A stretch of DNA of 64,000 bases from Chloroflexota bacterium (lineage in GTDB: Bacteria > Chloroflexota > Anaerolineae > Anaerolineales > Villigracilaceae): positions 1-64,000 of the forward strand of contig JACRBH010000148.1 in NCBI GenBank assembly GCA_016234535.1. The letters run 5' to 3'. The notes below the pieces were generated by a model that was not told the DNA's origin, did no database searches, and saw only the letters and a program-made list of their open reading frames with translations. Shown in pieces: positions 1 through 64,000 of the stretch. Position numbers and translations under genes: made by a program. Numbering within the stretch: the first letter of the stretch is position 1; each line of letters opens with the position of its first letter.

Positions 1-126
1 CACAAACGACACAGGCGGTAGTCCGTTGCGCCGCTCTTAATAGAATGACGCATCTGGGTATGCCGCAATCTTACAAGGCTACCTAACCTACCGAGATGGA
101 CGGGCAGATTCCGCCTCCTTCTCGAT

Positions 127-1455
127 TTATGCACCAAAGCCAGAACCTTTTGCAAAATCATGAATCACTTCAATCACATAATTGAGCATCGCTTTCGTTA
201 GGCCGGGGAAAACCCCAATCCAGAACACATTGTTCATAATGAAATCGGTATTTGCCAGCGGACTCGCAACGCGATATTGAAAATCACGATAAGCAGGCTG
301 ACGTACCAGATTGCCGCCAAAGAGCAAACGTGTCGCAACTTTCCGACTCTCAAGAAATTGCACAAGTTGATTGCGTGTAAAGGGTGCGTCCGCGCAAACA
401 GCTATTGGAAACCCAAACCAGCTTGGCTCACTGTTTGACGTAGCTTGAGGGAGTATCAAATACCCCTGAAGGTCTTGAAGGCTCTCACGCAAATAAGAAA
501 AATTGACTCGTCGCGCTTCGATAAAGCCCTCGAGTTTTTGCATTTGAGCAAGACCAACTGCAGCCTGCATGTCAGTGGCCTTTAAGTTGTAACCAATGTG
601 TGAATAGGTATATTTGTGATCGTAACCATAAGGCAGGCCGCCAAGTTGATGTTCAAACCGTTTGCCGCAGGTATTATCCTTGCCGGGTTCACACCAACAA
701 TCACGCCCCCAATCACGGAAGGATTCGGCAAGGGTTTTTAATTTAGGTGTACTTGTTATTACCGCGCCGCCTTCGCCCATTGTGATATGGTGCGCCGGAT
801 AAAAACTTGTGGTCGCCAATGCGCCAAATGTGCCAACCTTTTGTCCATTGTATGTCGCGCCGACTGCATCACAACAATCTTCGATTAACCAAAGATCGTG
901 TCTGCGCGCAAACTCATTCACTGCTTCAAGATCAAACGGATTGCCGAGCGTGTGCGCGATCATGATGGCGCGCGCGCGCGGACTGAGCGCAGATTCGAGG
1001 TAACTCACATCCACGTTGTAAGTTGGGATTTGAACGTCAACAAAAACAGGGATCAAATTATTTTGAATGATCGGATTGACAGTCGTTGGAAAACCCGCCG
1101 CGACAGTAATCACTTCATCACCGGGTCTTAATGCCTTGTCGCCAAGCTGTGGTGAAGTGAGGCAGGATAACGCCACCAAGTTTGCAGATGAACCGGAGTT
1201 AACCAGAATTGCGTTCCTCACCCCCATAAATTTTGAAAATTCTTTTTGGAATTCATCCGCGAACCTGCCCGTGGTCAGCCAGAAATCAAGGGACGAATCC
1301 ACAAGGTGCTGCATTTCAATCTCGTCAAAAACTTTCCCTGAAACTGGCACGGGCGATTCGCCCGGAATAAATTCGCGCTGTGAAAAGGCCTCTTCAAAAT
1401 ATTCGGCAGTGAGCGCACGGATCTGCGCGCGGAGTTCTTCAGCTCTTGTGTTCAT
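127..1455 (-). CDS. rfbH: CDP-4-dehydro-6-deoxyglucose 3-dehydratase-like, DegT/DnrJ/EryC1 (RfbH family)
   Basis: Protein motifs ([50 protein letters not shown]) match RfbH. Start set at MNTRAEELR, overlapping the end of the upstream rfbG. Confidence 0.9.
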
Positions 1456-2440
1456 GAGTAAAAAATTTCCTGTACCAGTCAATTGTTAAAGCAAGACCTT
1501 GTTCCAAATTGAAAAGGGGCATCCATTTTAATACACGCCGCGCTTTTTCAGCACTGAGGTACTGATGAAGGATTTCATTGCTGGTCTCGTTCAGGATTTC
1601 AGGCCGATGATTGGAATCCATCAGCTGGATAACTTTCTCCACGATCTCCCGCACTGTGGTCTGAATCTCATTCGAGAAGTTGAAAGCCTGCCCTTTGAGT
1701 TCAGTCCGAACCGCGAGCTGCTCGGCGAGAAGCATATAAGCGGCTGCTCCATCCTCGACATAAAAAAAATCGCGGATGTATTCTCCATCCGAGCGGATGA
1801 TCGGAGCCTGTCCGCGCAGGATGGATCGAATGGTACCGGGGATGATTCGATTCCAGTTCAAATCGCCACCGCCATAAAAGTTGCCACAACGAGTAATGGA
1901 AACAGGCAAACCATAGCTTTTGGCATAAGCGCTCGCAATCAAATCAGCCGCGGATTTGCTCACATCATAAGGATGCTGCCCCTGCAAAGGAGTATCTTCG
2001 TTATAAGGCAACACTACCTGATCTCCATAGGCTTTATCTGACGAAGCCATTACGATCTGCCTGACCTTTGAACTGCGGCGGCAGGCCTCCAGGAGATTCC
2101 ACGTTCCGGCGATATTCGTCTCAAATGTTGAAATCGGGTTACGATTCGCAATCGTGACAATGGTTTGCGCGGCAAGATGAAGAACAGTGTCAATTTCAAA
2201 CTCCCCCAACGCGCGTTCAAGCAAACCGCGGTCGCGAACATCTCCACGCACAACCTTCACGCGTTCGATTAAACGTGTGCGGACAAGTTCACTTTGCGGA
2301 ACCCAATCACGTACCAGACAAACCACATCCGCGCCCGCATCAACCAGTCTCTGGATAAGCCATGAGCCGACCAGTCCTGTTCCACCGGTGACAAAGGTGG
2401 GGCGGTCCCGCCAGAAAATTTTATCTACCATATTTTCCAT
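1439..2440 (-). CDS. rfbG: CDP-glucose 4,6-dehydratase (SDR)
   Basis: [17 protein letters not shown]-binding motif, [10 protein letters not shown] catalytic region, adjacent to rfbF and rfbH. Start set at [14 protein letters not shown]. Confidence 0.88.
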
Positions 2441-3192
2441 GGGGCATTTCCATCCTGCCAGAGTCTTTCCAATTGATTCACATCGCGCAAGGTATCCATA
2501 CATTGCCAGAAATCGGTATGTTGATACGCTGCCAACTGTCCCTCGGCAACCAACTTTTCCATGGGAGAAGTTTCCCAGGGAGTAACATAATCAGGAATGT
2601 AGTTTGCAATCTCAGGCTCCAGAACAAAATATCCACCGCTGATCCAGCCTTCACCAGTGTGCGGTTTTTCGGTGAAGTAAGCTACAAAATTTTCATTAAT
2701 TCCCAAGCCTCCAAAACGGGCCGGGGGGCGCACCGCTGTCACAGTAGCAAGCCGCCCCTGCTGCTGGTGATAATTCACCAGGTCATTTATGTTTATGTTG
2801 GAAACACCGTCTCCATAAGTCATCATAAATGTCTCGTTGCCAATGAATTCCGCAACTTTTTTCACACGTCCACCTGTGCTGCTATCCAGCCCGGTATCCA
2901 GCAGGTGGACTACCCAATCTTCGCTCCGCCCATTATGGATTTCCACAGTCCCAGTTTTTAAATTGACCGTCAGGTCATGGGAGCGATAGTGATAATTCAA
3001 AAAATAATCCTTGATGATCTCGCCTTTATATCCCAGCGCTATAACAAATTCCTTATATCCAAAAGACGCGTAAATATTCATAATGTGCCAAAGGATCGGC
3101 TTCCCGCCCACTTCGACCATCGGCTTTGGTTTTACGGTTGTCTCTTCAGATAAACGCGTCCCAAGTCCGCCCGCAAGAATGGCAACTTTCAT
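2425..3192 (-). CDS. rfbF: Glucose-1-phosphate cytidylyltransferase
   Basis: [41 protein letters not shown] nucleotidyltransferase signature, operon context. Confidence 0.93.
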
Positions 3193-3252
3193 AAGAATGG
3201 ATTCCTTTCAACAGTAGATGGTCTGATTATACATGCTGAACTGCAAAGAACA

Positions 3253-3285
3253 AAAAAGACCCGTCATTTCTGGCGGGTCTTTTCG
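3253..3285 (-). terminator. Rho-independent terminator of hppA
   Basis: aaaagacccg...cgggtctttt hairpin directly after the hppA stop on the minus strand. Confidence 0.75.
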
Positions 3286-3294
3286 TTTTGGAAA

Positions 3295-5712
3295 CTACTT
3301 CTTTTTACTCTTGCCAGCAGGTTTCACTTCCACAGCCGCTGCCATTGACGGTGCTGGAGCCTTGGAACGCATTACAGCCCATCCAAGTAGGGCCAACAGA
3401 AGCAAACCAACAAACCAGACGGCAAGCTGCACTCCGCCGCTCGCACCAGCATATTGCACCACGATCGGGGCAATAATCACTGCGACCAGATTTACAACTT
3501 TGATCATCGGATTGAGGGCAGGACCGGCAGTATCTTTGAATGGATCGCCGACCGTGTCACCTACCACACCAGCCTTGTGACGATCAGAGCCTTTGCCAAG
3601 ATTCTTGGCGGGATCTTTCGGTTCATCTTCGATCAATTTCTTGGCATTATCCCATGCGCCGCCGGAGTTGTTGAGGAACACAGCCAACAACTGACCAGAA
3701 ACAATAATGCCTGCGAGGAAACCGCCAAGCGCCTCAACTTGCAAGAATAAGCCAACAACGATCGGAGTCACAATACCGAGGAGTGCCAGTGAAACCAATT
3801 CCTTCTGCGCGGCAGTTGTTGAAATTTCAACGGCCTGTTTGTAATCTGGCTTGACCTTGCCTTCAAGCACACCCAATTTAAATTGACGGCGCACTTCCAA
3901 AACAATGAGGGAGGCCGCGCGGCTTACAGCTTGAATAGCAAATGAAGAGAAAAGCCACGGCAAAGCGCCGCCGATCAGCATACCCACAAATACCTGCGGA
4001 ACATCCACGCGGATGCCGACTTCAGTGATGAATTTTTCAAAGGGAGCAACATTGCCAAGGGCAACAGCGGCTGCATTCGCGGCCTTTTGCGCGCGTTCCA
4101 CATCCACAAGGAATGAACCAAAAAGTGAAACTGCCGCAATGACAGCGGAACCAATCGCGACACCTTTTGTAATTGCCTTTGTGGTGTTGCCAACTGCATC
4201 GAGGTCTGCCATGATTTGCTGAGCATCTTTGGTGGCCTTATCTGTTTTACCAGACCAGGACATTTCGCCGATACCGTTCGCGTTATCCGCAATCGGACCA
4301 AACGAATCCATGGCTACGTTGTTACCAGTGAGGGTCAACATACCAATACCAGTCATTGCAACACCGTACAAAATGAAAGTTGCACGTTCCACACCATCAA
4401 CACCGGGAATGGAGCCGAAAATAAAGATGGAAGCAATGATCGTTATGGCAATTACAAGCACTGACCAAACAGACGACTCAAAACCCAGCGAAATACCATT
4501 CAAGATCAACGTGGCAGGACCGGTATCCGCGGACTTCTTGACATCATTTACAGGTGCAGCATGTGTGCCGGTGAAATATTCCGTCAAGCGGTCAATCACA
4601 ATGGCAAGCAAAACACCAACGCCAACGGCGGTCGGCAGGCGCCACCAGCCGCCCCATTGATTCATCGCATCTGTATTCAAATACAGGAAGCCAGCAATGA
4701 AGAACAGCGCAGCCGAAATGGTGGCCGAAGTTAGGAAGCCGCTAAAAATAGCCTTCATGGCATCTTCACTCTTGCCAGTTTTGCCAGCCTTCACAAAGTA
4801 TGTACCAATGATGGATGAAAGCACGCCGATACCGCGCACCATCAACGGGAAAATGATCCACTCAAGGCGGCCGGTCGTGTGCCAGAGGGCCAGACCAAGA
4901 ATCAGGCCCGAAACGATCGTTACTTCATAGGATTCGAAAATGTCGGCGGCCATACCAGCACAGTCGCCGACGTTATCCCCGACGAGGTCAGCGATCACAG
5001 CGGGATTTCTCGGATCATCCTCAGGGATGCCTGCTTCCACTTTACCGACCAGATCAGCGCCGACGTCTGCCGCCTTCGTGAAGATACCGCCGCCCACACG
5101 CATGAACAGCGCGAGAAGCGTACCGCCAAAACCAAAGCCAAGCAAAGCATCGGGGGCGGCAATACCGAGGATAATAAAAATGATGGTTCCGCCAAGGAGG
5201 CCGAGACCATCAGTTAACATTCCAGTAATTGTGCCTGCGCGATAAGCGATGCGAAGCGCTTCGCCGAATGACCTCTTTGACGCTGAGGCCACACGCACAT
5301 TGGCTTCGACAGCCATACGCATGCCAAGTTGACCAACCGTCAGCGAGAAGCCTGCGCCCATAATGAAAGCGAGGCCGCGCGCAATTCCAATCCACAACTT
5401 GAGCTGAGCATCATTCAAGCCTTGAAAGCGTTCCTGCGCTTCAGGAGAAGGTGGAACAACATACACAGACAGGAACAAAGCCACGGTCAGTACCGCGATC
5501 AATGGCAGGATGGAGCGAAACTGCTTTTGCAGATAGGCATTCGCGCCATCTTTAATCGCATTCCAAACTTCCTGCATTTTCTCTGTGCCTTTGTCTTCTC
5601 CCAAAATTTGGGAGCGAAGAACGAGCGCATACAAAAGACCGACAATGGCAATGCCAAATACGACCCAGATTGCGACCGCTTCAAAATCTTGAAGTCCTTG
5701 CATATAATACAT
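3295..5712 (-). CDS. hppA: Membrane-bound ion-translocating pyrophosphatase
   Basis: EDDPRNPAVIADLVGDNVGDCAGMAADIFESYEV and GDTVGDPFKDTAGPALNPMIK signatures. GNTTKA motif suggests the K+-independent subfamily. Start set at MYYMQGLQDF. Confidence 0.93.
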   Translation of the reverse strand: MYYMQGLQDFEAVAIWVVFGIAIVGLLYALVLRSQILGEDKGTEKMQEVWNAIKDGANAYLQKQFRSILPLIAVLTVALFLSVYVVPPSPEAQERFQGLNDAQLKLWIGIARGLAFIMGAGFSLTVGQLGMRMAVEANVRVASASKRSFGEALRIAYRAGTITGMLTDGLGLLGGTIIFIILGIAAPDALLGFGFGGTLLALFMRVGGGIFTKAADVGADLVGKVEAGIPEDDPRNPAVIADLVGDNVGDCAGMAADIFESYEVTIVSGLILGLALWHTTGRLEWIIFPLMVRGIGVLSSIIGTYFVKAGKTGKSEDAMKAIFSGFLTSATISAALFFIAGFLYLNTDAMNQWGGWWRLPTAVGVGVLLAIVIDRLTEYFTGTHAAPVNDVKKSADTGPATLILNGISLGFESSVWSVLVIAITIIASIFIFGSIPGVDGVERATFILYGVAMTGIGMLTLTGNNVAMDSFGPIADNANGIGEMSWSGKTDKATKDAQQIMADLDAVGNTTKAITKGVAIGSAVIAAVSLFGSFLVDVERAQKAANAAAVALGNVAPFEKFITEVGIRVDVPQVFVGMLIGGALPWLFSSFAIQAVSRAASLIVLEVRRQFKLGVLEGKVKPDYKQAVEISTTAAQKELVSLALLGIVTPIVVGLFLQVEALGGFLAGIIVSGQLLAVFLNNSGGAWDNAKKLIEDEPKDPAKNLGKGSDRHKAGVVGDTVGDPFKDTAGPALNPMIKVVNLVAVIIAPIVVQYAGASGGVQLAVWFVGLLLLALLGWAVMRSKAPAPSMAAAVEVKPAGKSKKK

Positions 5713-5886
5713 GTGGGGTAAGTCCTTCCGAAGAATTTTAGGATAGGCTCGCGCCTTAAGCAGGGGGATTTTACAGGCGCAGAGACAATGTGTCAAGAAA
5801 AAGAGGTTGATTCACATAAACGTTGACATTCTGTCTCTAATTTGATAATATCTATCCAATTCTGCTCCACCAAATAAGGAGAACAC

Positions 5887-6279
5887 ATGTTACAAGAATT
5901 GGACGTTCAAACAATTACCCTAACATCAGCAGCTTCAAAAGCAGTTCAAGACATTTTAAATGAGCGCAAGCTTGAAGGCTATGCTCTTCGAGTTTACGTT
6001 GCCGGCGGCGGATGTGGATGTTCCGGCGTGAATTTTGGTATGGCTCTGGATAACAATATTCAGGATGTGGATACAACCTTCGAGGCCAATGGCGTAAAAC
6101 TTGTAGTGGACCAAACCTCAATTGACTACCTGCGCGGTGCAACAATTGATTTCATAAATGATCCACAACATGGGGCTGGCTTTGCAGTCAACAGCCCGAA
6201 TGCCAAAAAGCAATCCCACGAACACGGCGAAGAAGGTTGCTGCGGCGGTGGCGGCGGTTCCTGTTCCTGCCAAAATTAA
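5887..6279 (+). CDS. HesB/IscA/ErpA-type iron-sulfur assembly protein with Cys-rich C-terminal tail
   Basis: LTSAASKAVQDIL...RVYVAGGGCGCSGVNFGM...FAVNSPNA; tail HEHGEEGCCGGGGGSCSCQN. RBS aaggagaacac upstream. Confidence 0.85.
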   Translation: MLQELDVQTITLTSAASKAVQDILNERKLEGYALRVYVAGGGCGCSGVNFGMALDNNIQDVDTTFEANGVKLVVDQTSIDYLRGATIDFINDPQHGAGFAVNSPNAKKQSHEHGEEGCCGGGGGSCSCQN

Positions 6280-6291
6280 CTTAATGGTTTT

Positions 6292-6326
6292 TAAAAAAAT
6301 GACCGGGTTTTCTCGGTCATTTTTTA
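6292..6326 (+). terminator. Rho-independent terminator
   Basis: aaaaaaatgaccgggttttctcggtcatttttta hairpin plus T-run after the IscA-like gene. Confidence 0.8.
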
Positions 6327-6362
6327 TTTAACTTGCCCATGCTTCATGAATATTTCAATAAA

Positions 6363-6992
6363 TCATCTTCCTCGCAGGAAGGATATCAAAGCACCCAATG
6401 CTCCAACAAAGCCAAAACCAAAGATCAGCAATCCAACCGGCATTCGTCCAACCGCCTCTGTGTTTTCACTAAATGTCACTACGACGAGTGGAGCGGGGGG
6501 TGTGAAAGTTGGCAATCGGGTTGGGATGGACGGTGAACTAAACGCGGCGACCAAGGTCGGGTCTATATCCACAATCGTCGTTGATGCTGGTGTTGGCGTG
6601 GAAGGTGCAACCAAGGGCGGCAGCGGACCTGCTTTTACTATTTTTACATACGGCGCATAAACCCAGGCCCTGGAATTTAGCACGCCAGGGTAGTAGATTT
6701 GTATCCAGGACTGATCCTCAGAGTAGCCATAGGCCGGTATTTCCTGCCCTGCCAGCAACACCCCAATGGCCGGATATAAAAATTCGCTTGGGCCTGAATA
6801 AACATTGATCTGAAGCAGATCAAGAAAAACGCCAACGATCGCGCCGGACGGCGTGCCTGTAACCGTCGGAATGGAGCCTGTCGGCTGCTGTGCCAGCGCC
6901 GTGGAATGCAACGGCGAATAAACCGTGAGCACAAGCCCAAGGATGATGAATGTCACAAAAATAACAAGTTGTGCTTTTCGAGTGGGGAGCAT
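6363..6992 (-). CDS. Secreted/membrane-anchored SH3-like domain protein
   Basis: N-terminal signal/TM segment, INVYSGPSEFLYPAIGVLLAGQEIPAYGYSEDQSWIQIYYPG (bacterial SH3-like), Pro/Thr-rich linker, C-terminal TM. Confidence 0.65.
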   Translation of the reverse strand: MLPTRKAQLVIFVTFIILGLVLTVYSPLHSTALAQQPTGSIPTVTGTPSGAIVGVFLDLLQINVYSGPSEFLYPAIGVLLAGQEIPAYGYSEDQSWIQIYYPGVLNSRAWVYAPYVKIVKAGPLPPLVAPSTPTPASTTIVDIDPTLVAAFSSPSIPTRLPTFTPPAPLVVVTFSENTEAVGRMPVGLLIFGFGFVGALGALISFLRGR

Positions 6993-6996
6993 TTGA

Positions 6997-7605
6997 TTAT
7001 CGACGCGCAACCAAAGAGAGCAGGAAGCCGATCAATCCCAAAGTGACGAGGGCAAGAATAATGACTGCCAATGAGACACTATCGCCGGGATTCGCGGATG
7101 TTGCTGTAATATAGTCAGGCGCGATCAATGAAGGCGGCGGGGTGAATGTTGGCAGGCGCGTGTTCGTGGGAACGACAATAAATTGAGCGGCGAGAGTCGG
7201 GTCTATGGTTGCCGTAGCAGGTGGAACAGGAGTGGGAGGCGGCCCAACTATTGGCAATGCGCCGGGAGAAACCTGCACCAGCGGCGAATAGATCCAACCC
7301 TGGTTATAAGGCGCGCCGGGATATTCGATCTTGATCCAATCTCCACCCGCAGATCTTCCGAGCGCCGGAGCCGTGTCACCGGGATATAAGATTCCAACTT
7401 TGGGATATATTGTCGAACTGGGACCCATGCGAACATTCGCAAACGGCTCATCGGACAGCACGGTGATGTATATCCCTTGAGGGGCGGGAGTGTCTGTCGG
7501 TTGCTGAGCCAGCACAAAGGTCGAAGGGGATGCAAACAATATCCAAAAAACAAAAGGGATGGTTAATTTGGCAAAGGTCAATGGGTAAAACTTGATTCGT
7601 TTCAT
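6997..7605 (-). CDS. Secreted/membrane-anchored SH3-like domain protein (paralog of preceding)
   Basis: FANVRMGPSSTIYPKVGILYPGDTAPALGRSAGGDWIKIEYPG, same architecture as 6363..6992. Confidence 0.65.
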   Translation of the reverse strand: MKRIKFYPLTFAKLTIPFVFWILFASPSTFVLAQQPTDTPAPQGIYITVLSDEPFANVRMGPSSTIYPKVGILYPGDTAPALGRSAGGDWIKIEYPGAPYNQGWIYSPLVQVSPGALPIVGPPPTPVPPATATIDPTLAAQFIVVPTNTRLPTFTPPPSLIAPDYITATSANPGDSVSLAVIILALVTLGLIGFLLSLVARR

Positions 7606-7654
7606 TTCGTAGTTACTCTTAAGGAGAATCGCAAAGGCGATTATAATCTAAATC

Positions 7655-8239
7655 ATGGAGCGAAAAATTTATCACGGGAACATCAAGCCTGTAGATATTA
7701 CACAGGCATTGCTGGGCGAATTCAATCATGGAAACACCCGCGCCCAGACACTCGGCCAGAGCGATAAGATGATCGTGCAGATCGGGACGCGGCCCGGGGC
7801 GGAGTCTGGTGGACAAACCGCCATGACGGTGACCATCCAAAAATTAGAGGATGGCATCATGGTTGAGCTGGGTCAACAGGCCTGGTTTGGAGTTGCCGCC
7901 AGTCTGGGCATGAGCGCGATCTCGGCTTTGCGGAATCCATTTAGTTTGCTCGGGCGGCTGGATGATATTGCGCAGGATATTGAAAACCTGCAAATGAGCG
8001 AGCGCATCTGGCAGGTCATTGCGCAGGCGGCGCAGGCAGCCGGGGTATCAACTGATCTCTCCAACAAGCTCAAACGGCTTACATGCGAATTCTGCAATAC
8101 TGCCAACCCTGTCGGGGAGCCTTCCTGCATCGCGTGCGGGGCGCCTCTGGGCAACGCGCAACCAGTCACCTGCAAAAAATGCGGATACGTGGTGAAGGCA
8201 AGCGATAAAACGTGTCCAAACTGCAAGCAAGCCTTATGA
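7655..8239 (+). CDS. Zinc-ribbon protein (two CxxC...CxxC ribbons at C-terminus)
   Basis: CEFCNTANPVGEPSCIACG and CKKCGYVVKASDKTCPNC motifs. Confidence 0.65.
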   Translation: MERKIYHGNIKPVDITQALLGEFNHGNTRAQTLGQSDKMIVQIGTRPGAESGGQTAMTVTIQKLEDGIMVELGQQAWFGVAASLGMSAISALRNPFSLLGRLDDIAQDIENLQMSERIWQVIAQAAQAAGVSTDLSNKLKRLTCEFCNTANPVGEPSCIACGAPLGNAQPVTCKKCGYVVKASDKTCPNCKQAL

Positions 8240-8294
8240 ACCGAGGCCGGCTGAGAACCCAGCCGCATTCTATAATGACCACATTGAGTCTAAA

Positions 8295-9113
8295 ATGAAT
8301 TTAAAAGAACTTGAAGCTCGACTGCAATCATTGGTTGAAGTGGATTTGCTAAAGGCGCTTCCTGGCAGAAATGTCGAGGATGTGATTATTCAAAAATTGG
8401 CGTCTGCGATCCAGATCAATACTTTATCAATGGATGATGGCTCATCAGTCGCGCCAGATATATATACTCTCATTGTACACCCCGACAATTCTGCCAGATG
8501 GCAGGATCAACAATTACTGGCGGTCTTGTTACATTCGATTACTACAGTTGCGCAGGAAGCAGGTTTTCGGTTTACAATATCGCCTACGATAACCGTCTCA
8601 ACTGATGAGAAAATACCCCTAAATGATGCGCAGATCGTGGCATCACATCGGATCGAAGCTATGGCTGAAACAAATGCAACACCTCTGGATACTGGAAGTC
8701 TCGAGTCTACCGGGAAACTACCTGAAAACGCTTTTCTTATCGTTGAAGGGGTAAAAGTTTTCCCATTGACTTTACCTGTGGTAAATATCGGCCGCAGGCT
8801 GGATAATCAATTAATCATTGATGATCCGCGTGTCTCGCGCAACCATGCTCAATTGCGGGCGATCAAAGGCCGTTATGTGGTTTTCGATTTGAATTCAACT
8901 GGCGGGACCTTTGTAAACGGACAACGCGCCAGCCAAAGCGTGCTGTATCCGGGAGATGTTATCTCATTGGCCGGCGTTGCGCTGATCTTCGGACAGGACA
9001 ACCCGCCTCCCCGACCAGACCTGAAATCCACCGCGCCACTACAAAACTCCACGGCAGAGCGGGCTACCGCAGTATTCAAAGATCGTTCCACAGCAAAATT
9101 CAAGAAAAAATGA
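8295..9113 (+). CDS. FhaA-like protein: N-terminal DUF3662-like domain plus C-terminal FHA domain
   Basis: FHA core NIGRRLDNQLIIDDPRVSRNHAQLRAIKGRYVVFDLNSTGGTFVNGQ; N-terminal half resembles the FhaA N-terminus. Confidence 0.75.
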   Translation: MNLKELEARLQSLVEVDLLKALPGRNVEDVIIQKLASAIQINTLSMDDGSSVAPDIYTLIVHPDNSARWQDQQLLAVLLHSITTVAQEAGFRFTISPTITVSTDEKIPLNDAQIVASHRIEAMAETNATPLDTGSLESTGKLPENAFLIVEGVKVFPLTLPVVNIGRRLDNQLIIDDPRVSRNHAQLRAIKGRYVVFDLNSTGGTFVNGQRASQSVLYPGDVISLAGVALIFGQDNPPPRPDLKSTAPLQNSTAERATAVFKDRSTAKFKKK

Positions 9114-9574
9114 GCGGCCCCATCGTATTGGCCTTACGGCTAATCACAGCCCTTGCCCTGTATGGTTTTCTCGGATGGGCTTTGTTCTTATTATGGCGGG
9201 AAGTGCAGAAACAAGGTCAGACACTTGCGAGTCGACGGGTGCCGGGAATCAGCCTAACGGTCAGGCACGGAAGCGATACTCCAATCCTCAAACATTTCGC
9301 ACAGCCCGAGATCACGTTCGGCCGCGACCCCGGTTGCGACGTCCCTTTGATAGATGACACTGTATCCACCCGTCACGCTCAATTGACCTATCACCATGGG
9401 CAGTGGTGGCTGGACGATCTGGCTTCCACAAACGGGACAATCCTGAATGAGGCTGCGGTAAACATGTCCACTGTGATCACGTCCGGCGACGAGATCATTT
9501 GCGGCTCGACCCACCTGATCGTGACCCTTTCTCCAAATCTGGTTATTGAACCCACGCAAAGATTGGAAAAATAA
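9110..9574 (+). CDS. FhaB-like membrane-anchored FHA domain protein
   Basis: N-terminal TM followed by TFGRDPGCDVPLIDDTVSTRHAQLTYHHGQWWLDDLASTNGTILN; ATG overlaps the upstream gene's end. Confidence 0.8.
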   Translation: MSGPIVLALRLITALALYGFLGWALFLLWREVQKQGQTLASRRVPGISLTVRHGSDTPILKHFAQPEITFGRDPGCDVPLIDDTVSTRHAQLTYHHGQWWLDDLASTNGTILNEAAVNMSTVITSGDEIICGSTHLIVTLSPNLVIEPTQRLEK

Positions 9575-9575
9575 A

Positions 9576-10442
9576 ATGACTGAAACTGTATCCCTTGCCA
9601 TCATCGGCGGCTCAGGCCTGTACCGTATACCCGGACTTGAAGATACCAAAGAGTACAACATTGATACGCCTTTCGGAAAGACAAGCGCGCCTATCATAGT
9701 TGGGACATTGGAAAACACGCGTGTGGCGTTTCTTGCACGTCACGGGCTCGGACATCACATCACGCCAACAGAAGTGCCTTATCGTGCAAACATTTATGCA
9801 TTGAAATCGCTCGGGGTGGAGCGTGTGGTCAGCATCAGCGCTTGCGGCTCATTGCGCGAGGATTATGCCCCGGGACACATCGTTGTTCCAGATAACATTT
9901 TCGACAACACCAAAGATCGCATTCGTTCATTTTTTGGTAATGGATTTGTTGCGCATGTAAACGTCGCCGACCCATTCTGTGAAGACCTTTCAAATCAGGT
10001 GGAAGCGGCCGTTCGCGCAACAGGTGCAGCCACTCACCGGGGCGGCTCGTTCATTACAATAGAAGGGCCTCGTTTTTCAACCAAAGCGGAATCAAAAACA
10101 TTCCGGACCTGGGGGATGTCTATTATCGGTATGACCGCCTCCCCGGAGGCTTTCCTTGCGCGTGAAGCTGAACTTTGCTACGCTACCATGGCTCATGTCA
10201 CTGATTATGACGTCTGGCATGAAAGCGAATCACCAGTCACAGTGGATATGGTAATTCAGACACTCAATAAAAATACACACATCGCCCAGGACGCAATCCG
10301 CAATTTAGTGCGGAAACCAAAGTCGGAGCGTGTCTGCCAATGCGGACAGGCATTAGCCACTGCTCTCATCACAGATCCAAAAGTAATTCCCGCAGAAACA
10401 CGCAAAAATCTTGATTTGCTTGTGGGCAAGTATTTCAGATAA
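9576..10442 (+). CDS. mtnP: S-methyl-5'-thioadenosine phosphorylase
   Basis: LAIIGGSGLYRIPGLE, FLARHGLGHHITPTEVPYRANIYALKSLGVERVVSISACGSL, ITIEGPRFSTKAESKTFRTWGMSIIGMT. Confidence 0.92.
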   Translation: MTETVSLAIIGGSGLYRIPGLEDTKEYNIDTPFGKTSAPIIVGTLENTRVAFLARHGLGHHITPTEVPYRANIYALKSLGVERVVSISACGSLREDYAPGHIVVPDNIFDNTKDRIRSFFGNGFVAHVNVADPFCEDLSNQVEAAVRATGAATHRGGSFITIEGPRFSTKAESKTFRTWGMSIIGMTASPEAFLAREAELCYATMAHVTDYDVWHESESPVTVDMVIQTLNKNTHIAQDAIRNLVRKPKSERVCQCGQALATALITDPKVIPAETRKNLDLLVGKYFR

Positions 10443-10445
10443 TCC

Positions 10446-12866
10446 ATGCATGACGCAAAGCAAAGTCGTCTTTTACGCTGGGCGGCACTCGTTCTTTTGA
10501 TCCAATCCGCGATCCTGACCATTTCCCCGGCCGTGCGTGAACGCACATGGAATGTAGACTACAGACTAGCTCACTGGCTGGGATTTTTTGTTTGGATCGT
10601 GCTGATGAACTTCGCGCATCGCGCAACCATCAGGCATTTACCGGAACGTGACCCATATCTTCTTCCCGCAGCAGGGTTGCTCAGTGGATGGGGATTGCTC
10701 ACCATCTGGCGACTGGACGAAACCTTTGGTTTACGCCAAACGATCTGGCTCGGCGTGAGCGTTGCAGTTTTCATCCTGGCTTTTTATGCTCCAAAAAATC
10801 TCTCCTTCCTAAGACGCTATAAATATGTATTGCTTAGCGGCGGCCTGCTCATTACCGCGCTAACATTGACATTTGGAACGAATCCACTTGGAAGCGGACC
10901 GCATTTGTGGCTGGGTTGTTGCGGGGTATATTTTCAGCCATCCGAACCGCTCAAACTTTTATTGGTAATTTACCTTTCCGCATATCTCGCAGACCGAGTC
11001 AGCATTCGCCTTTCATCGCTGCCCCTGCTGATACCCACACTCGTTGTCACGGGTCTTTCGCTCCTGCTATTACTCGTTCAACGCGACCTCGGCACCGCCT
11101 CCATTTTTGTTTCAATATTTACCATCATCATTTTTCTTGCGACCGGCAAACGGCGCATCCTTTTAAGCGTCATCTTCTTTTTGATCCTCGCTCTGGCTGT
11201 GGGGTATTTTTTCATAGATATTATTCAAGTCCGCGTGGAGGCCTGGCTGGATCCGTGGGCCGACCCATCCGGCCAGTCTTATCAAATCGTGCAATCCATA
11301 CTGGCTGTCGCCAATGGAGGCACAATCGGACGCGGGATTGGGCTTGGGAGTCCGCGGTTGGTGCCGGTTGCCATCTCTGATTTTATATTTGCGGCGATAG
11401 CGGAAGAATCCGGTCTTGTCGGGGCGATGGGGCTGCTCGCCACCATTTGGTTGATCCTCGCCCGGGGTTTGATCATCGCCCTGCGCTCCGCAGACAGGTT
11501 TCGCCGTTATCTCGCGGCTGGCGTGGTGACCTATTTCGGCATTCAAAGCTTGTTGATTATTGGCGGTAACCTGCGCCTGCTCCCGCTTACTGGCGTAACA
11601 CTACCCTTCGTTTCCTACGGCGGCTCATCCCTACTAACATCCTTTATAGCGCTGGCCATCCTACTCATGATCAGCAACCTGGAAGATAGCGAACCGGCTC
11701 CTCTGGAAGACCCAAGACCGTACACATTTCTTGCGGGGATGCTCGCATTGGGATTTGCCTCCATTGCATTGACAAGTGCCTGGTGGGCAATTGTGCGCGG
11801 ACCGGACCTGCTCAAGCGCACAGATAACCCCCGCCGCTCCATTGCAGACCGATACGTTCCGCGTGGTGAATTGTTGGACAGAAACAACCAGCCCATTAAC
11901 GTCACTGAGGGTGAAAGTGGAACGTACAATCGGGTTTATATGTACCCTAACCTCGCACCAGTCACTGGTTATACACATCCCATTTACGGACAGGCAGGGT
12001 TGGAAGCCAGCCTCGATAATTATTTACGCGGCCTGCAGGGAAACCCGACCAGCCTTATTTTGTGGGATCAATTACTCTACGGCACTCCCCCGCCCGGCTT
12101 GGATGTACGCCTTAGCATTGATCTGACACTGCAAACTCAAGCGGATCAATTACTTGGAGAACATGCTGGTTCGGTTATTCTGATGAATGCTCAAACAGGC
12201 GAGATTCTGATCATGGCCTCACACCCAACCTATAACCCAAACAATCTTGACGCAGAAGGGGATGCCCTTACTGCCAACCCCTCCGCGCCCTTGGTAAATC
12301 GCGCAACACAAGGTCTGTATCCGATTGGTACAGCACTGCGCCCGCTCCTGCGTGCAGAGTTCGGAAATAATCAGCCAACAGATTCTGAGCTGGATCAGTT
12401 TTATCAAATGCTTGGTTTATATCAATCGCCCACCATCAACATGCCGGTCGCGTTTGACGCGGAAAATAATATACCGAAGGAATTAAAGGTAAGCCCATTA
12501 CAGATGAGTCTTGCCGCTGCAATATTAAGTCATCAAGGCATCGAACCGACACCGCGTATCGCCATGGCAGTGAACACGCCCGAGCAAGGATGGGTGGTGC
12601 TTTCAGCCGAGAATCAGCCTGTTGAGGTGATCCAGCCCGAGGCGGCGAATGAAGCGGCGCTATCCTTCATCGTGGATGGCAAGCCGTACTGGAGTCATAT
12701 TGGCCAGGCAATCGCGGACGAAGGTCCAATCACATGGCTGTTTGCCGGCACATTGCCGGACTGGGGAGGGACGCCGCTTGTGTTGGTTGTTACGCTGGAG
12801 GAAAAAAATAATTCACTCGCCAATCAAATTGGGAGCAGTATTCTGGATATGGCGTTGAATCAATAG
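10446..12866 (+). CDS. FtsW/RodA (SEDS) polymerase fused to a PBP transpeptidase-like domain with degenerate catalytic motifs
   Basis: SEDS motifs GVYFQPSEPLKLLLVIYLSAYLADR and GVTLPFVSYGGSSLLTSF; C-terminal half resembles class B PBP (RGELLDRNNQPI, GSVILMNAQTGEILIMASHPTYNPN). Confidence 0.88.
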   Translation: MHDAKQSRLLRWAALVLLIQSAILTISPAVRERTWNVDYRLAHWLGFFVWIVLMNFAHRATIRHLPERDPYLLPAAGLLSGWGLLTIWRLDETFGLRQTIWLGVSVAVFILAFYAPKNLSFLRRYKYVLLSGGLLITALTLTFGTNPLGSGPHLWLGCCGVYFQPSEPLKLLLVIYLSAYLADRVSIRLSSLPLLIPTLVVTGLSLLLLLVQRDLGTASIFVSIFTIIIFLATGKRRILLSVIFFLILALAVGYFFIDIIQVRVEAWLDPWADPSGQSYQIVQSILAVANGGTIGRGIGLGSPRLVPVAISDFIFAAIAEESGLVGAMGLLATIWLILARGLIIALRSADRFRRYLAAGVVTYFGIQSLLIIGGNLRLLPLTGVTLPFVSYGGSSLLTSFIALAILLMISNLEDSEPAPLEDPRPYTFLAGMLALGFASIALTSAWWAIVRGPDLLKRTDNPRRSIADRYVPRGELLDRNNQPINVTEGESGTYNRVYMYPNLAPVTGYTHPIYGQAGLEASLDNYLRGLQGNPTSLILWDQLLYGTPPPGLDVRLSIDLTLQTQADQLLGEHAGSVILMNAQTGEILIMASHPTYNPNNLDAEGDALTANPSAPLVNRATQGLYPIGTALRPLLRAEFGNNQPTDSELDQFYQMLGLYQSPTINMPVAFDAENNIPKELKVSPLQMSLAAAILSHQGIEPTPRIAMAVNTPEQGWVVLSAENQPVEVIQPEAANEAALSFIVDGKPYWSHIGQAIADEGPITWLFAGTLPDWGGTPLVLVVTLEEKNNSLANQIGSSILDMALNQ

Positions 12867-12877
12867 AATGCAAATGG

Positions 12878-12917
12878 AATCAAAAAAGGCCGGGCGAGAA
12901 ACCGGCCTTTTTTGATT
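12878..12917. terminator. Bidirectional terminator between convergent genes
   Basis: aatcaaaaaaggccgggcgagaaaccggccttttttgatt palindrome between convergent CDSs. Confidence 0.85.
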
Positions 12918-12927
12918 AAGTTCTATG

Positions 12928-13341
12928 TTACACGCCCTGATCGCTGTCTTTGGCTCCGTAACCGGGGCCGCCTTTGAAGAAAGCGTAGTTTGGTTTGACG
13001 TCGGGGGTGAGGTCTACAACTTCGCCGGCGCTGAGTTGTCTTGTCGTCTCAAGAACGACAGCCTTACCATGGTGATTGGTGGCCTCATAATGACCGGTGA
13101 GCCCAACATTACTGATGTATTCACCGCCTTTGGCAGTGTAGGCAGCAGGGACTTCATCTTCTGGGAAGATGGCAGCAAACGGGCACTCAGGCACGCAGGC
13201 GCCACAGTCAATGCATGTATCAGGATCAATATAGATCCACGGCCATTCAGCAAGAGGCTGGCCGGGAACCATACACTCGACGGGGCATACTTCGATGCAA
13301 CCGCGGTCACGAACGCATAAACTGGTGATAATGTGAGTCAT
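12928..13341 (-). CDS. 4Fe-4S/3Fe-4S ferredoxin family protein
   Basis: CVRDRGCIEVCPVECM and CIDCGACVPECPFAAI cluster-binding motifs. Confidence 0.85.
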   Translation of the reverse strand: MTHIITSLCVRDRGCIEVCPVECMVPGQPLAEWPWIYIDPDTCIDCGACVPECPFAAIFPEDEVPAAYTAKGGEYISNVGLTGHYEATNHHGKAVVLETTRQLSAGEVVDLTPDVKPNYAFFKGGPGYGAKDSDQGV

Positions 13342-13905
13342 TGGAATTTACTCCTAGTGAGAATGTGAACAAACGAATGTGCCTATTATATCTTCGTTTA
13401 TATTCGTGGCAAGGGTAAATTTTGGAGCATTTGATTCGGAGGCGGGAGATAAAAAATCATCCCACAAAAGCTTAAGCAGCCACAGAGCACACGGAGACCT
13501 TTGAGAAAAGACTCTTACACACCCAATGTGCGACTCTTTTCCAAAGACCATTTTCGGGACGCTCGCAAAGCGAAACGCTGATTTCGCTGATTTAAGAGAA
13601 GAGGGTCTGCGTTTTTCTGTGTTCATCTGCGTCCCGCAAAAGTGAAAATAAGAGTTGCGCCTTAGGTTCTTAAACCTCTTTCTTCTCTGCAGCCTGCCCT
13701 GGCACCGTCCCCAGGGCAGGTATGCGGCACAAAAGATTTTTGCAAAAGGTCAATTGAAATAATGGCGGAGAAAAAGGGCGCGTGTATGTCAAAATGTGCC
13801 CTCCAGCATGGGCAAAAATGAGCATATCAATCAGGAAGTTGTTCGGGTAGCGCCCGCGGGACATGCCCGATATGATTGCAGCATATAAAGATAAGGAGCG
13901 ATGAA

Positions 13906-14187
13906 ATGGCAAAAATATGGGAACTGTTGGATCAATCATATTATTTTATTGGCAAAAAGCGATATGCCGAAGCTCAGTCCATTCTTGATCAGGTCTTACA
14001 TGCCGACCCTCAAAATGTGGATGCCTGGGACGCCTATATTCGCATCTGTACAACCCGGCGCGACCTGGAAGGGCTAAAGAATTACATAGCAACGATCTGG
14101 GATACACAAGTACGTGACCAGGATTATCTGCAAGCCACTCAACGCTTCATCCTCCAACGTGTGGATGAAAAAATGAGCAGCATGTAA
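13906..14187 (+). CDS. Small TPR-like protein
   Basis: LLDQSYYFIGKKRYAEAQSILDQVLHADPQNVDAWDAYIRIC; RBS ataaggagcg upstream. Confidence 0.6.
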   Translation: MAKIWELLDQSYYFIGKKRYAEAQSILDQVLHADPQNVDAWDAYIRICTTRRDLEGLKNYIATIWDTQVRDQDYLQATQRFILQRVDEKMSSM

Positions 14188-14226
14188 TCCTTCATTTATT
14201 TCCTGTCACTCACCCGGAGTCCCACC

Positions 14227-14964
14227 ATGTCAATTTCCACCCACCTATTGGAACGAGCCTGCCAACTGATCGACGCCAATCAGCTTCAAAACGCCGAGCT
14301 GGTCCTCGATGCTGTCGTGCGGGTGAATCCAAACAATGTCATGGCATGGAAAGTCTACCTGCAGATATGCCAGAGTCGTAACGATCTGGAATGGCTCATG
14401 GAGAGGATATTAAAGAACAAGGAACTAAGCAACGAGGAAAAGGAAGATATCCGCGACTATCAGAAATGCCTGCTCAAAGGCCTGACTGACTTCAAACAGA
14501 ATATAAATGACGCACACTCGCGGAGTATGCTTTATATTGAACCTGAACAGGAACCCCATTCTCAGGATGACATGGTGATGTTCGAGTTAATTGATGAATT
14601 TGATTATCCTGCGCGCAAGACCGAACAGGTAAAGAGAAGAAGACCAAGGCAATTCTTTAAATACAACATTCCATTACATGTCTGGGAGGCGGCCGCCTTA
14701 CTTGCAATATTTTATGCCAGCGTTCGCCTGCTCGTATTAGGACATTCATTTGGATATTTGATGATGGGCGCGTTCGTAGTCGGGGGGCTGCTTTGGTTTG
14801 GCAGCATTAATGACCATAAGGTAATCACCCCCACGAATGTGACACACGCATATTCGCTCGAAAGTGAGAACGAATTATTTATCATTGACAAGCCCGTCGT
14901 CAACGCAAAGGCGGATGGCAGGAAAAAAGATTCACCGCGGAGTATACGGTATCTGGATGAATAA
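14227..14964 (+). CDS. TPR-like protein with C-terminal transmembrane region
   Basis: Paralogous N-terminus (LLERACQLIDANQLQNAELVLDAVVRVNPNNVMAWKVYLQICQSRNDLEWL) plus two hydrophobic segments. Confidence 0.6.
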   Translation: MSISTHLLERACQLIDANQLQNAELVLDAVVRVNPNNVMAWKVYLQICQSRNDLEWLMERILKNKELSNEEKEDIRDYQKCLLKGLTDFKQNINDAHSRSMLYIEPEQEPHSQDDMVMFELIDEFDYPARKTEQVKRRRPRQFFKYNIPLHVWEAAALLAIFYASVRLLVLGHSFGYLMMGAFVVGGLLWFGSINDHKVITPTNVTHAYSLESENELFIIDKPVVNAKADGRKKDSPRSIRYLDE

Positions 14965-15079
14965 ATGGCCAAAGATTGCCGCGCTGCCTGTGGCGGCTTC
15001 TCGTTAAGAATTCCGCTGGCAGGTGTTCAAGAAACAAAGGTGACAACCTGAAGTCAGTTATTGTCACTGAGACGATCTT

Positions 15080-15177
15080 TTAATAAGTCACCTTACGCAG
15101 TCCGCCTGTAGCGCGACATTTATGTCGCCCATTTTGCGAGATAAATCTCGCGTTACCGCGTAAGGTGAGTTGATAAC
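15080..15177. repeat. MITE-like element copy 1 (about 98 bp; terminal inverted repeat ttaataaNtcaccttacgc)
   Basis: Left end ttaataagtcaccttacgc and right end gcgtaaggtgagttgataac; core holds two small hairpins. The same terminal inverted repeat occurs at 19792-19929. Confidence 0.7.
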
Positions 15178-15264
15178 AATCATAAAAGCAGGGAAATCGC
15201 ACCAAAATTCCAAACGCAATATTGGTTGCCGGATTGCCTGATTCTGCTTTAGAATCAGGCCCAA

Positions 15265-16683
15265 ATGATGCGAAAGCTTTTCAACGAAATCGGCAATCTC
15301 CTGCAATCCCCAATCGGCGTTGTGCTCGTTACCAGCGCGGTCTGGCATCTCATTATCTGGGCGGCAAACGTTCCGTTTAATATGGCCGTCAGCGCCGTTT
15401 TACTGGTCGTGGATATTTCAGTTGCCATGTACCTGCTTGACCGATTGATTTATTTTTTCTCCCAATTCGTTCTTCCAATTCAAAACTCAAAATACAGGCA
15501 GGAGATCTATTCCCGTGTCAAGAATTTCGAGACCGGGTCGCGTGGGCCTGCATACTTCATCAAGAACGGGCGCGTCATCATGCATGAGGGAGAGACCAAC
15601 AGGCGCGGACCGGGCGTGATTGTTTTGGATACAGCCAGCGCGGCGGTTTTACGCACAGACACAGAGATCAAAGACACCGTTGGCCCCGGAGTTAAATTCA
15701 CGCGAGGGAACGAATATATCGCAGGGAGTGTTGATCTCCGGTCGCAGTGGCAGTTCATCGGTCCGCTGGCGACCGAGCAGCCTTTCCTCAATCCTGTGCC
15801 GGTCAATCCAAAGGACTACAACGAAACGCAAGGCCGCCGCCATCAAACCAGCGGATTGACCCGTGACGGGTTTGAGGTTTCGCCCACGATCAGCATCAGG
15901 TTCAGCATCAAGCACCCCAAGGATAAGACACCGACCGAAAGCGGCGTGACATCGCAATATGGATACGATGCAAATTCGGTCCGTAACGCCATCACACGCG
16001 AAGTCCTCGAACTTGGAACATCAGAGAACCGAAAAGCCCGCATGGATTGGAACAAGCTTCCGGCGCATTTGGTTGTGAATGTCTGGCGCGAGTACATTCG
16101 GAAATTCAAATTCGGGGAACTCTTCGCATCCAAAGGAACCAGCGGTCTGCAGACCATTGAAAGCATGATCAACAAACGCGTCAAACAGCATAGCGTGGAG
16201 GCGCTCGATGATACAGGCAGCAAGACCGGGGAATGGCAGGAGAGCCTTGAGTATCAACAACTGCAATCACGCGGACTCGAGATCATGGAAGTGCGTATCC
16301 ACAACATACTCTTCGACCCGGACATCGAAAAACAGACCATCGAGCAATGGAGCGCGGAGTGGATGACCATTGCCAAAAAAGAGGAAAAGTATTTACTGGA
16401 GAAAGCATCCCTGATCGAAACCGCATCGCGGGAGGAAGCAAGCAAGAATTTCGCAAGGATCGCATCCAAACAGTTCAGCGGCAAACCAACCCTGCCGCAG
16501 GAAAATCCATTCAAGATCCTCCAACTGTTGATCCAGCCGCTAAGGGAACATATCCTCAGTGAAAACAGCGCCAACAGCGAAACAGAAATTGGGTTAAGAA
16601 AACTGGATGATATATGGAAGTGGCTGTTGGATAACAGCACCAATACAGCGCCCGGCAATACACCAAATGGGGACAAGCCATGA
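15265..16683 (+). CDS. Membrane SPFH/Band-7-like protein
   Basis: Two N-terminal TM segments, FIKNGRVIMHEGETNRRGPGVIVLD...VLRTDTEIKDTVGPGVKFT, region resembling SPFH folds. Confidence 0.5.
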   Translation: MMRKLFNEIGNLLQSPIGVVLVTSAVWHLIIWAANVPFNMAVSAVLLVVDISVAMYLLDRLIYFFSQFVLPIQNSKYRQEIYSRVKNFETGSRGPAYFIKNGRVIMHEGETNRRGPGVIVLDTASAAVLRTDTEIKDTVGPGVKFTRGNEYIAGSVDLRSQWQFIGPLATEQPFLNPVPVNPKDYNETQGRRHQTSGLTRDGFEVSPTISIRFSIKHPKDKTPTESGVTSQYGYDANSVRNAITREVLELGTSENRKARMDWNKLPAHLVVNVWREYIRKFKFGELFASKGTSGLQTIESMINKRVKQHSVEALDDTGSKTGEWQESLEYQQLQSRGLEIMEVRIHNILFDPDIEKQTIEQWSAEWMTIAKKEEKYLLEKASLIETASREEASKNFARIASKQFSGKPTLPQENPFKILQLLIQPLREHILSENSANSETEIGLRKLDDIWKWLLDNSTNTAPGNTPNGDKP

Positions 16684-18302
16684 AGAAAAGCGCAAACAAA
16701 AACGATTTCACGTCACTGCTCTTCGGCCTGACAGATAAAAGCGTGGAGTTCAGGAATAGATGGCGCAGCCTGGCCGGCGCAGCTGTATGGCTTATGCTAA
16801 GCGGCTTTACCATGGTACTTACAGTTTTGAGCGTGTGGACACAACTAAGGGCACAGGGACAGATTCCCAGCGCAATCCTCATTGGCATGAGCCTGTTCAA
16901 ATACGTTCCCCTGCTGGCAGTGGTTTACAGCCTCTCGAAAAAGATGGCGGCTAAATATCTCGATGATATTTATGAATTAGATAACGAAGACCTTGCGGCT
17001 GAATTTCTCGAGGAAGTAACCTTCGGTTACGGCGGCGAAAAGATCACGATCAAGGAAGGCAAGATTTCCGAAAACGATGAAAGATCGCCTCTCATTCTTA
17101 TCGGCGGGCCGGGCGAAATTCAGGTCAACCTCGACAGCGTGGCGCTCCTTGAAAAAGTGGATGGAGAGCCAAAAGTCATTTTTCCGCGAAATGATCCGTG
17201 GGAACTTGGCAGGTTCGAGCGCATCCGTGAGATCGGAAAATTTGACGAGGTGGGCAAACGCGAATACGCCATTATTAACCTGCGCGACCAATTCGTCAGC
17301 GGCCTTTCGGTTAAGTCACGCACGAAAGACGGCATCCCGATAGAAGCGCAAGGCATCAAAGTGATCTTCAGCCTGCTGCGCAGGCAGCAAAAAGATGACA
17401 AGGTGCAGGGTGACGCGTATTTATTCGATGAAGCCGCAGTCCGGGCGCTTGTCTATAATCAGACCACCATCACCCCTGTGCCATCCACCGCATCCGGAGT
17501 AGCTTTCCCGTGGGATACGACCGTGATTCCGCTCATCATTTCCGAGCTTGAAGATTTGATAAGGTCACGCACGCTCAGCGAAGTCCTCGCCAGCATCAGC
17601 CAAAAGGAAGTGGACCATGCCTCGTCCAACGACCAGACCATTGCGCAGATGCGGATCGAGATGACCGGCCAACAAACAGTTCCGGGCGAAAGAAAAGAAT
17701 CCCAGGCGCCAAACTTTGAATCCCGCTCGCGAATTACCGCTCAATTCTTCAACAAACAGTTCAAAGAGAAAGCCGCCAAACTTGGCGTATCTGTTGAGTG
17801 GATAGACATCGGTACCTGGCAGCTTCCAAGCAATCTGATCCTCGATAAACACAAGGAAGCCTGGAATCTTTCACGCGAGAACGCAAAGAAACGCGACGCG
17901 GTTGAACGTTCTGGAAAGCGCCATGAAATGGCAGAGATCATGAATCTTGTAAACAATGTTGTCATTTCAAGCTACGAAAAAATCAGCACGTCGCGCAGCA
18001 GTTCGAACAAGGAAAAGGAAGTATCCATCAAGGAATTGGAAAAGGAAATCAAGGAATTGGAATCAGTGGTTTCTTTCCCGGAATTCAGAAGACAATATTT
18101 CCAACAGGAAGCCAGCAAGAGCGACGCCAAAGTCGTTGCGCAGGAAATGCTGAAGGCCTTTCGCAAGGAATTGATCGCGGGAAAAACACTGATCGAGAAC
18201 GATAACCGGCCTTTGGAAGAAAAGCAGGAAGAACTCGCGCGCATCGAAAAAGCATTGGCCAACCTGACCATGCTCACCCCTCACTGGGTAAGGCCTTCAT
18301 GA
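16680..18302 (+). CDS. Membrane SPFH/Band-7-like protein (partner of preceding gene)
   Basis: N-terminal TMs, GGPGEIQVNLDSVALLEKVDGEPKVI, SVKSRTKDGIPIEAQGIKVIFSL, coiled-coil C-terminus; ATG overlaps preceding stop. Confidence 0.5.
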   Translation: MKKSANKNDFTSLLFGLTDKSVEFRNRWRSLAGAAVWLMLSGFTMVLTVLSVWTQLRAQGQIPSAILIGMSLFKYVPLLAVVYSLSKKMAAKYLDDIYELDNEDLAAEFLEEVTFGYGGEKITIKEGKISENDERSPLILIGGPGEIQVNLDSVALLEKVDGEPKVIFPRNDPWELGRFERIREIGKFDEVGKREYAIINLRDQFVSGLSVKSRTKDGIPIEAQGIKVIFSLLRRQQKDDKVQGDAYLFDEAAVRALVYNQTTITPVPSTASGVAFPWDTTVIPLIISELEDLIRSRTLSEVLASISQKEVDHASSNDQTIAQMRIEMTGQQTVPGERKESQAPNFESRSRITAQFFNKQFKEKAAKLGVSVEWIDIGTWQLPSNLILDKHKEAWNLSRENAKKRDAVERSGKRHEMAEIMNLVNNVVISSYEKISTSRSSSNKEKEVSIKELEKEIKELESVVSFPEFRRQYFQQEASKSDAKVVAQEMLKAFRKELIAGKTLIENDNRPLEEKQEELARIEKALANLTMLTPHWVRPS

Positions 18303-19225
18303 AAAACCCCAACATCACTCTTTCTCCCGAGATCGCGCGCGCGTTAAATTTCGGCACACCTGTCGTTGCGCTCGAATCAACTGTCATTACACACGGGCTT
18401 CCGCAGCCGCAAAATTTGGAATTGGCGCGCGACATGGAACAACAAGTACGCGACCATGATGCGGTACCGGCCACCGTCGCACTGCTTGACGGAGAAATCC
18501 GCATCGGTCTTTCGGACGGGGAGTTGGTACGGCTTTCTGAGTCAGACTCGGTGCTCAAAGTGAGTCACCGTGATTTCGCCACAGCCATCGTCAAAAAGAA
18601 GAATGGCGGCACTACGGTCGCCGGGACAATGTTCGCTTCACAGTTGGTGGGAATCAAAGTCTTTGCCACTGGAGGAATCGGCGGCGTCCACAAAGAATCA
18701 GCGTTTGATATTTCAACGGATTTGCACGCACTGGCGGAGATTCCCATGATCGTTGTCTGCGCGGGCGCGAAAGCCATTTTGGATTTGCCCGCAACTTTGG
18801 AATATCTTGAAACCATGGGCGTGCCTGTCGTCGGTTATCAAACTGACGAATTTCCAGCATTCTATTCGCGCGAAAGCGGACTGAATGTGAGCGTGCGATT
18901 GGATTCGCCCAAAGAGGTCGCAGACTTCGCTCAGGCACACTGGAGGCTTGGGATGCGCAGCGCTGTCCTCGTGACGAATCCTGTCCCTGAAACAGAAGCC
19001 ATCTCAAAGTCCGAAATGGAACCGATGATTGCCAAAGCGTCCGCAGAAGCGATCGAGCAGGAAATCCACGGGCAGAAACTCACTCCGTTTTTATTAAGTC
19101 GCATCAGTGAATTGACAGAGGGGAAATCCCTGCGCACGAATCTGGCATTATTGTTGAACAATGCGCGTCTCGCCGCGCGGATCGCAGCAGAGATGAAAAC
19201 AAGCAAACAAGTGAAGGCAATATAG
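18299..19225 (+). CDS. psuG: Pseudouridine-5'-phosphate glycosidase
   Basis: PVVALESTVITHGLPQPQNLELA, GGTTVAGTMFASQLVGIKVFATGGIGGVH. Confidence 0.92.
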   Translation: MKNPNITLSPEIARALNFGTPVVALESTVITHGLPQPQNLELARDMEQQVRDHDAVPATVALLDGEIRIGLSDGELVRLSESDSVLKVSHRDFATAIVKKKNGGTTVAGTMFASQLVGIKVFATGGIGGVHKESAFDISTDLHALAEIPMIVVCAGAKAILDLPATLEYLETMGVPVVGYQTDEFPAFYSRESGLNVSVRLDSPKEVADFAQAHWRLGMRSAVLVTNPVPETEAISKSEMEPMIAKASAEAIEQEIHGQKLTPFLLSRISELTEGKSLRTNLALLLNNARLAARIAAEMKTSKQVKAI

Positions 19226-19281
19226 GTTATGTCGTTGCGAGGAGCGCACTTGTTCTTCCCGCAGCGACATGAAAGGTAACC

Positions 19282-19671
19282 ATGAAAAACGAGTTCGTTC
19301 TTACTGTTACGATCAATGCAAAAGCAGAAACGATCTATAAAGCATGGCTCTCGACGGAAGGACACAAGGCGATCACGGGCAGTCCCGCAAAAGTGGACGG
19401 CACCGTGAATGGCGACTTCACCGCGTGGGATGGTTACATCTGGGGCATGTTTTTGGAATTGGAACCGAACCGCCGCATTCTGCAGGCCTGGCGCACAGCA
19501 GAGTTTCCATCGGAGGCGGAAGATTCGATTGTTGAAATTCTATTGGAAGAAAACCACACTAGTACTAAATTGACTCTCAAACATTGGAATATCCCTGAAG
19601 GTCAGGCGGAGGGTTATAAATCAGGCTGGGAGGATTTTTATTTCAAGCCGATGAAAAAGCATTTTGGTTAA
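19282..19671 (+). CDS. SRPBCC/AHSA1-type START-like protein
   Basis: TVTINAKAETIYKAWLSTEGHKAITG...GDFTAWDGYIWGMFLELEPNRRILQAWR. Confidence 0.75.
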   Translation: MKNEFVLTVTINAKAETIYKAWLSTEGHKAITGSPAKVDGTVNGDFTAWDGYIWGMFLELEPNRRILQAWRTAEFPSEAEDSIVEILLEENHTSTKLTLKHWNIPEGQAEGYKSGWEDFYFKPMKKHFG

Positions 19672-19791
19672 TCCTGTTTTGCAGGATGGAACTTAAGAAC
19701 CCGCCTTGGAAAGACCGTTTCGTCCTGCTTTTTTGAGGCACGGACAACACGGATCAAACTGATTTTCACGGAAAAATATTTTAGGGTCAAT

Positions 19792-19929
19792 AAATTAATA
19801 ACTCACCTTACGCAAAAAAGTTGGATTGCGGGCTTTAGTCCGCGTTTTCGGCAAGAAGCGGACTAAAGCCCGCAATCCGAACAAAAAAACAGGCTTCTTG
19901 AAGAAAACTGCGTAAGGTGAGTTAATAAC
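19792..19929. repeat. MITE-like element copy 2 (same terminal inverted repeats, different core)
   Basis: ttaataactcaccttacgca ... tgcgtaaggtgagttaataac ends; internal perfect 21-bp inverted repeat ggattgcgggctttagtccgc (19823-19843 / 19858-19878). Confidence 0.75.
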
Positions 19930-19932
19930 TTC

Positions 19933-20020
19933 CGTCATTGCGAGGAGGGTGAACTTCCCGGCGAAGCAATCTCCCTCACAAAAAGGAGATTGCTTCGCCC
20001 TATCGGGCTCGCAAGGACGA
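19933..20020. repeat. Intergenic hairpin repeat 'gtcattgcgag...gaagcaatct' copy
   Basis: Shares cgtcattgcgag...gcgaagcaatct...agattgcttcg with 27779-27880 and 37741-37825. Confidence 0.65.
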
Positions 20021-20278
20021 GGTTGCGGGAAGTTATATTTTTACGAACTCTTAGTCTCTCCCGTTTCCAGCGGAAAAATTTAGTTTTCTCGTTAAAAACG
20101 GTAGTGCCAGGTTTTATAAACCCGCTTTTTGTCGGTGTTTTCTGTGTGCGAAGCGTACGTGTCCAACCAAATGAACGGAGCGTCGCTGTCACTCAGGGAA
20201 TATGGCTGGATGCGCACGGTGAATTAATGCGTGGCGCATGAGATATCGGATCGAAATAGCGGAAGTAAAGGGTGTATT

Positions 20279-23200
20279 ATGGAAATTCCAAGGTCAGATC
20301 CCAAACAATCGCTGATCAATCAATTTGAACATGCGGCATTTCAAAATGACAAGCAGGCAATGGTGGGTTTGATGCATCTGATGATCATCATCACCTGTAT
20401 GATCGGTGGAAGTGTTATGTATTTCTACGACATGAACTCCTATCTGTCATTGTTCCTGCTCGGGTTCGTCTGTTTTTTTGGATGGCTCCTGAACCGCGCA
20501 GGTCACTCGAGAAGCTCGGCTGTAATCCTGATTGCCGCCCTATTAATTGTCATTCAATTCAATATTTTTGTGGGTTTTGGAATCCATGATGTGGCGATCA
20601 TTGCCTGGCCTGCATTAATTTTCTTCTCTGGGTTGCTTTTTAGCTGGCGGATAATCCCATACTTCACTGCGGTTATTATGGGTCTGGCCATTGTGACCAA
20701 ATTAATTCCCAACACGCAATTTCTTTTCGATTATTCCGATACCGGCGACCTGATCGTGATGCTGTTAATTCTGCTGGCATTCAGCGTCATTACCATTTCA
20801 CTCCTGCGCGGTAATGAGCATTTGATCCAAACCTTGCGTCAGTCGGATGAAAGATTCCACGCGCTGATAGAACATGGGCGGGACAACATTTCCCTTCTGG
20901 CGGCGGACGGAACCTTGCTATGGGAAAGCCCTTCGGTTGACAATACGCTGGGGTACGCGCGGAATCAGTTTGTGGGACACAACATTTTCGAGCTGATGCA
21001 TCCCAGCGATCAAGCGTGGACAAGCGACATGTACGCGCAAGTCGTTCAGGTGCCAGGGAGTATTCAAGAGGGCGCCTTCCGCCTGTTGCACGCCGACGGT
21101 ACCTGGCGCTGGATCGAGTGCTCGGCCACCAATCTGCTCAATGAGCCGAATGTTCAAGCAATTGTGCTCAACTATCGCGACATTACCAAGCGCAAGCAAG
21201 CGGAAGAGACATTACACGAAAGCGAGGAGCGTTATCGAACACTATTCCAGGAAGCTAGCGACGGCACATTCTACCTGTCCACTGACCTCCAGATTTTGGC
21301 GGTAAACGAATCGTTCGCAAGGATGCACGGTTATAGTGTGGAAGAAATGCAAGGGATGCGTCTTCAGGACCTGGATACACCGGAAAGCGCGCGCCTATCG
21401 CCTGAAAGGATAAGGCGCGTTATGGCCGGGGAGGTCATCGAATTCGAGTCGGAACATTATCACAAGAATGGGCATACCTTTCCCCTGGCAGTGTCAACAG
21501 GCTTGATCTCCGTGGGCGGTAAACAAATCATCCAGGCATTTCACCGCGATATTACCGAACGCAAACACTCGGAACAGGCACTTATGTCGAGCGAAGCTCG
21601 TTTTCGCGCGGTTGTGCAAACGGCAAATGACGCAATCATCACAATGGATACCCACGGAAATATTGTCTTTTGGAATCCTGCGGCTGAAACTATTTTCGGT
21701 TATTCAACCAATGAAGTGATCGGCGCGCCTGTTAGCCAGATTGTGCCTGAACAATTCCGAGAGTTGCAGCGCCACGGCGTTGCGCGCGCCCTTTCAAGTA
21801 ATGAGAGGAAAATTACGGGGGGGACGGTGGAGGTCACAGGGCTGGCAAAAGACGGCAGGGAATTCCCCATTGAAATGTCACTGGCTGAGTGGAAGACGCA
21901 GGAGGGTATCTTCTTTACGGCCGTCATCCGCGATGTCAGCGAGCGCAGATATTCGGAGGAACGAATCCTGCAAAGCGAAAAGAAATACCGTGAACTCTTT
22001 CAGGTCAACAAAGATGGGATCGCCGTTTTCCTTCTGAATCCGAACGGGCCCCCCGGCATTTTTGTCGAGCTCAATAACGCCGCTCCCAAAATGCTCGGCT
22101 ATACCAGGGACGAAATGCTTAAACTAACGCCGATGATGCTCGAACCGTATACGACGCAAGAACAATTGCAATTTAGGCAATCTGAATTCGAATTGAAGGG
22201 AGCCGCGAATTTCGAAACGATCCTTCTGCATAAAAACGGGCGTCCGGTTTTTACCGAGATCACCGCGCAGTTGATTCACTATGAAGGCAAGCCAGCAATC
22301 ATGAACATCGTGCGCGATATCACCGAACGCAAACAACATGAAAACGAACTGCAAGCCATCGCCATAGTCAGCGAAGCGTTACGCACTGCGTCAACCCGCG
22401 CCGAGATGCTGCCAGTTATTTTGGAACAATTGAGCAGGCTGCTCCACTGCGAATCAATGTCGGTTGAGATTATCGATCCCATCAACGGCGATGCCGTGGT
22501 CGAAGCGGCGTACGGAGCGTGGGCCTCGCTTATCGGTTTTCGCCAGCCATCAGGAACGGGTATGAATGCCGTTATCAGCAAGACAAGACGTCCGCATCAC
22601 AACAATAATATCAAGGGTGGTTCAAGGATCGGCATCCCAGCTTATTCAATGGACAATATTCCTGCGAGCGCTGGCGTGCCTTTGATTGCACAAGACCAGG
22701 TGATTGGTTTTCTATGGATGGGACATAGCAAGAATATCTCGGAAAATGAAGTCCGCCTGCTTGTTGCGGTAGCCGATATTGCCGCGAACGCAATTTATCG
22801 CGCGACCCTGCACGAACAAACCCAGAAGGATGCAACCGACCTCGCGCGCGCGTACGATTCAACGCTGGAAGGCTGGGCGCACGCGCTCGAACTGCGCGAT
22901 CAGGAAACCGAAGGTCACACACGCCGCGTGGTGCAAATGACACTTGATCTGGCGCTTGCGATGGGAATCAGAGAAAGTGAATTGGAAAATGTTCAACGCG
23001 GCGCGCTTCTACACGACATCGGTAAAATGGGAATTCCCGATTCGATCCTGCTCAAGCCGGGCACGCTGAACGAACGCGAGTGGGAAGTCATGCGGCAGCA
23101 TCCTGCGCACGCGTACAGGCTTTTGGGACCCATTGAATATTTACACCCCGCAGTGGATATTCCATACTGCCATCACGAAAAGTGGGACGGCACAGGATAT

Positions 23201-23395
23201 CCGCGAGGTTTGAAAGGAGAAGAGATTCCATTGGCAGCGCGCATCTTTGCCATTGTGGATGTATGGGATGCCCTGACCTCAGACCGGCCGTATCGTCTGG
23301 CATGGTCGAAGGATAAGGCGCTGGCGCACATTTCCGAACAAAGCGGCAGGCATTTTGAACCGGCTGTGGTGGAAGCGTTTTTGAAAATCATCTAG
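20279..23395 (+). CDS. Multi-PAS/GAF/HD-GYP membrane sensor (putative c-di-GMP phosphodiesterase)
   Basis: N-terminal TM segments, repeated PAS/PAC boxes (RDITKRKQAEE, RDITERKHSEQ, RDVSERRYSEE, RDITERKQHEN), HD-GYP motif GALLHDIGKMGIPDSILLKPGTLNEREWEVMRQHP. Confidence 0.9.
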   Translation: MEIPRSDPKQSLINQFEHAAFQNDKQAMVGLMHLMIIITCMIGGSVMYFYDMNSYLSLFLLGFVCFFGWLLNRAGHSRSSAVILIAALLIVIQFNIFVGFGIHDVAIIAWPALIFFSGLLFSWRIIPYFTAVIMGLAIVTKLIPNTQFLFDYSDTGDLIVMLLILLAFSVITISLLRGNEHLIQTLRQSDERFHALIEHGRDNISLLAADGTLLWESPSVDNTLGYARNQFVGHNIFELMHPSDQAWTSDMYAQVVQVPGSIQEGAFRLLHADGTWRWIECSATNLLNEPNVQAIVLNYRDITKRKQAEETLHESEERYRTLFQEASDGTFYLSTDLQILAVNESFARMHGYSVEEMQGMRLQDLDTPESARLSPERIRRVMAGEVIEFESEHYHKNGHTFPLAVSTGLISVGGKQIIQAFHRDITERKHSEQALMSSEARFRAVVQTANDAIITMDTHGNIVFWNPAAETIFGYSTNEVIGAPVSQIVPEQFRELQRHGVARALSSNERKITGGTVEVTGLAKDGREFPIEMSLAEWKTQEGIFFTAVIRDVSERRYSEERILQSEKKYRELFQVNKDGIAVFLLNPNGPPGIFVELNNAAPKMLGYTRDEMLKLTPMMLEPYTTQEQLQFRQSEFELKGAANFETILLHKNGRPVFTEITAQLIHYEGKPAIMNIVRDITERKQHENELQAIAIVSEALRTASTRAEMLPVILEQLSRLLHCESMSVEIIDPINGDAVVEAAYGAWASLIGFRQPSGTGMNAVISKTRRPHHNNNIKGGSRIGIPAYSMDNIPASAGVPLIAQDQVIGFLWMGHSKNISENEVRLLVAVADIAANAIYRATLHEQTQKDATDLARAYDSTLEGWAHALELRDQETEGHTRRVVQMTLDLALAMGIRESELENVQRGALLHDIGKMGIPDSILLKPGTLNEREWEVMRQHPAHAYRLLGPIEYLHPAVDIPYCHHEKWDGTGYPRGLKGEEIPLAARIFAIVDVWDALTSDRPYRLAWSKDKALAHISEQSGRHFEPAVVEAFLKII

Positions 23396-23427
23396 CGCGG
23401 AATTGCCATGCCAGCAGAAGAGTTGCT

Positions 23428-23910
23428 TCACCCTTCCAACAACTCCTTCACCAAACTCTCCGGCACCTGCACAGCGACCAGTTCCCCGCGCACGGTGCTC
23501 ACGCCATTAACCACGATCCATTCTTCAATTACAACCTTGCGTCCCTTAACTTCCTTCACCCTGGCGCGAATCTCCAACACAGGCCCCAATGGCGTGGGCT
23601 TAAGATAGTCTACGTGTAAAGAGGCGGTGAGATAACGCAGAGGCGGCTCGCTGTCCATGGCGCGGTTTTCAGCGCGATAGCCTGCGGCGGCGGCAGTTCC
23701 CGTGCCGTGGCAATCCACCAGCGAGGCGAGCAGTCCGCCGTACACATAGCCGGGGATGGCGGTGTGATACGGCTTGGGCTGAAAGTGGCAAACTGATTCC
23801 TCTCCATCCCAAAAACTTTTTATTTGATGTCCCAGTTCATTCATGCTTCCGCATCCGTAACAATGAGCGAAGTATTCAGGGTAATAATCTTGAAATGCTT
23901 TTTCGGTCAT
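23428..23910 (-). CDS. PaaI/4HBT-family thioesterase
   Basis: HCYGCGSMNELGHQIKSFW...YGGLLASLVDCHGTGTAAA...hotdog-fold pattern. Confidence 0.75.
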   Translation of the reverse strand: MTEKAFQDYYPEYFAHCYGCGSMNELGHQIKSFWDGEESVCHFQPKPYHTAIPGYVYGGLLASLVDCHGTGTAAAAGYRAENRAMDSEPPLRYLTASLHVDYLKPTPLGPVLEIRARVKEVKGRKVVIEEWIVVNGVSTVRGELVAVQVPESLVKELLEG

Positions 23911-23923
23911 GGAAAATTCCTTC

Positions 23924-23964
23924 GATTTTGGATTTTGGATTTTGGATTTTGGATTTTGGATTTA
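23924..23964. repeat. 7-bp tandem repeat (gattttg)n
   Basis: Five full gattttg units plus a partial unit, directly visible. Confidence 0.95.
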
Positions 23965-23971
23965 CGATTTT

Positions 23972-24808
23972 TTATGGTGTGGGGGTTTCTGTGATCAATC
24001 CGGGGGTACCGGTCGATGTGGGAGTTGAAAGATTATCCTGAACAATAAAACGCCCGACTACTTTCCATTCGTATCCCATAAAGATCTGAACTTCATACGA
24101 ACCGGCCAGCCACCCGCCGACAGGATCGGAGCATTCGGTATAGCCGCCAATCCCGCCTGTGCCGCCATTCCAGGGCTGGGTCTCATAACAGACCAGTTGC
24201 GCATCGCGGTACCAGAGCGCGGTCCATTGAACGCCCGGGAGCGTATTGTTGTAATCGAATCCGGCGTACATGGTTTGGATTGGAAGCTCAAAAACCGTTT
24301 TGGGATCGACCGGGTTCGTGCCGTCGAAATTAGTCGAAAATTGAAGCGGAGTGAATACCGCATCCGGGTTGGGAGTCACCTGCCCTTCAAACAAAGCCTC
24401 AATGGCAACTGGCAGGAATGGCGTAAGGGTCAGCGTTGGTGTATCTGAAACCGATGGCGTAAGTGTAATGGTCGGCACCAATGTGAGAGTAGGCGTTAAC
24501 GTGATCGTTGGCGTTAAAGTAATAGTAGGTGTCAGTGATGAAGTAGGTGATGGCGGGAAATAAACATAAGCCATTGGCTCGCCATAAAAGGGAAGCCACA
24601 AAGCGCAGGCAAATAACATCAAAGCGAGGACAAACAACTGCAATGCGTTGAAATTGTAGCGGCGGCGGCGCATGTTATAGAAGGATAATTTATACGTCGC
24701 CTGAATATTACGAGCCGCCTGCATATTTTTAATTGCAGCACGAACCGCAACGACCGTGCCTGCCACGGCAAAAAACGCCAAAACAAAAATCCCTGCGCGA
24801 ATATCCAT
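23972..24808 (-). CDS. Membrane protein with Thr/Pro-rich repeat linker
   Basis: TM segments, then SLTPTITLTPTITLTPTLTLVPTITLTP repeats and an extracellular domain. Confidence 0.6.
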   Translation of the reverse strand: MDIRAGIFVLAFFAVAGTVVAVRAAIKNMQAARNIQATYKLSFYNMRRRRYNFNALQLFVLALMLFACALWLPFYGEPMAYVYFPPSPTSSLTPTITLTPTITLTPTLTLVPTITLTPSVSDTPTLTLTPFLPVAIEALFEGQVTPNPDAVFTPLQFSTNFDGTNPVDPKTVFELPIQTMYAGFDYNNTLPGVQWTALWYRDAQLVCYETQPWNGGTGGIGGYTECSDPVGGWLAGSYEVQIFMGYEWKVVGRFIVQDNLSTPTSTGTPGLITETPTP

Positions 24809-24879
24809 GAACAGGATTATAACGTCAAACGCCCGGCCCTGAACGCAGCGCCTCAAAGGGTTAACGTTATAATGTGGCC

Positions 24880-25695
24880 ATGGCCAACGAAATCATCTTT
24901 CTCAAACTGGGTGGATCACTGATCACAGACAAGGATAAACCCTACACCCCGCGACTCGACAAACTAAAGGAACTGGCACTGGAAATAAAAACGGTCCTGG
25001 ACTCAAACCCGGGCCTGCTCCTGATTCTCGGGCATGGTTCCGGCTCCTTTGGACACACCGCCGCGAAGAAATACGGCACGCGCAATGGGCTTCCTGCTCA
25101 AGGCGGCGGGAGCAAACGCTATTGGTATGGCTTTGCAGAAGTCAAGTATCAAGCCGCAGAACTCACCCGCCACGTGATCGAGTCGCTGCTCAACGCCGGG
25201 CTGCCCGCGATTTCAATTCATCCATCCTCATCCATGATTTCAGATAATCGAAAAGTTACATATCATAATATATTGGCTATACGCAAATCTTTAACAGCAC
25301 ATCTTCTGCCAGTTGTGCATGGCGATGTGGCCTTTGACGAATCTCTTGGCGGGACGATCCTGTCTACAGAGGATGTATTTGCCTTTCTCGCGGAACAGTT
25401 CTCCCCTACGCGGATTTTGCTGGCAGGCATCGAAGCCGGGGTGTGGGAGGATTTCCCAGCGAGGACAAAACTTGTTAAACAGATTCAACTGTCAGATTAC
25501 GAGAAGATGCGCGCAGGAATCGGCGGCTCGACCAGCACCGACGTCACTGGTGGGATGAAGGCCAAAGTGGAGGAAATGCTTGAATTGATCAAAAAAAATA
25601 AAGGTTTGACTGTACAAATCTTCTCTGCGGAAGAAAATGGATTCTTGACTCGGGCTTTGAATGGTGAAAACGTGGGCACACTCTTGATTGAATGA
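24880..25695 (+). CDS. Isopentenyl phosphate kinase
   Basis: FLKLGGSLITDKDKPYTPRLDKL, LILGHGSGSFGHTAAKKYGTRNG, GDVAFDESLGGTILSTEDVFAFLA, STDVTGGMKAKVEEM match the IPK branch of the amino acid kinase family. Confidence 0.85.
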   Translation: MANEIIFLKLGGSLITDKDKPYTPRLDKLKELALEIKTVLDSNPGLLLILGHGSGSFGHTAAKKYGTRNGLPAQGGGSKRYWYGFAEVKYQAAELTRHVIESLLNAGLPAISIHPSSSMISDNRKVTYHNILAIRKSLTAHLLPVVHGDVAFDESLGGTILSTEDVFAFLAEQFSPTRILLAGIEAGVWEDFPARTKLVKQIQLSDYEKMRAGIGGSTSTDVTGGMKAKVEEMLELIKKNKGLTVQIFSAEENGFLTRALNGENVGTLLIE

Positions 25696-25782
25696 CAAAG
25701 AGGTGACGAAACGCTCTTGCTTTTTTTGTGAAAAATCGGATAATAGACGTGTTGGATTATATATAATCTACAAGGAGATTCT

Positions 25783-27771
25783 ATGGCAACCAAGACAAAA
25801 ATCACTAAGAAAACCGCGAAGGCGAAAGCCAAACCGAAAGTAGCGGCAAAGAAAGTTGTTGCAGCAAAAGCCAAAGTAATGTTCAAGCCGACGAAATTGA
25901 AACTCGTCCGCCCGGTGCCATCTGATATTGACATCGCGCAGGCCGCGAAACTCAAGCCCATTTTGCAAGTGGCCGCCGAACTCGGCATTCGCGAAAATGA
26001 ACTTGAATTGTATGGTCCATACAAAGCCAAGGTTAAGCTTGAGATTTTGGAACGCCTGAAGAATCGCAAAAACGGAAAATACGTTGACGTAACCGCCATC
26101 ACGCCCACTCCGCTCGGCGAAGGCAAGACCACAACTACTGTCGGTCTTTCACAGGCTCTTGGCGCCTTGTTAGGCAAGAAGGTTATCACCGCCATCCGCC
26201 AGCCATCGCAGGGACCCACATTTGGCATCAAAGGCGGAGCCGCCGGCGGCGGATATTCGCAGGTGATCCCAATGGAAGATTTCAACCTGCACCTGACAGG
26301 CGACATCCATGCCATTACAGCCGCGCACAATTTGACTGCGGCCGCATTGGACGCGCGTGTCATGCACGAAAAGATGCAGGATGATGAAAAGTTATTCAAT
26401 GCTCTTTGTCCGCTGGATAAGAAGGGCGGCCGCAGGTTCTCCCCCAGCATGTTGCGCCGCTTGAAGAAACTTGGCATTGACAAGACCGACCCCAACGAAC
26501 TGACAACTGAAGAGCGCTCACGCTTCTCCCGCCTGGACATCGATGAATCCACCATTACCTGGCGCCGCGTGATCGACATCAATGACCGCTTCCTGCGCGA
26601 AGTACAGGTCGGCATGGGCAAGGATGAAGCCGGGCACGAGCATCGCTCCGGCTACGATATCACTGTCGCTTCCGAGATCATGGCTGTACTTGCTTTGACC
26701 ACAGACCTTGAAGATATGCGCGAACGCTTTGGCAACATGGTGGTCGCAACAAATAGGCGCGGCGAAGCTGTCACCGCTGAAGACCTCGGCGTAGCTGGCG
26801 CTGTGACCGTGTTAATGAAGGATGCGATCAAACCCAACCTGATGCAGACCCTTGAAGGCACTCCTGCTTTCGTCCATGCGGGACCATTCGCCAACATCGC
26901 GCATGGACAGTCATCCATCATCGCAGACAAGATCGCGCTCAAACTTGCAGACTATGTCATCACTGAATCAGGTTTCGGCGCAGACATTGGCATGGAAAAA
27001 TTCTTCGATATCAAATGCCGATACTCCGGTTTGATCCCACAAGTGGTCGTACTGGTCGCAACCGTGCGCGCGCTCAAGATGCATGGCGGCGGGCCAAAAG
27101 TGGTGGCCGGCAAACCGCTCGCCTCGGAATATACAGACGAGAATCTCGACCTGCTTCGCGCCGGTCTTCCAAACCTCGAACGCCATGTTCAGAACGCACT
27201 CAAATATGGTGTGAACGTTGTTGTAGCTGTCAACTCCTTCGCCACAGACTCACCCGCCGAAGTGGAACTTGTCCGCGAAGCCGCGCTCAAGATGGGTGCG
27301 ATGGATGCTGTCGTCTCCACCCATTGGGCCGATGGCGGCGCTGGCGCGAAGAAGTTGGCCGAAGCTGTTATCAAAGCCGCAGAGAAACCCAGCAAATTCC
27401 AATTCCTTTATCCGCTGGAAATCCCCATCAAGGAGAAGATCGAAACCATTGCCCGCGAAATCTATCGCGCCGACGGTGTGGATTACTCCCCCGAAGCCGA
27501 GGAACAGATCGCGCGCTACACCCGCCTCGGTTTCGACAAACTTCCCATGTGCATGGCGAAGACCCACCTCTCGTTCAGCACCGACGCCTCGAAGAAAGGC
27601 GCTCCCACCGGCTTCCGCATTATCGTTCGCGAAATCCGCGCTTCTGTAGGAGCAGGCTTCCTTTACCCGATCCTCGGCGATATGAGAACGATGCCTGGGT
27701 TGCCTACACGCCCCGTATTCTACGACGTTGATCTCGATCTCAAGACCGGCAAAGTAGTTGGATTGTTCTAA
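25783..27771 (+). CDS. fhs: Formate--tetrahydrofolate ligase with Lys/Ala-rich N-terminal extension
   Basis: [71 protein letters not shown] aaggagattct before the long start. Confidence 0.95.
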
Positions 27772-27778
27772 AACACAA

Positions 27779-27880
27779 AAATGTCATTGCGAGCCCCGCT
27801 TATCCACCCGGGCGGCGAAGCAATCCCCATCACCAAGGAGATTGCTTCGGAGAAGGACTGAGCTCCTCGCAATGACATTT
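27779..27880. repeat. Intergenic hairpin repeat 'gtcattgcgag...' copy
   Basis: aaaatgtcattgcgag ... ctcgcaatgacattttt inverted ends with an internal gaagcaat / attgcttc pair. Confidence 0.7.
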
Positions 27881-27944
27881 TTATTTAAATCAGTACAGAT
27901 AGGCTATGGATTAGAACTTCAATTTGGATATAATCTGCCGTATT

Positions 27945-29309
27945 ATGAACTTAGAATCAATGTCATTGACTGACCAGCGCGACCTAGCTAAAAATGAGGA
28001 AAATCGCGCATCTGACCTAGCCTCAGCCTGCTACCGTCAAATTGAGAGACTCAACCCGACGCTGAATGCCTTCATCACCGTAATCCCGCCTGAAAAGAAT
28101 GTCCAGCCTCCATCTGGAAGTATGCCGCTTTATGGAATTCCTGTTGCAGTGAAAGACCTGTACGATACCAAGGGAATCCGCACAACAGGCGGCTCAAAAT
28201 TCTTCGCGGACAATGTTCCGCACGAAGATGCTTTCGTTGTCCAAAAAATAAAGAAGGCGGGAGCACAAGTCATTGGTAAGACCAACACGCATGAGATCGC
28301 GCTCGGCGTAACCAATAACAATCCGCATTTCGGCGCATGTAGAAATCCGTGGGATATCACCCGCACACCTGGCGGCTCTTCCGGCGGAAGCGCAGTCGCC
28401 GTTTCAACAGGCATGGCCATGGCCGCGCTTGGAACAGATACAGGCGGTTCTATCCGCATCCCAGCATCCTTGTGCGGTGTGGTGGGACTCAAACCTACGT
28501 ATGGACGCGTAAGCTTGCGCGGCATCCTTCCGCTTTCATGGAATCTCGATCACGCCGGCCCGATCACACGCAAGGTCGAAGACGCGGCGCTCATGCTTCA
28601 AGTAATGAGTGGATATGATGAACTGGACCCCGCATCACTGAAGACTTTGCCCGGCGATTATTACAGTCATCTGCGGGATGGAATGAGCGGGCGCAAGATC
28701 GCGCTGGCAGTCGGAAGTTATGTCGACGCATCAGACGCCGAAGTGTTGGAAGCTGTCCGAACAGCCGCATTAATTTTGGAAGAACAAGGCGTTGTCATCA
28801 CCGAAGTGAATGTGGATTTTCTCAAGGAAGCCGCACTCGCCAACGGAATCATGACACAGGCCGATGGCGCGGCCTTCCATCGCGAACGCATGAGGGAACA
28901 TCCTGATTGGTTCGGCGCGGATGTGCGTCAACGGCTGGAGACTGGCGCCGCATTCACCTCCAGCGAGTATTCTCTTGCAAGGCACACCCAGTCTGAGGTC
29001 AAGAGACGATGCGAGTTGTTATTCGATGAATATGATGCGCTCCTGCTCCCCACAACTCCCATCCCCGCTCCTATACTGGAAGGCGAGAACGCCATCGAAC
29101 GTGCCCGTCAGTTGACCCGCTTCACAGCGCCCTTCAATTTGAGCGGACTGCCCGCGCTTTCAGTTCCATGTGGATTTACAAAAGAAGGACTACCCATTGG
29201 CCTGCAAATCGTTTCACGCGCATGGAATGAGGCGGGCGTACTGCGCGCCGGACACGCCTTCCAGGAAGCCACGGAATGGCATAAGATGAGACCACAGATC
29301 GCTTTGTAG
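27945..29309 (+). CDS. Amidase signature family protein (GatA-like)
   Basis: GIPVAVKDLYDTKGIRTTGGSKFF, TPGGSSGGSAVAVSTGMAMAALGTDTGGSIRIPASLCGVVGLKPTYGRVS. Confidence 0.85.
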   Translation: MNLESMSLTDQRDLAKNEENRASDLASACYRQIERLNPTLNAFITVIPPEKNVQPPSGSMPLYGIPVAVKDLYDTKGIRTTGGSKFFADNVPHEDAFVVQKIKKAGAQVIGKTNTHEIALGVTNNNPHFGACRNPWDITRTPGGSSGGSAVAVSTGMAMAALGTDTGGSIRIPASLCGVVGLKPTYGRVSLRGILPLSWNLDHAGPITRKVEDAALMLQVMSGYDELDPASLKTLPGDYYSHLRDGMSGRKIALAVGSYVDASDAEVLEAVRTAALILEEQGVVITEVNVDFLKEAALANGIMTQADGAAFHRERMREHPDWFGADVRQRLETGAAFTSSEYSLARHTQSEVKRRCELLFDEYDALLLPTTPIPAPILEGENAIERARQLTRFTAPFNLSGLPALSVPCGFTKEGLPIGLQIVSRAWNEAGVLRAGHAFQEATEWHKMRPQIAL

Positions 29310-29479
29310 TATTTATCGAAAAAAAAAGACAGACGACTCCCAATGTTAATCCTGGGAGTCATTTTATATTTTGTATCCACGCCGGAAATTTTCCAATTTT
29401 CGTAAAGCCATGTATAAAATCGCATATTGTATTGACACCATCATACCCTCATGGTAAACTACTGCCCGCTCAGGTAATT

Positions 29480-29556
29480 GGTCCCGTGGTGTAGCGGCCT
29501 AACATGCGGCCCTGTCAAGGCCGAGATCGCGGGTTCGAATCCCGTCGGGACCGCCA
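29480..29556 (+). tRNA. tRNA-Asp(GTC), CCA encoded
   Basis: ggtcccgtggtgtagcggcctaacatgcggccctGTCaaggccgagatcgcgggttcgaatcccgtcgggaccgcca folds as a cloverleaf; acceptor ggtcccg/cgggacc; anticodon GTC. Confidence 0.96.
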
Positions 29557-29803
29557 AGAATAAATAAAAAAACCGCCCTAAAATGGCGGTTTTTTTGTTG
29601 CTTATCGCAAGTTTTCGCGTAAAAACAGGGCTGAAAAATAGTTACGCACCGCGAGTTCCATTATCGGGCATCATTTAACGAACCCGCGATCCCATGCCTT
29701 GCTTTGCTACCGTACAAACCCAAATCGGTCAAGGCATCTATATCTTTGCATTTCTTCTTTTTTCAATAAAGAATAGTGGATGAGCCAAGTAGCCAGCACA
29801 GGG
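29530..29803 (+). mobile_element. Left end (LE1) of cassette 1: tRNA-Asp 3' end, terminator, conserved end region, inverted repeat
   Basis: Near-identical to 41358-41511 (gtcgggaccgccaa...accgccc...ggcggttttttt...ttttcgcgtaaaaacagggctgaaaa...gttacgcaccgcgagttccattatcgggcatc...cgaacccgcgat). Confidence 0.75.
29566..29598 (+). terminator. Terminator downstream of tRNA-Asp
   Basis: aaaaaaaccgccctaaaatggcggttttttt. Confidence 0.85.
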
Positions 29804-29831
29804 GAATTCTATCCATTGCTCACAATCTACG

Positions 29832-29863
29832 AAAACTGGCAGCCCAATGACTGCCAGTTTTTT
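29832..29863 (+). terminator. Terminator-like hairpin
   Basis: aaaactggcagcccaatgactgccagtttttt. Confidence 0.7.
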
Positions 29864-29955
29864 ATCTCTTTCCTCTATCGACTGCCTTCTCTTACCTTTT
29901 TAGACAGCCCACGTTTGTTACAGAGTGAAGCATTGTCAAGATGCCTCAACTATTA

Positions 29956-30360
29956 CTACGGAAATTCTATATAAACGATTTTGCCATCCTTGACTTGCAA
30001 TTTGCCTAAGCCACTAAAAGCCTCAGTATTGCCTTTCAAATCAACCGATATTGTGTATGTGACTGTGTCTTCAGAATCTAGCTTCAAGTCAGTGATCTCA
30101 AACGTGTCTCCGTCCTCCACTGTCGAAACCATAAAGGCACTAAAATCAGCCTTATTAGTGAAATGGGCGGGAAGACCGTCCGTCACTACATCATTTGCAA
30201 CAAAAGCCATCGCCGCATCAACATTTTTGGCATGGACCGCATCCCAAAAACCTTGCGCAATTGTGACTGGATCAGTCGCGGCGGGCGCAGGAGCGCCGCA
30301 AGCCGTCAGAATCGACGAAAGTAAAACGAACAGAAACAGATATTTACTTTTAGTGTTCAT
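29956..30360 (-). CDS. Lipoprotein with NTF2/SnoaL-like domain
   Basis: Lipobox LSSILTAC; TIAQGFWDAVHAKNVDAAMAFVANDVV. Confidence 0.65.
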   Translation of the reverse strand: MNTKSKYLFLFVLLSSILTACGAPAPAATDPVTIAQGFWDAVHAKNVDAAMAFVANDVVTDGLPAHFTNKADFSAFMVSTVEDGDTFEITDLKLDSEDTVTYTISVDLKGNTEAFSGLGKLQVKDGKIVYIEFP

Positions 30361-30397
30361 GATTTTTCTCCTTTTAGCGAATGGTTGGTTAATGTAT

Positions 30398-31147
30398 CTA
30401 ATTTATGAGAACAGTAATTTCTATCCGTACGTTTAAATATCCAGAGTTATCAAACAAACCATCTGACGAATCATTTGGGCCTAAAAAAAGAGTGCCTTCT
30501 GTTGTAGATGTGAATTCATACCGATCCCCTACGAAAAAGGGGTTACCATTTCCTATTCTTGCTATAAGTGATGCACAGGGAAAATTTTGCATAGGCAATC
30601 GGCTGTTAAAACATGTTTCTGATTGACGCCCATTGGCATTGTCGGGGACTTGATCACCAAACCCTATCCATTCACCCGTTGCGGTTATTGAATAGTGTTT
30701 ACCTATTTCAATCCTGATTCCTGTACCAGTCCAGCTTTGATTAGCAAATATTGTAAGATCATGTATAGTTGGCGGGGGCAGCACGTACACAGTTGGAGGA
30801 GGCGCGACAGTCGGCGGAACAGCATTAGGGAGAGGTATTTGAGTCGCTTGAACACTTTGAGATGTAGTTGAATTTGAATTCAAAGCAACGCTAGTCTGGG
30901 TTGCCTTAATACTTTCGGCAAATCTAGTAACTTCGATGCTCTGGGCCGTTTGAGTTATCCAAATATCGTTAGCCATTTGAGTAGATTGGATGCTTTGAGC
31001 TGTTTGTGCAGCTTCGATTTCCAACTGTTTAGGAAATATAGATCCGCGAAAAGCAAAATAAGCCACAGCAATAGTTCCTATGACACCGATAACAGACGTA
31101 ATGATTATTATCCAGCCTTTGGATGAAGAATCTTGTTGATTGCTCAT
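30398..31147 (-). CDS. Membrane-anchored protein with LecA (PA-IL)-like C-terminal domain
   Basis: N-terminal TM; TAQSIQSTQ-type repeats; FPCASLIARIGNGNPFFVGDRYEFTSTTEGTLFLGPNDSSDGLFDNSGYLNVRIE resembles the PA-IL/LecA pattern. Confidence 0.6.
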   Translation of the reverse strand: MSNQQDSSSKGWIIIITSVIGVIGTIAVAYFAFRGSIFPKQLEIEAAQTAQSIQSTQMANDIWITQTAQSIEVTRFAESIKATQTSVALNSNSTTSQSVQATQIPLPNAVPPTVAPPPTVYVLPPPTIHDLTIFANQSWTGTGIRIEIGKHYSITATGEWIGFGDQVPDNANGRQSETCFNSRLPMQNFPCASLIARIGNGNPFFVGDRYEFTSTTEGTLFLGPNDSSDGLFDNSGYLNVRIEITVLIN

Positions 31148-31235
31148 ACTGATTATCCTTTTTGACAAGTTGCTGGCAACGGTTTGTATTACCCGCTGGT
31201 GGGCGAGACGAAACAAAGTTATAGCGAACCTGTAA

Positions 31236-31811
31236 CTAATCATCCACTGGATTGAGCGCCGTTCCATTGTCAAATATTGTGATGTGTTCTCGCGCTCCTC
31301 TTTTTGACGACCAGATGATATAGCCGCCCTCAAAATCACTCCGCCTGTAATTAGTGTTACCAACCAGTACAGGATATTCTTCTGATTTCGGAAACCCTAA
31401 CTTACTTCGCTCCCAACCCAGTGTTGCCCATCGATCTCTGATAGCACCATAGATTGCATGCGCGCCAGTGCCTTCCGACCAGAATATCGAACTTTCGGGA
31501 TGGTTTGGGAGGTGTAACGCCCGAAAATGATTGTACCGTCCGCGGTGAAGGTAATCGCCAGTGGATTGTTCGTCAGTAATGGGGTAGCCGAATTGCTCAC
31601 GCCCTAACCGAAGCCAAAGTTCGCCAACCAGTCCCCATACTACAAATGCTCCTGTATCAGGATGCCACGAAATGATTCCTCCCTGAAATTGTTGCCAACG
31701 CCCTACATTATCAAATGTTGGCTGCTCGTTGTCGATGGGTTGTTTTAGTAAACCGCTACCCGCGCCAATCATATTCCATTTTTCATTAATCGCACCAAAT
31801 ACTGTAGTCAT
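31236..31811 (-). CDS. LGFP-repeat protein
   Basis: Repeats such as AIRDRWATLGWERSKLGFPKSEE and VGELWLRLGREQFGYPITDE. Confidence 0.75.
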   Translation of the reverse strand: MTTVFGAINEKWNMIGAGSGLLKQPIDNEQPTFDNVGRWQQFQGGIISWHPDTGAFVVWGLVGELWLRLGREQFGYPITDEQSTGDYLHRGRYNHFRALHLPNHPESSIFWSEGTGAHAIYGAIRDRWATLGWERSKLGFPKSEEYPVLVGNTNYRRSDFEGGYIIWSSKRGAREHITIFDNGTALNPVDD

Positions 31812-31920
31812 AGGTTTATCTCCTCTTTCAATACTATCGAAGAACTTATAAATATTACAGCCACGTTTGGCAGTGTAGTTGTTATAAGACAGCCACTTTT
31901 GTTACCCTAGAGGGAATATC

Positions 31921-33144
31921 TTATTCCACCAGGGTGTAGGTTGCATTATTGAAATCCGCGTGACGCCCGGCGCAAGCGGTGTCATCGTCAGGATTGCCAA
32001 CATAGTTGAAGGTCAGGTTTGTCCCGTCGAATGTGTATGTGAAACTTTCGTTTGTCTCACAACCGCCAGTATTGGATCTTTCAGTGAAGACATTTCCTTC
32101 CACAGTGTAAGTCGCACGGATAAAGGTGTTTTCGCCTTCAAACACAGAGAACGTTCCGTCAGCATTGAACAGGAGGCCGTAATTAGTTCTCCCGGCCTTG
32201 ATGAACTTTCCAGTAGGGAAGTTGGTACTCGCCGCACTTTCCACCGTAAATTGCTTGATCATACCAAGTGTGAAGTGCGGATGACCTTCAGCCTTGGGGC
32301 TGGGAATCATGCAGATAACGATATAAGTTCCCGGTTCAAGGTTGAGTTCCGCATAACCTTTCAGCCCTATACCCAGCCCATTCAACCCACCAACGGGAGT
32401 AAATGGAGGAGGTCCACCAGCGCCGTTCAGAAACTCCAGCACATCATTGGCCGTCTTTCCGTCTTCCAAGCGATGGATATTGAATTCGTGAGATTCGGGG
32501 CCATCGTTGATCACTTCCACGGTCAACGCACCGGCAGGCAGGGAGTCTGGCATATCAAACTGGAAGTCTTTCATATGAACCGTCAAGTCGGCTGATGGTT
32601 CAGCGGCAACGATTGCGCCAACTTCCACCTTGAGACTCTTGAACATCCCCTTGGCATGGTGGGGCGTTTGGTCAGATGGTGAGGGGATGAGGCACAGAAC
32701 CACATAATCGCCGACAGGCAGATTGAGTATTGCCGATGCCGACTCACTGGGATGGATCGGGGCCACACCGCCAACCTCTTTCACCATTGCCAGGGCGGGA
32801 CCTATATCTTGCTTCAACGCATCTATGAATTGATTCGCTGTCACGCCATCGTTTAGGCGCAGGAATTGAATGTGGTGCGGTTCGGCTCCGGAATTCGTCA
32901 GTATGATTCGCACCCAGCCCGCGCTGATTGTCTCGGGCACAGTAAAGGAATAGTCCTCCGCGTCAATCCTGACTTCAGGGATGGAGCCTGCAACTTCCAC
33001 AGATTCAGCAGTCTGCCGAGTCTGGTTGTATCGGGAGGAATACCGACCGGGCGTGCCTGCCTCGGCAGCCACCCGAAAGGCGAAGAAACCCACTATCCCC
33101 AAAACTAACACGACTAAAACATTGAACAAGCGTTTGGCAAACAT
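31921..33144 (-). CDS. Secreted/membrane-anchored protein with two cupredoxin-like domains
   Basis: Tandem homologous segments (YSFTVPETISAGWVRIILTNSGAEPHHIQFLRL / FQFDMPDSLPAGALTVEVINDGPESHEFNIHRL). Confidence 0.6.
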   Translation of the reverse strand: MFAKRLFNVLVVLVLGIVGFFAFRVAAEAGTPGRYSSRYNQTRQTAESVEVAGSIPEVRIDAEDYSFTVPETISAGWVRIILTNSGAEPHHIQFLRLNDGVTANQFIDALKQDIGPALAMVKEVGGVAPIHPSESASAILNLPVGDYVVLCLIPSPSDQTPHHAKGMFKSLKVEVGAIVAAEPSADLTVHMKDFQFDMPDSLPAGALTVEVINDGPESHEFNIHRLEDGKTANDVLEFLNGAGGPPPFTPVGGLNGLGIGLKGYAELNLEPGTYIVICMIPSPKAEGHPHFTLGMIKQFTVESAASTNFPTGKFIKAGRTNYGLLFNADGTFSVFEGENTFIRATYTVEGNVFTERSNTGGCETNESFTYTFDGTNLTFNYVGNPDDDTACAGRHADFNNATYTLVE

Positions 33145-33354
33145 TTTTTCTCCTTGATCGGGGTCTGGGTTGGTTGTTTCCGATCTGTTTGCATCGTAGC
33201 ATTCGGCCCTCGGAAATATGCGACATTTCTTGCCACAAACATGACATTTCTTACCAAATCGATAAATTAGGCAAACCAACTCTTGAATTTGCCTTTTATA
33301 GTTGTACAATGAAATCAGATAAACGATTTACATTAACGGTGTGCCTGGAGGAAT

Positions 33355-36300
33355 ATGACTGCCTCATCCCTGCCTTATGAATCATTCCAGACTTTTGGCG
33401 ACCTGCTTAAATATCTTCGTCGCCGCGAACGCCTCACCCAGCTCGAACTTTCCATCTCAGTCGGCTACAGCGAAGCCCAGATCAGCCGTCTCGAACAAAA
33501 TCAACGCCTGCCTGATCTCGCGGCTCTCAAAGCAGTTTTCATCCCATCCCTGCATCTTGAAAACGAACCCGAACTGACAGCGCGTCTCCTACACCTTGCC
33601 CAGTCTGCGCGACAGGAGGATGCTCCCGTGGCAGGCGTTCCTCCATATAAAGGATTATTATTTTTCAACCAATCGGATGCGGACCTATTCTTCGGACGTG
33701 AAACTCTCACAACGCATCTCGTGGACCGAACAACTGATCTTGCCGCCGATGCCTCGTCTCGCTTCCTGGCAATTGTCGGCGCGTCCGGAAGTGGCAAGTC
33801 ATCCCTTGTGCGAGCCGGGCTGGCTGTTACACTTCAACGTTCAGGCTGGGAAGTTCACATTTTCACTCCAAACACCAACCCGTTGAAAATGCTGGCGGCA
33901 AATTACAACTCAACGCGTGCCAAAAATGGCAAACATCATCTAATTCTCGTTGACCAATTTGAAGAAACGTTTACGCTTTGCCGCGATGAAAACGAACGCG
34001 CGGCGTTTGTTGAAAGATTGCTTTCCATCGCGCGGGATAAATCGGCAAAGACGACGGTGGTCATCGCCCTGCGCGCTGACTTTTATTCGCACTGCGCGCA
34101 ATATCCGCTGCTGCGCGAAGCCGTGGCGGCTGAGCAGGAATACATCGGCCAGATGACAAACGAAGAATTGCGTCGCGCCATCGAAGAACCCGCTAAACAC
34201 GGCGGTTGGGAATTTGAACGCGGCCTGGTAGACCTGCTATTAAATGACATCGGCGCAGATGGGACTGGACAACCGGAGCCGGGCGCGCTTCCTCTGCTTT
34301 CCCATGCCCTGCTTGCCACATGGGAACGCCGTCGCGGGCGGACATTTACTATCGAGGGGTATCGCGCTTCGGGCGGCGTGCGCGGTGCGATCGCGGAAAC
34401 AGCTGAGAGCGTCTTCAACGATCAACTTGATCGGTCGCAGCAAAACCTTGCGCGCGGCATATTTTTGCGCCTGACGGAATTAGGCGAAGGCACGGAGGAT
34501 ACCCGCCGGCGCGCAGGTCTGACCGAACTGGCGCATCAATCGGAAGAAACCGTTCAATTGCGCACGGTGTTGAATTTGCTTGCTGACGCAAGGTTGATCA
34601 CATTGAACGAGGACAGCGCTGAGGTCGCGCATGAGGCGTTGATCCGTGAATGGCAAAGACTGCACGAATGGCTGTCTCAGGACCGCGAGGGGTTGCGCCT
34701 GCATCGTCACCTGACAGAGTCAGCGCATGAGTGGGAAGCGCGTGGGCATGATGTCGCCGAGTTATATCGCGGCGCTCGTCTGGCACAAATGCGCGAGTGG
34801 ACTTTGTCAAATGAAGAAGGATTGAACGCATCGGAACGCGGCTTTATCACGGCATCCATCGAGCATGAAGAACATGAAGAGTTAGAACGTGAAGCTCAGC
34901 GCCAGCGTGAACTCAAGTCCGCGCAGGAACTGGCTGAGACCCAGAGCAGCGCGGCAAAGCAATTAAGGCAGCGCGCAGTATTTATGACTGGCGCTTTTGT
35001 TCTCGCGATTGCGCTGGCAGGCGTTGCGGTTTTCTTTGGGAATCAAGCCAATCAGAACGCAGCTGAATCGCAGAAAAATGCAGAGTCTGCGCAACAAAAT
35101 GCTCTGTCCGCAAATGTCAGTCAGCAACAAGCTGAATCTGAGAGGCGCACTGCGGTATCGAGAGAACTGGCAGCAGCGGCCGTCAGTAGTCTTGAATCGG
35201 ACCCGGAGCGAAGCATCCTGCTGGCCTTGCAGGCAGAGGCCACAGAACATACTATTGAGGCGGAAAATGCCCTGCACCGCTCCATCATGGCATCGCACGT
35301 TCTGCTCATCCTTCACCACGATGACGGGGTGAATTGCGTCTCCTATAGCCCGGACGGCAGGTATATTGCAACGGCCAGCAAGGATAAGACAGCAAAAATT
35401 TGGGATGCATATACAGGGCGACTTTTACTTACATTAACCGGCCACTCTGATGAAGTGGATTATATTAGCTATAGTCCCAATGGCAGGAGCATTGCCACAT
35501 CCAGTGTTGATCGAACAGTGAAAATCTGGGATTCCAATACAGGGCAGATTTTACTGACATTAAAAGGTCATACTGATAGGGTTAATGACATGTCATTCAG
35601 CCCGGATGGAACGAAATTGGCGACGAGCAGCCATGATAAAACTGCAAAGGTTTGGAATGTAGCCACTGGCAGAGAGTTACTCTCCATTTCCGGCAACAAA
35701 GACTGGGTATGGAGTGTTGCATTTAGCCCGGATGGTACGCGTATTGCGACAGCCAGCCAGGATGGGATCGTCAAAGTATGGGATGCAGATTCTGGAAAGG
35801 AGTTGCTTACCCTCCCGGTTGAAGGTACGCCAATGCTCTACGCTGTCACTTTCGACCTGAATGGTACGCGTATAGCCGCAAGTGGTGGCTCGCAGTATCC
35901 TTATATGAAGATTTGGGATGCTGTCACAGGAAATGTATTGTTGAATGACACCTTCGGCCATACGAGTGCAATTAATAATATTGTTTTCAGTCCAGATGGA
36001 AATCTTGCTGTCACTGTTGGTGATGATCAAAGAACGAAAGTTTGGGATAGTCTGACCGGGCAGGTTTTATATGCGCTCTCCGGGCATACTGGCCCTGTCG
36101 TCAGCGCTAAATTTAGCCCGAACGGTACGCGTGTGGCAACTGCCAGTTGGGATGGAACTGTGCGCGTGTGGGATATTACGCCGCCAAAGGAAGTTCTCTT
36201 TATCCCCTTTGCAAACACCGATACCAGCAATTGGACTTGGTGGCTGAGTTACAGTCCGGATGGAAAGCGCATCATAACAGACTACACGGATGGCGATGCC

Positions 36301-37173
36301 AGGATATGGGACTCCGAATCCGGCAAGGAATTGCTGAGGTTGAAGGGACCCGCCTTGTATACGACTTTTAGCTCTGATGGAAAGCTGGCCGCGAGCGGAA
36401 ACTATGAAAATAATATTATCGTTTGGGACGCACAGACTGGCGAACAACTATCCATACTGGTCGGGCATAAGGATGTTGTCTGGCAGGTGTTTTTCTCGCC
36501 CGATGCAACCCGTCTTGCCAGCACAAGCAGTGATGGCTATCTCACTATTTGGGATCTGGCGAATAGCCGTGCATTGTTTACAGTGCGCGAGCTCGGCGAT
36601 GCAGTTACATCTGTGGCGTACAGCCCGGATGGGAAGTATATAGTTGCAGGCGGCGGAACTGGAGGAAGCGGGTATGGCGTCATTTTAGATGCAACCACGG
36701 GAGAAAAGCTATTCACTCTTCCCATCGACGGCTTTCTCGGGGCTGTCTCTTATAGTCCGGATGGCAAACATGTGGCACTTTCCAGTTTTACCGGTACCGT
36801 AAGCATTTGGGACGCGTTGACCGGAAAACAATTACTGACTTTACGGGGACACACCACCTGGGTGTACGCGGTTCCATTCAGCCGGGATGGAAAATTTCTT
36901 GCCACAGCGAGTTCAGATGGTACTACTCGCGTGTGGAACACAACAACCGGCGTGAACATATTGACCCTGAATGTGGATAGTCGAGGCACCGGCGGTGTTG
37001 AATTCAGCCCTGATGGAAAACGTATCGCTGTGGGTAGCAAGTCAGGTATTTCCATTTTTCTTTTGCCAATTCAAGATGTGATCGCACTAGCGAAGTCTCG
37101 CGTCACGCGTATGTTGACTTTGGAAGAATGTCAGCAATATTTGCATGTGGACTCATGTCCCACTGTTCCGTAA
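33355..37173 (+). CDS. XRE-HTH, STAND-type P-loop NTPase, WD40-repeat protein
   Basis: HTH FGDLLKYLRRRERLTQLELSISVGYSEAQISRLE; Walker A VGASGSGKSSLVRAGL; Walker B HLILVDQFEE; many WD40 units (SYSPDGRYIATASKDKTAKIWD). Confidence 0.9.
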   Translation: MTASSLPYESFQTFGDLLKYLRRRERLTQLELSISVGYSEAQISRLEQNQRLPDLAALKAVFIPSLHLENEPELTARLLHLAQSARQEDAPVAGVPPYKGLLFFNQSDADLFFGRETLTTHLVDRTTDLAADASSRFLAIVGASGSGKSSLVRAGLAVTLQRSGWEVHIFTPNTNPLKMLAANYNSTRAKNGKHHLILVDQFEETFTLCRDENERAAFVERLLSIARDKSAKTTVVIALRADFYSHCAQYPLLREAVAAEQEYIGQMTNEELRRAIEEPAKHGGWEFERGLVDLLLNDIGADGTGQPEPGALPLLSHALLATWERRRGRTFTIEGYRASGGVRGAIAETAESVFNDQLDRSQQNLARGIFLRLTELGEGTEDTRRRAGLTELAHQSEETVQLRTVLNLLADARLITLNEDSAEVAHEALIREWQRLHEWLSQDREGLRLHRHLTESAHEWEARGHDVAELYRGARLAQMREWTLSNEEGLNASERGFITASIEHEEHEELEREAQRQRELKSAQELAETQSSAAKQLRQRAVFMTGAFVLAIALAGVAVFFGNQANQNAAESQKNAESAQQNALSANVSQQQAESERRTAVSRELAAAAVSSLESDPERSILLALQAEATEHTIEAENALHRSIMASHVLLILHHDDGVNCVSYSPDGRYIATASKDKTAKIWDAYTGRLLLTLTGHSDEVDYISYSPNGRSIATSSVDRTVKIWDSNTGQILLTLKGHTDRVNDMSFSPDGTKLATSSHDKTAKVWNVATGRELLSISGNKDWVWSVAFSPDGTRIATASQDGIVKVWDADSGKELLTLPVEGTPMLYAVTFDLNGTRIAASGGSQYPYMKIWDAVTGNVLLNDTFGHTSAINNIVFSPDGNLAVTVGDDQRTKVWDSLTGQVLYALSGHTGPVVSAKFSPNGTRVATASWDGTVRVWDITPPKEVLFIPFANTDTSNWTWWLSYSPDGKRIITDYTDGDARIWDSESGKELLRLKGPALYTTFSSDGKLAASGNYENNIIVWDAQTGEQLSILVGHKDVVWQVFFSPDATRLASTSSDGYLTIWDLANSRALFTVRELGDAVTSVAYSPDGKYIVAGGGTGGSGYGVILDATTGEKLFTLPIDGFLGAVSYSPDGKHVALSSFTGTVSIWDALTGKQLLTLRGHTTWVYAVPFSRDGKFLATASSDGTTRVWNTTTGVNILTLNVDSRGTGGVEFSPDGKRIAVGSKSGISIFLLPIQDVIALAKSRVTRMLTLEECQQYLHVDSCPTVP

Positions 37174-37208
37174 GGAAACTCTTTCAAGGCAACTTAGGAA
37201 AATTGACT

Positions 37209-37649
37209 ATGAATGCAAACTATATTCTGTCCAGAAGTGTTCCTTCCATCAACGATCTGCAATTTCTTGAAGATCGGCTGTATGAATTCAATAGTGGTCA
37301 AACAGGACAGGATGATGGTCAGCTCTTTGGTTTCTTTATCCGTAATGAACAGGATGAGATTGTGGCAGGCTGTTGCGGTTGGACCTGGGCACATGCCTGT
37401 CAGATTCAATCGCTTTGGGTTCACTCCTCATGGCGCAGACATGGCTATGGGCGTATCTTGCTGGAATCCGCCGAAAACGAAGCCCGCGAACGCAATTGCA
37501 AAGTGATATTGATCGGCAGTTACAGTTTCCAGGCCTCCATGTTTTATCAAAAGTGCGGGTATGAACTTGCATGGCAATTGAATGATTTTCCGCCCGGACA
37601 TCAGCACAGTTACCTTGTCAAACGGTTCGCAGAAACCGAACATGGATAA
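37209..37649 (+). CDS. GNAT-family acetyltransferase
   Basis: IQSLWVHSSWRRHGYGRILLESAENEARERNCKVILIGSYSFQASMFYQKCGYE. Confidence 0.8.
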   Translation: MNANYILSRSVPSINDLQFLEDRLYEFNSGQTGQDDGQLFGFFIRNEQDEIVAGCCGWTWAHACQIQSLWVHSSWRRHGYGRILLESAENEARERNCKVILIGSYSFQASMFYQKCGYELAWQLNDFPPGHQHSYLVKRFAETEHG

Positions 37650-37686
37650 AAGAAAATTCCAGCCCAGCAAAAAAATGTATTTCTGT

Positions 37687-37731
37687 TGGCAAAAGTATTT
37701 ACATGTGGATATGTGTCCCGCTGCGCCATAA
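37687..37731 (+). pseudogene. Remnant of the 3' end of a paralogous WD40-STAND gene
   Basis: Encodes WQKYLHVDMCPAAP*, matching the QQYLHVDSCPTVP* terminus of the 33355..37173 protein, with flanking 'taagaaact' also similar. Confidence 0.6.
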
Positions 37732-37740
37732 GAAACTGAC

Positions 37741-37825
37741 GTCATTGCGAGAAGCGTGCTCTCTGCGACGAAGCAATCTCCTCGCAACAAAGATTGCTTC
37801 GCTGAAGTGCGCTCGCAACACTTGC
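37741..37825. repeat. Intergenic hairpin repeat 'gtcattgcgag...' copy
   Basis: gtcattgcgagaagcg...gaagcaatctcctcgcaacaaagattgcttcg. Confidence 0.6.
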
Positions 37826-37880
37826 GCCGCGCGGAGCGGCCAGCGCGGTGTGACATCAATTCAACACACGAGGTACAAAC

Positions 37881-38771
37881 ATGTTAAGTTGGCAAGGCCG
37901 AATCATAAGATTGTTTTTAAATCACATAAAATTCACCGGCAATTACAACGACCCGATCGAAGATCTTCGTCAGGTAATAGATGGCGGAGAGCGTTTTGGC
38001 AGATTTCCAAAATCACTGCAATCAGAAAGTATAACCATTGAACATATCCCTGCCGAGTTGATCATTCCCCCGCAGGCAGATACGCATTCAGCGCTTTTAT
38101 ATTTGCACGGCGGCGGGTACGCTACGGGATCCATCAAATCGCATCGGGCCACCGCAGGTCAAATGGCCGAAGCGGGGAATATTCGTACTTTAATCATTGA
38201 CTACCGACGGCCTCCTGAGCATCCCTTCCCAGCGGCATTGCGAGACGCCGTAACGGCTTATGACTGGCTGCGAAAAAATGGATATGAAAAGATCATGATC
38301 GCGGGCGATTCAGCAGGCGGAGGACTAGCGCTTTCCACCGTTATTTCCCTGCGGGATAACCAAACGCCCCTGCCTTTGCTGGTTATTTGCCTGTCTCCAC
38401 TGATCGACGTGGAATGCACAGGCGAATCTGTGATCACAAATGCCGGGCGCGACCCATGGTTAACAACAGGTATGAAAACATTGTTTAAATATTACGTTGG
38501 ACAAAATGATCCGCGCGACCCGCTTATTTCACCATTGTATGCAGATTTCACGAAACTTCCACCAATCATGATCCATGTCGGGACCGATGAAATTTTATTG
38601 AGCGATTCCATCCGCCTTGCTGAAAAAGCAAAGGCTGCGGGAGTGGATGTTCAGATAAAAATATGGCAGGGGATGTGGCATATTTTTCCATTTTTCGCGC
38701 CCTTCGTGCCCGAGGCGGCACAAGCAGTCACTGAAATAGGGAATGCGATTCGGCGACAGATTGGTCAATAA
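37881..38771 (+). CDS. Alpha/beta hydrolase (HSL-type esterase)
   Basis: LLYLHGGGYATGSIKSHR oxyanion HGGG, IAGDSAGGGLAL nucleophile elbow. Confidence 0.88.
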   Translation: MLSWQGRIIRLFLNHIKFTGNYNDPIEDLRQVIDGGERFGRFPKSLQSESITIEHIPAELIIPPQADTHSALLYLHGGGYATGSIKSHRATAGQMAEAGNIRTLIIDYRRPPEHPFPAALRDAVTAYDWLRKNGYEKIMIAGDSAGGGLALSTVISLRDNQTPLPLLVICLSPLIDVECTGESVITNAGRDPWLTTGMKTLFKYYVGQNDPRDPLISPLYADFTKLPPIMIHVGTDEILLSDSIRLAEKAKAAGVDVQIKIWQGMWHIFPFFAPFVPEAAQAVTEIGNAIRRQIGQ

Positions 38772-38869
38772 CTAATTCTGCGTCCCATCCCAAATGGTTC
38801 GAGTAGAAAACCAACCTAAACCTAAATGAGGATGTAGTTTTCCAGTAACCCAAAAAGGGAAGATGATCT

Positions 38870-40132
38870 ATGCGTATTGCCATCATTGCACTTGGAAGTC
38901 GGGGAGATGTCCAACCGTATATCGCTTTGGGCAGGGGATTAAAAAAAGCAGGTCATGCTGTACGGCTGATAGCCACACAGGATTTTGAAACGTTGGTCAA
39001 ATCGCATGGGCTGGAATTCTGGTCTATACGCGGAAATTCGCAGGAGTCGATTGAGGGCAGGGAATGGCGTGAAGTGTCGGAGAAGGGGAATCTCATTGTA
39101 ATTATGAGCCAGCTAATAAAACATGCTCTACGCTCAGCCATTGAATGGTTGGAGGATGCACTCATCGCCTGTCAGGGAATGGACTTGCTAATCACAGGCA
39201 GCGTGGGCTTGTCCATCGGCATCGCGCTTGCGGAGAAATACCATCTTCCCTTGCTCCAAGCTCATTTAATTCCGCTCACACCTACAAAGACTTTCCCCAG
39301 TTTAGGCATCCCGCAAACTCTTCCCAATCTGGGAGGCATGTTCAATCTCATATCGCATCAACTTATTCTACTGATGATGATACGGGCAAGTCGCCCGATG
39401 TTAAATCAGGCGCGACAAAAAGTACTTGGACTGCCTCGCGCTTCACTCTTCGACTCGACTCCTGCCAGCCTTTCAAAGGGGTTTCCGACGCTGTATGGAT
39501 TCAGCCCATCCGTAGTCCCCGCGCCAGCAGATTGGAGGGCTGATAATCATGTCACCGGCTATTGGTTCCTTGATTCAGCCGATGATTGGACTCCGCCTTC
39601 AGCTTTGCTGAATTTTCTGCAAGCTGGTCCTCCGCCAGTTTATGTTGGGTTTGGCAGCATGAGCAGCCGTAATCCGCAAGAGACCGCAGATCTGGTCGTC
39701 AACGCGATTAAGAAAACGAATCAACGCGCGCTTTTGTTTTCAGGCTGGGGCGGATTACACAAAAAAAACATGCCTGACTCGGTGTTGATGATCGACTCAA
39801 CTCCGCATGACTGGCTATTCCCGCGCGTCGCGGCGGTTGTGCATCATGGCGGCGCGGGCACAACTGCAGCGGGGCTCAGAGCAGGCGTGCCTTCCATTGT
39901 GATTCCGTTTCTTATTGACCAGCCATTTTGGGGCAGGCGTGTTTACGATCTCGGAGTTGGCCCCGCCCCAATTCCCCGCCGCAAACTAACCGCTGACCGA
40001 CTCGCACAGGCCATTCAAGAAGCAGTCACGAATACAGCCATGCGTCAACGCGCTGCTGAATTAGGCTCGAAAATTCGAGCAGAAGATGGAATTGCAAATG
40101 CTGTGGAAGTCATTCAGCGGCTCGGTCGATAA
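38870..40132 (+). CDS. GT1-type glycosyltransferase (UGT/sterol glucosyltransferase-like)
   Basis: MRIAIIALGSRGDVQPYIALGRGLKKAGHAVRL; PPVYVGFGSMSSR; FPRVAAVVHHGGAGTTAAGLRAGVPSIVIPFLIDQPFWGRRVYDLGVGPAPI. Confidence 0.9.
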   Translation: MRIAIIALGSRGDVQPYIALGRGLKKAGHAVRLIATQDFETLVKSHGLEFWSIRGNSQESIEGREWREVSEKGNLIVIMSQLIKHALRSAIEWLEDALIACQGMDLLITGSVGLSIGIALAEKYHLPLLQAHLIPLTPTKTFPSLGIPQTLPNLGGMFNLISHQLILLMMIRASRPMLNQARQKVLGLPRASLFDSTPASLSKGFPTLYGFSPSVVPAPADWRADNHVTGYWFLDSADDWTPPSALLNFLQAGPPPVYVGFGSMSSRNPQETADLVVNAIKKTNQRALLFSGWGGLHKKNMPDSVLMIDSTPHDWLFPRVAAVVHHGGAGTTAAGLRAGVPSIVIPFLIDQPFWGRRVYDLGVGPAPIPRRKLTADRLAQAIQEAVTNTAMRQRAAELGSKIRAEDGIANAVEVIQRLGR

Positions 40133-40218
40133 TTAAAACGCTGAACACAGTGCTACGGGATTTCGCAGTACTTCTTGTCGTTTATTTGTATTAGAATAGG
40201 ATTACGCTAACAGAGACA

Positions 40219-40246
40219 CCCTGTGCTGGCTACTTGACTCATCCGC
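40219..40246 (-). repeat. Inverted repeat (right arm) matching 29776-29803
   Basis: ccctgtgctggctacttgactcatccgc is the reverse complement of gtggatgagccaagtagccagcacaggg with two mismatches. Confidence 0.8.
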
Positions 40247-40276
40247 CCAGATTGGTGAAGTAAAACAATTCTCTTC

Positions 40277-40340
40277 GTGTCACGAGTGGACAGATGTGGA
40301 CATTTGTCTCGACTTTTAACAAATCCCGCATCAATTGCCT
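40277..40340 (+). repeat. Cassette-end direct repeat copy 1
   Basis: gtgtcacgagtggacagatgtggacatttgtctcgacttttaacaaatcccgcatcaattgcct; other copies at 41017 and 49321. Confidence 0.85.
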
Positions 40341-40354
40341 CATCACACATCTTA

Positions 40355-40392
40355 TTGACATCTTCCTGCTTTGTGGTTACAATGTAATCACA
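40355..40392 (+). promoter_or_regulatory. mazEF promoter and putative operator
   Basis: TTGACA, 17 nt, TACAAT; overlapping near-palindrome tgtggttacaatgtaatcaca (40372-40392). Confidence 0.65.
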
Positions 40393-40407
40393 TTTGGAGA
40401 AGAACAT

Positions 40408-40665
40408 ATGAACATTGTCCATACACAAATCGTTAAGATCGGAAACTCACGCGGCGTGCGCCTACCCAAGTTGTTGATCGAGCAAATGGGATTCACCAAC
40501 GAAGTAGAAATCATTGTTCAAGATAGACAACTTATTCTTCGTCCCATGACGCATTCACGCCAAGGTTGGGACGAGCAATTCCTTTCAATGGCGAAACACG
40601 GTGACGATAAGATGCTTGATGAACCTGTCTCCACTCAGTGGGATCGGAGCGAGTGGAAATGGTAG
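40408..40665 (+). CDS. mazE: MazE/AbrB-type antitoxin
   Basis: MNIVHTQIVKIGNSRGVRLPKLLIEQMGFTNEVEIIVQDRQLILRP SpoVT/AbrB fold; overlaps the mazF start. Confidence 0.88.
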   Translation: MNIVHTQIVKIGNSRGVRLPKLLIEQMGFTNEVEIIVQDRQLILRPMTHSRQGWDEQFLSMAKHGDDKMLDEPVSTQWDRSEWKW

Positions 40666-40982
40666 CGAAGCGATTTGAAGTGTATCTTGTCAACCTCGAT
40701 CCAACCATTGGAAGCGAAATCAAAAAGATGCGTCCCTATCTTGTCATTTCTCCAGACGAAATGAATGCACATATTGCTACGGTCATTGTCGCACCGATGA
40801 CTACACAGGGACGCGCCTACCCTACCCATGTCTCTTGTAAATTTCAGGGCAAGGATGGGCAAGTTGTTTTGGATCAGATCAGGACCGTAGATAAAGCTAG
40901 ATTAGCAAAAAAATTAGGGACTATCAGTGCCACAACTCAAAAAGCAGTGCTCGCCATATTAGCTGAGATGTTTGCGGAATAA
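40659..40982 (+). CDS. mazF: MazF-type endoribonuclease toxin
   Basis: FEVYLVNLDPTIGSEIKKMRPYLVISPDEMN...VVLDQIRTVDKARLAKKLGTIS. Confidence 0.92.
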   Translation: MVAKRFEVYLVNLDPTIGSEIKKMRPYLVISPDEMNAHIATVIVAPMTTQGRAYPTHVSCKFQGKDGQVVLDQIRTVDKARLAKKLGTISATTQKAVLAILAEMFAE

Positions 40983-41016
40983 ATACCATCGTCAGTGAAG
41001 GGTCCCGATATTTCAA

Positions 41017-41083
41017 GTGTGATACGAGTGGACAGAAGTGGACAATTGTCTCGACTTTTAACAAATCCCCTATCAATTGCTTG
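41017..41083 (+). repeat. Cassette-end direct repeat copy 2
   Basis: gtgtgatacgagtggacagaagtggacaattgtctcgacttttaacaaatcccctatcaattgctt. Confidence 0.85.
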
Positions 41084-41357
41084 ACAGTCTCTGTGTCCCC
41101 ATATAGAATGAGCCCTGTGCAAGTTCCTTCATCTGCTTGTTTTTTTTGATCTTGGGAAGGAATATCACCAGTCAGTTTTAGTATTTTTTGAAAAAGCTTT
41201 TGATCTGAGGTTGTAGCCTTAAAAACCGTAATAAAGCGTAACAAATATCGCGTGACATTCATCATGTTTTTGCGAAGAGTTACGAAAACAGCCCAAAAAG
41301 GGCTCAAAATTGAACTTATCATTAGTATGCCAAAATGTTACGCACCGCGGTTTCTAT

Positions 41358-41511
41358 CCCCGTCGGGACCGCCAATAGTAAACAAAAAAACCGCCCCAAA
41401 AGGGCGGTTTTTTTGTTACTTATTGCCAGTTTTCGCGTAAAAACAGGGCTGAAAAAAAGTTACGCACCGCGAGTTCCATTATCGGGCATCTTTGTACGAA
41501 CCCGCGATCTC
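41358..41511 (+). mobile_element. Junction of cassette 1 right end and cassette 2 left end (LE2), containing a tRNA-Asp 3'-end copy
   Basis: ccccgtcgggaccgcca followed by the same terminator and end region as downstream of the intact tRNA-Asp. Confidence 0.8.
41390..41415 (+). terminator. Terminator in duplicated tRNA-Asp downstream region
   Basis: accgccccaaaagggcggttttttt. Confidence 0.8.
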
Positions 41512-42024
41512 AGAACTCATAATGCTTAAGATAAACCCTTATCGATTAGGAAAGCCACTCCAGCACTTCTTTTTTTCATACGTACGGAAATGATACAGTT
41601 TTTCCCAATAAACCAGGGTGAATGGACGATAGCCAGCATAGGGGAAGTTCCAGCAGCAACACGAGCACGACCAAGATCAATATATTATGAAGGCTGTTTA
41701 TTCAAGTGAGGAAGATTTCCTTGTCTGGTAAAATGGCAAGGTTGCATCCTACTACATTTCCCCCTCCCCTTCAATTACCAACTGCCGATTACGGTAATAC
41801 CAAAAAAAAATTCATCATCATCCTGCTCCCGGAAATTTACGTGGCTAAAAAGCATGATAATCTCTTTTCACATCACAAAACTGAGTGGATGAGCAAGTAC
41901 GCCGCCTGCCATCAATGACGGATTTATAAAGATCAGTATTTTGACGATATAAATAAATACCTCGATTGGATACCCATCGCTTCTCACAATACACTTGACA
42001 AACCAGGCAACATGGATATAATCC

Positions 42025-42055
42025 GACTAACTTTATTCAGTGAATAAAGTTAGTC
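42025..42055. promoter_or_regulatory. Putative ROK-repressor operator O1
   Basis: Perfect 31-bp palindrome gactaactttattcagtgaataaagttagtc immediately upstream of the ROK gene start. Confidence 0.8.
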
Positions 42056-42058
42056 ATT

Positions 42059-43270
42059 ATGACCCACCCTACAGGAAACCGTGAACTAATCAGAGCGATC
42101 AACCGCTCACACGTCTTGAATGCAATCAAGACGTATGGCCCGATTGGAAGGGCTGACATCGCACGCCGCACTGGCTTAAGCCCGGCTACAGTCACATCCA
42201 TCTCCGCGAAGTTGATCTCCCAAAACCTCGTCTTTGAAAAGTCTGCCGGGGATTCCAGCGGCGGACGTCCTCCCATTTTGCTGGTCATTAATCCAAAGGG
42301 TGGATATGTGATCGGCATAAAATTAACCGAGACCAACGCGGTCTGCGCATTGACCGACCTGGAAGCCACCGTGATCGCGAAGTCCTCCATGCTGCTCTCC
42401 GGCCACAACCCAATACGGGTCGTGGAGGATCTGGCGCACATGGTCACCATGTTCATCCGCGAACAAAAAATATCCAAAAAACAATTACTCGGCGTGGGTG
42501 TCGGTCTGGCAGGCATAGTGGATGCGAATGAAGGCATCCTGCGCCAATCCCCCATTTACGGCTGGGACAATGTCCCTCTCCGTCAGATGCTTCAAAGCAA
42601 ATTGAATGTTCCCATCTATATTGAAAATGATGTGAATACACTGACCCTCACCGAGAGGTGGTTTGGCCCTGGACAGGGCGTGGACAATTTCCTGACCGTC
42701 ACGGTTGGACGTGGAGTCGGCCTAGGAATTGTCGTAAACGGACAGTTCTATCGCGGCCAGAACGGCGGCGCGGGAGAATTGGGGCATACCACCATTGATC
42801 CGAAGGGACCCTTGTGTGCCTGCGGTAAACATGGATGCCTGGAGGCGTATGTGGGCGATCCTGGCCTGGTACGTGCAGCCAATGAAGAATATGAACGTGG
42901 ACATCTCTCTGTGAAAGTCGAGACTATTGAGAAATTACTGCAGCTGGCTCAAAGTGGCGACTCATATGCAATAAAGATTTTCAAAAAAGCCGGCACCATT
43001 CTCGGGATCGCAATTGCAAACCTGATCAACCTGTTCAATCCAAAAAAGATCATCATCAGTGGAGAGGGAACCCGCGAAGGCGACTTTCTTTTCATTTCCA
43101 TGCAGGAGTCCATCCAGCAGAACACCATGCCTGGATTATTTGATCCGAAGATCGTTGAGATCATCCCGTGGGGTGACGATGTCTGGGCGCGCGGTGCAGC
43201 GGGTCTGGTGCTGCGTGAATTATTTGAGTCACCCATCCATAAACAGACCCCGACTGCAGCAACCATGTAA
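42059..43270 (+). CDS. ROK-family transcriptional regulator (HTH plus sugar kinase-like domain)
   Basis: N-terminal winged HTH IGRADIARRTGLSPATVTSISAKLISQNLV; GGAGELGHTTIDPKGPLCACGKHGCLEAYVG ROK zinc motif. Confidence 0.93.
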   Translation: MTHPTGNRELIRAINRSHVLNAIKTYGPIGRADIARRTGLSPATVTSISAKLISQNLVFEKSAGDSSGGRPPILLVINPKGGYVIGIKLTETNAVCALTDLEATVIAKSSMLLSGHNPIRVVEDLAHMVTMFIREQKISKKQLLGVGVGLAGIVDANEGILRQSPIYGWDNVPLRQMLQSKLNVPIYIENDVNTLTLTERWFGPGQGVDNFLTVTVGRGVGLGIVVNGQFYRGQNGGAGELGHTTIDPKGPLCACGKHGCLEAYVGDPGLVRAANEEYERGHLSVKVETIEKLLQLAQSGDSYAIKIFKKAGTILGIAIANLINLFNPKKIIISGEGTREGDFLFISMQESIQQNTMPGLFDPKIVEIIPWGDDVWARGAAGLVLRELFESPIHKQTPTAATM

Positions 43271-43285
43271 TTTTTTTGCCCTGAG

Positions 43286-43310
43286 TTATTTTACTCAGCG
43301 AATAAAGTAG
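43286..43310. promoter_or_regulatory. Putative ROK-repressor operator O2 upstream of the ABC operon
   Basis: ttattttactcagcgaataaagtag resembles O1 half-site tcagtgaataaagttag. Confidence 0.6.
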
Positions 43311-43390
43311 GAGGCACAAGCCATCTGACAAACATAACTTCATAATCTGACCGTCCTCAAAACTCAAAATAACTAAGGAGAAATAGAGAA

Positions 43391-44713
43391 ATGAAATCCA
43401 ATCGTATCGCAATCCTGATTTTTAGTTTGATCATCATCACGGCTACCATCCTGGCAGCCTGCGCACCTGCTGCAACTCCAACAGAATCAGCGACCGTAGC
43501 AGTGACCGAAGCCCCCGTTGTTGCTACTGAAGCCCCGACCGAAGCGCCAGTTGTAGAACCTGTCACCCTTCAGTACTGGCACACCCACAGCGATGCTGAA
43601 GCTGCCCAATTGGATCAGGTCATCGCGGCGTTCGAAGCCGCCAACCCTGGCGTCACAGTTGAGTCCACCCGCTATGCCTACAGTGATTACAAGACCGCAC
43701 TTCTCACCGCGATTTCAAGCGGCGCAGTTCCGGATGCAGCACGCCTTGACATTGCCTGGGTTTCTGAATTTGCCGACCAGGGTGCGCTCAGCCAGCTGGA
43801 TGGAAATCTTCCTAATTTTGAAGCCATCATTGCAGACACTTTCCCCGGCCCGTTATCCACGAACGTCTGGCAGGATCACTATTACGGCATGCCGTTGGAT
43901 ACCAATACCCAGGTATTGCTCTGGAACAAGAGTGTATTCGAAGCGGCCGGTCTCACCGCCGCCCCCACCACAATGGAAGAATTTGCAGCAGTAGCTTGCC
44001 AGCTGACTGATGCAGCTAAGAAAACTTACGGCTATGCTGAAGGCGGCACATATTTCTGGGCTCCCGCGCCTGTTTTCTATGCAATGGGCGGCAAGGTCAC
44101 AGACGAGAAGATCACCACAGCAACCGGCTACGTTAATGGCGCTGATAGCGTCGCGGCCTTCACCATGCTCAAGGATCTGTACGATCAGGGCTGCTTGTCC
44201 CCGAACCTGCTTGGCGGTGGTATCGCAACCGATGCCGGCCATGCCGAAGGCACCTATGCCATGATCATTGATGGTCCCTGGATGGTTGATATTTACAAGG
44301 GCAACTATCCAGACTTTGAAGTCAACTTTGCCCCCGTCCCCACCGGCCCTCAAGGAACCACCAGTTCAGTCGTCGGTGGAGAAGATGTGGTTGTGCTTGC
44401 AGATTCACAAAATCAGGAAGCCGCCATGAAGTGGTCAGCCTACCTGCTTAGCCCAGATGCTCAGAAGATGATGGCCGCAGTTGGTCAAATGCCAACCCTT
44501 GCTTCCTTGGTTGGAGATTCTGCCATGCCCGCATACTTCGCCGTCTTCCAGGAACAATTGAAGACTGCCCAGGCGCGCGTTCCACATCCCAAGTGGTCTG
44601 ATATGGACAACGCCATCAACAATGCCTACCAACGCATGTTGAAAGGCGACCAGACTCCTCAGGAAGCACTCGATCAGGCCGCTACTGAGATCGATGCTCT
44701 GCTCGGGAAATAA
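43391..44713 (+). CDS. Sugar ABC transporter substrate-binding lipoprotein
   Basis: Lipobox TILAAC; family 1 extracellular solute-binding pattern (TLQYWHTHSDAEAAQLDQVIAAFEAANPGVTVE). Confidence 0.93.
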   Translation: MKSNRIAILIFSLIIITATILAACAPAATPTESATVAVTEAPVVATEAPTEAPVVEPVTLQYWHTHSDAEAAQLDQVIAAFEAANPGVTVESTRYAYSDYKTALLTAISSGAVPDAARLDIAWVSEFADQGALSQLDGNLPNFEAIIADTFPGPLSTNVWQDHYYGMPLDTNTQVLLWNKSVFEAAGLTAAPTTMEEFAAVACQLTDAAKKTYGYAEGGTYFWAPAPVFYAMGGKVTDEKITTATGYVNGADSVAAFTMLKDLYDQGCLSPNLLGGGIATDAGHAEGTYAMIIDGPWMVDIYKGNYPDFEVNFAPVPTGPQGTTSSVVGGEDVVVLADSQNQEAAMKWSAYLLSPDAQKMMAAVGQMPTLASLVGDSAMPAYFAVFQEQLKTAQARVPHPKWSDMDNAINNAYQRMLKGDQTPQEALDQAATEIDALLGK

Positions 44714-44767
44714 AATAGATTATCATCATCAAGTCCTTGCTATGGCGAGGGCTTGACCGGAACCAGA

Positions 44768-44803
44768 AAGGCTGCGGACGGGTGTCCATCTGTCCGCAGC
44801 CTT
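44768..44803 (+). other. Intercistronic stem-loop between substrate-binding protein and permease genes
   Basis: aaggctgcggac-gggtgtccatct-gtccgcagcctt, perfect 12-bp stem. Confidence 0.8.
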
Positions 44804-44811
44804 CCAAAACC

Positions 44812-45705
44812 ATGCGCAACAAAAGCCGTCATTCCGACATCATTCCAGCATTGATCTTCCTGCTTCCCGGGTTGATCCTGTTTGCCTTGTTCTTTCTTGG
44901 CCCAATGGCCTATTCCCTGCGGATCAGCTTCTTCGAATGGAAGATCGTTCACCCGGAACGATCCATTTTTGTGGGATTTGAAAATTATCAACGTGCATTG
45001 TCCGATCCAATTTTTCAACGCGCAGTCCTGAATACACTTGCATACACGGTCATCACCGTGGTCGTAAAAATGATCCTGGGGCTGTCCGTGGCTTTGCTAC
45101 TTAACCAACAGTTGCCAGGACGGACCTTCTTCCGCGTGGCATACTACCTGCCGGTGATTACATCCTGGGTAATTGTCAGCCTGCTATTTGAATATATGTT
45201 CAACGGCCAGGCCGGCCTGGTGAATTATGTCCTCAAGGATTTCCTGCACCTCATCCCCAAGGACATCCTCTGGTTCGCCGATGAATACCTGACACTCGTT
45301 CCCATCATTCTGCTCGACATCTGGAAAGGGATCGGATGGGCAGCGATCATTTTCCTGGCAGGACTGCAGTCTATTCCCGCAGAATTGTATGAAGCCGCGC
45401 GCGTTGACGGTGCTGATTCAATCACCCAGTTGCGGTATATCACCTGGCCATTGCTCGGTCCAACCACTGTCTTTCTGGTGGTGGTTCTGGTGATCGGCGG
45501 GTTGAATGCTTACGTTCCATTTCAATTAATGACCAACGGTGGAGATCCACTCGATCTGACGCACTCCGTTCTGACATTAATGTACGAGGCCACCTTTGGC
45601 CGTCTTGACTTTGGCTATGGAGCGGCCATCAGCTATTTGTTGACAGGATTTGTTTTCTTCATCAGCCTGATCGAACTTCGTTTGATGAGACAGCGGGCAG
45701 ACTAG
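44812..45705 (+). CDS. Sugar ABC transporter permease (MalF-type)
   Basis: Six TM pattern and EAA-loop ELYEAARVDGADSITQLRYITWPLLGP. Confidence 0.92.
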   Translation: MRNKSRHSDIIPALIFLLPGLILFALFFLGPMAYSLRISFFEWKIVHPERSIFVGFENYQRALSDPIFQRAVLNTLAYTVITVVVKMILGLSVALLLNQQLPGRTFFRVAYYLPVITSWVIVSLLFEYMFNGQAGLVNYVLKDFLHLIPKDILWFADEYLTLVPIILLDIWKGIGWAAIIFLAGLQSIPAELYEAARVDGADSITQLRYITWPLLGPTTVFLVVVLVIGGLNAYVPFQLMTNGGDPLDLTHSVLTLMYEATFGRLDFGYGAAISYLLTGFVFFISLIELRLMRQRAD

Positions 45706-45706
45706 C

Positions 45707-46543
45707 ATGAACCGAAAATCACAGCGAAATTTTGATAAAGTCGTCAAACTCACAGTCCTAACTCTGGGATTGGGACTTGTGCTCCTCCCCATCTGGTACA
45801 TGATCATCACCTCATTCAAACCACAAACGATGATCTTCGAACTTCCCCCGCGTCTGTGGCCTCAGGTCTGGACATTAAAGAACTACATTGCCGCGCTTGG
45901 CAAGGATAAGTTTGGCTTGTATTTTCTTAACAGCGCCAAAGTGGCGGTCATCAGCACACTACTGACCGTACTGATCTCCTCCATGCTGGCTTTTGTTTTT
46001 GCCCGCCTGCGCTTTCGCGGCAAGGAAACTTTATTTTATATTTTCCTGCTCGGCATGATGGTTCCGCCTGTCATGCTCATCATCCCGCAATTCATTGTTG
46101 CAAAGTGGCTGAATCTGTTTAACCATACTGGTCTAATTCTGGTGTACACCGCGATGAACATCTCCATGCAGACCTTCCTGCTGCGTGGTGTTTTTGAAAA
46201 TGTACCACGCGATCTTGAGGAAGCAGCCCTGATCGATGGTGGCGGCCCGTGGACAATTTTCTGGCGCATCATCCTGCCACTTTCATGGCCCGGCATCTCA
46301 GTAGTGATCATTAATACCTTTCTATACAGCTGGGAGGAATTCGCCTGGGCCAATGTTGCCATTAAGAATTCCAGTCAGCGCACCCTGCCCATCGCCATTG
46401 CGCTATTTCAAAGCGAACATCTGACCGAATGGGGACAGGTCTTTGCAGCCTCATTAGTTGCACTTGTCCCGGTATTGATTATTTTCATCATCTTCCAGCG
46501 CCATTTTGTGCAAGGCATCTCCACGACCGGTCTAAAAGGTTAA
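45707..46543 (+). CDS. Sugar ABC transporter permease (MalG-type)
   Basis: EAA-loop DLEEAALIDGGGPWTIFWRIILPLSWPG. Confidence 0.92.
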   Translation: MNRKSQRNFDKVVKLTVLTLGLGLVLLPIWYMIITSFKPQTMIFELPPRLWPQVWTLKNYIAALGKDKFGLYFLNSAKVAVISTLLTVLISSMLAFVFARLRFRGKETLFYIFLLGMMVPPVMLIIPQFIVAKWLNLFNHTGLILVYTAMNISMQTFLLRGVFENVPRDLEEAALIDGGGPWTIFWRIILPLSWPGISVVIINTFLYSWEEFAWANVAIKNSSQRTLPIAIALFQSEHLTEWGQVFAASLVALVPVLIIFIIFQRHFVQGISTTGLKG

Positions 46544-46544
46544 T

Positions 46545-48134
46545 ATGCATATCGTTGATTTTTATCCCTCGCAGGGAAGCTATTCTCCTGGCGAAATTGT
46601 CACATTGTTCGTTGAAATTGAAACACCTGCTCCAAAAAACCTCTCCCTCCGAATTTTCATTCAACATCTCGCCGAGCAATCCATCGTTCTCGAACATCAA
46701 TGTCAAATTAAATCTGGATTTCAAACAATTCTAGTTAATTGGGAACCTCCTAAATCACCAGCGGGGTATTCGGCCCGTCTGTCGATCGATCCTGACATTC
46801 AAGCATCCACAGCCTTCGATGTACTTAAGAGTTGGACCGATTTTCCCCGCTACGGATTTCTATCTGACTTTAGCGCGTCTCGTTCGGACCCTGAAACTGC
46901 TCTTAAAAAACTGACGCCTTTCCATATAAACGGTCTTCAGTTCTACGACTGGCAGTATCGCCACGACCAACTATTGGCTCCCACCGAAGAATATATTGAT
47001 CCGCTCGGGCGCGCCATGTCGCTTGCCACTGTTCGGAAGTTGGTGGACACAGCCCACAAACATGGCATGGCTGCCATGCCATATCTTGCCATCTATGCCG
47101 CCTCCGCTGATTTTTGGCATGCGCATCCTGATTGGGCGCTATATGATGAAGCGGGGAAGCCGATTGCTTTTGGGGAGAATTTCCTCGGTCTAATGGATCC
47201 ATCAGCCGGCAATTCCTGGAGTCGTCACCTTTTGGAGGAAAGCGCCAAAACATTGAATGGCATTCCCTTTGATGGGTTACATATTGACCAGTATGGTGAC
47301 CCAAAAAAAGCATGGAACGCTGAACATGAGGATGTGGACCTGCCGCGCGCATTTGCTGACTTTATCCAATCCGCTTCTGATCAACATATTGATAAAACGA
47401 TCCTGTTCAACGCGGTCGGCAACTGGCCGATCGAAACCCTGGCTGAATCGGTCGTTGACTTCATGTATATTGAGATCTGGCCGCCTGATCTCGAGTATCG
47501 CCGACTTGCTGAGATCGTAGTGAACGCGGTTTGCTTATCCCATGGCAAAGCGGTTGTGATCGCACATTATCTACCGGCCGATCGCCCTGCGAATAATCTG
47601 TTGGCAGACGCGGTCATTTTAGCCTGCGGCGGTACGCGTATTGAATTGGGCGAGGATGCGCGGCTGCTGTCCGATCCCTACTTCCCCAAGCATGAAGAAC
47701 TCTCAGAAGACTTGTATTCAAACTTGAGATTGCTTGCGGATTTCGCTGTCCGCAATGGAGAATGGATAAGACCATACACATTATCAACAGCTGAGAAGGA
47801 GGTGTGGTCAAATGGCGAATTAAATCCTAAATTCATATCCATTGACGAAACCATTTTGACCTTGTTGAGGCGTCAACCAAACCTGCTAATCCTTCATATG
47901 GTTAATTTTTCCAATCTCGATCTCCATCAACAATGGGATGTGGTTCATCCCGCGCCAACACTACGCCAGAATGTTGAAGTAAAAATTAAAATGCAGCACT
48001 CGCCATCAAAAGTCATTTGGGATTGCCCCGAACAGCTTGGAGTGCAGAACGTCCCCTTTGAACAAGCCGACGGAATTTTGACAATTTACATTCCACAAAT
48101 TCATTTCACAGGGTTGGTTGTTATCCATGAATGA
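46545..48134 (+). CDS. GH66-like dextranase/cycloisomaltooligosaccharide glucanotransferase-type protein
   Basis: INGLQFYDWQYRHDQLLAP, FDGLHIDQYGDPKKAW and the overall GH66 pattern. Confidence 0.8.
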   Translation: MHIVDFYPSQGSYSPGEIVTLFVEIETPAPKNLSLRIFIQHLAEQSIVLEHQCQIKSGFQTILVNWEPPKSPAGYSARLSIDPDIQASTAFDVLKSWTDFPRYGFLSDFSASRSDPETALKKLTPFHINGLQFYDWQYRHDQLLAPTEEYIDPLGRAMSLATVRKLVDTAHKHGMAAMPYLAIYAASADFWHAHPDWALYDEAGKPIAFGENFLGLMDPSAGNSWSRHLLEESAKTLNGIPFDGLHIDQYGDPKKAWNAEHEDVDLPRAFADFIQSASDQHIDKTILFNAVGNWPIETLAESVVDFMYIEIWPPDLEYRRLAEIVVNAVCLSHGKAVVIAHYLPADRPANNLLADAVILACGGTRIELGEDARLLSDPYFPKHEELSEDLYSNLRLLADFAVRNGEWIRPYTLSTAEKEVWSNGELNPKFISIDETILTLLRRQPNLLILHMVNFSNLDLHQQWDVVHPAPTLRQNVEVKIKMQHSPSKVIWDCPEQLGVQNVPFEQADGILTIYIPQIHFTGLVVIHE

Positions 48135-49239
48135 CTTATATCAACGCAGCATCGAAATTATTCTTGAAAATCAATCCCAGAGCGGTGGTTATATTGCCAG
48201 CCCCAACTTCCCCACGTATCATTATTGCTGGTTCCGCGATGGCTCCTTCATAGCTTATGCAATGGACTTGGCTGGCGAACATGAGAGTGCGAACCGTTTT
48301 CACCTCTGGGTAGCTGAACGTGTAAACCAGCGCAAAGACCTTGTACACACAAGCATAATTAAAGCACGCTCTGGTCAAAAACTTACTGAGGAAGAAATCT
48401 TACACACACGCTATCGTCTGGACGGTACAGATGGTGAACCCGGCAACTGGCCGAACTTTCAACTGGACGGCTTTGGCACATGGCTTTGGGCGCTCAATGA
48501 ACATCAAAAACAAAACCCTGCAACAAGGCTTTCACAAGAGCTGCTATCCGCTGCCGATCTTGCGGCTGATTATTTGAGCGAACTCTGGATACTTCCCTGC
48601 TACGATTGCTGGGAGGAATTCCCAGACAATGTTCATCCGCACACGCTTGCCGCGATCTACGGCGGACTTAAGGCACATTCCGAATTGACCAGCAAGAGTC
48701 ATCAATCGGTGACGGACGCCATTCGAGATCACTTGCTTGACAGTGCGAAACCATTCGGCCACTTTGTGAAATTTTCTGATTCGTCTGCCGTGGACGCAAG
48801 TCTGCTGGCGTTGGCGGTCCCATATGGTGTTGTAGCTCCTGATGATCCGATCATGCTTAAAACTGCGGAATGCATCGAAGCGACCATACTGCACGGTGGA
48901 GGTCTTCATCGTTACGCCAAAGATTCTTACTACGGTGGTGGAGCCTGGATCCTGCTAACTGCCTGGTTGGGATGGTATTACACAGAATTATTAGAAACAC
49001 GTCCTGATATGGAATCTTCACTAAAGCAAAGGATGGAAGACTGCCGGGGTTGGATAGAAGCAAAAGCAAAGGATCAAAATTTTTTGCCGGAGCAGGTCGC
49101 TGAGAATTTAAATATCCCTGCTGAATATTCAACATGGATAGAACGTTGGGGTGAGATTGCATCCCCTCTATTATGGTCTCATGCCAAATATATTATCCTG
49201 CGGTTAAAAATTAAAGCTGGGTTTGAGAGAGATCGTTAA
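48127..49239 (+). CDS. GH15-like glucoamylase/glucan glucosidase
   Basis: SGGYIASPNFPTYHYCWFRDGSFIAYAMDLAGE, WPNFQLDGFGTWLWAL, CYDCWEEFPDNVHPHTLAAIYGGL. Confidence 0.82.
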   Translation: MNDLYQRSIEIILENQSQSGGYIASPNFPTYHYCWFRDGSFIAYAMDLAGEHESANRFHLWVAERVNQRKDLVHTSIIKARSGQKLTEEEILHTRYRLDGTDGEPGNWPNFQLDGFGTWLWALNEHQKQNPATRLSQELLSAADLAADYLSELWILPCYDCWEEFPDNVHPHTLAAIYGGLKAHSELTSKSHQSVTDAIRDHLLDSAKPFGHFVKFSDSSAVDASLLALAVPYGVVAPDDPIMLKTAECIEATILHGGGLHRYAKDSYYGGGAWILLTAWLGWYYTELLETRPDMESSLKQRMEDCRGWIEAKAKDQNFLPEQVAENLNIPAEYSTWIERWGEIASPLLWSHAKYIILRLKIKAGFERDR

Positions 49240-49267
49240 GTCTAATTTTCCTAACCTATGCTAGATT

Positions 49268-49290
49268 GTACTGGCTACTTACTCATCCGC
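49268..49290 (-). repeat. Cassette 2 right inverted-repeat arm
   Basis: gtactggctacttactcatccgc; related to 40219-40246 and, inverted, to 41884-41910. Confidence 0.6.
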
Positions 49291-49320
49291 TTAGTTTTTT
49301 TAAGGGAAACGATTTTCTTT

Positions 49321-49386
49321 GTGTCACGAGTAGACAGAAGTGGACATTTGTCTCGACTTTTAACAAGTCCGCCATCAATTGCTTGA
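49321..49386 (+). repeat. Cassette-end direct repeat copy 3
   Basis: gtgtcacgagtagacagaagtggacatttgtctcgacttttaacaagtccgccatcaattgcttg. Confidence 0.85.
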
Positions 49387-49492
49387 CTTTCTCTATGACC
49401 CCGCATAGAATGAGTAAGTCTTTACAGGAAAAACACCTAAAAAGACTCAAAATCAACTCATAGTCAGTAGGAAAATAGTTACGCTTCGCGGG

Positions 49493-49514
49493 TACGATCC
49501 CCGTCGGGACCGCT
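49493..49514 (+). repeat. Third tRNA-Asp 3'-end fragment (putative att site)
   Basis: tacgatccccgtcgggaccgct vs tRNA ttcgaatcccgtcgggaccgcc; preceded by gaaaatagttacgcttcgcggg, as at 41333. Confidence 0.75.
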
Positions 49515-49584
49515 CTTACAACTCCCCTTCTTTGGGGTAAATAATGGCAAAAACGCAGATTTAGGCTGAAGTGCCACGATTGCG

Positions 49585-51039
49585 TTATCTTGCAACCAGA
49601 CAGTTTCGATCATGACTCGAAGCTGTCTTTTTTTTTTCAATTGGTAAAGTGCTGCGCCAATCCGACAATTTCTCCTTTAGAGAATCTGTTAATGGCAATA
49701 TAACATCCAACCCCGTCTCGCGCAAGGTTTGGAGTTGTGCAGTTTCTCTATTTCTTGTTTTTTCATAATCTTCAAGCGTAATTTCTCTCAATAAATATAA
49801 ATTAGTTATCTGTTTGATATGTTCTTCAAGTTCAGATATCAAATTTACAACAACATCTGGTTTATCTGTCTTGCGCCAATTCTCTATCCAGACCAACAGA
49901 TAACTTACAAGTTCATTTTCAATTTGCTCGGCATCCACCATATGCTGGTTGCATAGACCTCTCCGATCAATTCTGGATGAATCTAAATAGAAAAATCGTT
50001 TTCTGATAGAGCTTCCTCTCATCTGCCAGCCACAAGAAGCACAATGTAATATGCCCGTCAGAGGATAGAGACGAACAACGCTCCCCTTTTTGACTCGTGC
50101 GTTTTTATCGAATAATATACGCACCTCCTTTATTCTTTGAAAAGTCTCTTGGGAAATAATGGCCTGATGTTTTCCCGGATACACAGCTTTAAGTACCCGC
50201 CTTTTATTACTGTAATACGGCACCTGACCAGTATAAAAAATATTGTTTAGCAGACTGCGCACAAAATCCTTATTTAGATCGTGGGTAATTGACTTGCCAG
50301 GTTTTCCCCGTTGACGATAGTGAATTTCGGTTCCATCTGCCAGAGTAAAGCTGCTTTTATTGACTAATTCAGCAACTCTCACTGACGAATATTTACCGGT
50401 CAAGAAGAGTTCAAAGATCAACATAACTGCATGCTGGTCTACAGGGTGTAGGATTAAAGTCCTTCCATTACCTTTGTTGGCTGATCCAAATTCTGGGCAG
50501 TAACCTGCTCCATTGACATCTTTACAATCAGAGCATAATCCTTTGCAATACCCGTAGGGTACGTTGCCATTCCAATATCCATCACGAGCACGTTGGACTT
50601 TGCCTTTGGTAGTCTCCTGGCGCAAGTTATCTATATAGATCTCGGCCAGCATGCCCAATACGGTCAACGTCAATTTTCCCCAGGGCGTCGTGAAATCCAA
50701 ACGTTCTTGTACGGAAACAAAGAAGACATTATCCTCCTTAAGCCGGTCGAGGGCATTGAGCAAACCACCAAGGTGACGATAGAAGCGGTCGATCTTGTCA
50801 ACAATAACGACATCAAACTTGCGCGCTTCGGCGTCTTCCATCAACTGTATCAGCTGCGGACGCTCACTATCGCGTTTGGCAGAGATGCCTGCGTCAGTGT
50901 AAACACCTATTATCTCCCAGCCATGATCTTCGGCATACTTGCGAATGTTATTCTCTTGAGCATCCAGGCTGAATCCATCCACTTGTTCGCGCATGGAGAC
51001 ACGCCGATAGCCTACTGCACGTAACAGAACGTTGTCCAT
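49585..51039 (-). CDS. Large serine recombinase
   Basis: Resolvase domain AVGYRRVSMREQVDGFSLDAQENNIRKYAE...VVIVDKIDRFYRH; recombinase domain; zinc ribbon CASCGWQMRG...C; Cys-rich insert YCKGLCSDCKDVNGAGYCPEFGS. Confidence 0.93.
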   Translation of the reverse strand: MDNVLLRAVGYRRVSMREQVDGFSLDAQENNIRKYAEDHGWEIIGVYTDAGISAKRDSERPQLIQLMEDAEARKFDVVIVDKIDRFYRHLGGLLNALDRLKEDNVFFVSVQERLDFTTPWGKLTLTVLGMLAEIYIDNLRQETTKGKVQRARDGYWNGNVPYGYCKGLCSDCKDVNGAGYCPEFGSANKGNGRTLILHPVDQHAVMLIFELFLTGKYSSVRVAELVNKSSFTLADGTEIHYRQRGKPGKSITHDLNKDFVRSLLNNIFYTGQVPYYSNKRRVLKAVYPGKHQAIISQETFQRIKEVRILFDKNARVKKGSVVRLYPLTGILHCASCGWQMRGSSIRKRFFYLDSSRIDRRGLCNQHMVDAEQIENELVSYLLVWIENWRKTDKPDVVVNLISELEEHIKQITNLYLLREITLEDYEKTRNRETAQLQTLRETGLDVILPLTDSLKEKLSDWRSTLPIEKKKTASSHDRNCLVAR

Positions 51040-51115
51040 TTTTATTTTTCTCCTTTCATGGGTATAATTTGTTTTGGACAGTTTTACATTTTAGTCCAAA
51101 CTTTCGGAGGCATGT

Positions 51116-51529
51116 ATGGAATCACTCGCAGCTGGACGTCGTCGAGCCAGGGCAAAAAGATTTAATCCTAAACCTTTCGCTGCCCGCCTTGACCAATTGA
51201 TAGCCGAAAGAAATATCAGTATGCGCCAGTCAGGTATTGATTCCGGGCTAGATCATGAGTCTATTCGGCGGATGAAAGCTGGTGATCGACCAGATATGAC
51301 TTATTGTATTTTGCTGGCTGATTACTTTGATATCAACCCTAATGAATTTTTACAGTTAGCTGACTGGCCAACCTTAGCCGCGTTCGATATTAAGCGAGCG
51401 AGCGCCGAAAACCTGCCCCCTGAAGCAGTGGATGTGGCACTTGATATTGCAAAAATCCCTGACCCCGGCACGCGCAAGGAAGTGGCAAAAGCAGTCCGTG
51501 TGTTGTTGAAAAAATATTTCACCAAATAG
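51116..51529 (+). CDS. XRE/Cro-type HTH regulator
   Basis: FAARLDQLIAERNISMRQSGIDSGLDHESIRRMKAGDRPDMTYCILLADYFDINPNEFL. Confidence 0.75.
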   Translation: MESLAAGRRRARAKRFNPKPFAARLDQLIAERNISMRQSGIDSGLDHESIRRMKAGDRPDMTYCILLADYFDINPNEFLQLADWPTLAAFDIKRASAENLPPEAVDVALDIAKIPDPGTRKEVAKAVRVLLKKYFTK

Positions 51530-51560
51530 AAATATCACTCAATTAAGATAAGTATACAAA

Positions 51561-51592
51561 AGAGTCCCTGCCAATAATCGGCAGGGACTCTT
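51561..51592. terminator. Terminator between convergent XRE and recombinase genes
   Basis: agagtccctgccaataatcggcagggactct. Confidence 0.8.
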
Positions 51593-51609
51593 GGATTAAA
51601 TACCAGTTA

Positions 51610-53403
51610 TTACAATCCGAGCAATTCCTTGAACGGCGCATGAGCTACTACCTCGCGCATATTTCCTTGCGAGTCAAAATAAATGACTTGAAACATCTTT
51701 CTGAGCAGATTGCGCTTCTCTCCGTTGGTCAGTTGCATCCATAACTGAGAAAAGTCCTGCAACTGCGGAAGTATTATTTGCGCTTCAGTCCGGGCAGATG
51801 GTTTTAACCCCGTCAACTGACGACCAATGTGAAGAGCTTGAGTATCAAACTCCGCCTGATCTATATGACCCTTCAGGTATAACTGACGATACCTGGTCAA
51901 TGAGGCTCGGAGGTTGTGACCCTCTCGCTCGAACTCACTCAATCCCTCTCCACTCAAGTAGTATGCCATAATGGCTTCATACCACTCCTTTGGAATGACC
52001 AGCTTTTCGATCAGGTCTTGCAGTTGCGATTCCACCTGCTCCGCACGCAGACAACTGCGCGTGTGCCTGGCAAGCAGGTCATCTGTCAGGCTATCAGCTT
52101 GCGGATGCAGCGCTGGTGTTATCCGCATGGATTTTTGTATATATCGGTTATGCAGTGTGGCACAGCGATAATAACGAGTGGCATTCTTGCCACCGGTTGA
52201 TCCGCGTAAGGGAGTCGCTCGTCCATCGTGCTGATAACACTCCCAACACTGAGCCATGCCAGTTAGCAGTGCTTCATTTCGCGGACGTGAACTTTTGGTG
52301 GGTGTCTTGCTTTTGCCTTTGCGAATTTGTTGTAGGCGTTGCCATGTTTCCACCGAGATCAATGCCTCGTGCTGTCCTTGTTGGATCTCGAGGATCTGGC
52401 GTGCGCTGATCTCTGGCCGCGGCGATTTGACCTTGTGGGGATTCTCCAGATCATCTTCCATATCCAGCGCTGGACGCGGGTAACGTGCTACCAGACCAGC
52501 ATGGAAGGGTGTTGCAATCAGCGCGCGGATGCTATCACGCGTGAAATCATTGCCCGTTTTCTTTTCGGCGGAGACACGCCTGGGTCGGAACTTCACAACC
52601 AAGCCATCAGGCAATGTGAATGTATTACGATTGAGATGGCTGGCAATCTCACGATAACTCCACTGCTGCAGGTAAAGATTTGCCACCAATGTAATCGCAT
52701 GCCGATCAATCGGATGAATGACAGGGATCCGTCCGCGTTGACTTTCAGGGTAATCGATACTACCTGCACGGGGACAATAATCAGGGCCGTGTGAGTCGTT
52801 ACACGTTGAACAAAGCCCATTGCAATAGCCAAGTGGAATATTCCCATTGTGAAGTCCACGACGTATGCGTTCTGATTTTGCCTCACGGGTGCGTTCACTG
52901 GTCTGGCGCACATACATCTCGGCCATCGCACCTAACACGTACAAAACGAGCCTCCCCCACCAGGTTTCAGGGTCAATTTGTTCGGTGACACTTACAAATT
53001 GAACATTATGCTTTTTGCATAGACGCACAAACTCCAATTGCGATTCCAGGTTACGATACAAACGATCAAGCCGATGTACAACCACCGCTTTGATGCGCCT
53101 GGCCTTTATGTCCGCGATCAATTTTTGCAGATCTTTGCGACGGCTATTCCTACCCGTTTGATACGGGTCGCTGTAGATCTTAATTTGTGAAGCGCCTTTA
53201 TCACGCGCATATGCTTCTGCGCGATCGGGCTGGATTTCCAAAGAGTAGCTGTAGCCTTGTGTCTCTTCACGGGACAGGCGGCTATAGATAGCCCAGGTTT
53301 CAACTTGCTGCCTTTGTTCTATTTGGTGAATTTCAGAGCGTATGAACAACTTGAGCTCTTCAAACGAGTTGGGTGTCTCAATGAGGTTGGTGTTCTTACT
53401 CAT
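51610..53403 (-). CDS. Large serine recombinase (second)
   Basis: WAIYSRLSREETQGYSYSLEIQPDRAEAYARDKG...VVVHRLDRLYRNLESQLEFVRLCKKHNVQFVSVTE; shared insert YCNGLCSTCNDSHGPDYCPRAGS. Confidence 0.93.
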   Translation of the reverse strand: MSKNTNLIETPNSFEELKLFIRSEIHQIEQRQQVETWAIYSRLSREETQGYSYSLEIQPDRAEAYARDKGASQIKIYSDPYQTGRNSRRKDLQKLIADIKARRIKAVVVHRLDRLYRNLESQLEFVRLCKKHNVQFVSVTEQIDPETWWGRLVLYVLGAMAEMYVRQTSERTREAKSERIRRGLHNGNIPLGYCNGLCSTCNDSHGPDYCPRAGSIDYPESQRGRIPVIHPIDRHAITLVANLYLQQWSYREIASHLNRNTFTLPDGLVVKFRPRRVSAEKKTGNDFTRDSIRALIATPFHAGLVARYPRPALDMEDDLENPHKVKSPRPEISARQILEIQQGQHEALISVETWQRLQQIRKGKSKTPTKSSRPRNEALLTGMAQCWECYQHDGRATPLRGSTGGKNATRYYRCATLHNRYIQKSMRITPALHPQADSLTDDLLARHTRSCLRAEQVESQLQDLIEKLVIPKEWYEAIMAYYLSGEGLSEFEREGHNLRASLTRYRQLYLKGHIDQAEFDTQALHIGRQLTGLKPSARTEAQIILPQLQDFSQLWMQLTNGEKRNLLRKMFQVIYFDSQGNMREVVAHAPFKELLGL

Positions 53404-53569
53404 CCTGAGTGTCCACAGCTCGGGATGATACATCTTGATCTTCGGTAGGTTGAACTACGGGCGGCAAGTCAAGCTCGACAACGCGGCCCGTGATACGACG
53501 CAGGGACAAAGCCAGTTCACGACTGAAGGATTGTATACGCTCAGAGAGGGATAAAGATTCGTTTTTCAT
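53396..53569 (-). CDS. Small protein (57 aa) overlapping the second serine recombinase start
   Basis: MKNESLSLSERIQSFSRELALSLRRITGRVVELDLPPVVQPTEDQDVSSRAVDTQDE; its stop overlaps the recombinase start (ATGAGTAA). Confidence 0.55.
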   Translation of the reverse strand: MKNESLSLSERIQSFSRELALSLRRITGRVVELDLPPVVQPTEDQDVSSRAVDTQDE

Positions 53570-53750
53570 TTTGCAAACTCCTGCTGGGAATTTGCGCAGC
53601 GCGCTACGCATGAAAGTAAAATTTTGCATGCAACAGCGCACAAGCATACCAATACCCTATTATCAAAAACAAGTGGAGATTTCTCCTATTTCTAAAACGA
53701 GTGTTGGCGTGCAAATAGCACCTTTATCACTTCTCCGGGAGATCACTTTT

Positions 53751-54269
53751 ATGATTACCAGTATCCCAAAACCAGACCCCAAACGGGCCTCGCTTACGCT
53801 TTATCTTATTGTTGCTTTGAACACAGGAGCCAAATTGGAAAGTACGATCAACAAGACCGTAGCTGCTCAAGTTCTAGCCAACTTGCTTCAAATTGATCGT
53901 AGTGCGCCTTTATCCTGGCTGCGCGGCGATTTCAAGAAGCATCCAGTCTCACGGGAGAATTTTCTGAGATTTATCAGAGCATACCGAACAAAGCCTGGGC
54001 TTGAAAACGCCAAAGAGATCACAGCATTGGCAATTAATCTTTACGGCTCAGACTACAAAAAAGCCATCGATCTTTTGGACCCAGCAGATCGTGAAAGGGA
54101 TCTGTCACAGGATTTCCAAGTTACACTGAGCGGTAAATCAAATTTGGTGACGGCGATTTGCAATTTGCTTGAGTCAAGTCCTTCAGAGGCAGTTGAGATC
54201 GCGTTCCTAACAATGATCGCGTATCGATGGTCTGCAAGCAATTCCCGTAATCGAAATTTTTTGATGTAA
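53751..54269 (+). CDS. Hypothetical protein, divergent from the recombinase operon
   Basis: Uninterrupted ORF MITSIPKPDPKRASLTLYLIVALNTG...; no confident family. Confidence 0.5.
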   Translation: MITSIPKPDPKRASLTLYLIVALNTGAKLESTINKTVAAQVLANLLQIDRSAPLSWLRGDFKKHPVSRENFLRFIRAYRTKPGLENAKEITALAINLYGSDYKKAIDLLDPADRERDLSQDFQVTLSGKSNLVTAICNLLESSPSEAVEIAFLTMIAYRWSASNSRNRNFLM

Positions 54270-54606
54270 ATCAGCGAATTACGACAAGAAGGGACTGGAA
54301 TGGGGTATATGAATTATGATTATTTCGTGTTTGCGTAATTCGTCCCGAGAGGGATTATCTGTTCGATTTCTTTATTTTGCTCTGGTCTTGTGCGATCGGT
54401 GTGGGCATTTATGCATTCGTTCGATCGCTGTTAAATTTATATCGGTGTAGTATAACGTGAGCTCATCCGTAGATAAGTTGATGATGAAGCCAAAGTCCCG
54501 ATGAAAGGATGAGGACTATTACATAAATTTTGGTTAAATCACTGATAACATTCCATGTGACATTCATCAGTGACAAAACCCCATCACTCGTCTATACTAA
54601 ACAAAC

Positions 54607-54728
54607 AAGCCTTGCAGGACTGCAATCCTGCTAGGCTTCAACATGGACTACGCGAGTTTGGCGCGTAGCGGATAGGGTGATATTAACATAATCCTACCGC
54701 CTGCGCAATTTGATGCGTGGGCGGTTTT
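54607..54728 (+). ncRNA. Candidate structured RNA/leader ending in an intrinsic terminator, upstream of the helicase operon
   Basis: Hairpin aagccttgcaggactgcaatcctgctaggctt, hairpin ctacgcgagtttggcgcgtag, then ccgcctgcgcaatttgatgcgtgggcggttttt terminator. Confidence 0.45.
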
Positions 54729-54791
54729 TGTTGTTTTCATGAATAAATGTAAACGAATATGATAACCATAATCTCCATAGGCAGATAAGTT

Positions 54792-57700
54792 ATGAATGTA
54801 TTCGACCTTCGCAACCAACTTGTTAAAGACTACAAATCATATGTTTCCAGCTTTATCCAGATCAGAGATGATCGTATTCAGTTGCACGTGGATGAGCAGC
54901 TAAAAGCAGGCTTGTTATGGCCTGAGCCACTCATTCAGCTAAACCCTGCCTTCCAACCAGCCATGTTTGTAGATGAACTGGCAGACGAGGGTGTATTACA
55001 CAAAACTTGCAAGTCGATATTTAGGAGAAAGAGTGAAAAAGATCTGAGCGGAAGCAAACTACGCTTGCACCAGCACCAGGAAGAAGCAATTCGTATCGCG
55101 CAATCAGGGAAAAATTATGTACTAACCACGGGGACAGGTTCGGGAAAATCTCTTTCTTACATTATTCCGATCGTTGATTTTGTTTTGAAGAATGGCAGCG
55201 GGAAAGGCGTCCAGGCTATCATTGTTTATCCTATGAATGCGCTTGCCAACAGTCAGCGCGGTGAGTTGGATAAATTTATCAACCTCGGATTTCCTGATAA
55301 TAAGGGTCCTGTCACTTTTGCGAGATATACAGGGCAGGAAGGGGATGAAGAAAAGAAGGAAATTATGGCGAATCCGCCTGACATCCTCCTAACCAACTAT
55401 GTCATGCTTGAATTGATCCTGACCCGCCCTGATGAACGAAAGACTCTGGTCAATGCTGCACAGGGATTGCGATTTTTAGTGTTGGATGAATTGCATACGT
55501 ATCGTGGCCGGCAGGGAGCCGATGTTGCCATGCTGGTTCGCAGGGTACGCAACACCCTGAACGCAACCAATCTCCAATGCGTTGGTACATCTGCCACTCT
55601 TTCAAGCGCAGGCGGATTTATTGATCAGCAGAAGGATGTTGCTGCGGTGGCTTCCAAGTTATTTGGTGACACAGTCCTCCCAGCAAATGTGATCGGGGAA
55701 ACTCTTCGCCGCTCAACAGTCGAGTTGGATTTTAGTGACTCCGTTCAACTGAATAATCTAAAGAACAGAATTGTCTCGTCTGAAAGCAAACTCACCAGTT
55801 ATGAAGATCTAATCAATGACCCGCTGGCAAGTTGGATCGAAAGTAACTTGGGATTGAAAAAAGACGATATGGGACGCCTGGTGCGGGCCCTACCCCGCAA
55901 AATGCTTGGGAAAGACGGAATTTCACCCATACTGAGCCGACAAACTAATCTCCCTGAGGATCAGTGCGCAGAAGCAATCGCCAGAACCCTGCTGCAGGGT
56001 TATAACGTCACGAATACTGATTCTGGCATGCCTTCTTTTGCATTCCGTTTGCACCAATTCTTCAATCGTGGCGATACAGTCTATACATCCATTGAAAAAG
56101 AAGATGAACGGCATATCACAATTCATGGGCAAAAATATGTACCTGGAGACCGTTCGCGTGAATTGCTGCCGCTTGTATTCTGTCGTGAATGCGGACAGGA
56201 ATATTATGTAGTCCGCAAAATCAAAAACAAAGATAGCGGAAAGGCTGTTTTCATTTCGCGTGAGTTCACTGATCGCAGCGATGATGACGAGACTGAAGTT
56301 GGTTACTTATATTTGTCTACAAAAAATCCCTGGCCTAAGGACACACGTATGTATGATCGCGTACCTGAAGATTGGCTGGAGGAACGCAACGGGGAAATTC
56401 AGATTAAGCAGTCCCAGAGAAAGAATATACCGCAGCCCTTCCATCTTGCCCCTTCGGGAGAGGAAATGGACAATGGCGAACACGTTCATTTCATTGAAGG
56501 AAAATTCCGCTTTTGCCTGAATTGCAGTGTCTCATACAATCCTCGCCAGGGATCTGAGTTCGCAAAATTGACCCAGCTAAGTTCAGGCGGCCGAAGCACT
56601 GATACGACCATCCTAAGTTTGACCTTGATCCGAAATTTGAGGAACGATCCCAATCTTGCAGGCAAGGATAAGGTCAAAAAATTATTGAGTTTCACCGATA
56701 ACCGTCAGGATGCCTCACTGCAAGCCGGCCATTTCAATGATTTTATCGAAATGATACTATTGCGTTCTGCGATCTATCGGGCGGTTGAACGTGCTAGTCA
56801 GGCAGGAATACATCATGACGTTCTCCCGCAAAAGGTATTTGACGCGCTTGGGTTGGATTTCTCGTTTTATGCGGTCGATCCAAATGTGCGATTTTCCCAA
56901 AGAAGCGAAACTGAACGCGCCTTGCGGGAAGCACTTGGATATCGGATTTATCGCGACCTGCAGCGCGGCTGGCGTATTACTTCACCCAACTTGGAACAAT
57001 GTGGATTGCTCGATATTGTATACACGTCACTGGATGATGTCTGTTCCACCGAAGATCTATGGGAAAAGGCTCATCCTGCTTTGGCTGGGGCTACTCTTGA
57101 AACACGGCACCATGTGTGCAAGGTTCTGCTGGACTTTATGCGCCGCGAACTTGCGATTAAGGTTGATTACCTGAACCCGATCTATCAGGAGACCTTGAAG
57201 CAACTCAGCAGTCAGCGGTTATGTCCGCCTTGGGCAATTGATGAAAGTGAAAAACTGGATCACGCGGCCATGTTATTCCCACGCTCACGCCAGAACCAGG
57301 GGAATGATGATTATGGGGGTAATGTGTACCTGTCTGCGCACGGCGGGTATGGACAATTCATTAGAAGAAACAATACCTTTCCTGAATTCAACGGCATGTT
57401 GAAGACTGATGATACAGTGTTGATTATTCAACAGATATTGGATGCGCTGCGAATCGGTGGCTTAGTGGAGATTGTCGAAGAGGCTGGCAAACAGGATGAA
57501 GTCAATGGCTATCAAGTTCCCGCTTCGGCGATGATCTGGAAGGTTGGGGATGGCGTAAAACCCTTCCATGATGTGATCCGCGTACCGCGCCTGCCTGCTG
57601 AGGGCGGGAGAACAAATCAATATTTTGTTGACTTTTATAAGAACATTGCCAACGATATGCATGGACTGGAAGCGCGCGAACATACCGCACAGGTTCCAAA

Positions 57701-59981
57701 CGAAGTCCGCGAACAGCGCGAACGCGCGTTCCGAGAAGGGAAATTACCAATCCTTTATTGCTCTCCAACAATGGAATTGGGTGTGGACATCTCCGAGTTG
57801 AATGTCGTCAACATGCGCAATGTCCCGCCCACTCCCGCAAATTATGCACAACGTAGCGGACGGGCAGGCCGCAGCGGGCAGCCCGCGTTGGTATTTACCT
57901 ACTGTACGACAGGCAGTAACCATGACCAGTATTATTTCAAACGACAGGAAAGAATGGTGGCAGGGGCGGTCACTCCTCCCAGACTGGATATTAGTAACGA
58001 GGATCTGCTACGTGCTCATGCACAGGCAGTTTGGCTGGCTGAATCGGGTTTGAATCTTGGCAAGTCTCTAAAGGACCTGCTGGATATTATGGGCGATAAC
58101 CCAACCCTCAAGGTGTTGGATTTTGTTCAAGCCGCCTTGGATTCAGAAGAAGCCAAAAAGAGAGCACTCAAGCGAACAAAAATGATCTTGGGTGAGGTGG
58201 AAGATGAGCTGAAGAAAACAGATTGGTACAGCGATGCCTGGCTCGAAGGGGTCATGAATCAAGTTCCGCAGAAGTTCAATCAGGCTTGTGAACGCTGGCG
58301 TGGATTGTACTTGGCAGCAAAGGGTCAGCAAGCCATTCAACATAAGATCGTTAATGACATGAGTCGTTCGCACACAGACCGGGAACAAGCAAAAAGGCTG
58401 CGTCAGGAAGCAGAGAGCCAGATAGAATTGCTGACCGATGCGAAGAATTTGTTGCAGTCCGATTTTTATTCCTATCGTTATTTTGCCAGTGAAGGTTTTC
58501 TGCCCGGTTACAGCTTCCCGCGCCTGCCGCTTTCTGCATTTATTCCGGGAAGGCGCATTCGTGGCGATAAGGATGAATTCCTCTCCCGCCCGCGCTTTTT
58601 GGCAATCTCAGAATTTGGACCGCAGTCGATCATTTATCACGAAGGTTCGAGATACACGATCAGCAAGGTGAATCTGCCCATCGCAGAAAGTGGCGATGGA
58701 GTGATCACAATGCAGGCCAAACACTGTCCTGTCTGTGGATACTTCCACCCAGAGTCAACGGGCAATCAGGATCGTTGCGAACGATGTAACTCACAATTGG
58801 AAGCACCGCTGACTCCCCTGTTCCGCCTGCAAAATGTTTCAACAAGACGGCGTGACCGTATCAGTTCGGATGAAGAAGAACGTATGCGGCAGGGGTATGA
58901 ACTTCGTACTGCGATACGGTTCCAGGAGACCCAGACGGGTGACCTCTCTGCGCAGTCGGCAAGTCTCATGAAAAATGGAGAAGAGCTAGCGAAGTTGACT
59001 TACGCGAGTGCTGCCACAATTTCCCGCATCAACGTTGGCTGGAGACGACGCGCAAACCAATCTCAACTTGGATTTGTTTTGGACATTGAACGCGGTTACT
59101 GGGCAAAGGAAAAAGACGAACAAAAAGATGAGCAGGGCAATCCACTATCTGCACGCACAAAACGGGTAATCCCATATGTGGACGACACCAAGAATAGCCT
59201 ATTGTTCGAGCCGACTACTCAGTTAGATGATAAACAAATGGCTTCTTTGCAAGCCGCTTTGAAATCTGCGATCCAGATCAAATACCAACTGGAAGACAGC
59301 GAGCTTTCTGCAGAGCCATTACCATCCTCTAAAGTTCGGAAGATGATCCTGTTTTATGAGTCGGCTGAAGGCGGCGCGGGTGTTTTGCGCCGTTTGCTCG
59401 ATGATGCGCAGGCTTTCGCAGGCGTCGCTAACCTGGCGTTGCAGTTATGTCATTTCGATCCTATGACTGGCGAGGACAGACTGCACGCAGATGGTGTCGA
59501 GGAAAACTGCGAAGCCGCTTGTTATAACTGCTTGATGAGCTACTATAACCAGATGGAGCACCGCCTTCTTGACAGAATAACAATCAAGAATATTTTGATG
59601 GAGCTATCTGGTACGGTAGCGAAAATATCTCCTTCAGCATTATCACGTGAAGAACACTTGAAACGATTGCATAACCTGTGCCAGTCTGACCTTGAACATG
59701 AATGGTTGGATTTCATGGAGCAGCGAAATTTGACATTGCCATCTCATGCTCAGAAGTTGGTTGAGAGCTGCCATACGCGTCCTGATTTCCTTTATGAAAA
59801 AGATTGCGTTGCCATTTACGTGGACGGTCCTCATCATGAATTTGCTTCGCGCAAAGAACGTGATACGAGCCAGACAGATTGTATGGAAGACATCGGCTAC
59901 ACCGTCATTCGTTTTGACGTAAAAGATGATTGGGACAAAATTGTCATCAAACACCCTCATATCTTTGGAGTGAAGTCATGA
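54792..59981 (+). CDS. DEAD/DEAH helicase with DUF1998-like C-terminal module and terminal nuclease-like domain (DrmA/DrmB- or DruE-like)
   Basis: Walker A TTGTGSGKSLSYI, LDELHTYRGRQGADVAML, YAQRSGRAGRSGQPALVFTY; DUF1998-like YESAEGGAGVLRRLLDDA...CEAACYNCLMSYYNQMEH; C-terminus RPDFLYEKDCVAIYVDGPHHE...ME.IGYTVIRF. Confidence 0.88.
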   Translation: MNVFDLRNQLVKDYKSYVSSFIQIRDDRIQLHVDEQLKAGLLWPEPLIQLNPAFQPAMFVDELADEGVLHKTCKSIFRRKSEKDLSGSKLRLHQHQEEAIRIAQSGKNYVLTTGTGSGKSLSYIIPIVDFVLKNGSGKGVQAIIVYPMNALANSQRGELDKFINLGFPDNKGPVTFARYTGQEGDEEKKEIMANPPDILLTNYVMLELILTRPDERKTLVNAAQGLRFLVLDELHTYRGRQGADVAMLVRRVRNTLNATNLQCVGTSATLSSAGGFIDQQKDVAAVASKLFGDTVLPANVIGETLRRSTVELDFSDSVQLNNLKNRIVSSESKLTSYEDLINDPLASWIESNLGLKKDDMGRLVRALPRKMLGKDGISPILSRQTNLPEDQCAEAIARTLLQGYNVTNTDSGMPSFAFRLHQFFNRGDTVYTSIEKEDERHITIHGQKYVPGDRSRELLPLVFCRECGQEYYVVRKIKNKDSGKAVFISREFTDRSDDDETEVGYLYLSTKNPWPKDTRMYDRVPEDWLEERNGEIQIKQSQRKNIPQPFHLAPSGEEMDNGEHVHFIEGKFRFCLNCSVSYNPRQGSEFAKLTQLSSGGRSTDTTILSLTLIRNLRNDPNLAGKDKVKKLLSFTDNRQDASLQAGHFNDFIEMILLRSAIYRAVERASQAGIHHDVLPQKVFDALGLDFSFYAVDPNVRFSQRSETERALREALGYRIYRDLQRGWRITSPNLEQCGLLDIVYTSLDDVCSTEDLWEKAHPALAGATLETRHHVCKVLLDFMRRELAIKVDYLNPIYQETLKQLSSQRLCPPWAIDESEKLDHAAMLFPRSRQNQGNDDYGGNVYLSAHGGYGQFIRRNNTFPEFNGMLKTDDTVLIIQQILDALRIGGLVEIVEEAGKQDEVNGYQVPASAMIWKVGDGVKPFHDVIRVPRLPAEGGRTNQYFVDFYKNIANDMHGLEAREHTAQVPNEVREQRERAFREGKLPILYCSPTMELGVDISELNVVNMRNVPPTPANYAQRSGRAGRSGQPALVFTYCTTGSNHDQYYFKRQERMVAGAVTPPRLDISNEDLLRAHAQAVWLAESGLNLGKSLKDLLDIMGDNPTLKVLDFVQAALDSEEAKKRALKRTKMILGEVEDELKKTDWYSDAWLEGVMNQVPQKFNQACERWRGLYLAAKGQQAIQHKIVNDMSRSHTDREQAKRLRQEAESQIELLTDAKNLLQSDFYSYRYFASEGFLPGYSFPRLPLSAFIPGRRIRGDKDEFLSRPRFLAISEFGPQSIIYHEGSRYTISKVNLPIAESGDGVITMQAKHCPVCGYFHPESTGNQDRCERCNSQLEAPLTPLFRLQNVSTRRRDRISSDEEERMRQGYELRTAIRFQETQTGDLSAQSASLMKNGEELAKLTYASAATISRINVGWRRRANQSQLGFVLDIERGYWAKEKDEQKDEQGNPLSARTKRVIPYVDDTKNSLLFEPTTQLDDKQMASLQAALKSAIQIKYQLEDSELSAEPLPSSKVRKMILFYESAEGGAGVLRRLLDDAQAFAGVANLALQLCHFDPMTGEDRLHADGVEENCEAACYNCLMSYYNQMEHRLLDRITIKNILMELSGTVAKISPSALSREEHLKRLHNLCQSDLEHEWLDFMEQRNLTLPSHAQKLVESCHTRPDFLYEKDCVAIYVDGPHHEFASRKERDTSQTDCMEDIGYTVIRFDVKDDWDKIVIKHPHIFGVKS

Positions 59982-62830
59982 GTTTCGCCGTAGGGTCCCT
60001 CGTAAAAGCGCGTGGCCGTGAGTGGGTTGTTCTGCCCGAGTCGGATGAACAGCTGCTGGTTGTGCGCCCCTTGGGCGGAACAGATCAAGAGATCGCAGGG
60101 ATTTATCTACCGTTGGAAAAAGTGGAGCAGGCACGGTTTGACTTGCCCGATCCATCCTTGACTGGCGATTACCTTTCAGCACGATTACTGCGTGATGCAG
60201 TTCGACTTGGATTTCGATCCAGCGCTGGGCCATTTCGTTCGTTTGCACGCCTGGCGTTTGAGCCGCGACCTTATCAGCTTGTGCCGTTGTTGATGGCATT
60301 GAAACTTGATCCTGTGCGTATGTTGATCTCGGATGACGTGGGTATTGGCAAGACAGTTGAAGTGGGGTTGATCGCGCGTGAATTGCTTGACCGCGGCGAA
60401 GTGGATCGGTTGGCTGTGCTTTGTCCGCCGCAACTTGCCGAGCAATGGCAGGCTGAACTGCGAGACAAATTCCACATCGAAGCGGAACTGGTGATGGCAG
60501 GAACAGCCGCGCGGTTGGAACGTAATGCGGCGTTGGGTCAATCATTGTTTGATCTGCACCCTTACGTGATCGTCTCGATGGACTTTATCAAATCAACTAC
60601 CAGACGGGATGAGTTTTTTCGTACCTGTCCCAAGTTGGTGATCGTGGATGAGGCGCATACATGCGCGCGCGCCGAGGGACGCGGACGGCAGCAGCGTCAT
60701 CAGTTGATCAGCGGGTTGGCGAAGAATCCAGACAGGCACATTATTCTGGTGACGGCGACCCCACATAGTGGAAAGGAAGAAGCGTTTCGTTCGCTCCTAT
60801 CCATTTTAGATGAGGACTTTGAAAATCTGCCCGATGATATGACGGGACCTGAAAACGAAAGGCATCGCCGCAGGCTGGCAATGCAATTTATTCAGCGCCG
60901 CCGCGCGGACATTCGCAGTTATATGGATGCGGATACGCCCTTCCCAGAGCGAGAGGAAGCCGAAGATACTTATAAGCTTTCGCCTGAGTATAAGAAATTA
61001 TTTGACCGCGTTTTAGAATATGCTCGAGAGACCGTGCGTGACGTTCAGGATACAAGCAAGAATCAATTTCATCTGCGAGTGAAATGGTGGTCTGTGCTGG
61101 CATTACTGCGTTCGCTGGCTTCAAGCCCTGCGGCAGCGGCGGCGACCTTGCGTAACCGCGCAGCAACTGCGGAAGCGGAGACTGTGCAAGAAGCTGATGA
61201 AATTGGCAAGCGCACCATTCTCGATATGATGGAAGATGAATCTGCTGAAGGCATGGATATTGTGCCTGGCAGCGATTTGGGCGGGGATGAAGAGGAATCG
61301 GTATCCAACCGCCGCAAGTTGTTGGAGATGGCGCGGATTGCCGATACGCTGGTCGGTGAAAAAGACGAAAAACTAAACAAAGCAATTAAGTTGGTAAAAG
61401 AGTTAGTCAAGGATGGTTATCGCCCGATACTATTTTGCCGCTTCATCCCAACAGCAGACTACGTAGCCGAGGCGTTGCGTAAGGCATTGCCAAAAGGTGT
61501 GGAAGTGGCTTCCATCACAGGGACTTTGCCGCCTTCTGAGCGTGAAGTGCGGATTGCGCAAATGGGAGAGTCAGAGAAACGCGTGCTGGTCTGCACAGAC
61601 TGTTTGAGCGAAGGCATTAACCTTCAGGATAATTTTGATGCGGTGGTGCATTACGATCTCTCCTGGAACCCGACCCGTCACGAGCAGCGCGAAGGGCGTG
61701 TTGACCGCTTTGGACAGAAGACTCCCAAGGTGCGTGTGCTGACTTATTACGGTCTGGACAATCAGATCGATGGTATTGTGTTGGATGTGCTCCTGCGCAA
61801 ACATCGCACGATTCGCAGTTCGCTGGGAATTTCTGTTCCTGTGCCCGTGGATACTGAAAACGTAGTGGAAGCGATCTTCGAGGGCCTGCTGCTGAAATCA
61901 AAGCCAAGCGCGATGGATAATTATCTGCCTGGCTTTGAAGAATTCATGCGACCCACGCGCGAAGATTTATACGGAAAGTGGGATGCGGTCACCGAGCGCG
62001 AGAAGCGTTCGCGGACTTTGTTTGCGCAAGAGACAATCAAAGTGGAAGAGGTTTCGCGTGAGCTGCAATCGGCACAGGATGCAGTTGGTTCAGGCGTGGA
62101 CGTGCAATCTTTCACCCGCAATGCTTTGCAGATGATCGGCGCGAGTGTGCAGGGAACTTCCCCCATTCAAGTGGATGTGACCGAAGCGCCGCAGGGATTG
62201 AAGGACTTGCTCAATCAATCGCTTGGCTCAGGCTACAAGCCGAAGTTTTCTGCCCGTTTTGATCTGCCCATTAAAGACAAGGAATATTATCTAACCCGCA
62301 CACATCCGATGATCGAAAGCCTTTCATCGTTTACTTTGGAAAACGCATTGGACCCGTTGAATGGAAAAGATGCAAAGAATCCCGCCCGAAGATGCGGCGT
62401 GATTCGCACAAAGGCAGTGGAGAAACGTACAACGGTGTTGCTGGTGAGGTTCCGTTATCACATCATCAAGGAAAAGAAGGGCGAGGAAAATAAACCTTTG
62501 CTCGCAGAAGAGTGCGGACTTTTGGCATATAGAGGCGCACCAGAAAATGCAGAATGGTTGAGCAAGGATGAAGCCGAGAAACTCTTGCAGGCTGCCCCTG
62601 ACCAAAATGTGAATCCCGACCAGGCGCGTGACTTTGTGCAAAGGGTGATTGATGGCTTTGACGCTTTGCGCCCACATTTAGACGAGACTGCCAAGCAGTT
62701 GGGCGAACAATTGCTGAATGCACACCAGCGTGTGAGACTGGCTTCTAAGCAAAAGGGCATACAGACGCACGTGGAGCCCAACCTCCCGCCCGATGTGCTT
62801 GGGATTTATGTATTTTTACCGAAAATCTAA
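59978..62830 (+). CDS. SNF2-type helicase (HepA/DrmD-like)
   Basis: LISDDVGIGKTVEVGLIARELL, VIVDEAHTCARA, ILVTATPHSGKEEAF, SEGINLQDNFDAVVHYDLSWNPTRHEQREGRVDRFGQ; start overlaps upstream stop (ATGA). Confidence 0.9.
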   Translation: MSFAVGSLVKARGREWVVLPESDEQLLVVRPLGGTDQEIAGIYLPLEKVEQARFDLPDPSLTGDYLSARLLRDAVRLGFRSSAGPFRSFARLAFEPRPYQLVPLLMALKLDPVRMLISDDVGIGKTVEVGLIARELLDRGEVDRLAVLCPPQLAEQWQAELRDKFHIEAELVMAGTAARLERNAALGQSLFDLHPYVIVSMDFIKSTTRRDEFFRTCPKLVIVDEAHTCARAEGRGRQQRHQLISGLAKNPDRHIILVTATPHSGKEEAFRSLLSILDEDFENLPDDMTGPENERHRRRLAMQFIQRRRADIRSYMDADTPFPEREEAEDTYKLSPEYKKLFDRVLEYARETVRDVQDTSKNQFHLRVKWWSVLALLRSLASSPAAAAATLRNRAATAEAETVQEADEIGKRTILDMMEDESAEGMDIVPGSDLGGDEEESVSNRRKLLEMARIADTLVGEKDEKLNKAIKLVKELVKDGYRPILFCRFIPTADYVAEALRKALPKGVEVASITGTLPPSEREVRIAQMGESEKRVLVCTDCLSEGINLQDNFDAVVHYDLSWNPTRHEQREGRVDRFGQKTPKVRVLTYYGLDNQIDGIVLDVLLRKHRTIRSSLGISVPVPVDTENVVEAIFEGLLLKSKPSAMDNYLPGFEEFMRPTREDLYGKWDAVTEREKRSRTLFAQETIKVEEVSRELQSAQDAVGSGVDVQSFTRNALQMIGASVQGTSPIQVDVTEAPQGLKDLLNQSLGSGYKPKFSARFDLPIKDKEYYLTRTHPMIESLSSFTLENALDPLNGKDAKNPARRCGVIRTKAVEKRTTVLLVRFRYHIIKEKKGEENKPLLAEECGLLAYRGAPENAEWLSKDEAEKLLQAAPDQNVNPDQARDFVQRVIDGFDALRPHLDETAKQLGEQLLNAHQRVRLASKQKGIQTHVEPNLPPDVLGIYVFLPKI

Positions 62831-62859
62831 CCCAATAAACTCGCTGGAAATCGAAAAAC

Positions 62860-64000
62860 ATGAAAATCGATGATGATCTTGTAAGGCAAGCCACAAAGTT
62901 GCTAAAACAAAATGAAAAGGAATCAGCCCGGTCCCTTTTGAAAAGGGCTTTAATAATCAACCCCAAAAACGAAAAAGCCCTGTTGAAGCTGGCAGATATT
63001 GCTGAAAAACTCAACTTGCGATTGAAATATCTAAACGATGCCCAAAAGATCAGTCCAACCGATTCTCATATCCAAATTGAGATCTTAAATACCAAAGAAA
63101 AGATTAAAGAGCATAGACGATCTTTTTGGAACAGAACTAATATCTTCATAGCTGTCTTAAGTTCTCTGGTGACCATCATTTCGTTTCTATGGTTCCAAAT
63201 AATCCCGACATTTAATCACACTACTCCTAAAATGTCGGGAGAATGGAATGTTGCAGTGGCAGGCTTTGCCAATCTTGATACCGATCTGCAAAGCGCTGAT
63301 GTTGAGTTGATCCAGAATGTTTTTTTCAATCGGTTTAAACAGGAGATGCAGGATTTGGGCGACAATGCCAATCTGGTTGTTCAAGTAAGGGGGGCTGACC
63401 GGTTTACATCCATTTCCGGTGGTAGTGCTGAAGAACGGGCTTCTGAGGCTGGAAAATTGGCAAACGAGATCAATGCAGATATGGTTATCTATGGCAATGT
63501 CCAGCAAGTTGAGGATGGCTATGTGTTGCAGCCCGAGTTTTATATACGCGCTGAAAACTATTATGAAGCCGAAGAACTGATCGGTCAACACCGTTTCGGC
63601 GGACCGATTTCGATATTGGCGACCCGTGATACCCTGCCTTCCCAAATTCAGCTCAATATTGAACTGACGCGCCGCTCAAAGATACTAGCCTTGGTAACGC
63701 GCGGCTTGAGTTTATATCTTATTCATTCATATGATCAGGCGTCCCAATTTTTCACACAAGCCAACCAGGACGATCTATGGCAAAATTCAATTGGCAGGGA
63801 GTCAGTTTACCTGTTTCAAGCCAACGCAGCCCTTCAACAACAAAAATATGATCAAGTAATATTGGCGTTGGATCAAGCAATTAAAATTAATCCTGATTAT
63901 GGGAGAGGGTATATTGGGTTGGGAATTGTCCATTATATACTTGCCTCAGAATCTGCCAACCAGATATCCTTTACTCCCGATGGTCAGGAACTTAGGTTGT
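62860..64000 (+). CDS. TPR-containing single-pass membrane protein, truncated by window end
   Basis: Open frame to the window edge (absent from the ORF track because no stop is reached): MKIDDDLVRQATKLLKQNEKESARSLLKRALIINPKNEKALLKLADIAEKL..., TM FIAVLSSLVTIISFLWF, later TPR units. Confidence 0.7.
   Translation, partial: MKIDDDLVRQATKLLKQNEKESARSLLKRALIINPKNEKALLKLADIAEKLNLRLKYLNDAQKISPTDSHIQIEILNTKEKIKEHRRSFWNRTNIFIAVLSSLVTIISFLWFQIIPTFNHTTPKMSGEWNVAVAGFANLDTDLQSADVELIQNVFFNRFKQEMQDLGDNANLVVQVRGADRFTSISGGSAEERASEAGKLANEINADMVIYGNVQQVEDGYVLQPEFYIRAENYYEAEELIGQHRFGGPISILATRDTLPSQIQLNIELTRRSKILALVTRGLSLYLIHSYDQASQFFTQANQDDLWQNSIGRESVYLFQANAALQQQKYDQVILALDQAIKINPDYGRGYIGLGIVHYILASESANQISFTPDGQELRL

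Follow-up and report, generated by a model that had tools for sequence, protein, structure and literature searches.

Background

The closest described precedents for the locus analysed here are the DsiA/DsiB islands of Dehalococcoides, the CcrA/CcrB system of SCC elements and the rumA ICEs. Like our family, the Dehalococcoides ssrA islands belong to Chloroflexota, encode a pair of serine recombinases, cross over in a T-loop, occur in tandem and carry the att site of one end within the integrase gene (PMC3146451). Two adjacent large serine recombinases, insertion at the 3' end of a conserved gene, tandem elements and primase-type replication genes aboard are likewise shared with SCC and SCCmec. 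In the streptococcal rumA ICEs (serine) and phage Mx8 (tyrosine), as in our elements, att lies inside the integrase gene and integration changes the C-terminus of the enzyme; the Mx8 integrase altered in this way is less active (PMC4701971). Finally, the tDNA islands of the Islander paper resemble ours in having an intact tRNA gene at one end, a 3' fragment at the other and a restored tRNA, but they are assigned to tyrosine integrases alone, which are described as the sole integrases known to target tDNAs (PMC4383910).

Results

A sequence-only reading of the window (the whole stretch of 64,000 nucleotides) had placed two large serine recombinase genes beside a remnant of tRNA-Asp. Both ORFs, termed recA and recB here, were confirmed through their Resolvase and Recombinase Pfam domains, as were the tRNA-Asp 3' fragments at 41359 and 49500 and the intact tRNA at 29480. 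The features of the locus are as follows:

29480..29556, + strand: intact tRNA-Asp(GTC), the common target; core at 29541-29554
41359..41372, + strand: second tRNA-Asp 3' fragment, where cassette 1 ends and cassette 2 starts; P motif GTTACGC, of non-RecAB type, at 41337-41343
49478..49484, + strand: P motif GTTACGC at the right end of cassette 2; geometry as in RecAB elements, motif different
49479..49637, - strand: recA continued out of frame beyond the A10 run, ending in LRVMIETVWLQDNAIVALQPKSAFLPLFTPKKGSCKSGPDGDRTREA and a stop; crosses the tRNA-Asp fragment into the right end of cassette 2
49500..49513, + strand: crossover core and tRNA-Asp 3' fragment, CCCGTCGGGACCGC, in which the left att of the RecAB element coincides with the right att of cassette 2
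49516..49525, + strand: P' motif of the RecAB element, TTACAACTCC, fitting the family left-end pattern (core)NNNTACAAC
49585..51039, - strand: recA-type large serine recombinase, 484 aa as annotated, with Resolvase, Recombinase and zinc ribbon domains; C-terminus frameshifted
50494..50547, - strand: Cys4 insert of RecA, residues 165-182, CKGLCSDCKDVNGAGYCP (C-x3-C-x2-C-x8-C)
51116..51529, + strand: HTH protein, 137 aa, weak HTH_26; between both recombinases, in the same place in most family loci
51610..53433, - strand: large serine recombinase of recB type (607 aa), the partner of RecA
52771..52824, - strand: Cys4 insert of RecB, residues 204-221, CNGLCSTCNDSHGPDYCP
53490..64000, + strand: cargo of the RecAB element (a 259-aa unknown protein, a DruE/DpdJ-like 1729-aa helicase, a DpdE-like 966-aa helicase and a TPR protein)

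The RecAB element runs on to the end of the contig (71396), and its right end was not found in its own MAG. An extra copy of the core on contig C13 was considered as this right end and rejected; it is the end of another GTTACGC-type cassette.

The recombinases match PF00239, PF07508 and PF13408, and the catalytic residues S15, R13, R85 and R88 are conserved in at least 90% of 54 family members. The best Foldseek matches were Bxb1, phiC31 and other serine integrases, indicating the large serine recombinase fold. RecA and RecB thus have the domains that define a large serine recombinase or serine integrase, and both are predicted to be catalytically active. The insert YCxGLCxxCxDxxGxxYCP was found in both proteins between the catalytic and recombinase domains, as first proposed; its cysteine spacing of 3-2-8 is not a chance pattern, because it is kept in 53 of the 54 members. 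In the AlphaFold model the RecA insert forms an ordered loop (pLDDT 90-96), which makes a zinc finger plausible. The two proteins had been called otherwise divergent, but this is incorrect: they are 35% identical over 356 aa (E 1e-64) and fall into one clade. These paralogous large serine recombinases enclose a divergent HTH gene (51116-51529), which is part of the recombinase unit.

In a scan of ~85,000 species, the insert-bearing family was confined to Chloroflexota (49 loci). The suggested phylogeny and neighbourhood analysis yielded one clade, a recurrent RecA-HTH-RecB order, kept within the genus as well as across Chloroflexota, and co-inheritance of the pair: the trees of A and B are congruent (Mantel r 0.88, reached in 0 of 5000 permutations). 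One genome (G316) has a module at tRNA-Asp and a second at tRNA-Ser, and a distant clade (L185-L188) is without HTH gene or RecB. Among the matches listed from phage and plasmid collections, serine integrases were distant only (<60%, mostly ~27% identity); two insert-bearing loci were present on viral contigs.

A gap of ~70 bp between the first recombinase gene and the third tRNA fragment had been taken for the usual integrase-att spacing. This gap is an artefact, as the A10 run at 49628-49637 (T10 on the + strand) shifts the recA frame. The run reads GATAAAAAAAG in the recA copy of G316 (94% identical), whose ORF extends into tRNA-Asp, and the 3' continuation is also intact in G112, G302 and G344. 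With its frame restored in translation, the window recA would cross the fragment core at 49500-49513 and stop at 49479-49481. Programmed frameshifting was rejected because relatives carry A7 in frame; the shift is either a mutation or an assembly error.

The recA 3' end lies inside or adjoins an intact tRNA-Asp or tRNA-Ser gene in 23 of 51 loci, and in a further 17 it halts where the contig ends or at a fragment of a tRNA. No tRNA was present at this position in the other 11, which include the L185-L188 clade and some broken genes. Both ends were delimited for ten islands, in two cases against an empty site. The right end was not in the sequence adjoining tRNA-Asp in G112, G302 and G344; true right ends were located through dgt, the native neighbour of tRNA-Asp. 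In the empty-site comparison of G112 with G336, the left flank was 98.9% identical over 1575 bp, and on the right the match picked up again from the 3' end of the tRNA, at 90.6% for 170 bp, before the sequence became rearranged. The uninterrupted tRNA-Ser(CGA) of G354 was matched by the right flank of G356 at 94% identity. Element sizes were 43.9 kb (G112), 46.9 kb (UTCFX1) and ~122 kb (Longilinea), and the crossover was mapped to the border of tRNA T-loop and T-stem. These islands have the hallmarks of tDNA islands, with an intact tRNA at one end, a displaced 3' fragment at the other and an uninterrupted site in a relative, except that a serine rather than a tyrosine recombinase stands at the att site of all elements. 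The earlier remark that tRNA targeting is atypical of serine integrases is borne out by the Islander paper (PMC4383910).

The attP site is a dyad with a fixed spacing of 14 nt that lies within recA. Its arms, which bear the same motif, matched at 75 of 100 bases at one offset, compared with 16-36 at unrelated offsets, a score reached by 0 of 20,000 permuted pairings. A RecA tail is encoded across attP in the recA frame in all ten bounded elements, and G344 is an eleventh element encoding it. Conservation of the tail is restricted to this frame (BLOSUM score 25.9; other frames ≤7.7; shuffles 2.5±1.0). In all ten, integration thus alters the C-terminus of the enzyme.

Discussion

Our findings support the view that the two recombinases are inherited together and make up an integration module directed at tRNA-Asp. 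We consider it probable, at roughly 0.86, that a Chloroflexota family of plasmid-like integrative islands uses RecA-HTH-RecB as its integration module, with RecA predicted to recombine attP with the tRNA gene; the bounded elements and the empty sites lend this prediction indirect support. The pairing, the tRNA overlap, the element ends, the empty sites, the att dyad and the conserved tail were read from the sequences.

A different enzyme might in principle do this work: a tyrosine recombinase near the right end could integrate the islands at the tRNA, its classic target, with RecA and RecB as resolvases or passengers. In G112, UTCFX1, G357 and G359 a Phage_integrase protein does lie 3-8 kb inward of the right end, but no tyrosine recombinase was found in the 20 kb adjoining the right end of G350, G354 and G356. 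Moreover, it is recA and not a tyrosine gene that spans attP and supplies the conserved tail, the recA 3' end sits at the tRNA across the family, and the dyad geometry agrees with a serine-integrase attP. We regard this explanation as highly improbable. The proposal that the pair also moves the two adjoining integrase-less cassettes in trans is unlikely, although slightly less so. Cassettes and RecAB element share the tRNA target, the 14-bp core, the tandem layout and the distance from P motif to core. However, mobilisation in trans is unsupported because the P motif of the cassettes differs (GTTACGC versus GTTGTA): the cassette motif agrees at 8-10 of 10 bases with the left ends of other tRNA-Asp elements, yet at only 4-5 of 10, which is background level, with the RecAB left ends of the window, G316 and G344. 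The cassette right ends encode no RecA tail, unlike RecAB right ends, and G046 has a GTTACGC-type left end yet no PF07508 gene whatsoever. A search for the integrase of the cassettes found none; the large serine recombinases outside the family in G000, G324, G018 and G338 do not end at tRNA-Asp. The refuting sign named in the sequence-only reading, relatives consistently flanked by another att sequence, thus gave a split outcome: the P motifs differ, whereas the kind of tRNA att is identical.

Within the pair, RecA and RecB could be subunits of an obligate heteromer, each recognising its own half-site, A at attP and B at attB or the other arm. Co-inheritance, the congruent trees and the CcrA/CcrB precedent of SCC (PMC3146451) are in its favour, but both attP arms carry an identical motif and one bounded element (G072) has RecA without RecB. 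This arrangement is possible but doubtful, and the arm symmetry in itself does not demand two different enzymes. RecA is likely the core enzyme, since G072 has it and lacks RecB; we thus favour RecA as the likely integrase and RecB as its partner.

With RecA as integrase, the enzyme would recombine its own attP with the 3' portion of the gene for tRNA-Asp GTC or for tRNA-Ser GCT or CGA. Crossover at the T-loop/T-stem border would duplicate the 14 bp onward to the tRNA 3' end, and the tRNA would therefore be rebuilt. The proposed attP is an inverted repeat of ~50 bp, its right arm 14 nt before the core and its left arm 2 nt after it. In the circular form, recA would read on into the right end and acquire the conserved tail of 24-38 aa. 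Since attP lies within the recA 3' end, every integration would swap the C-terminal tail of RecA: the native tail would be severed and stay behind at the island's opposite end, and the integrated RecA would gain a new tail of antisense-tRNA codons. RecB, the co-inherited paralogue, probably aids excision or direction in the manner of CcrA/CcrB. The HTH protein, which we infer to be a regulator or directionality factor, probably controls the switch or sets its direction. The Cys4 insert may be a small metal-binding loop, common to both recombinases, at the junction of catalytic and DNA-binding regions. Enzymatic activity, division of labour, metal binding and the effect of the tail swap are the parts of this model that we infer. 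More speculatively, and we think improbably, RecA might record its own integration: the full-length enzyme of the circular island would integrate, and the tRNA-tailed form, no longer able to do so after crossover, would depend on RecB and the HTH protein, with the Cys4 insert as a possible gate. The CX3CX2C motif could then hold an iron-sulphur cluster rather than zinc, making excision redox-sensitive in these largely anaerobic bacteria.

The family differs from each of its precedents. Dsi islands target tmRNA (ssrA) and not tRNA-Asp or tRNA-Ser, which sets our elements apart from them. DsiA is small (~200 aa) and without a DNA-binding domain, whereas RecB is full-length (607 aa) with a Recombinase domain, and DsiB has a shorter 2-Cys stretch in place of the Cys4 insert. 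SCC and SCCmec target a protein gene. The NCBIfam Ccr models scored far below their cut-offs (CcrB 140.6 bits versus 900), so that RecA and RecB are not SCC/Ccr equivalogs, and we know of no Cys4 insert described in Ccr. The rumA ICEs and Mx8 use other recombinase families, other targets and a single integrase, and the new tail of RecA is antisense tRNA.

Contrary to the tyrosine-only statement in the genomic-island reference work, our data point to serine recombinases targeting tRNA genes across Chloroflexota. attP and attB are exactly mapped in several genomes, including that of the cultured Longilinea arvoryzae, providing testable new integrases for tRNA landing sites. The swap to an antisense-tRNA tail would be a compact natural case of integration rewriting its own enzyme, and would account for the GIRTRD-type C-termini in the automatic annotation of recA-type genes. 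It further gives a means of bounding hidden islands in Chloroflexota genomes.

Results

Paired recombinases with a cysteine-rich insert

The window encodes two large serine recombinases separated by an HTH gene. We refer to them as RecA and RecB; these are labels only and imply no relation to the homologous-recombination proteins of the same names.

49585-51039, minus strand: RecA, Resolvase and Recombinase domains plus zinc ribbon
51116-51529, plus strand: HTH gene, between RecA and RecB
51610-53433, minus strand: RecB, Resolvase and Recombinase domains

RecA and RecB align with 35% identity over 356 aa. Their overall fold resembles Bxb1 and other serine integrases in structure comparison, and the closest NCBIfam models are CcrB and XisF, with scores far under the cut-offs. 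The Cys-rich insert that the sequence-only reading had ascribed to both proteins was seen in each (CxGLCxxCxDxxGxxYCP, separating the catalytic from the recombinase domain); its Cys spacing of 3-2-8 is kept in 53 of 54 family members and its loop is modelled by AlphaFold with a pLDDT of 90-96.

Scanning ~85,000 species genomes with the A+B alignment yielded 49 loci, every one in Chloroflexota records, with Ornatilinea apprima and Longilinea arvoryzae as cultured hosts. The usual gene order is RecB, HTH, RecA, the recA end pointing outward. Insert-bearing proteins form a single clade (support 0.95), within which A and B separate, bar a few deep-branching pairs, into clades that are both weakly supported (A, 0.65; B, 0.27). 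A and B distances are correlated (r 0.88; 0/5000 permutations). In two genomes (L191:6127-10179 and L196:6083-10167), ~2.2 kb interrupts recA at the same codon region, perhaps an intron or another element.

tRNA genes at recA ends

At 23 of 51 loci, recA terminates inside or next to an intact tRNA gene (Asp GTC, Ser GCT or Ser CGA). A tRNA-fragment peptide is left there at 6/51, the contig stops there at 11/51, and no tRNA trace was found at the recA end in 11/51. The tRNA accounts for RecA C-termini like GPDGIRTRDLGLDRAAC: they are antisense tRNA. At L099:10451-10600 (G328), the 3' half of a tRNA-Ser adjoining recA is partly duplicated in tandem.

The first recombinase gene had been placed ~70 bp short of the third tRNA fragment; instead, the recA frame crosses this fragment. 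In a genus relative (G316), recA is 94% identical, its frame is intact and it stops inside tRNA-Asp. An A10 run in window recA takes the place of GATAAAAAAAG in G316, and the alternative frame of window recA reads on in translation as LRVMIETVWLQDNAIVALQPKSAFLPLFTPKKGSCKSGPDGDRTREA across the tRNA-Asp fragment; window recA is thus either a broken gene or a one-base assembly error.

Island boundaries and backbone

The native order downstream of tRNA-Asp is dgt-greA-topA. In the complete genome G112, 48 kb separates dgt from tRNA-Asp, and the island ends at 2975781 in a second copy of the core (the 14-bp tRNA 3' segment), beyond which lies the sequence found directly after tRNA-Asp in G336. The left flank is 98.9% identical to G336 over 1575 bp, and the right flank shares 90.6% identity over 170 bp with the G336 sequence next to the tRNA, after which the order is rearranged. 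In G302 this right end recurs on a different contig. Right ends were also located for the tRNA-Ser islands of G354, G355, G356, G357, G359 and G360; in G356 the right flank and the uninterrupted tRNA-Ser(CGA) of G354 share 94% identity over 445 bp. The UTCFX1 island measures 46.9 kb and the Longilinea island ~122 kb. Since different islands' right ends have genes in common at fixed distances, among them those for ParA, ParM-like, primase, FtsK-like, Replic_Relax and DnaA_N proteins, the island backbone is plasmid-like.

An 85-bp repeat including the tRNA-Ser 3' core occurs three times in tandem where the Longilinea island ends, on the far side (G350:C1:1014153-1014336), and a similar 73-bp triplicate follows another tRNA in G354:C41. 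Cargo at window 54792-62830 encodes DruE-like and DpdE-like helicases, which suggests a defence system near the recombinases.

Structure of attP and exchange of the RecA C-terminus

In each island an inverted pair of ~10 bp flanks the core, the right-arm motif preceding it by 14 nt and the left-arm motif following it by 2 nt in attP. Arm motifs vary from island to island, and left and right agree inside one island: matches were 75/100 at the attP offset versus 16-36 at unrelated offsets, a value equalled by 0/20,000 permuted left/right pairings.

We joined both ends of ten islands in silico. Across the joined ends the recA frame extends 24-38 codons past the core, giving tails such as GPDGR-KFQHYCDGIELLPPGIQKSEALTILDYRRKRDLK and GEGGR-SSATYPPEPIILLPGTSVQEALLIIEHRQKLKETSP; G344, a member of the window's own subfamily, has a tail of the same kind. 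The tail is conserved in the recA frame only (25.9 versus <=7.7 in other frames; shuffles 2.5 +/- 1.0), which, with the open frame across attP, indicates that integration exchanges the RecA C-terminus. RecA is likely the integrase, as RecB is missing from G072, which encodes RecA and the HTH protein, yet both island ends are present.

Integrase-less cassettes at tRNA-Asp

Cassettes 1 and 2, neighbours of the RecAB element, have the same core at their ends and the arm GTTACGC; further ends of this type occur in the window's own genome and in G331.

Integrase-less cassettes at tRNA-Asp that share a left end (terminator) and a right end (GTTACGC arm)
Window 29557-49513: cassettes 1 and 2
G000:C13:9788: window's own genome
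G331:C2:3569: a relative

The pair had been proposed to move these cassettes in trans. Against this, the arm matches RecAB left ends (window, G316, G344) at only 4-5/10, versus 8-10/10 for the left ends of G328, G046, G324, G018 and G338, and no RecA tail is encoded at the right ends of cassettes 1 and 2.

The cassette left ends (window ~29630-29695 and 41450-41512) contain a second GTTACGCACCGCG site, then the T-arm of tRNA-Asp in inverted orientation, GAACCCGCGATC; together these are a possible inverted att remnant. Cassette 1 encodes an nSTAND1 + WD40 protein of 1272 aa (33355-37173).

Discussion

Exchange of the integrase C-terminus on integration is already known from rumA ICEs and from phage Mx8, in which the altered integrase is less active (PMC4701971); RecA islands resemble both in this respect. 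In Dehalococcoides islands with DsiB, crossover occurs in the tmRNA T-loop and att is embedded in dsiB. According to Islander, no serine integrase is known that targets tDNAs, and our search of an open-access library found no paper on a tRNA-targeting family of paired serine recombinases.

Serine recombinases of the phylum that lack the insert likewise run out in tRNA-His, tRNA-Lys-like, tRNA-Asp-like or tmRNA sequence. Large ones ending at or near tRNA-His, tRNA-Lys, tRNA-Asp or tmRNA are found at L007, L012, L018, L021, L009-L014 and L024. Targeting of tDNA is thus older or wider than the insert, which is not its cause, and among serine recombinases it seems to extend beyond the insert-bearing family.
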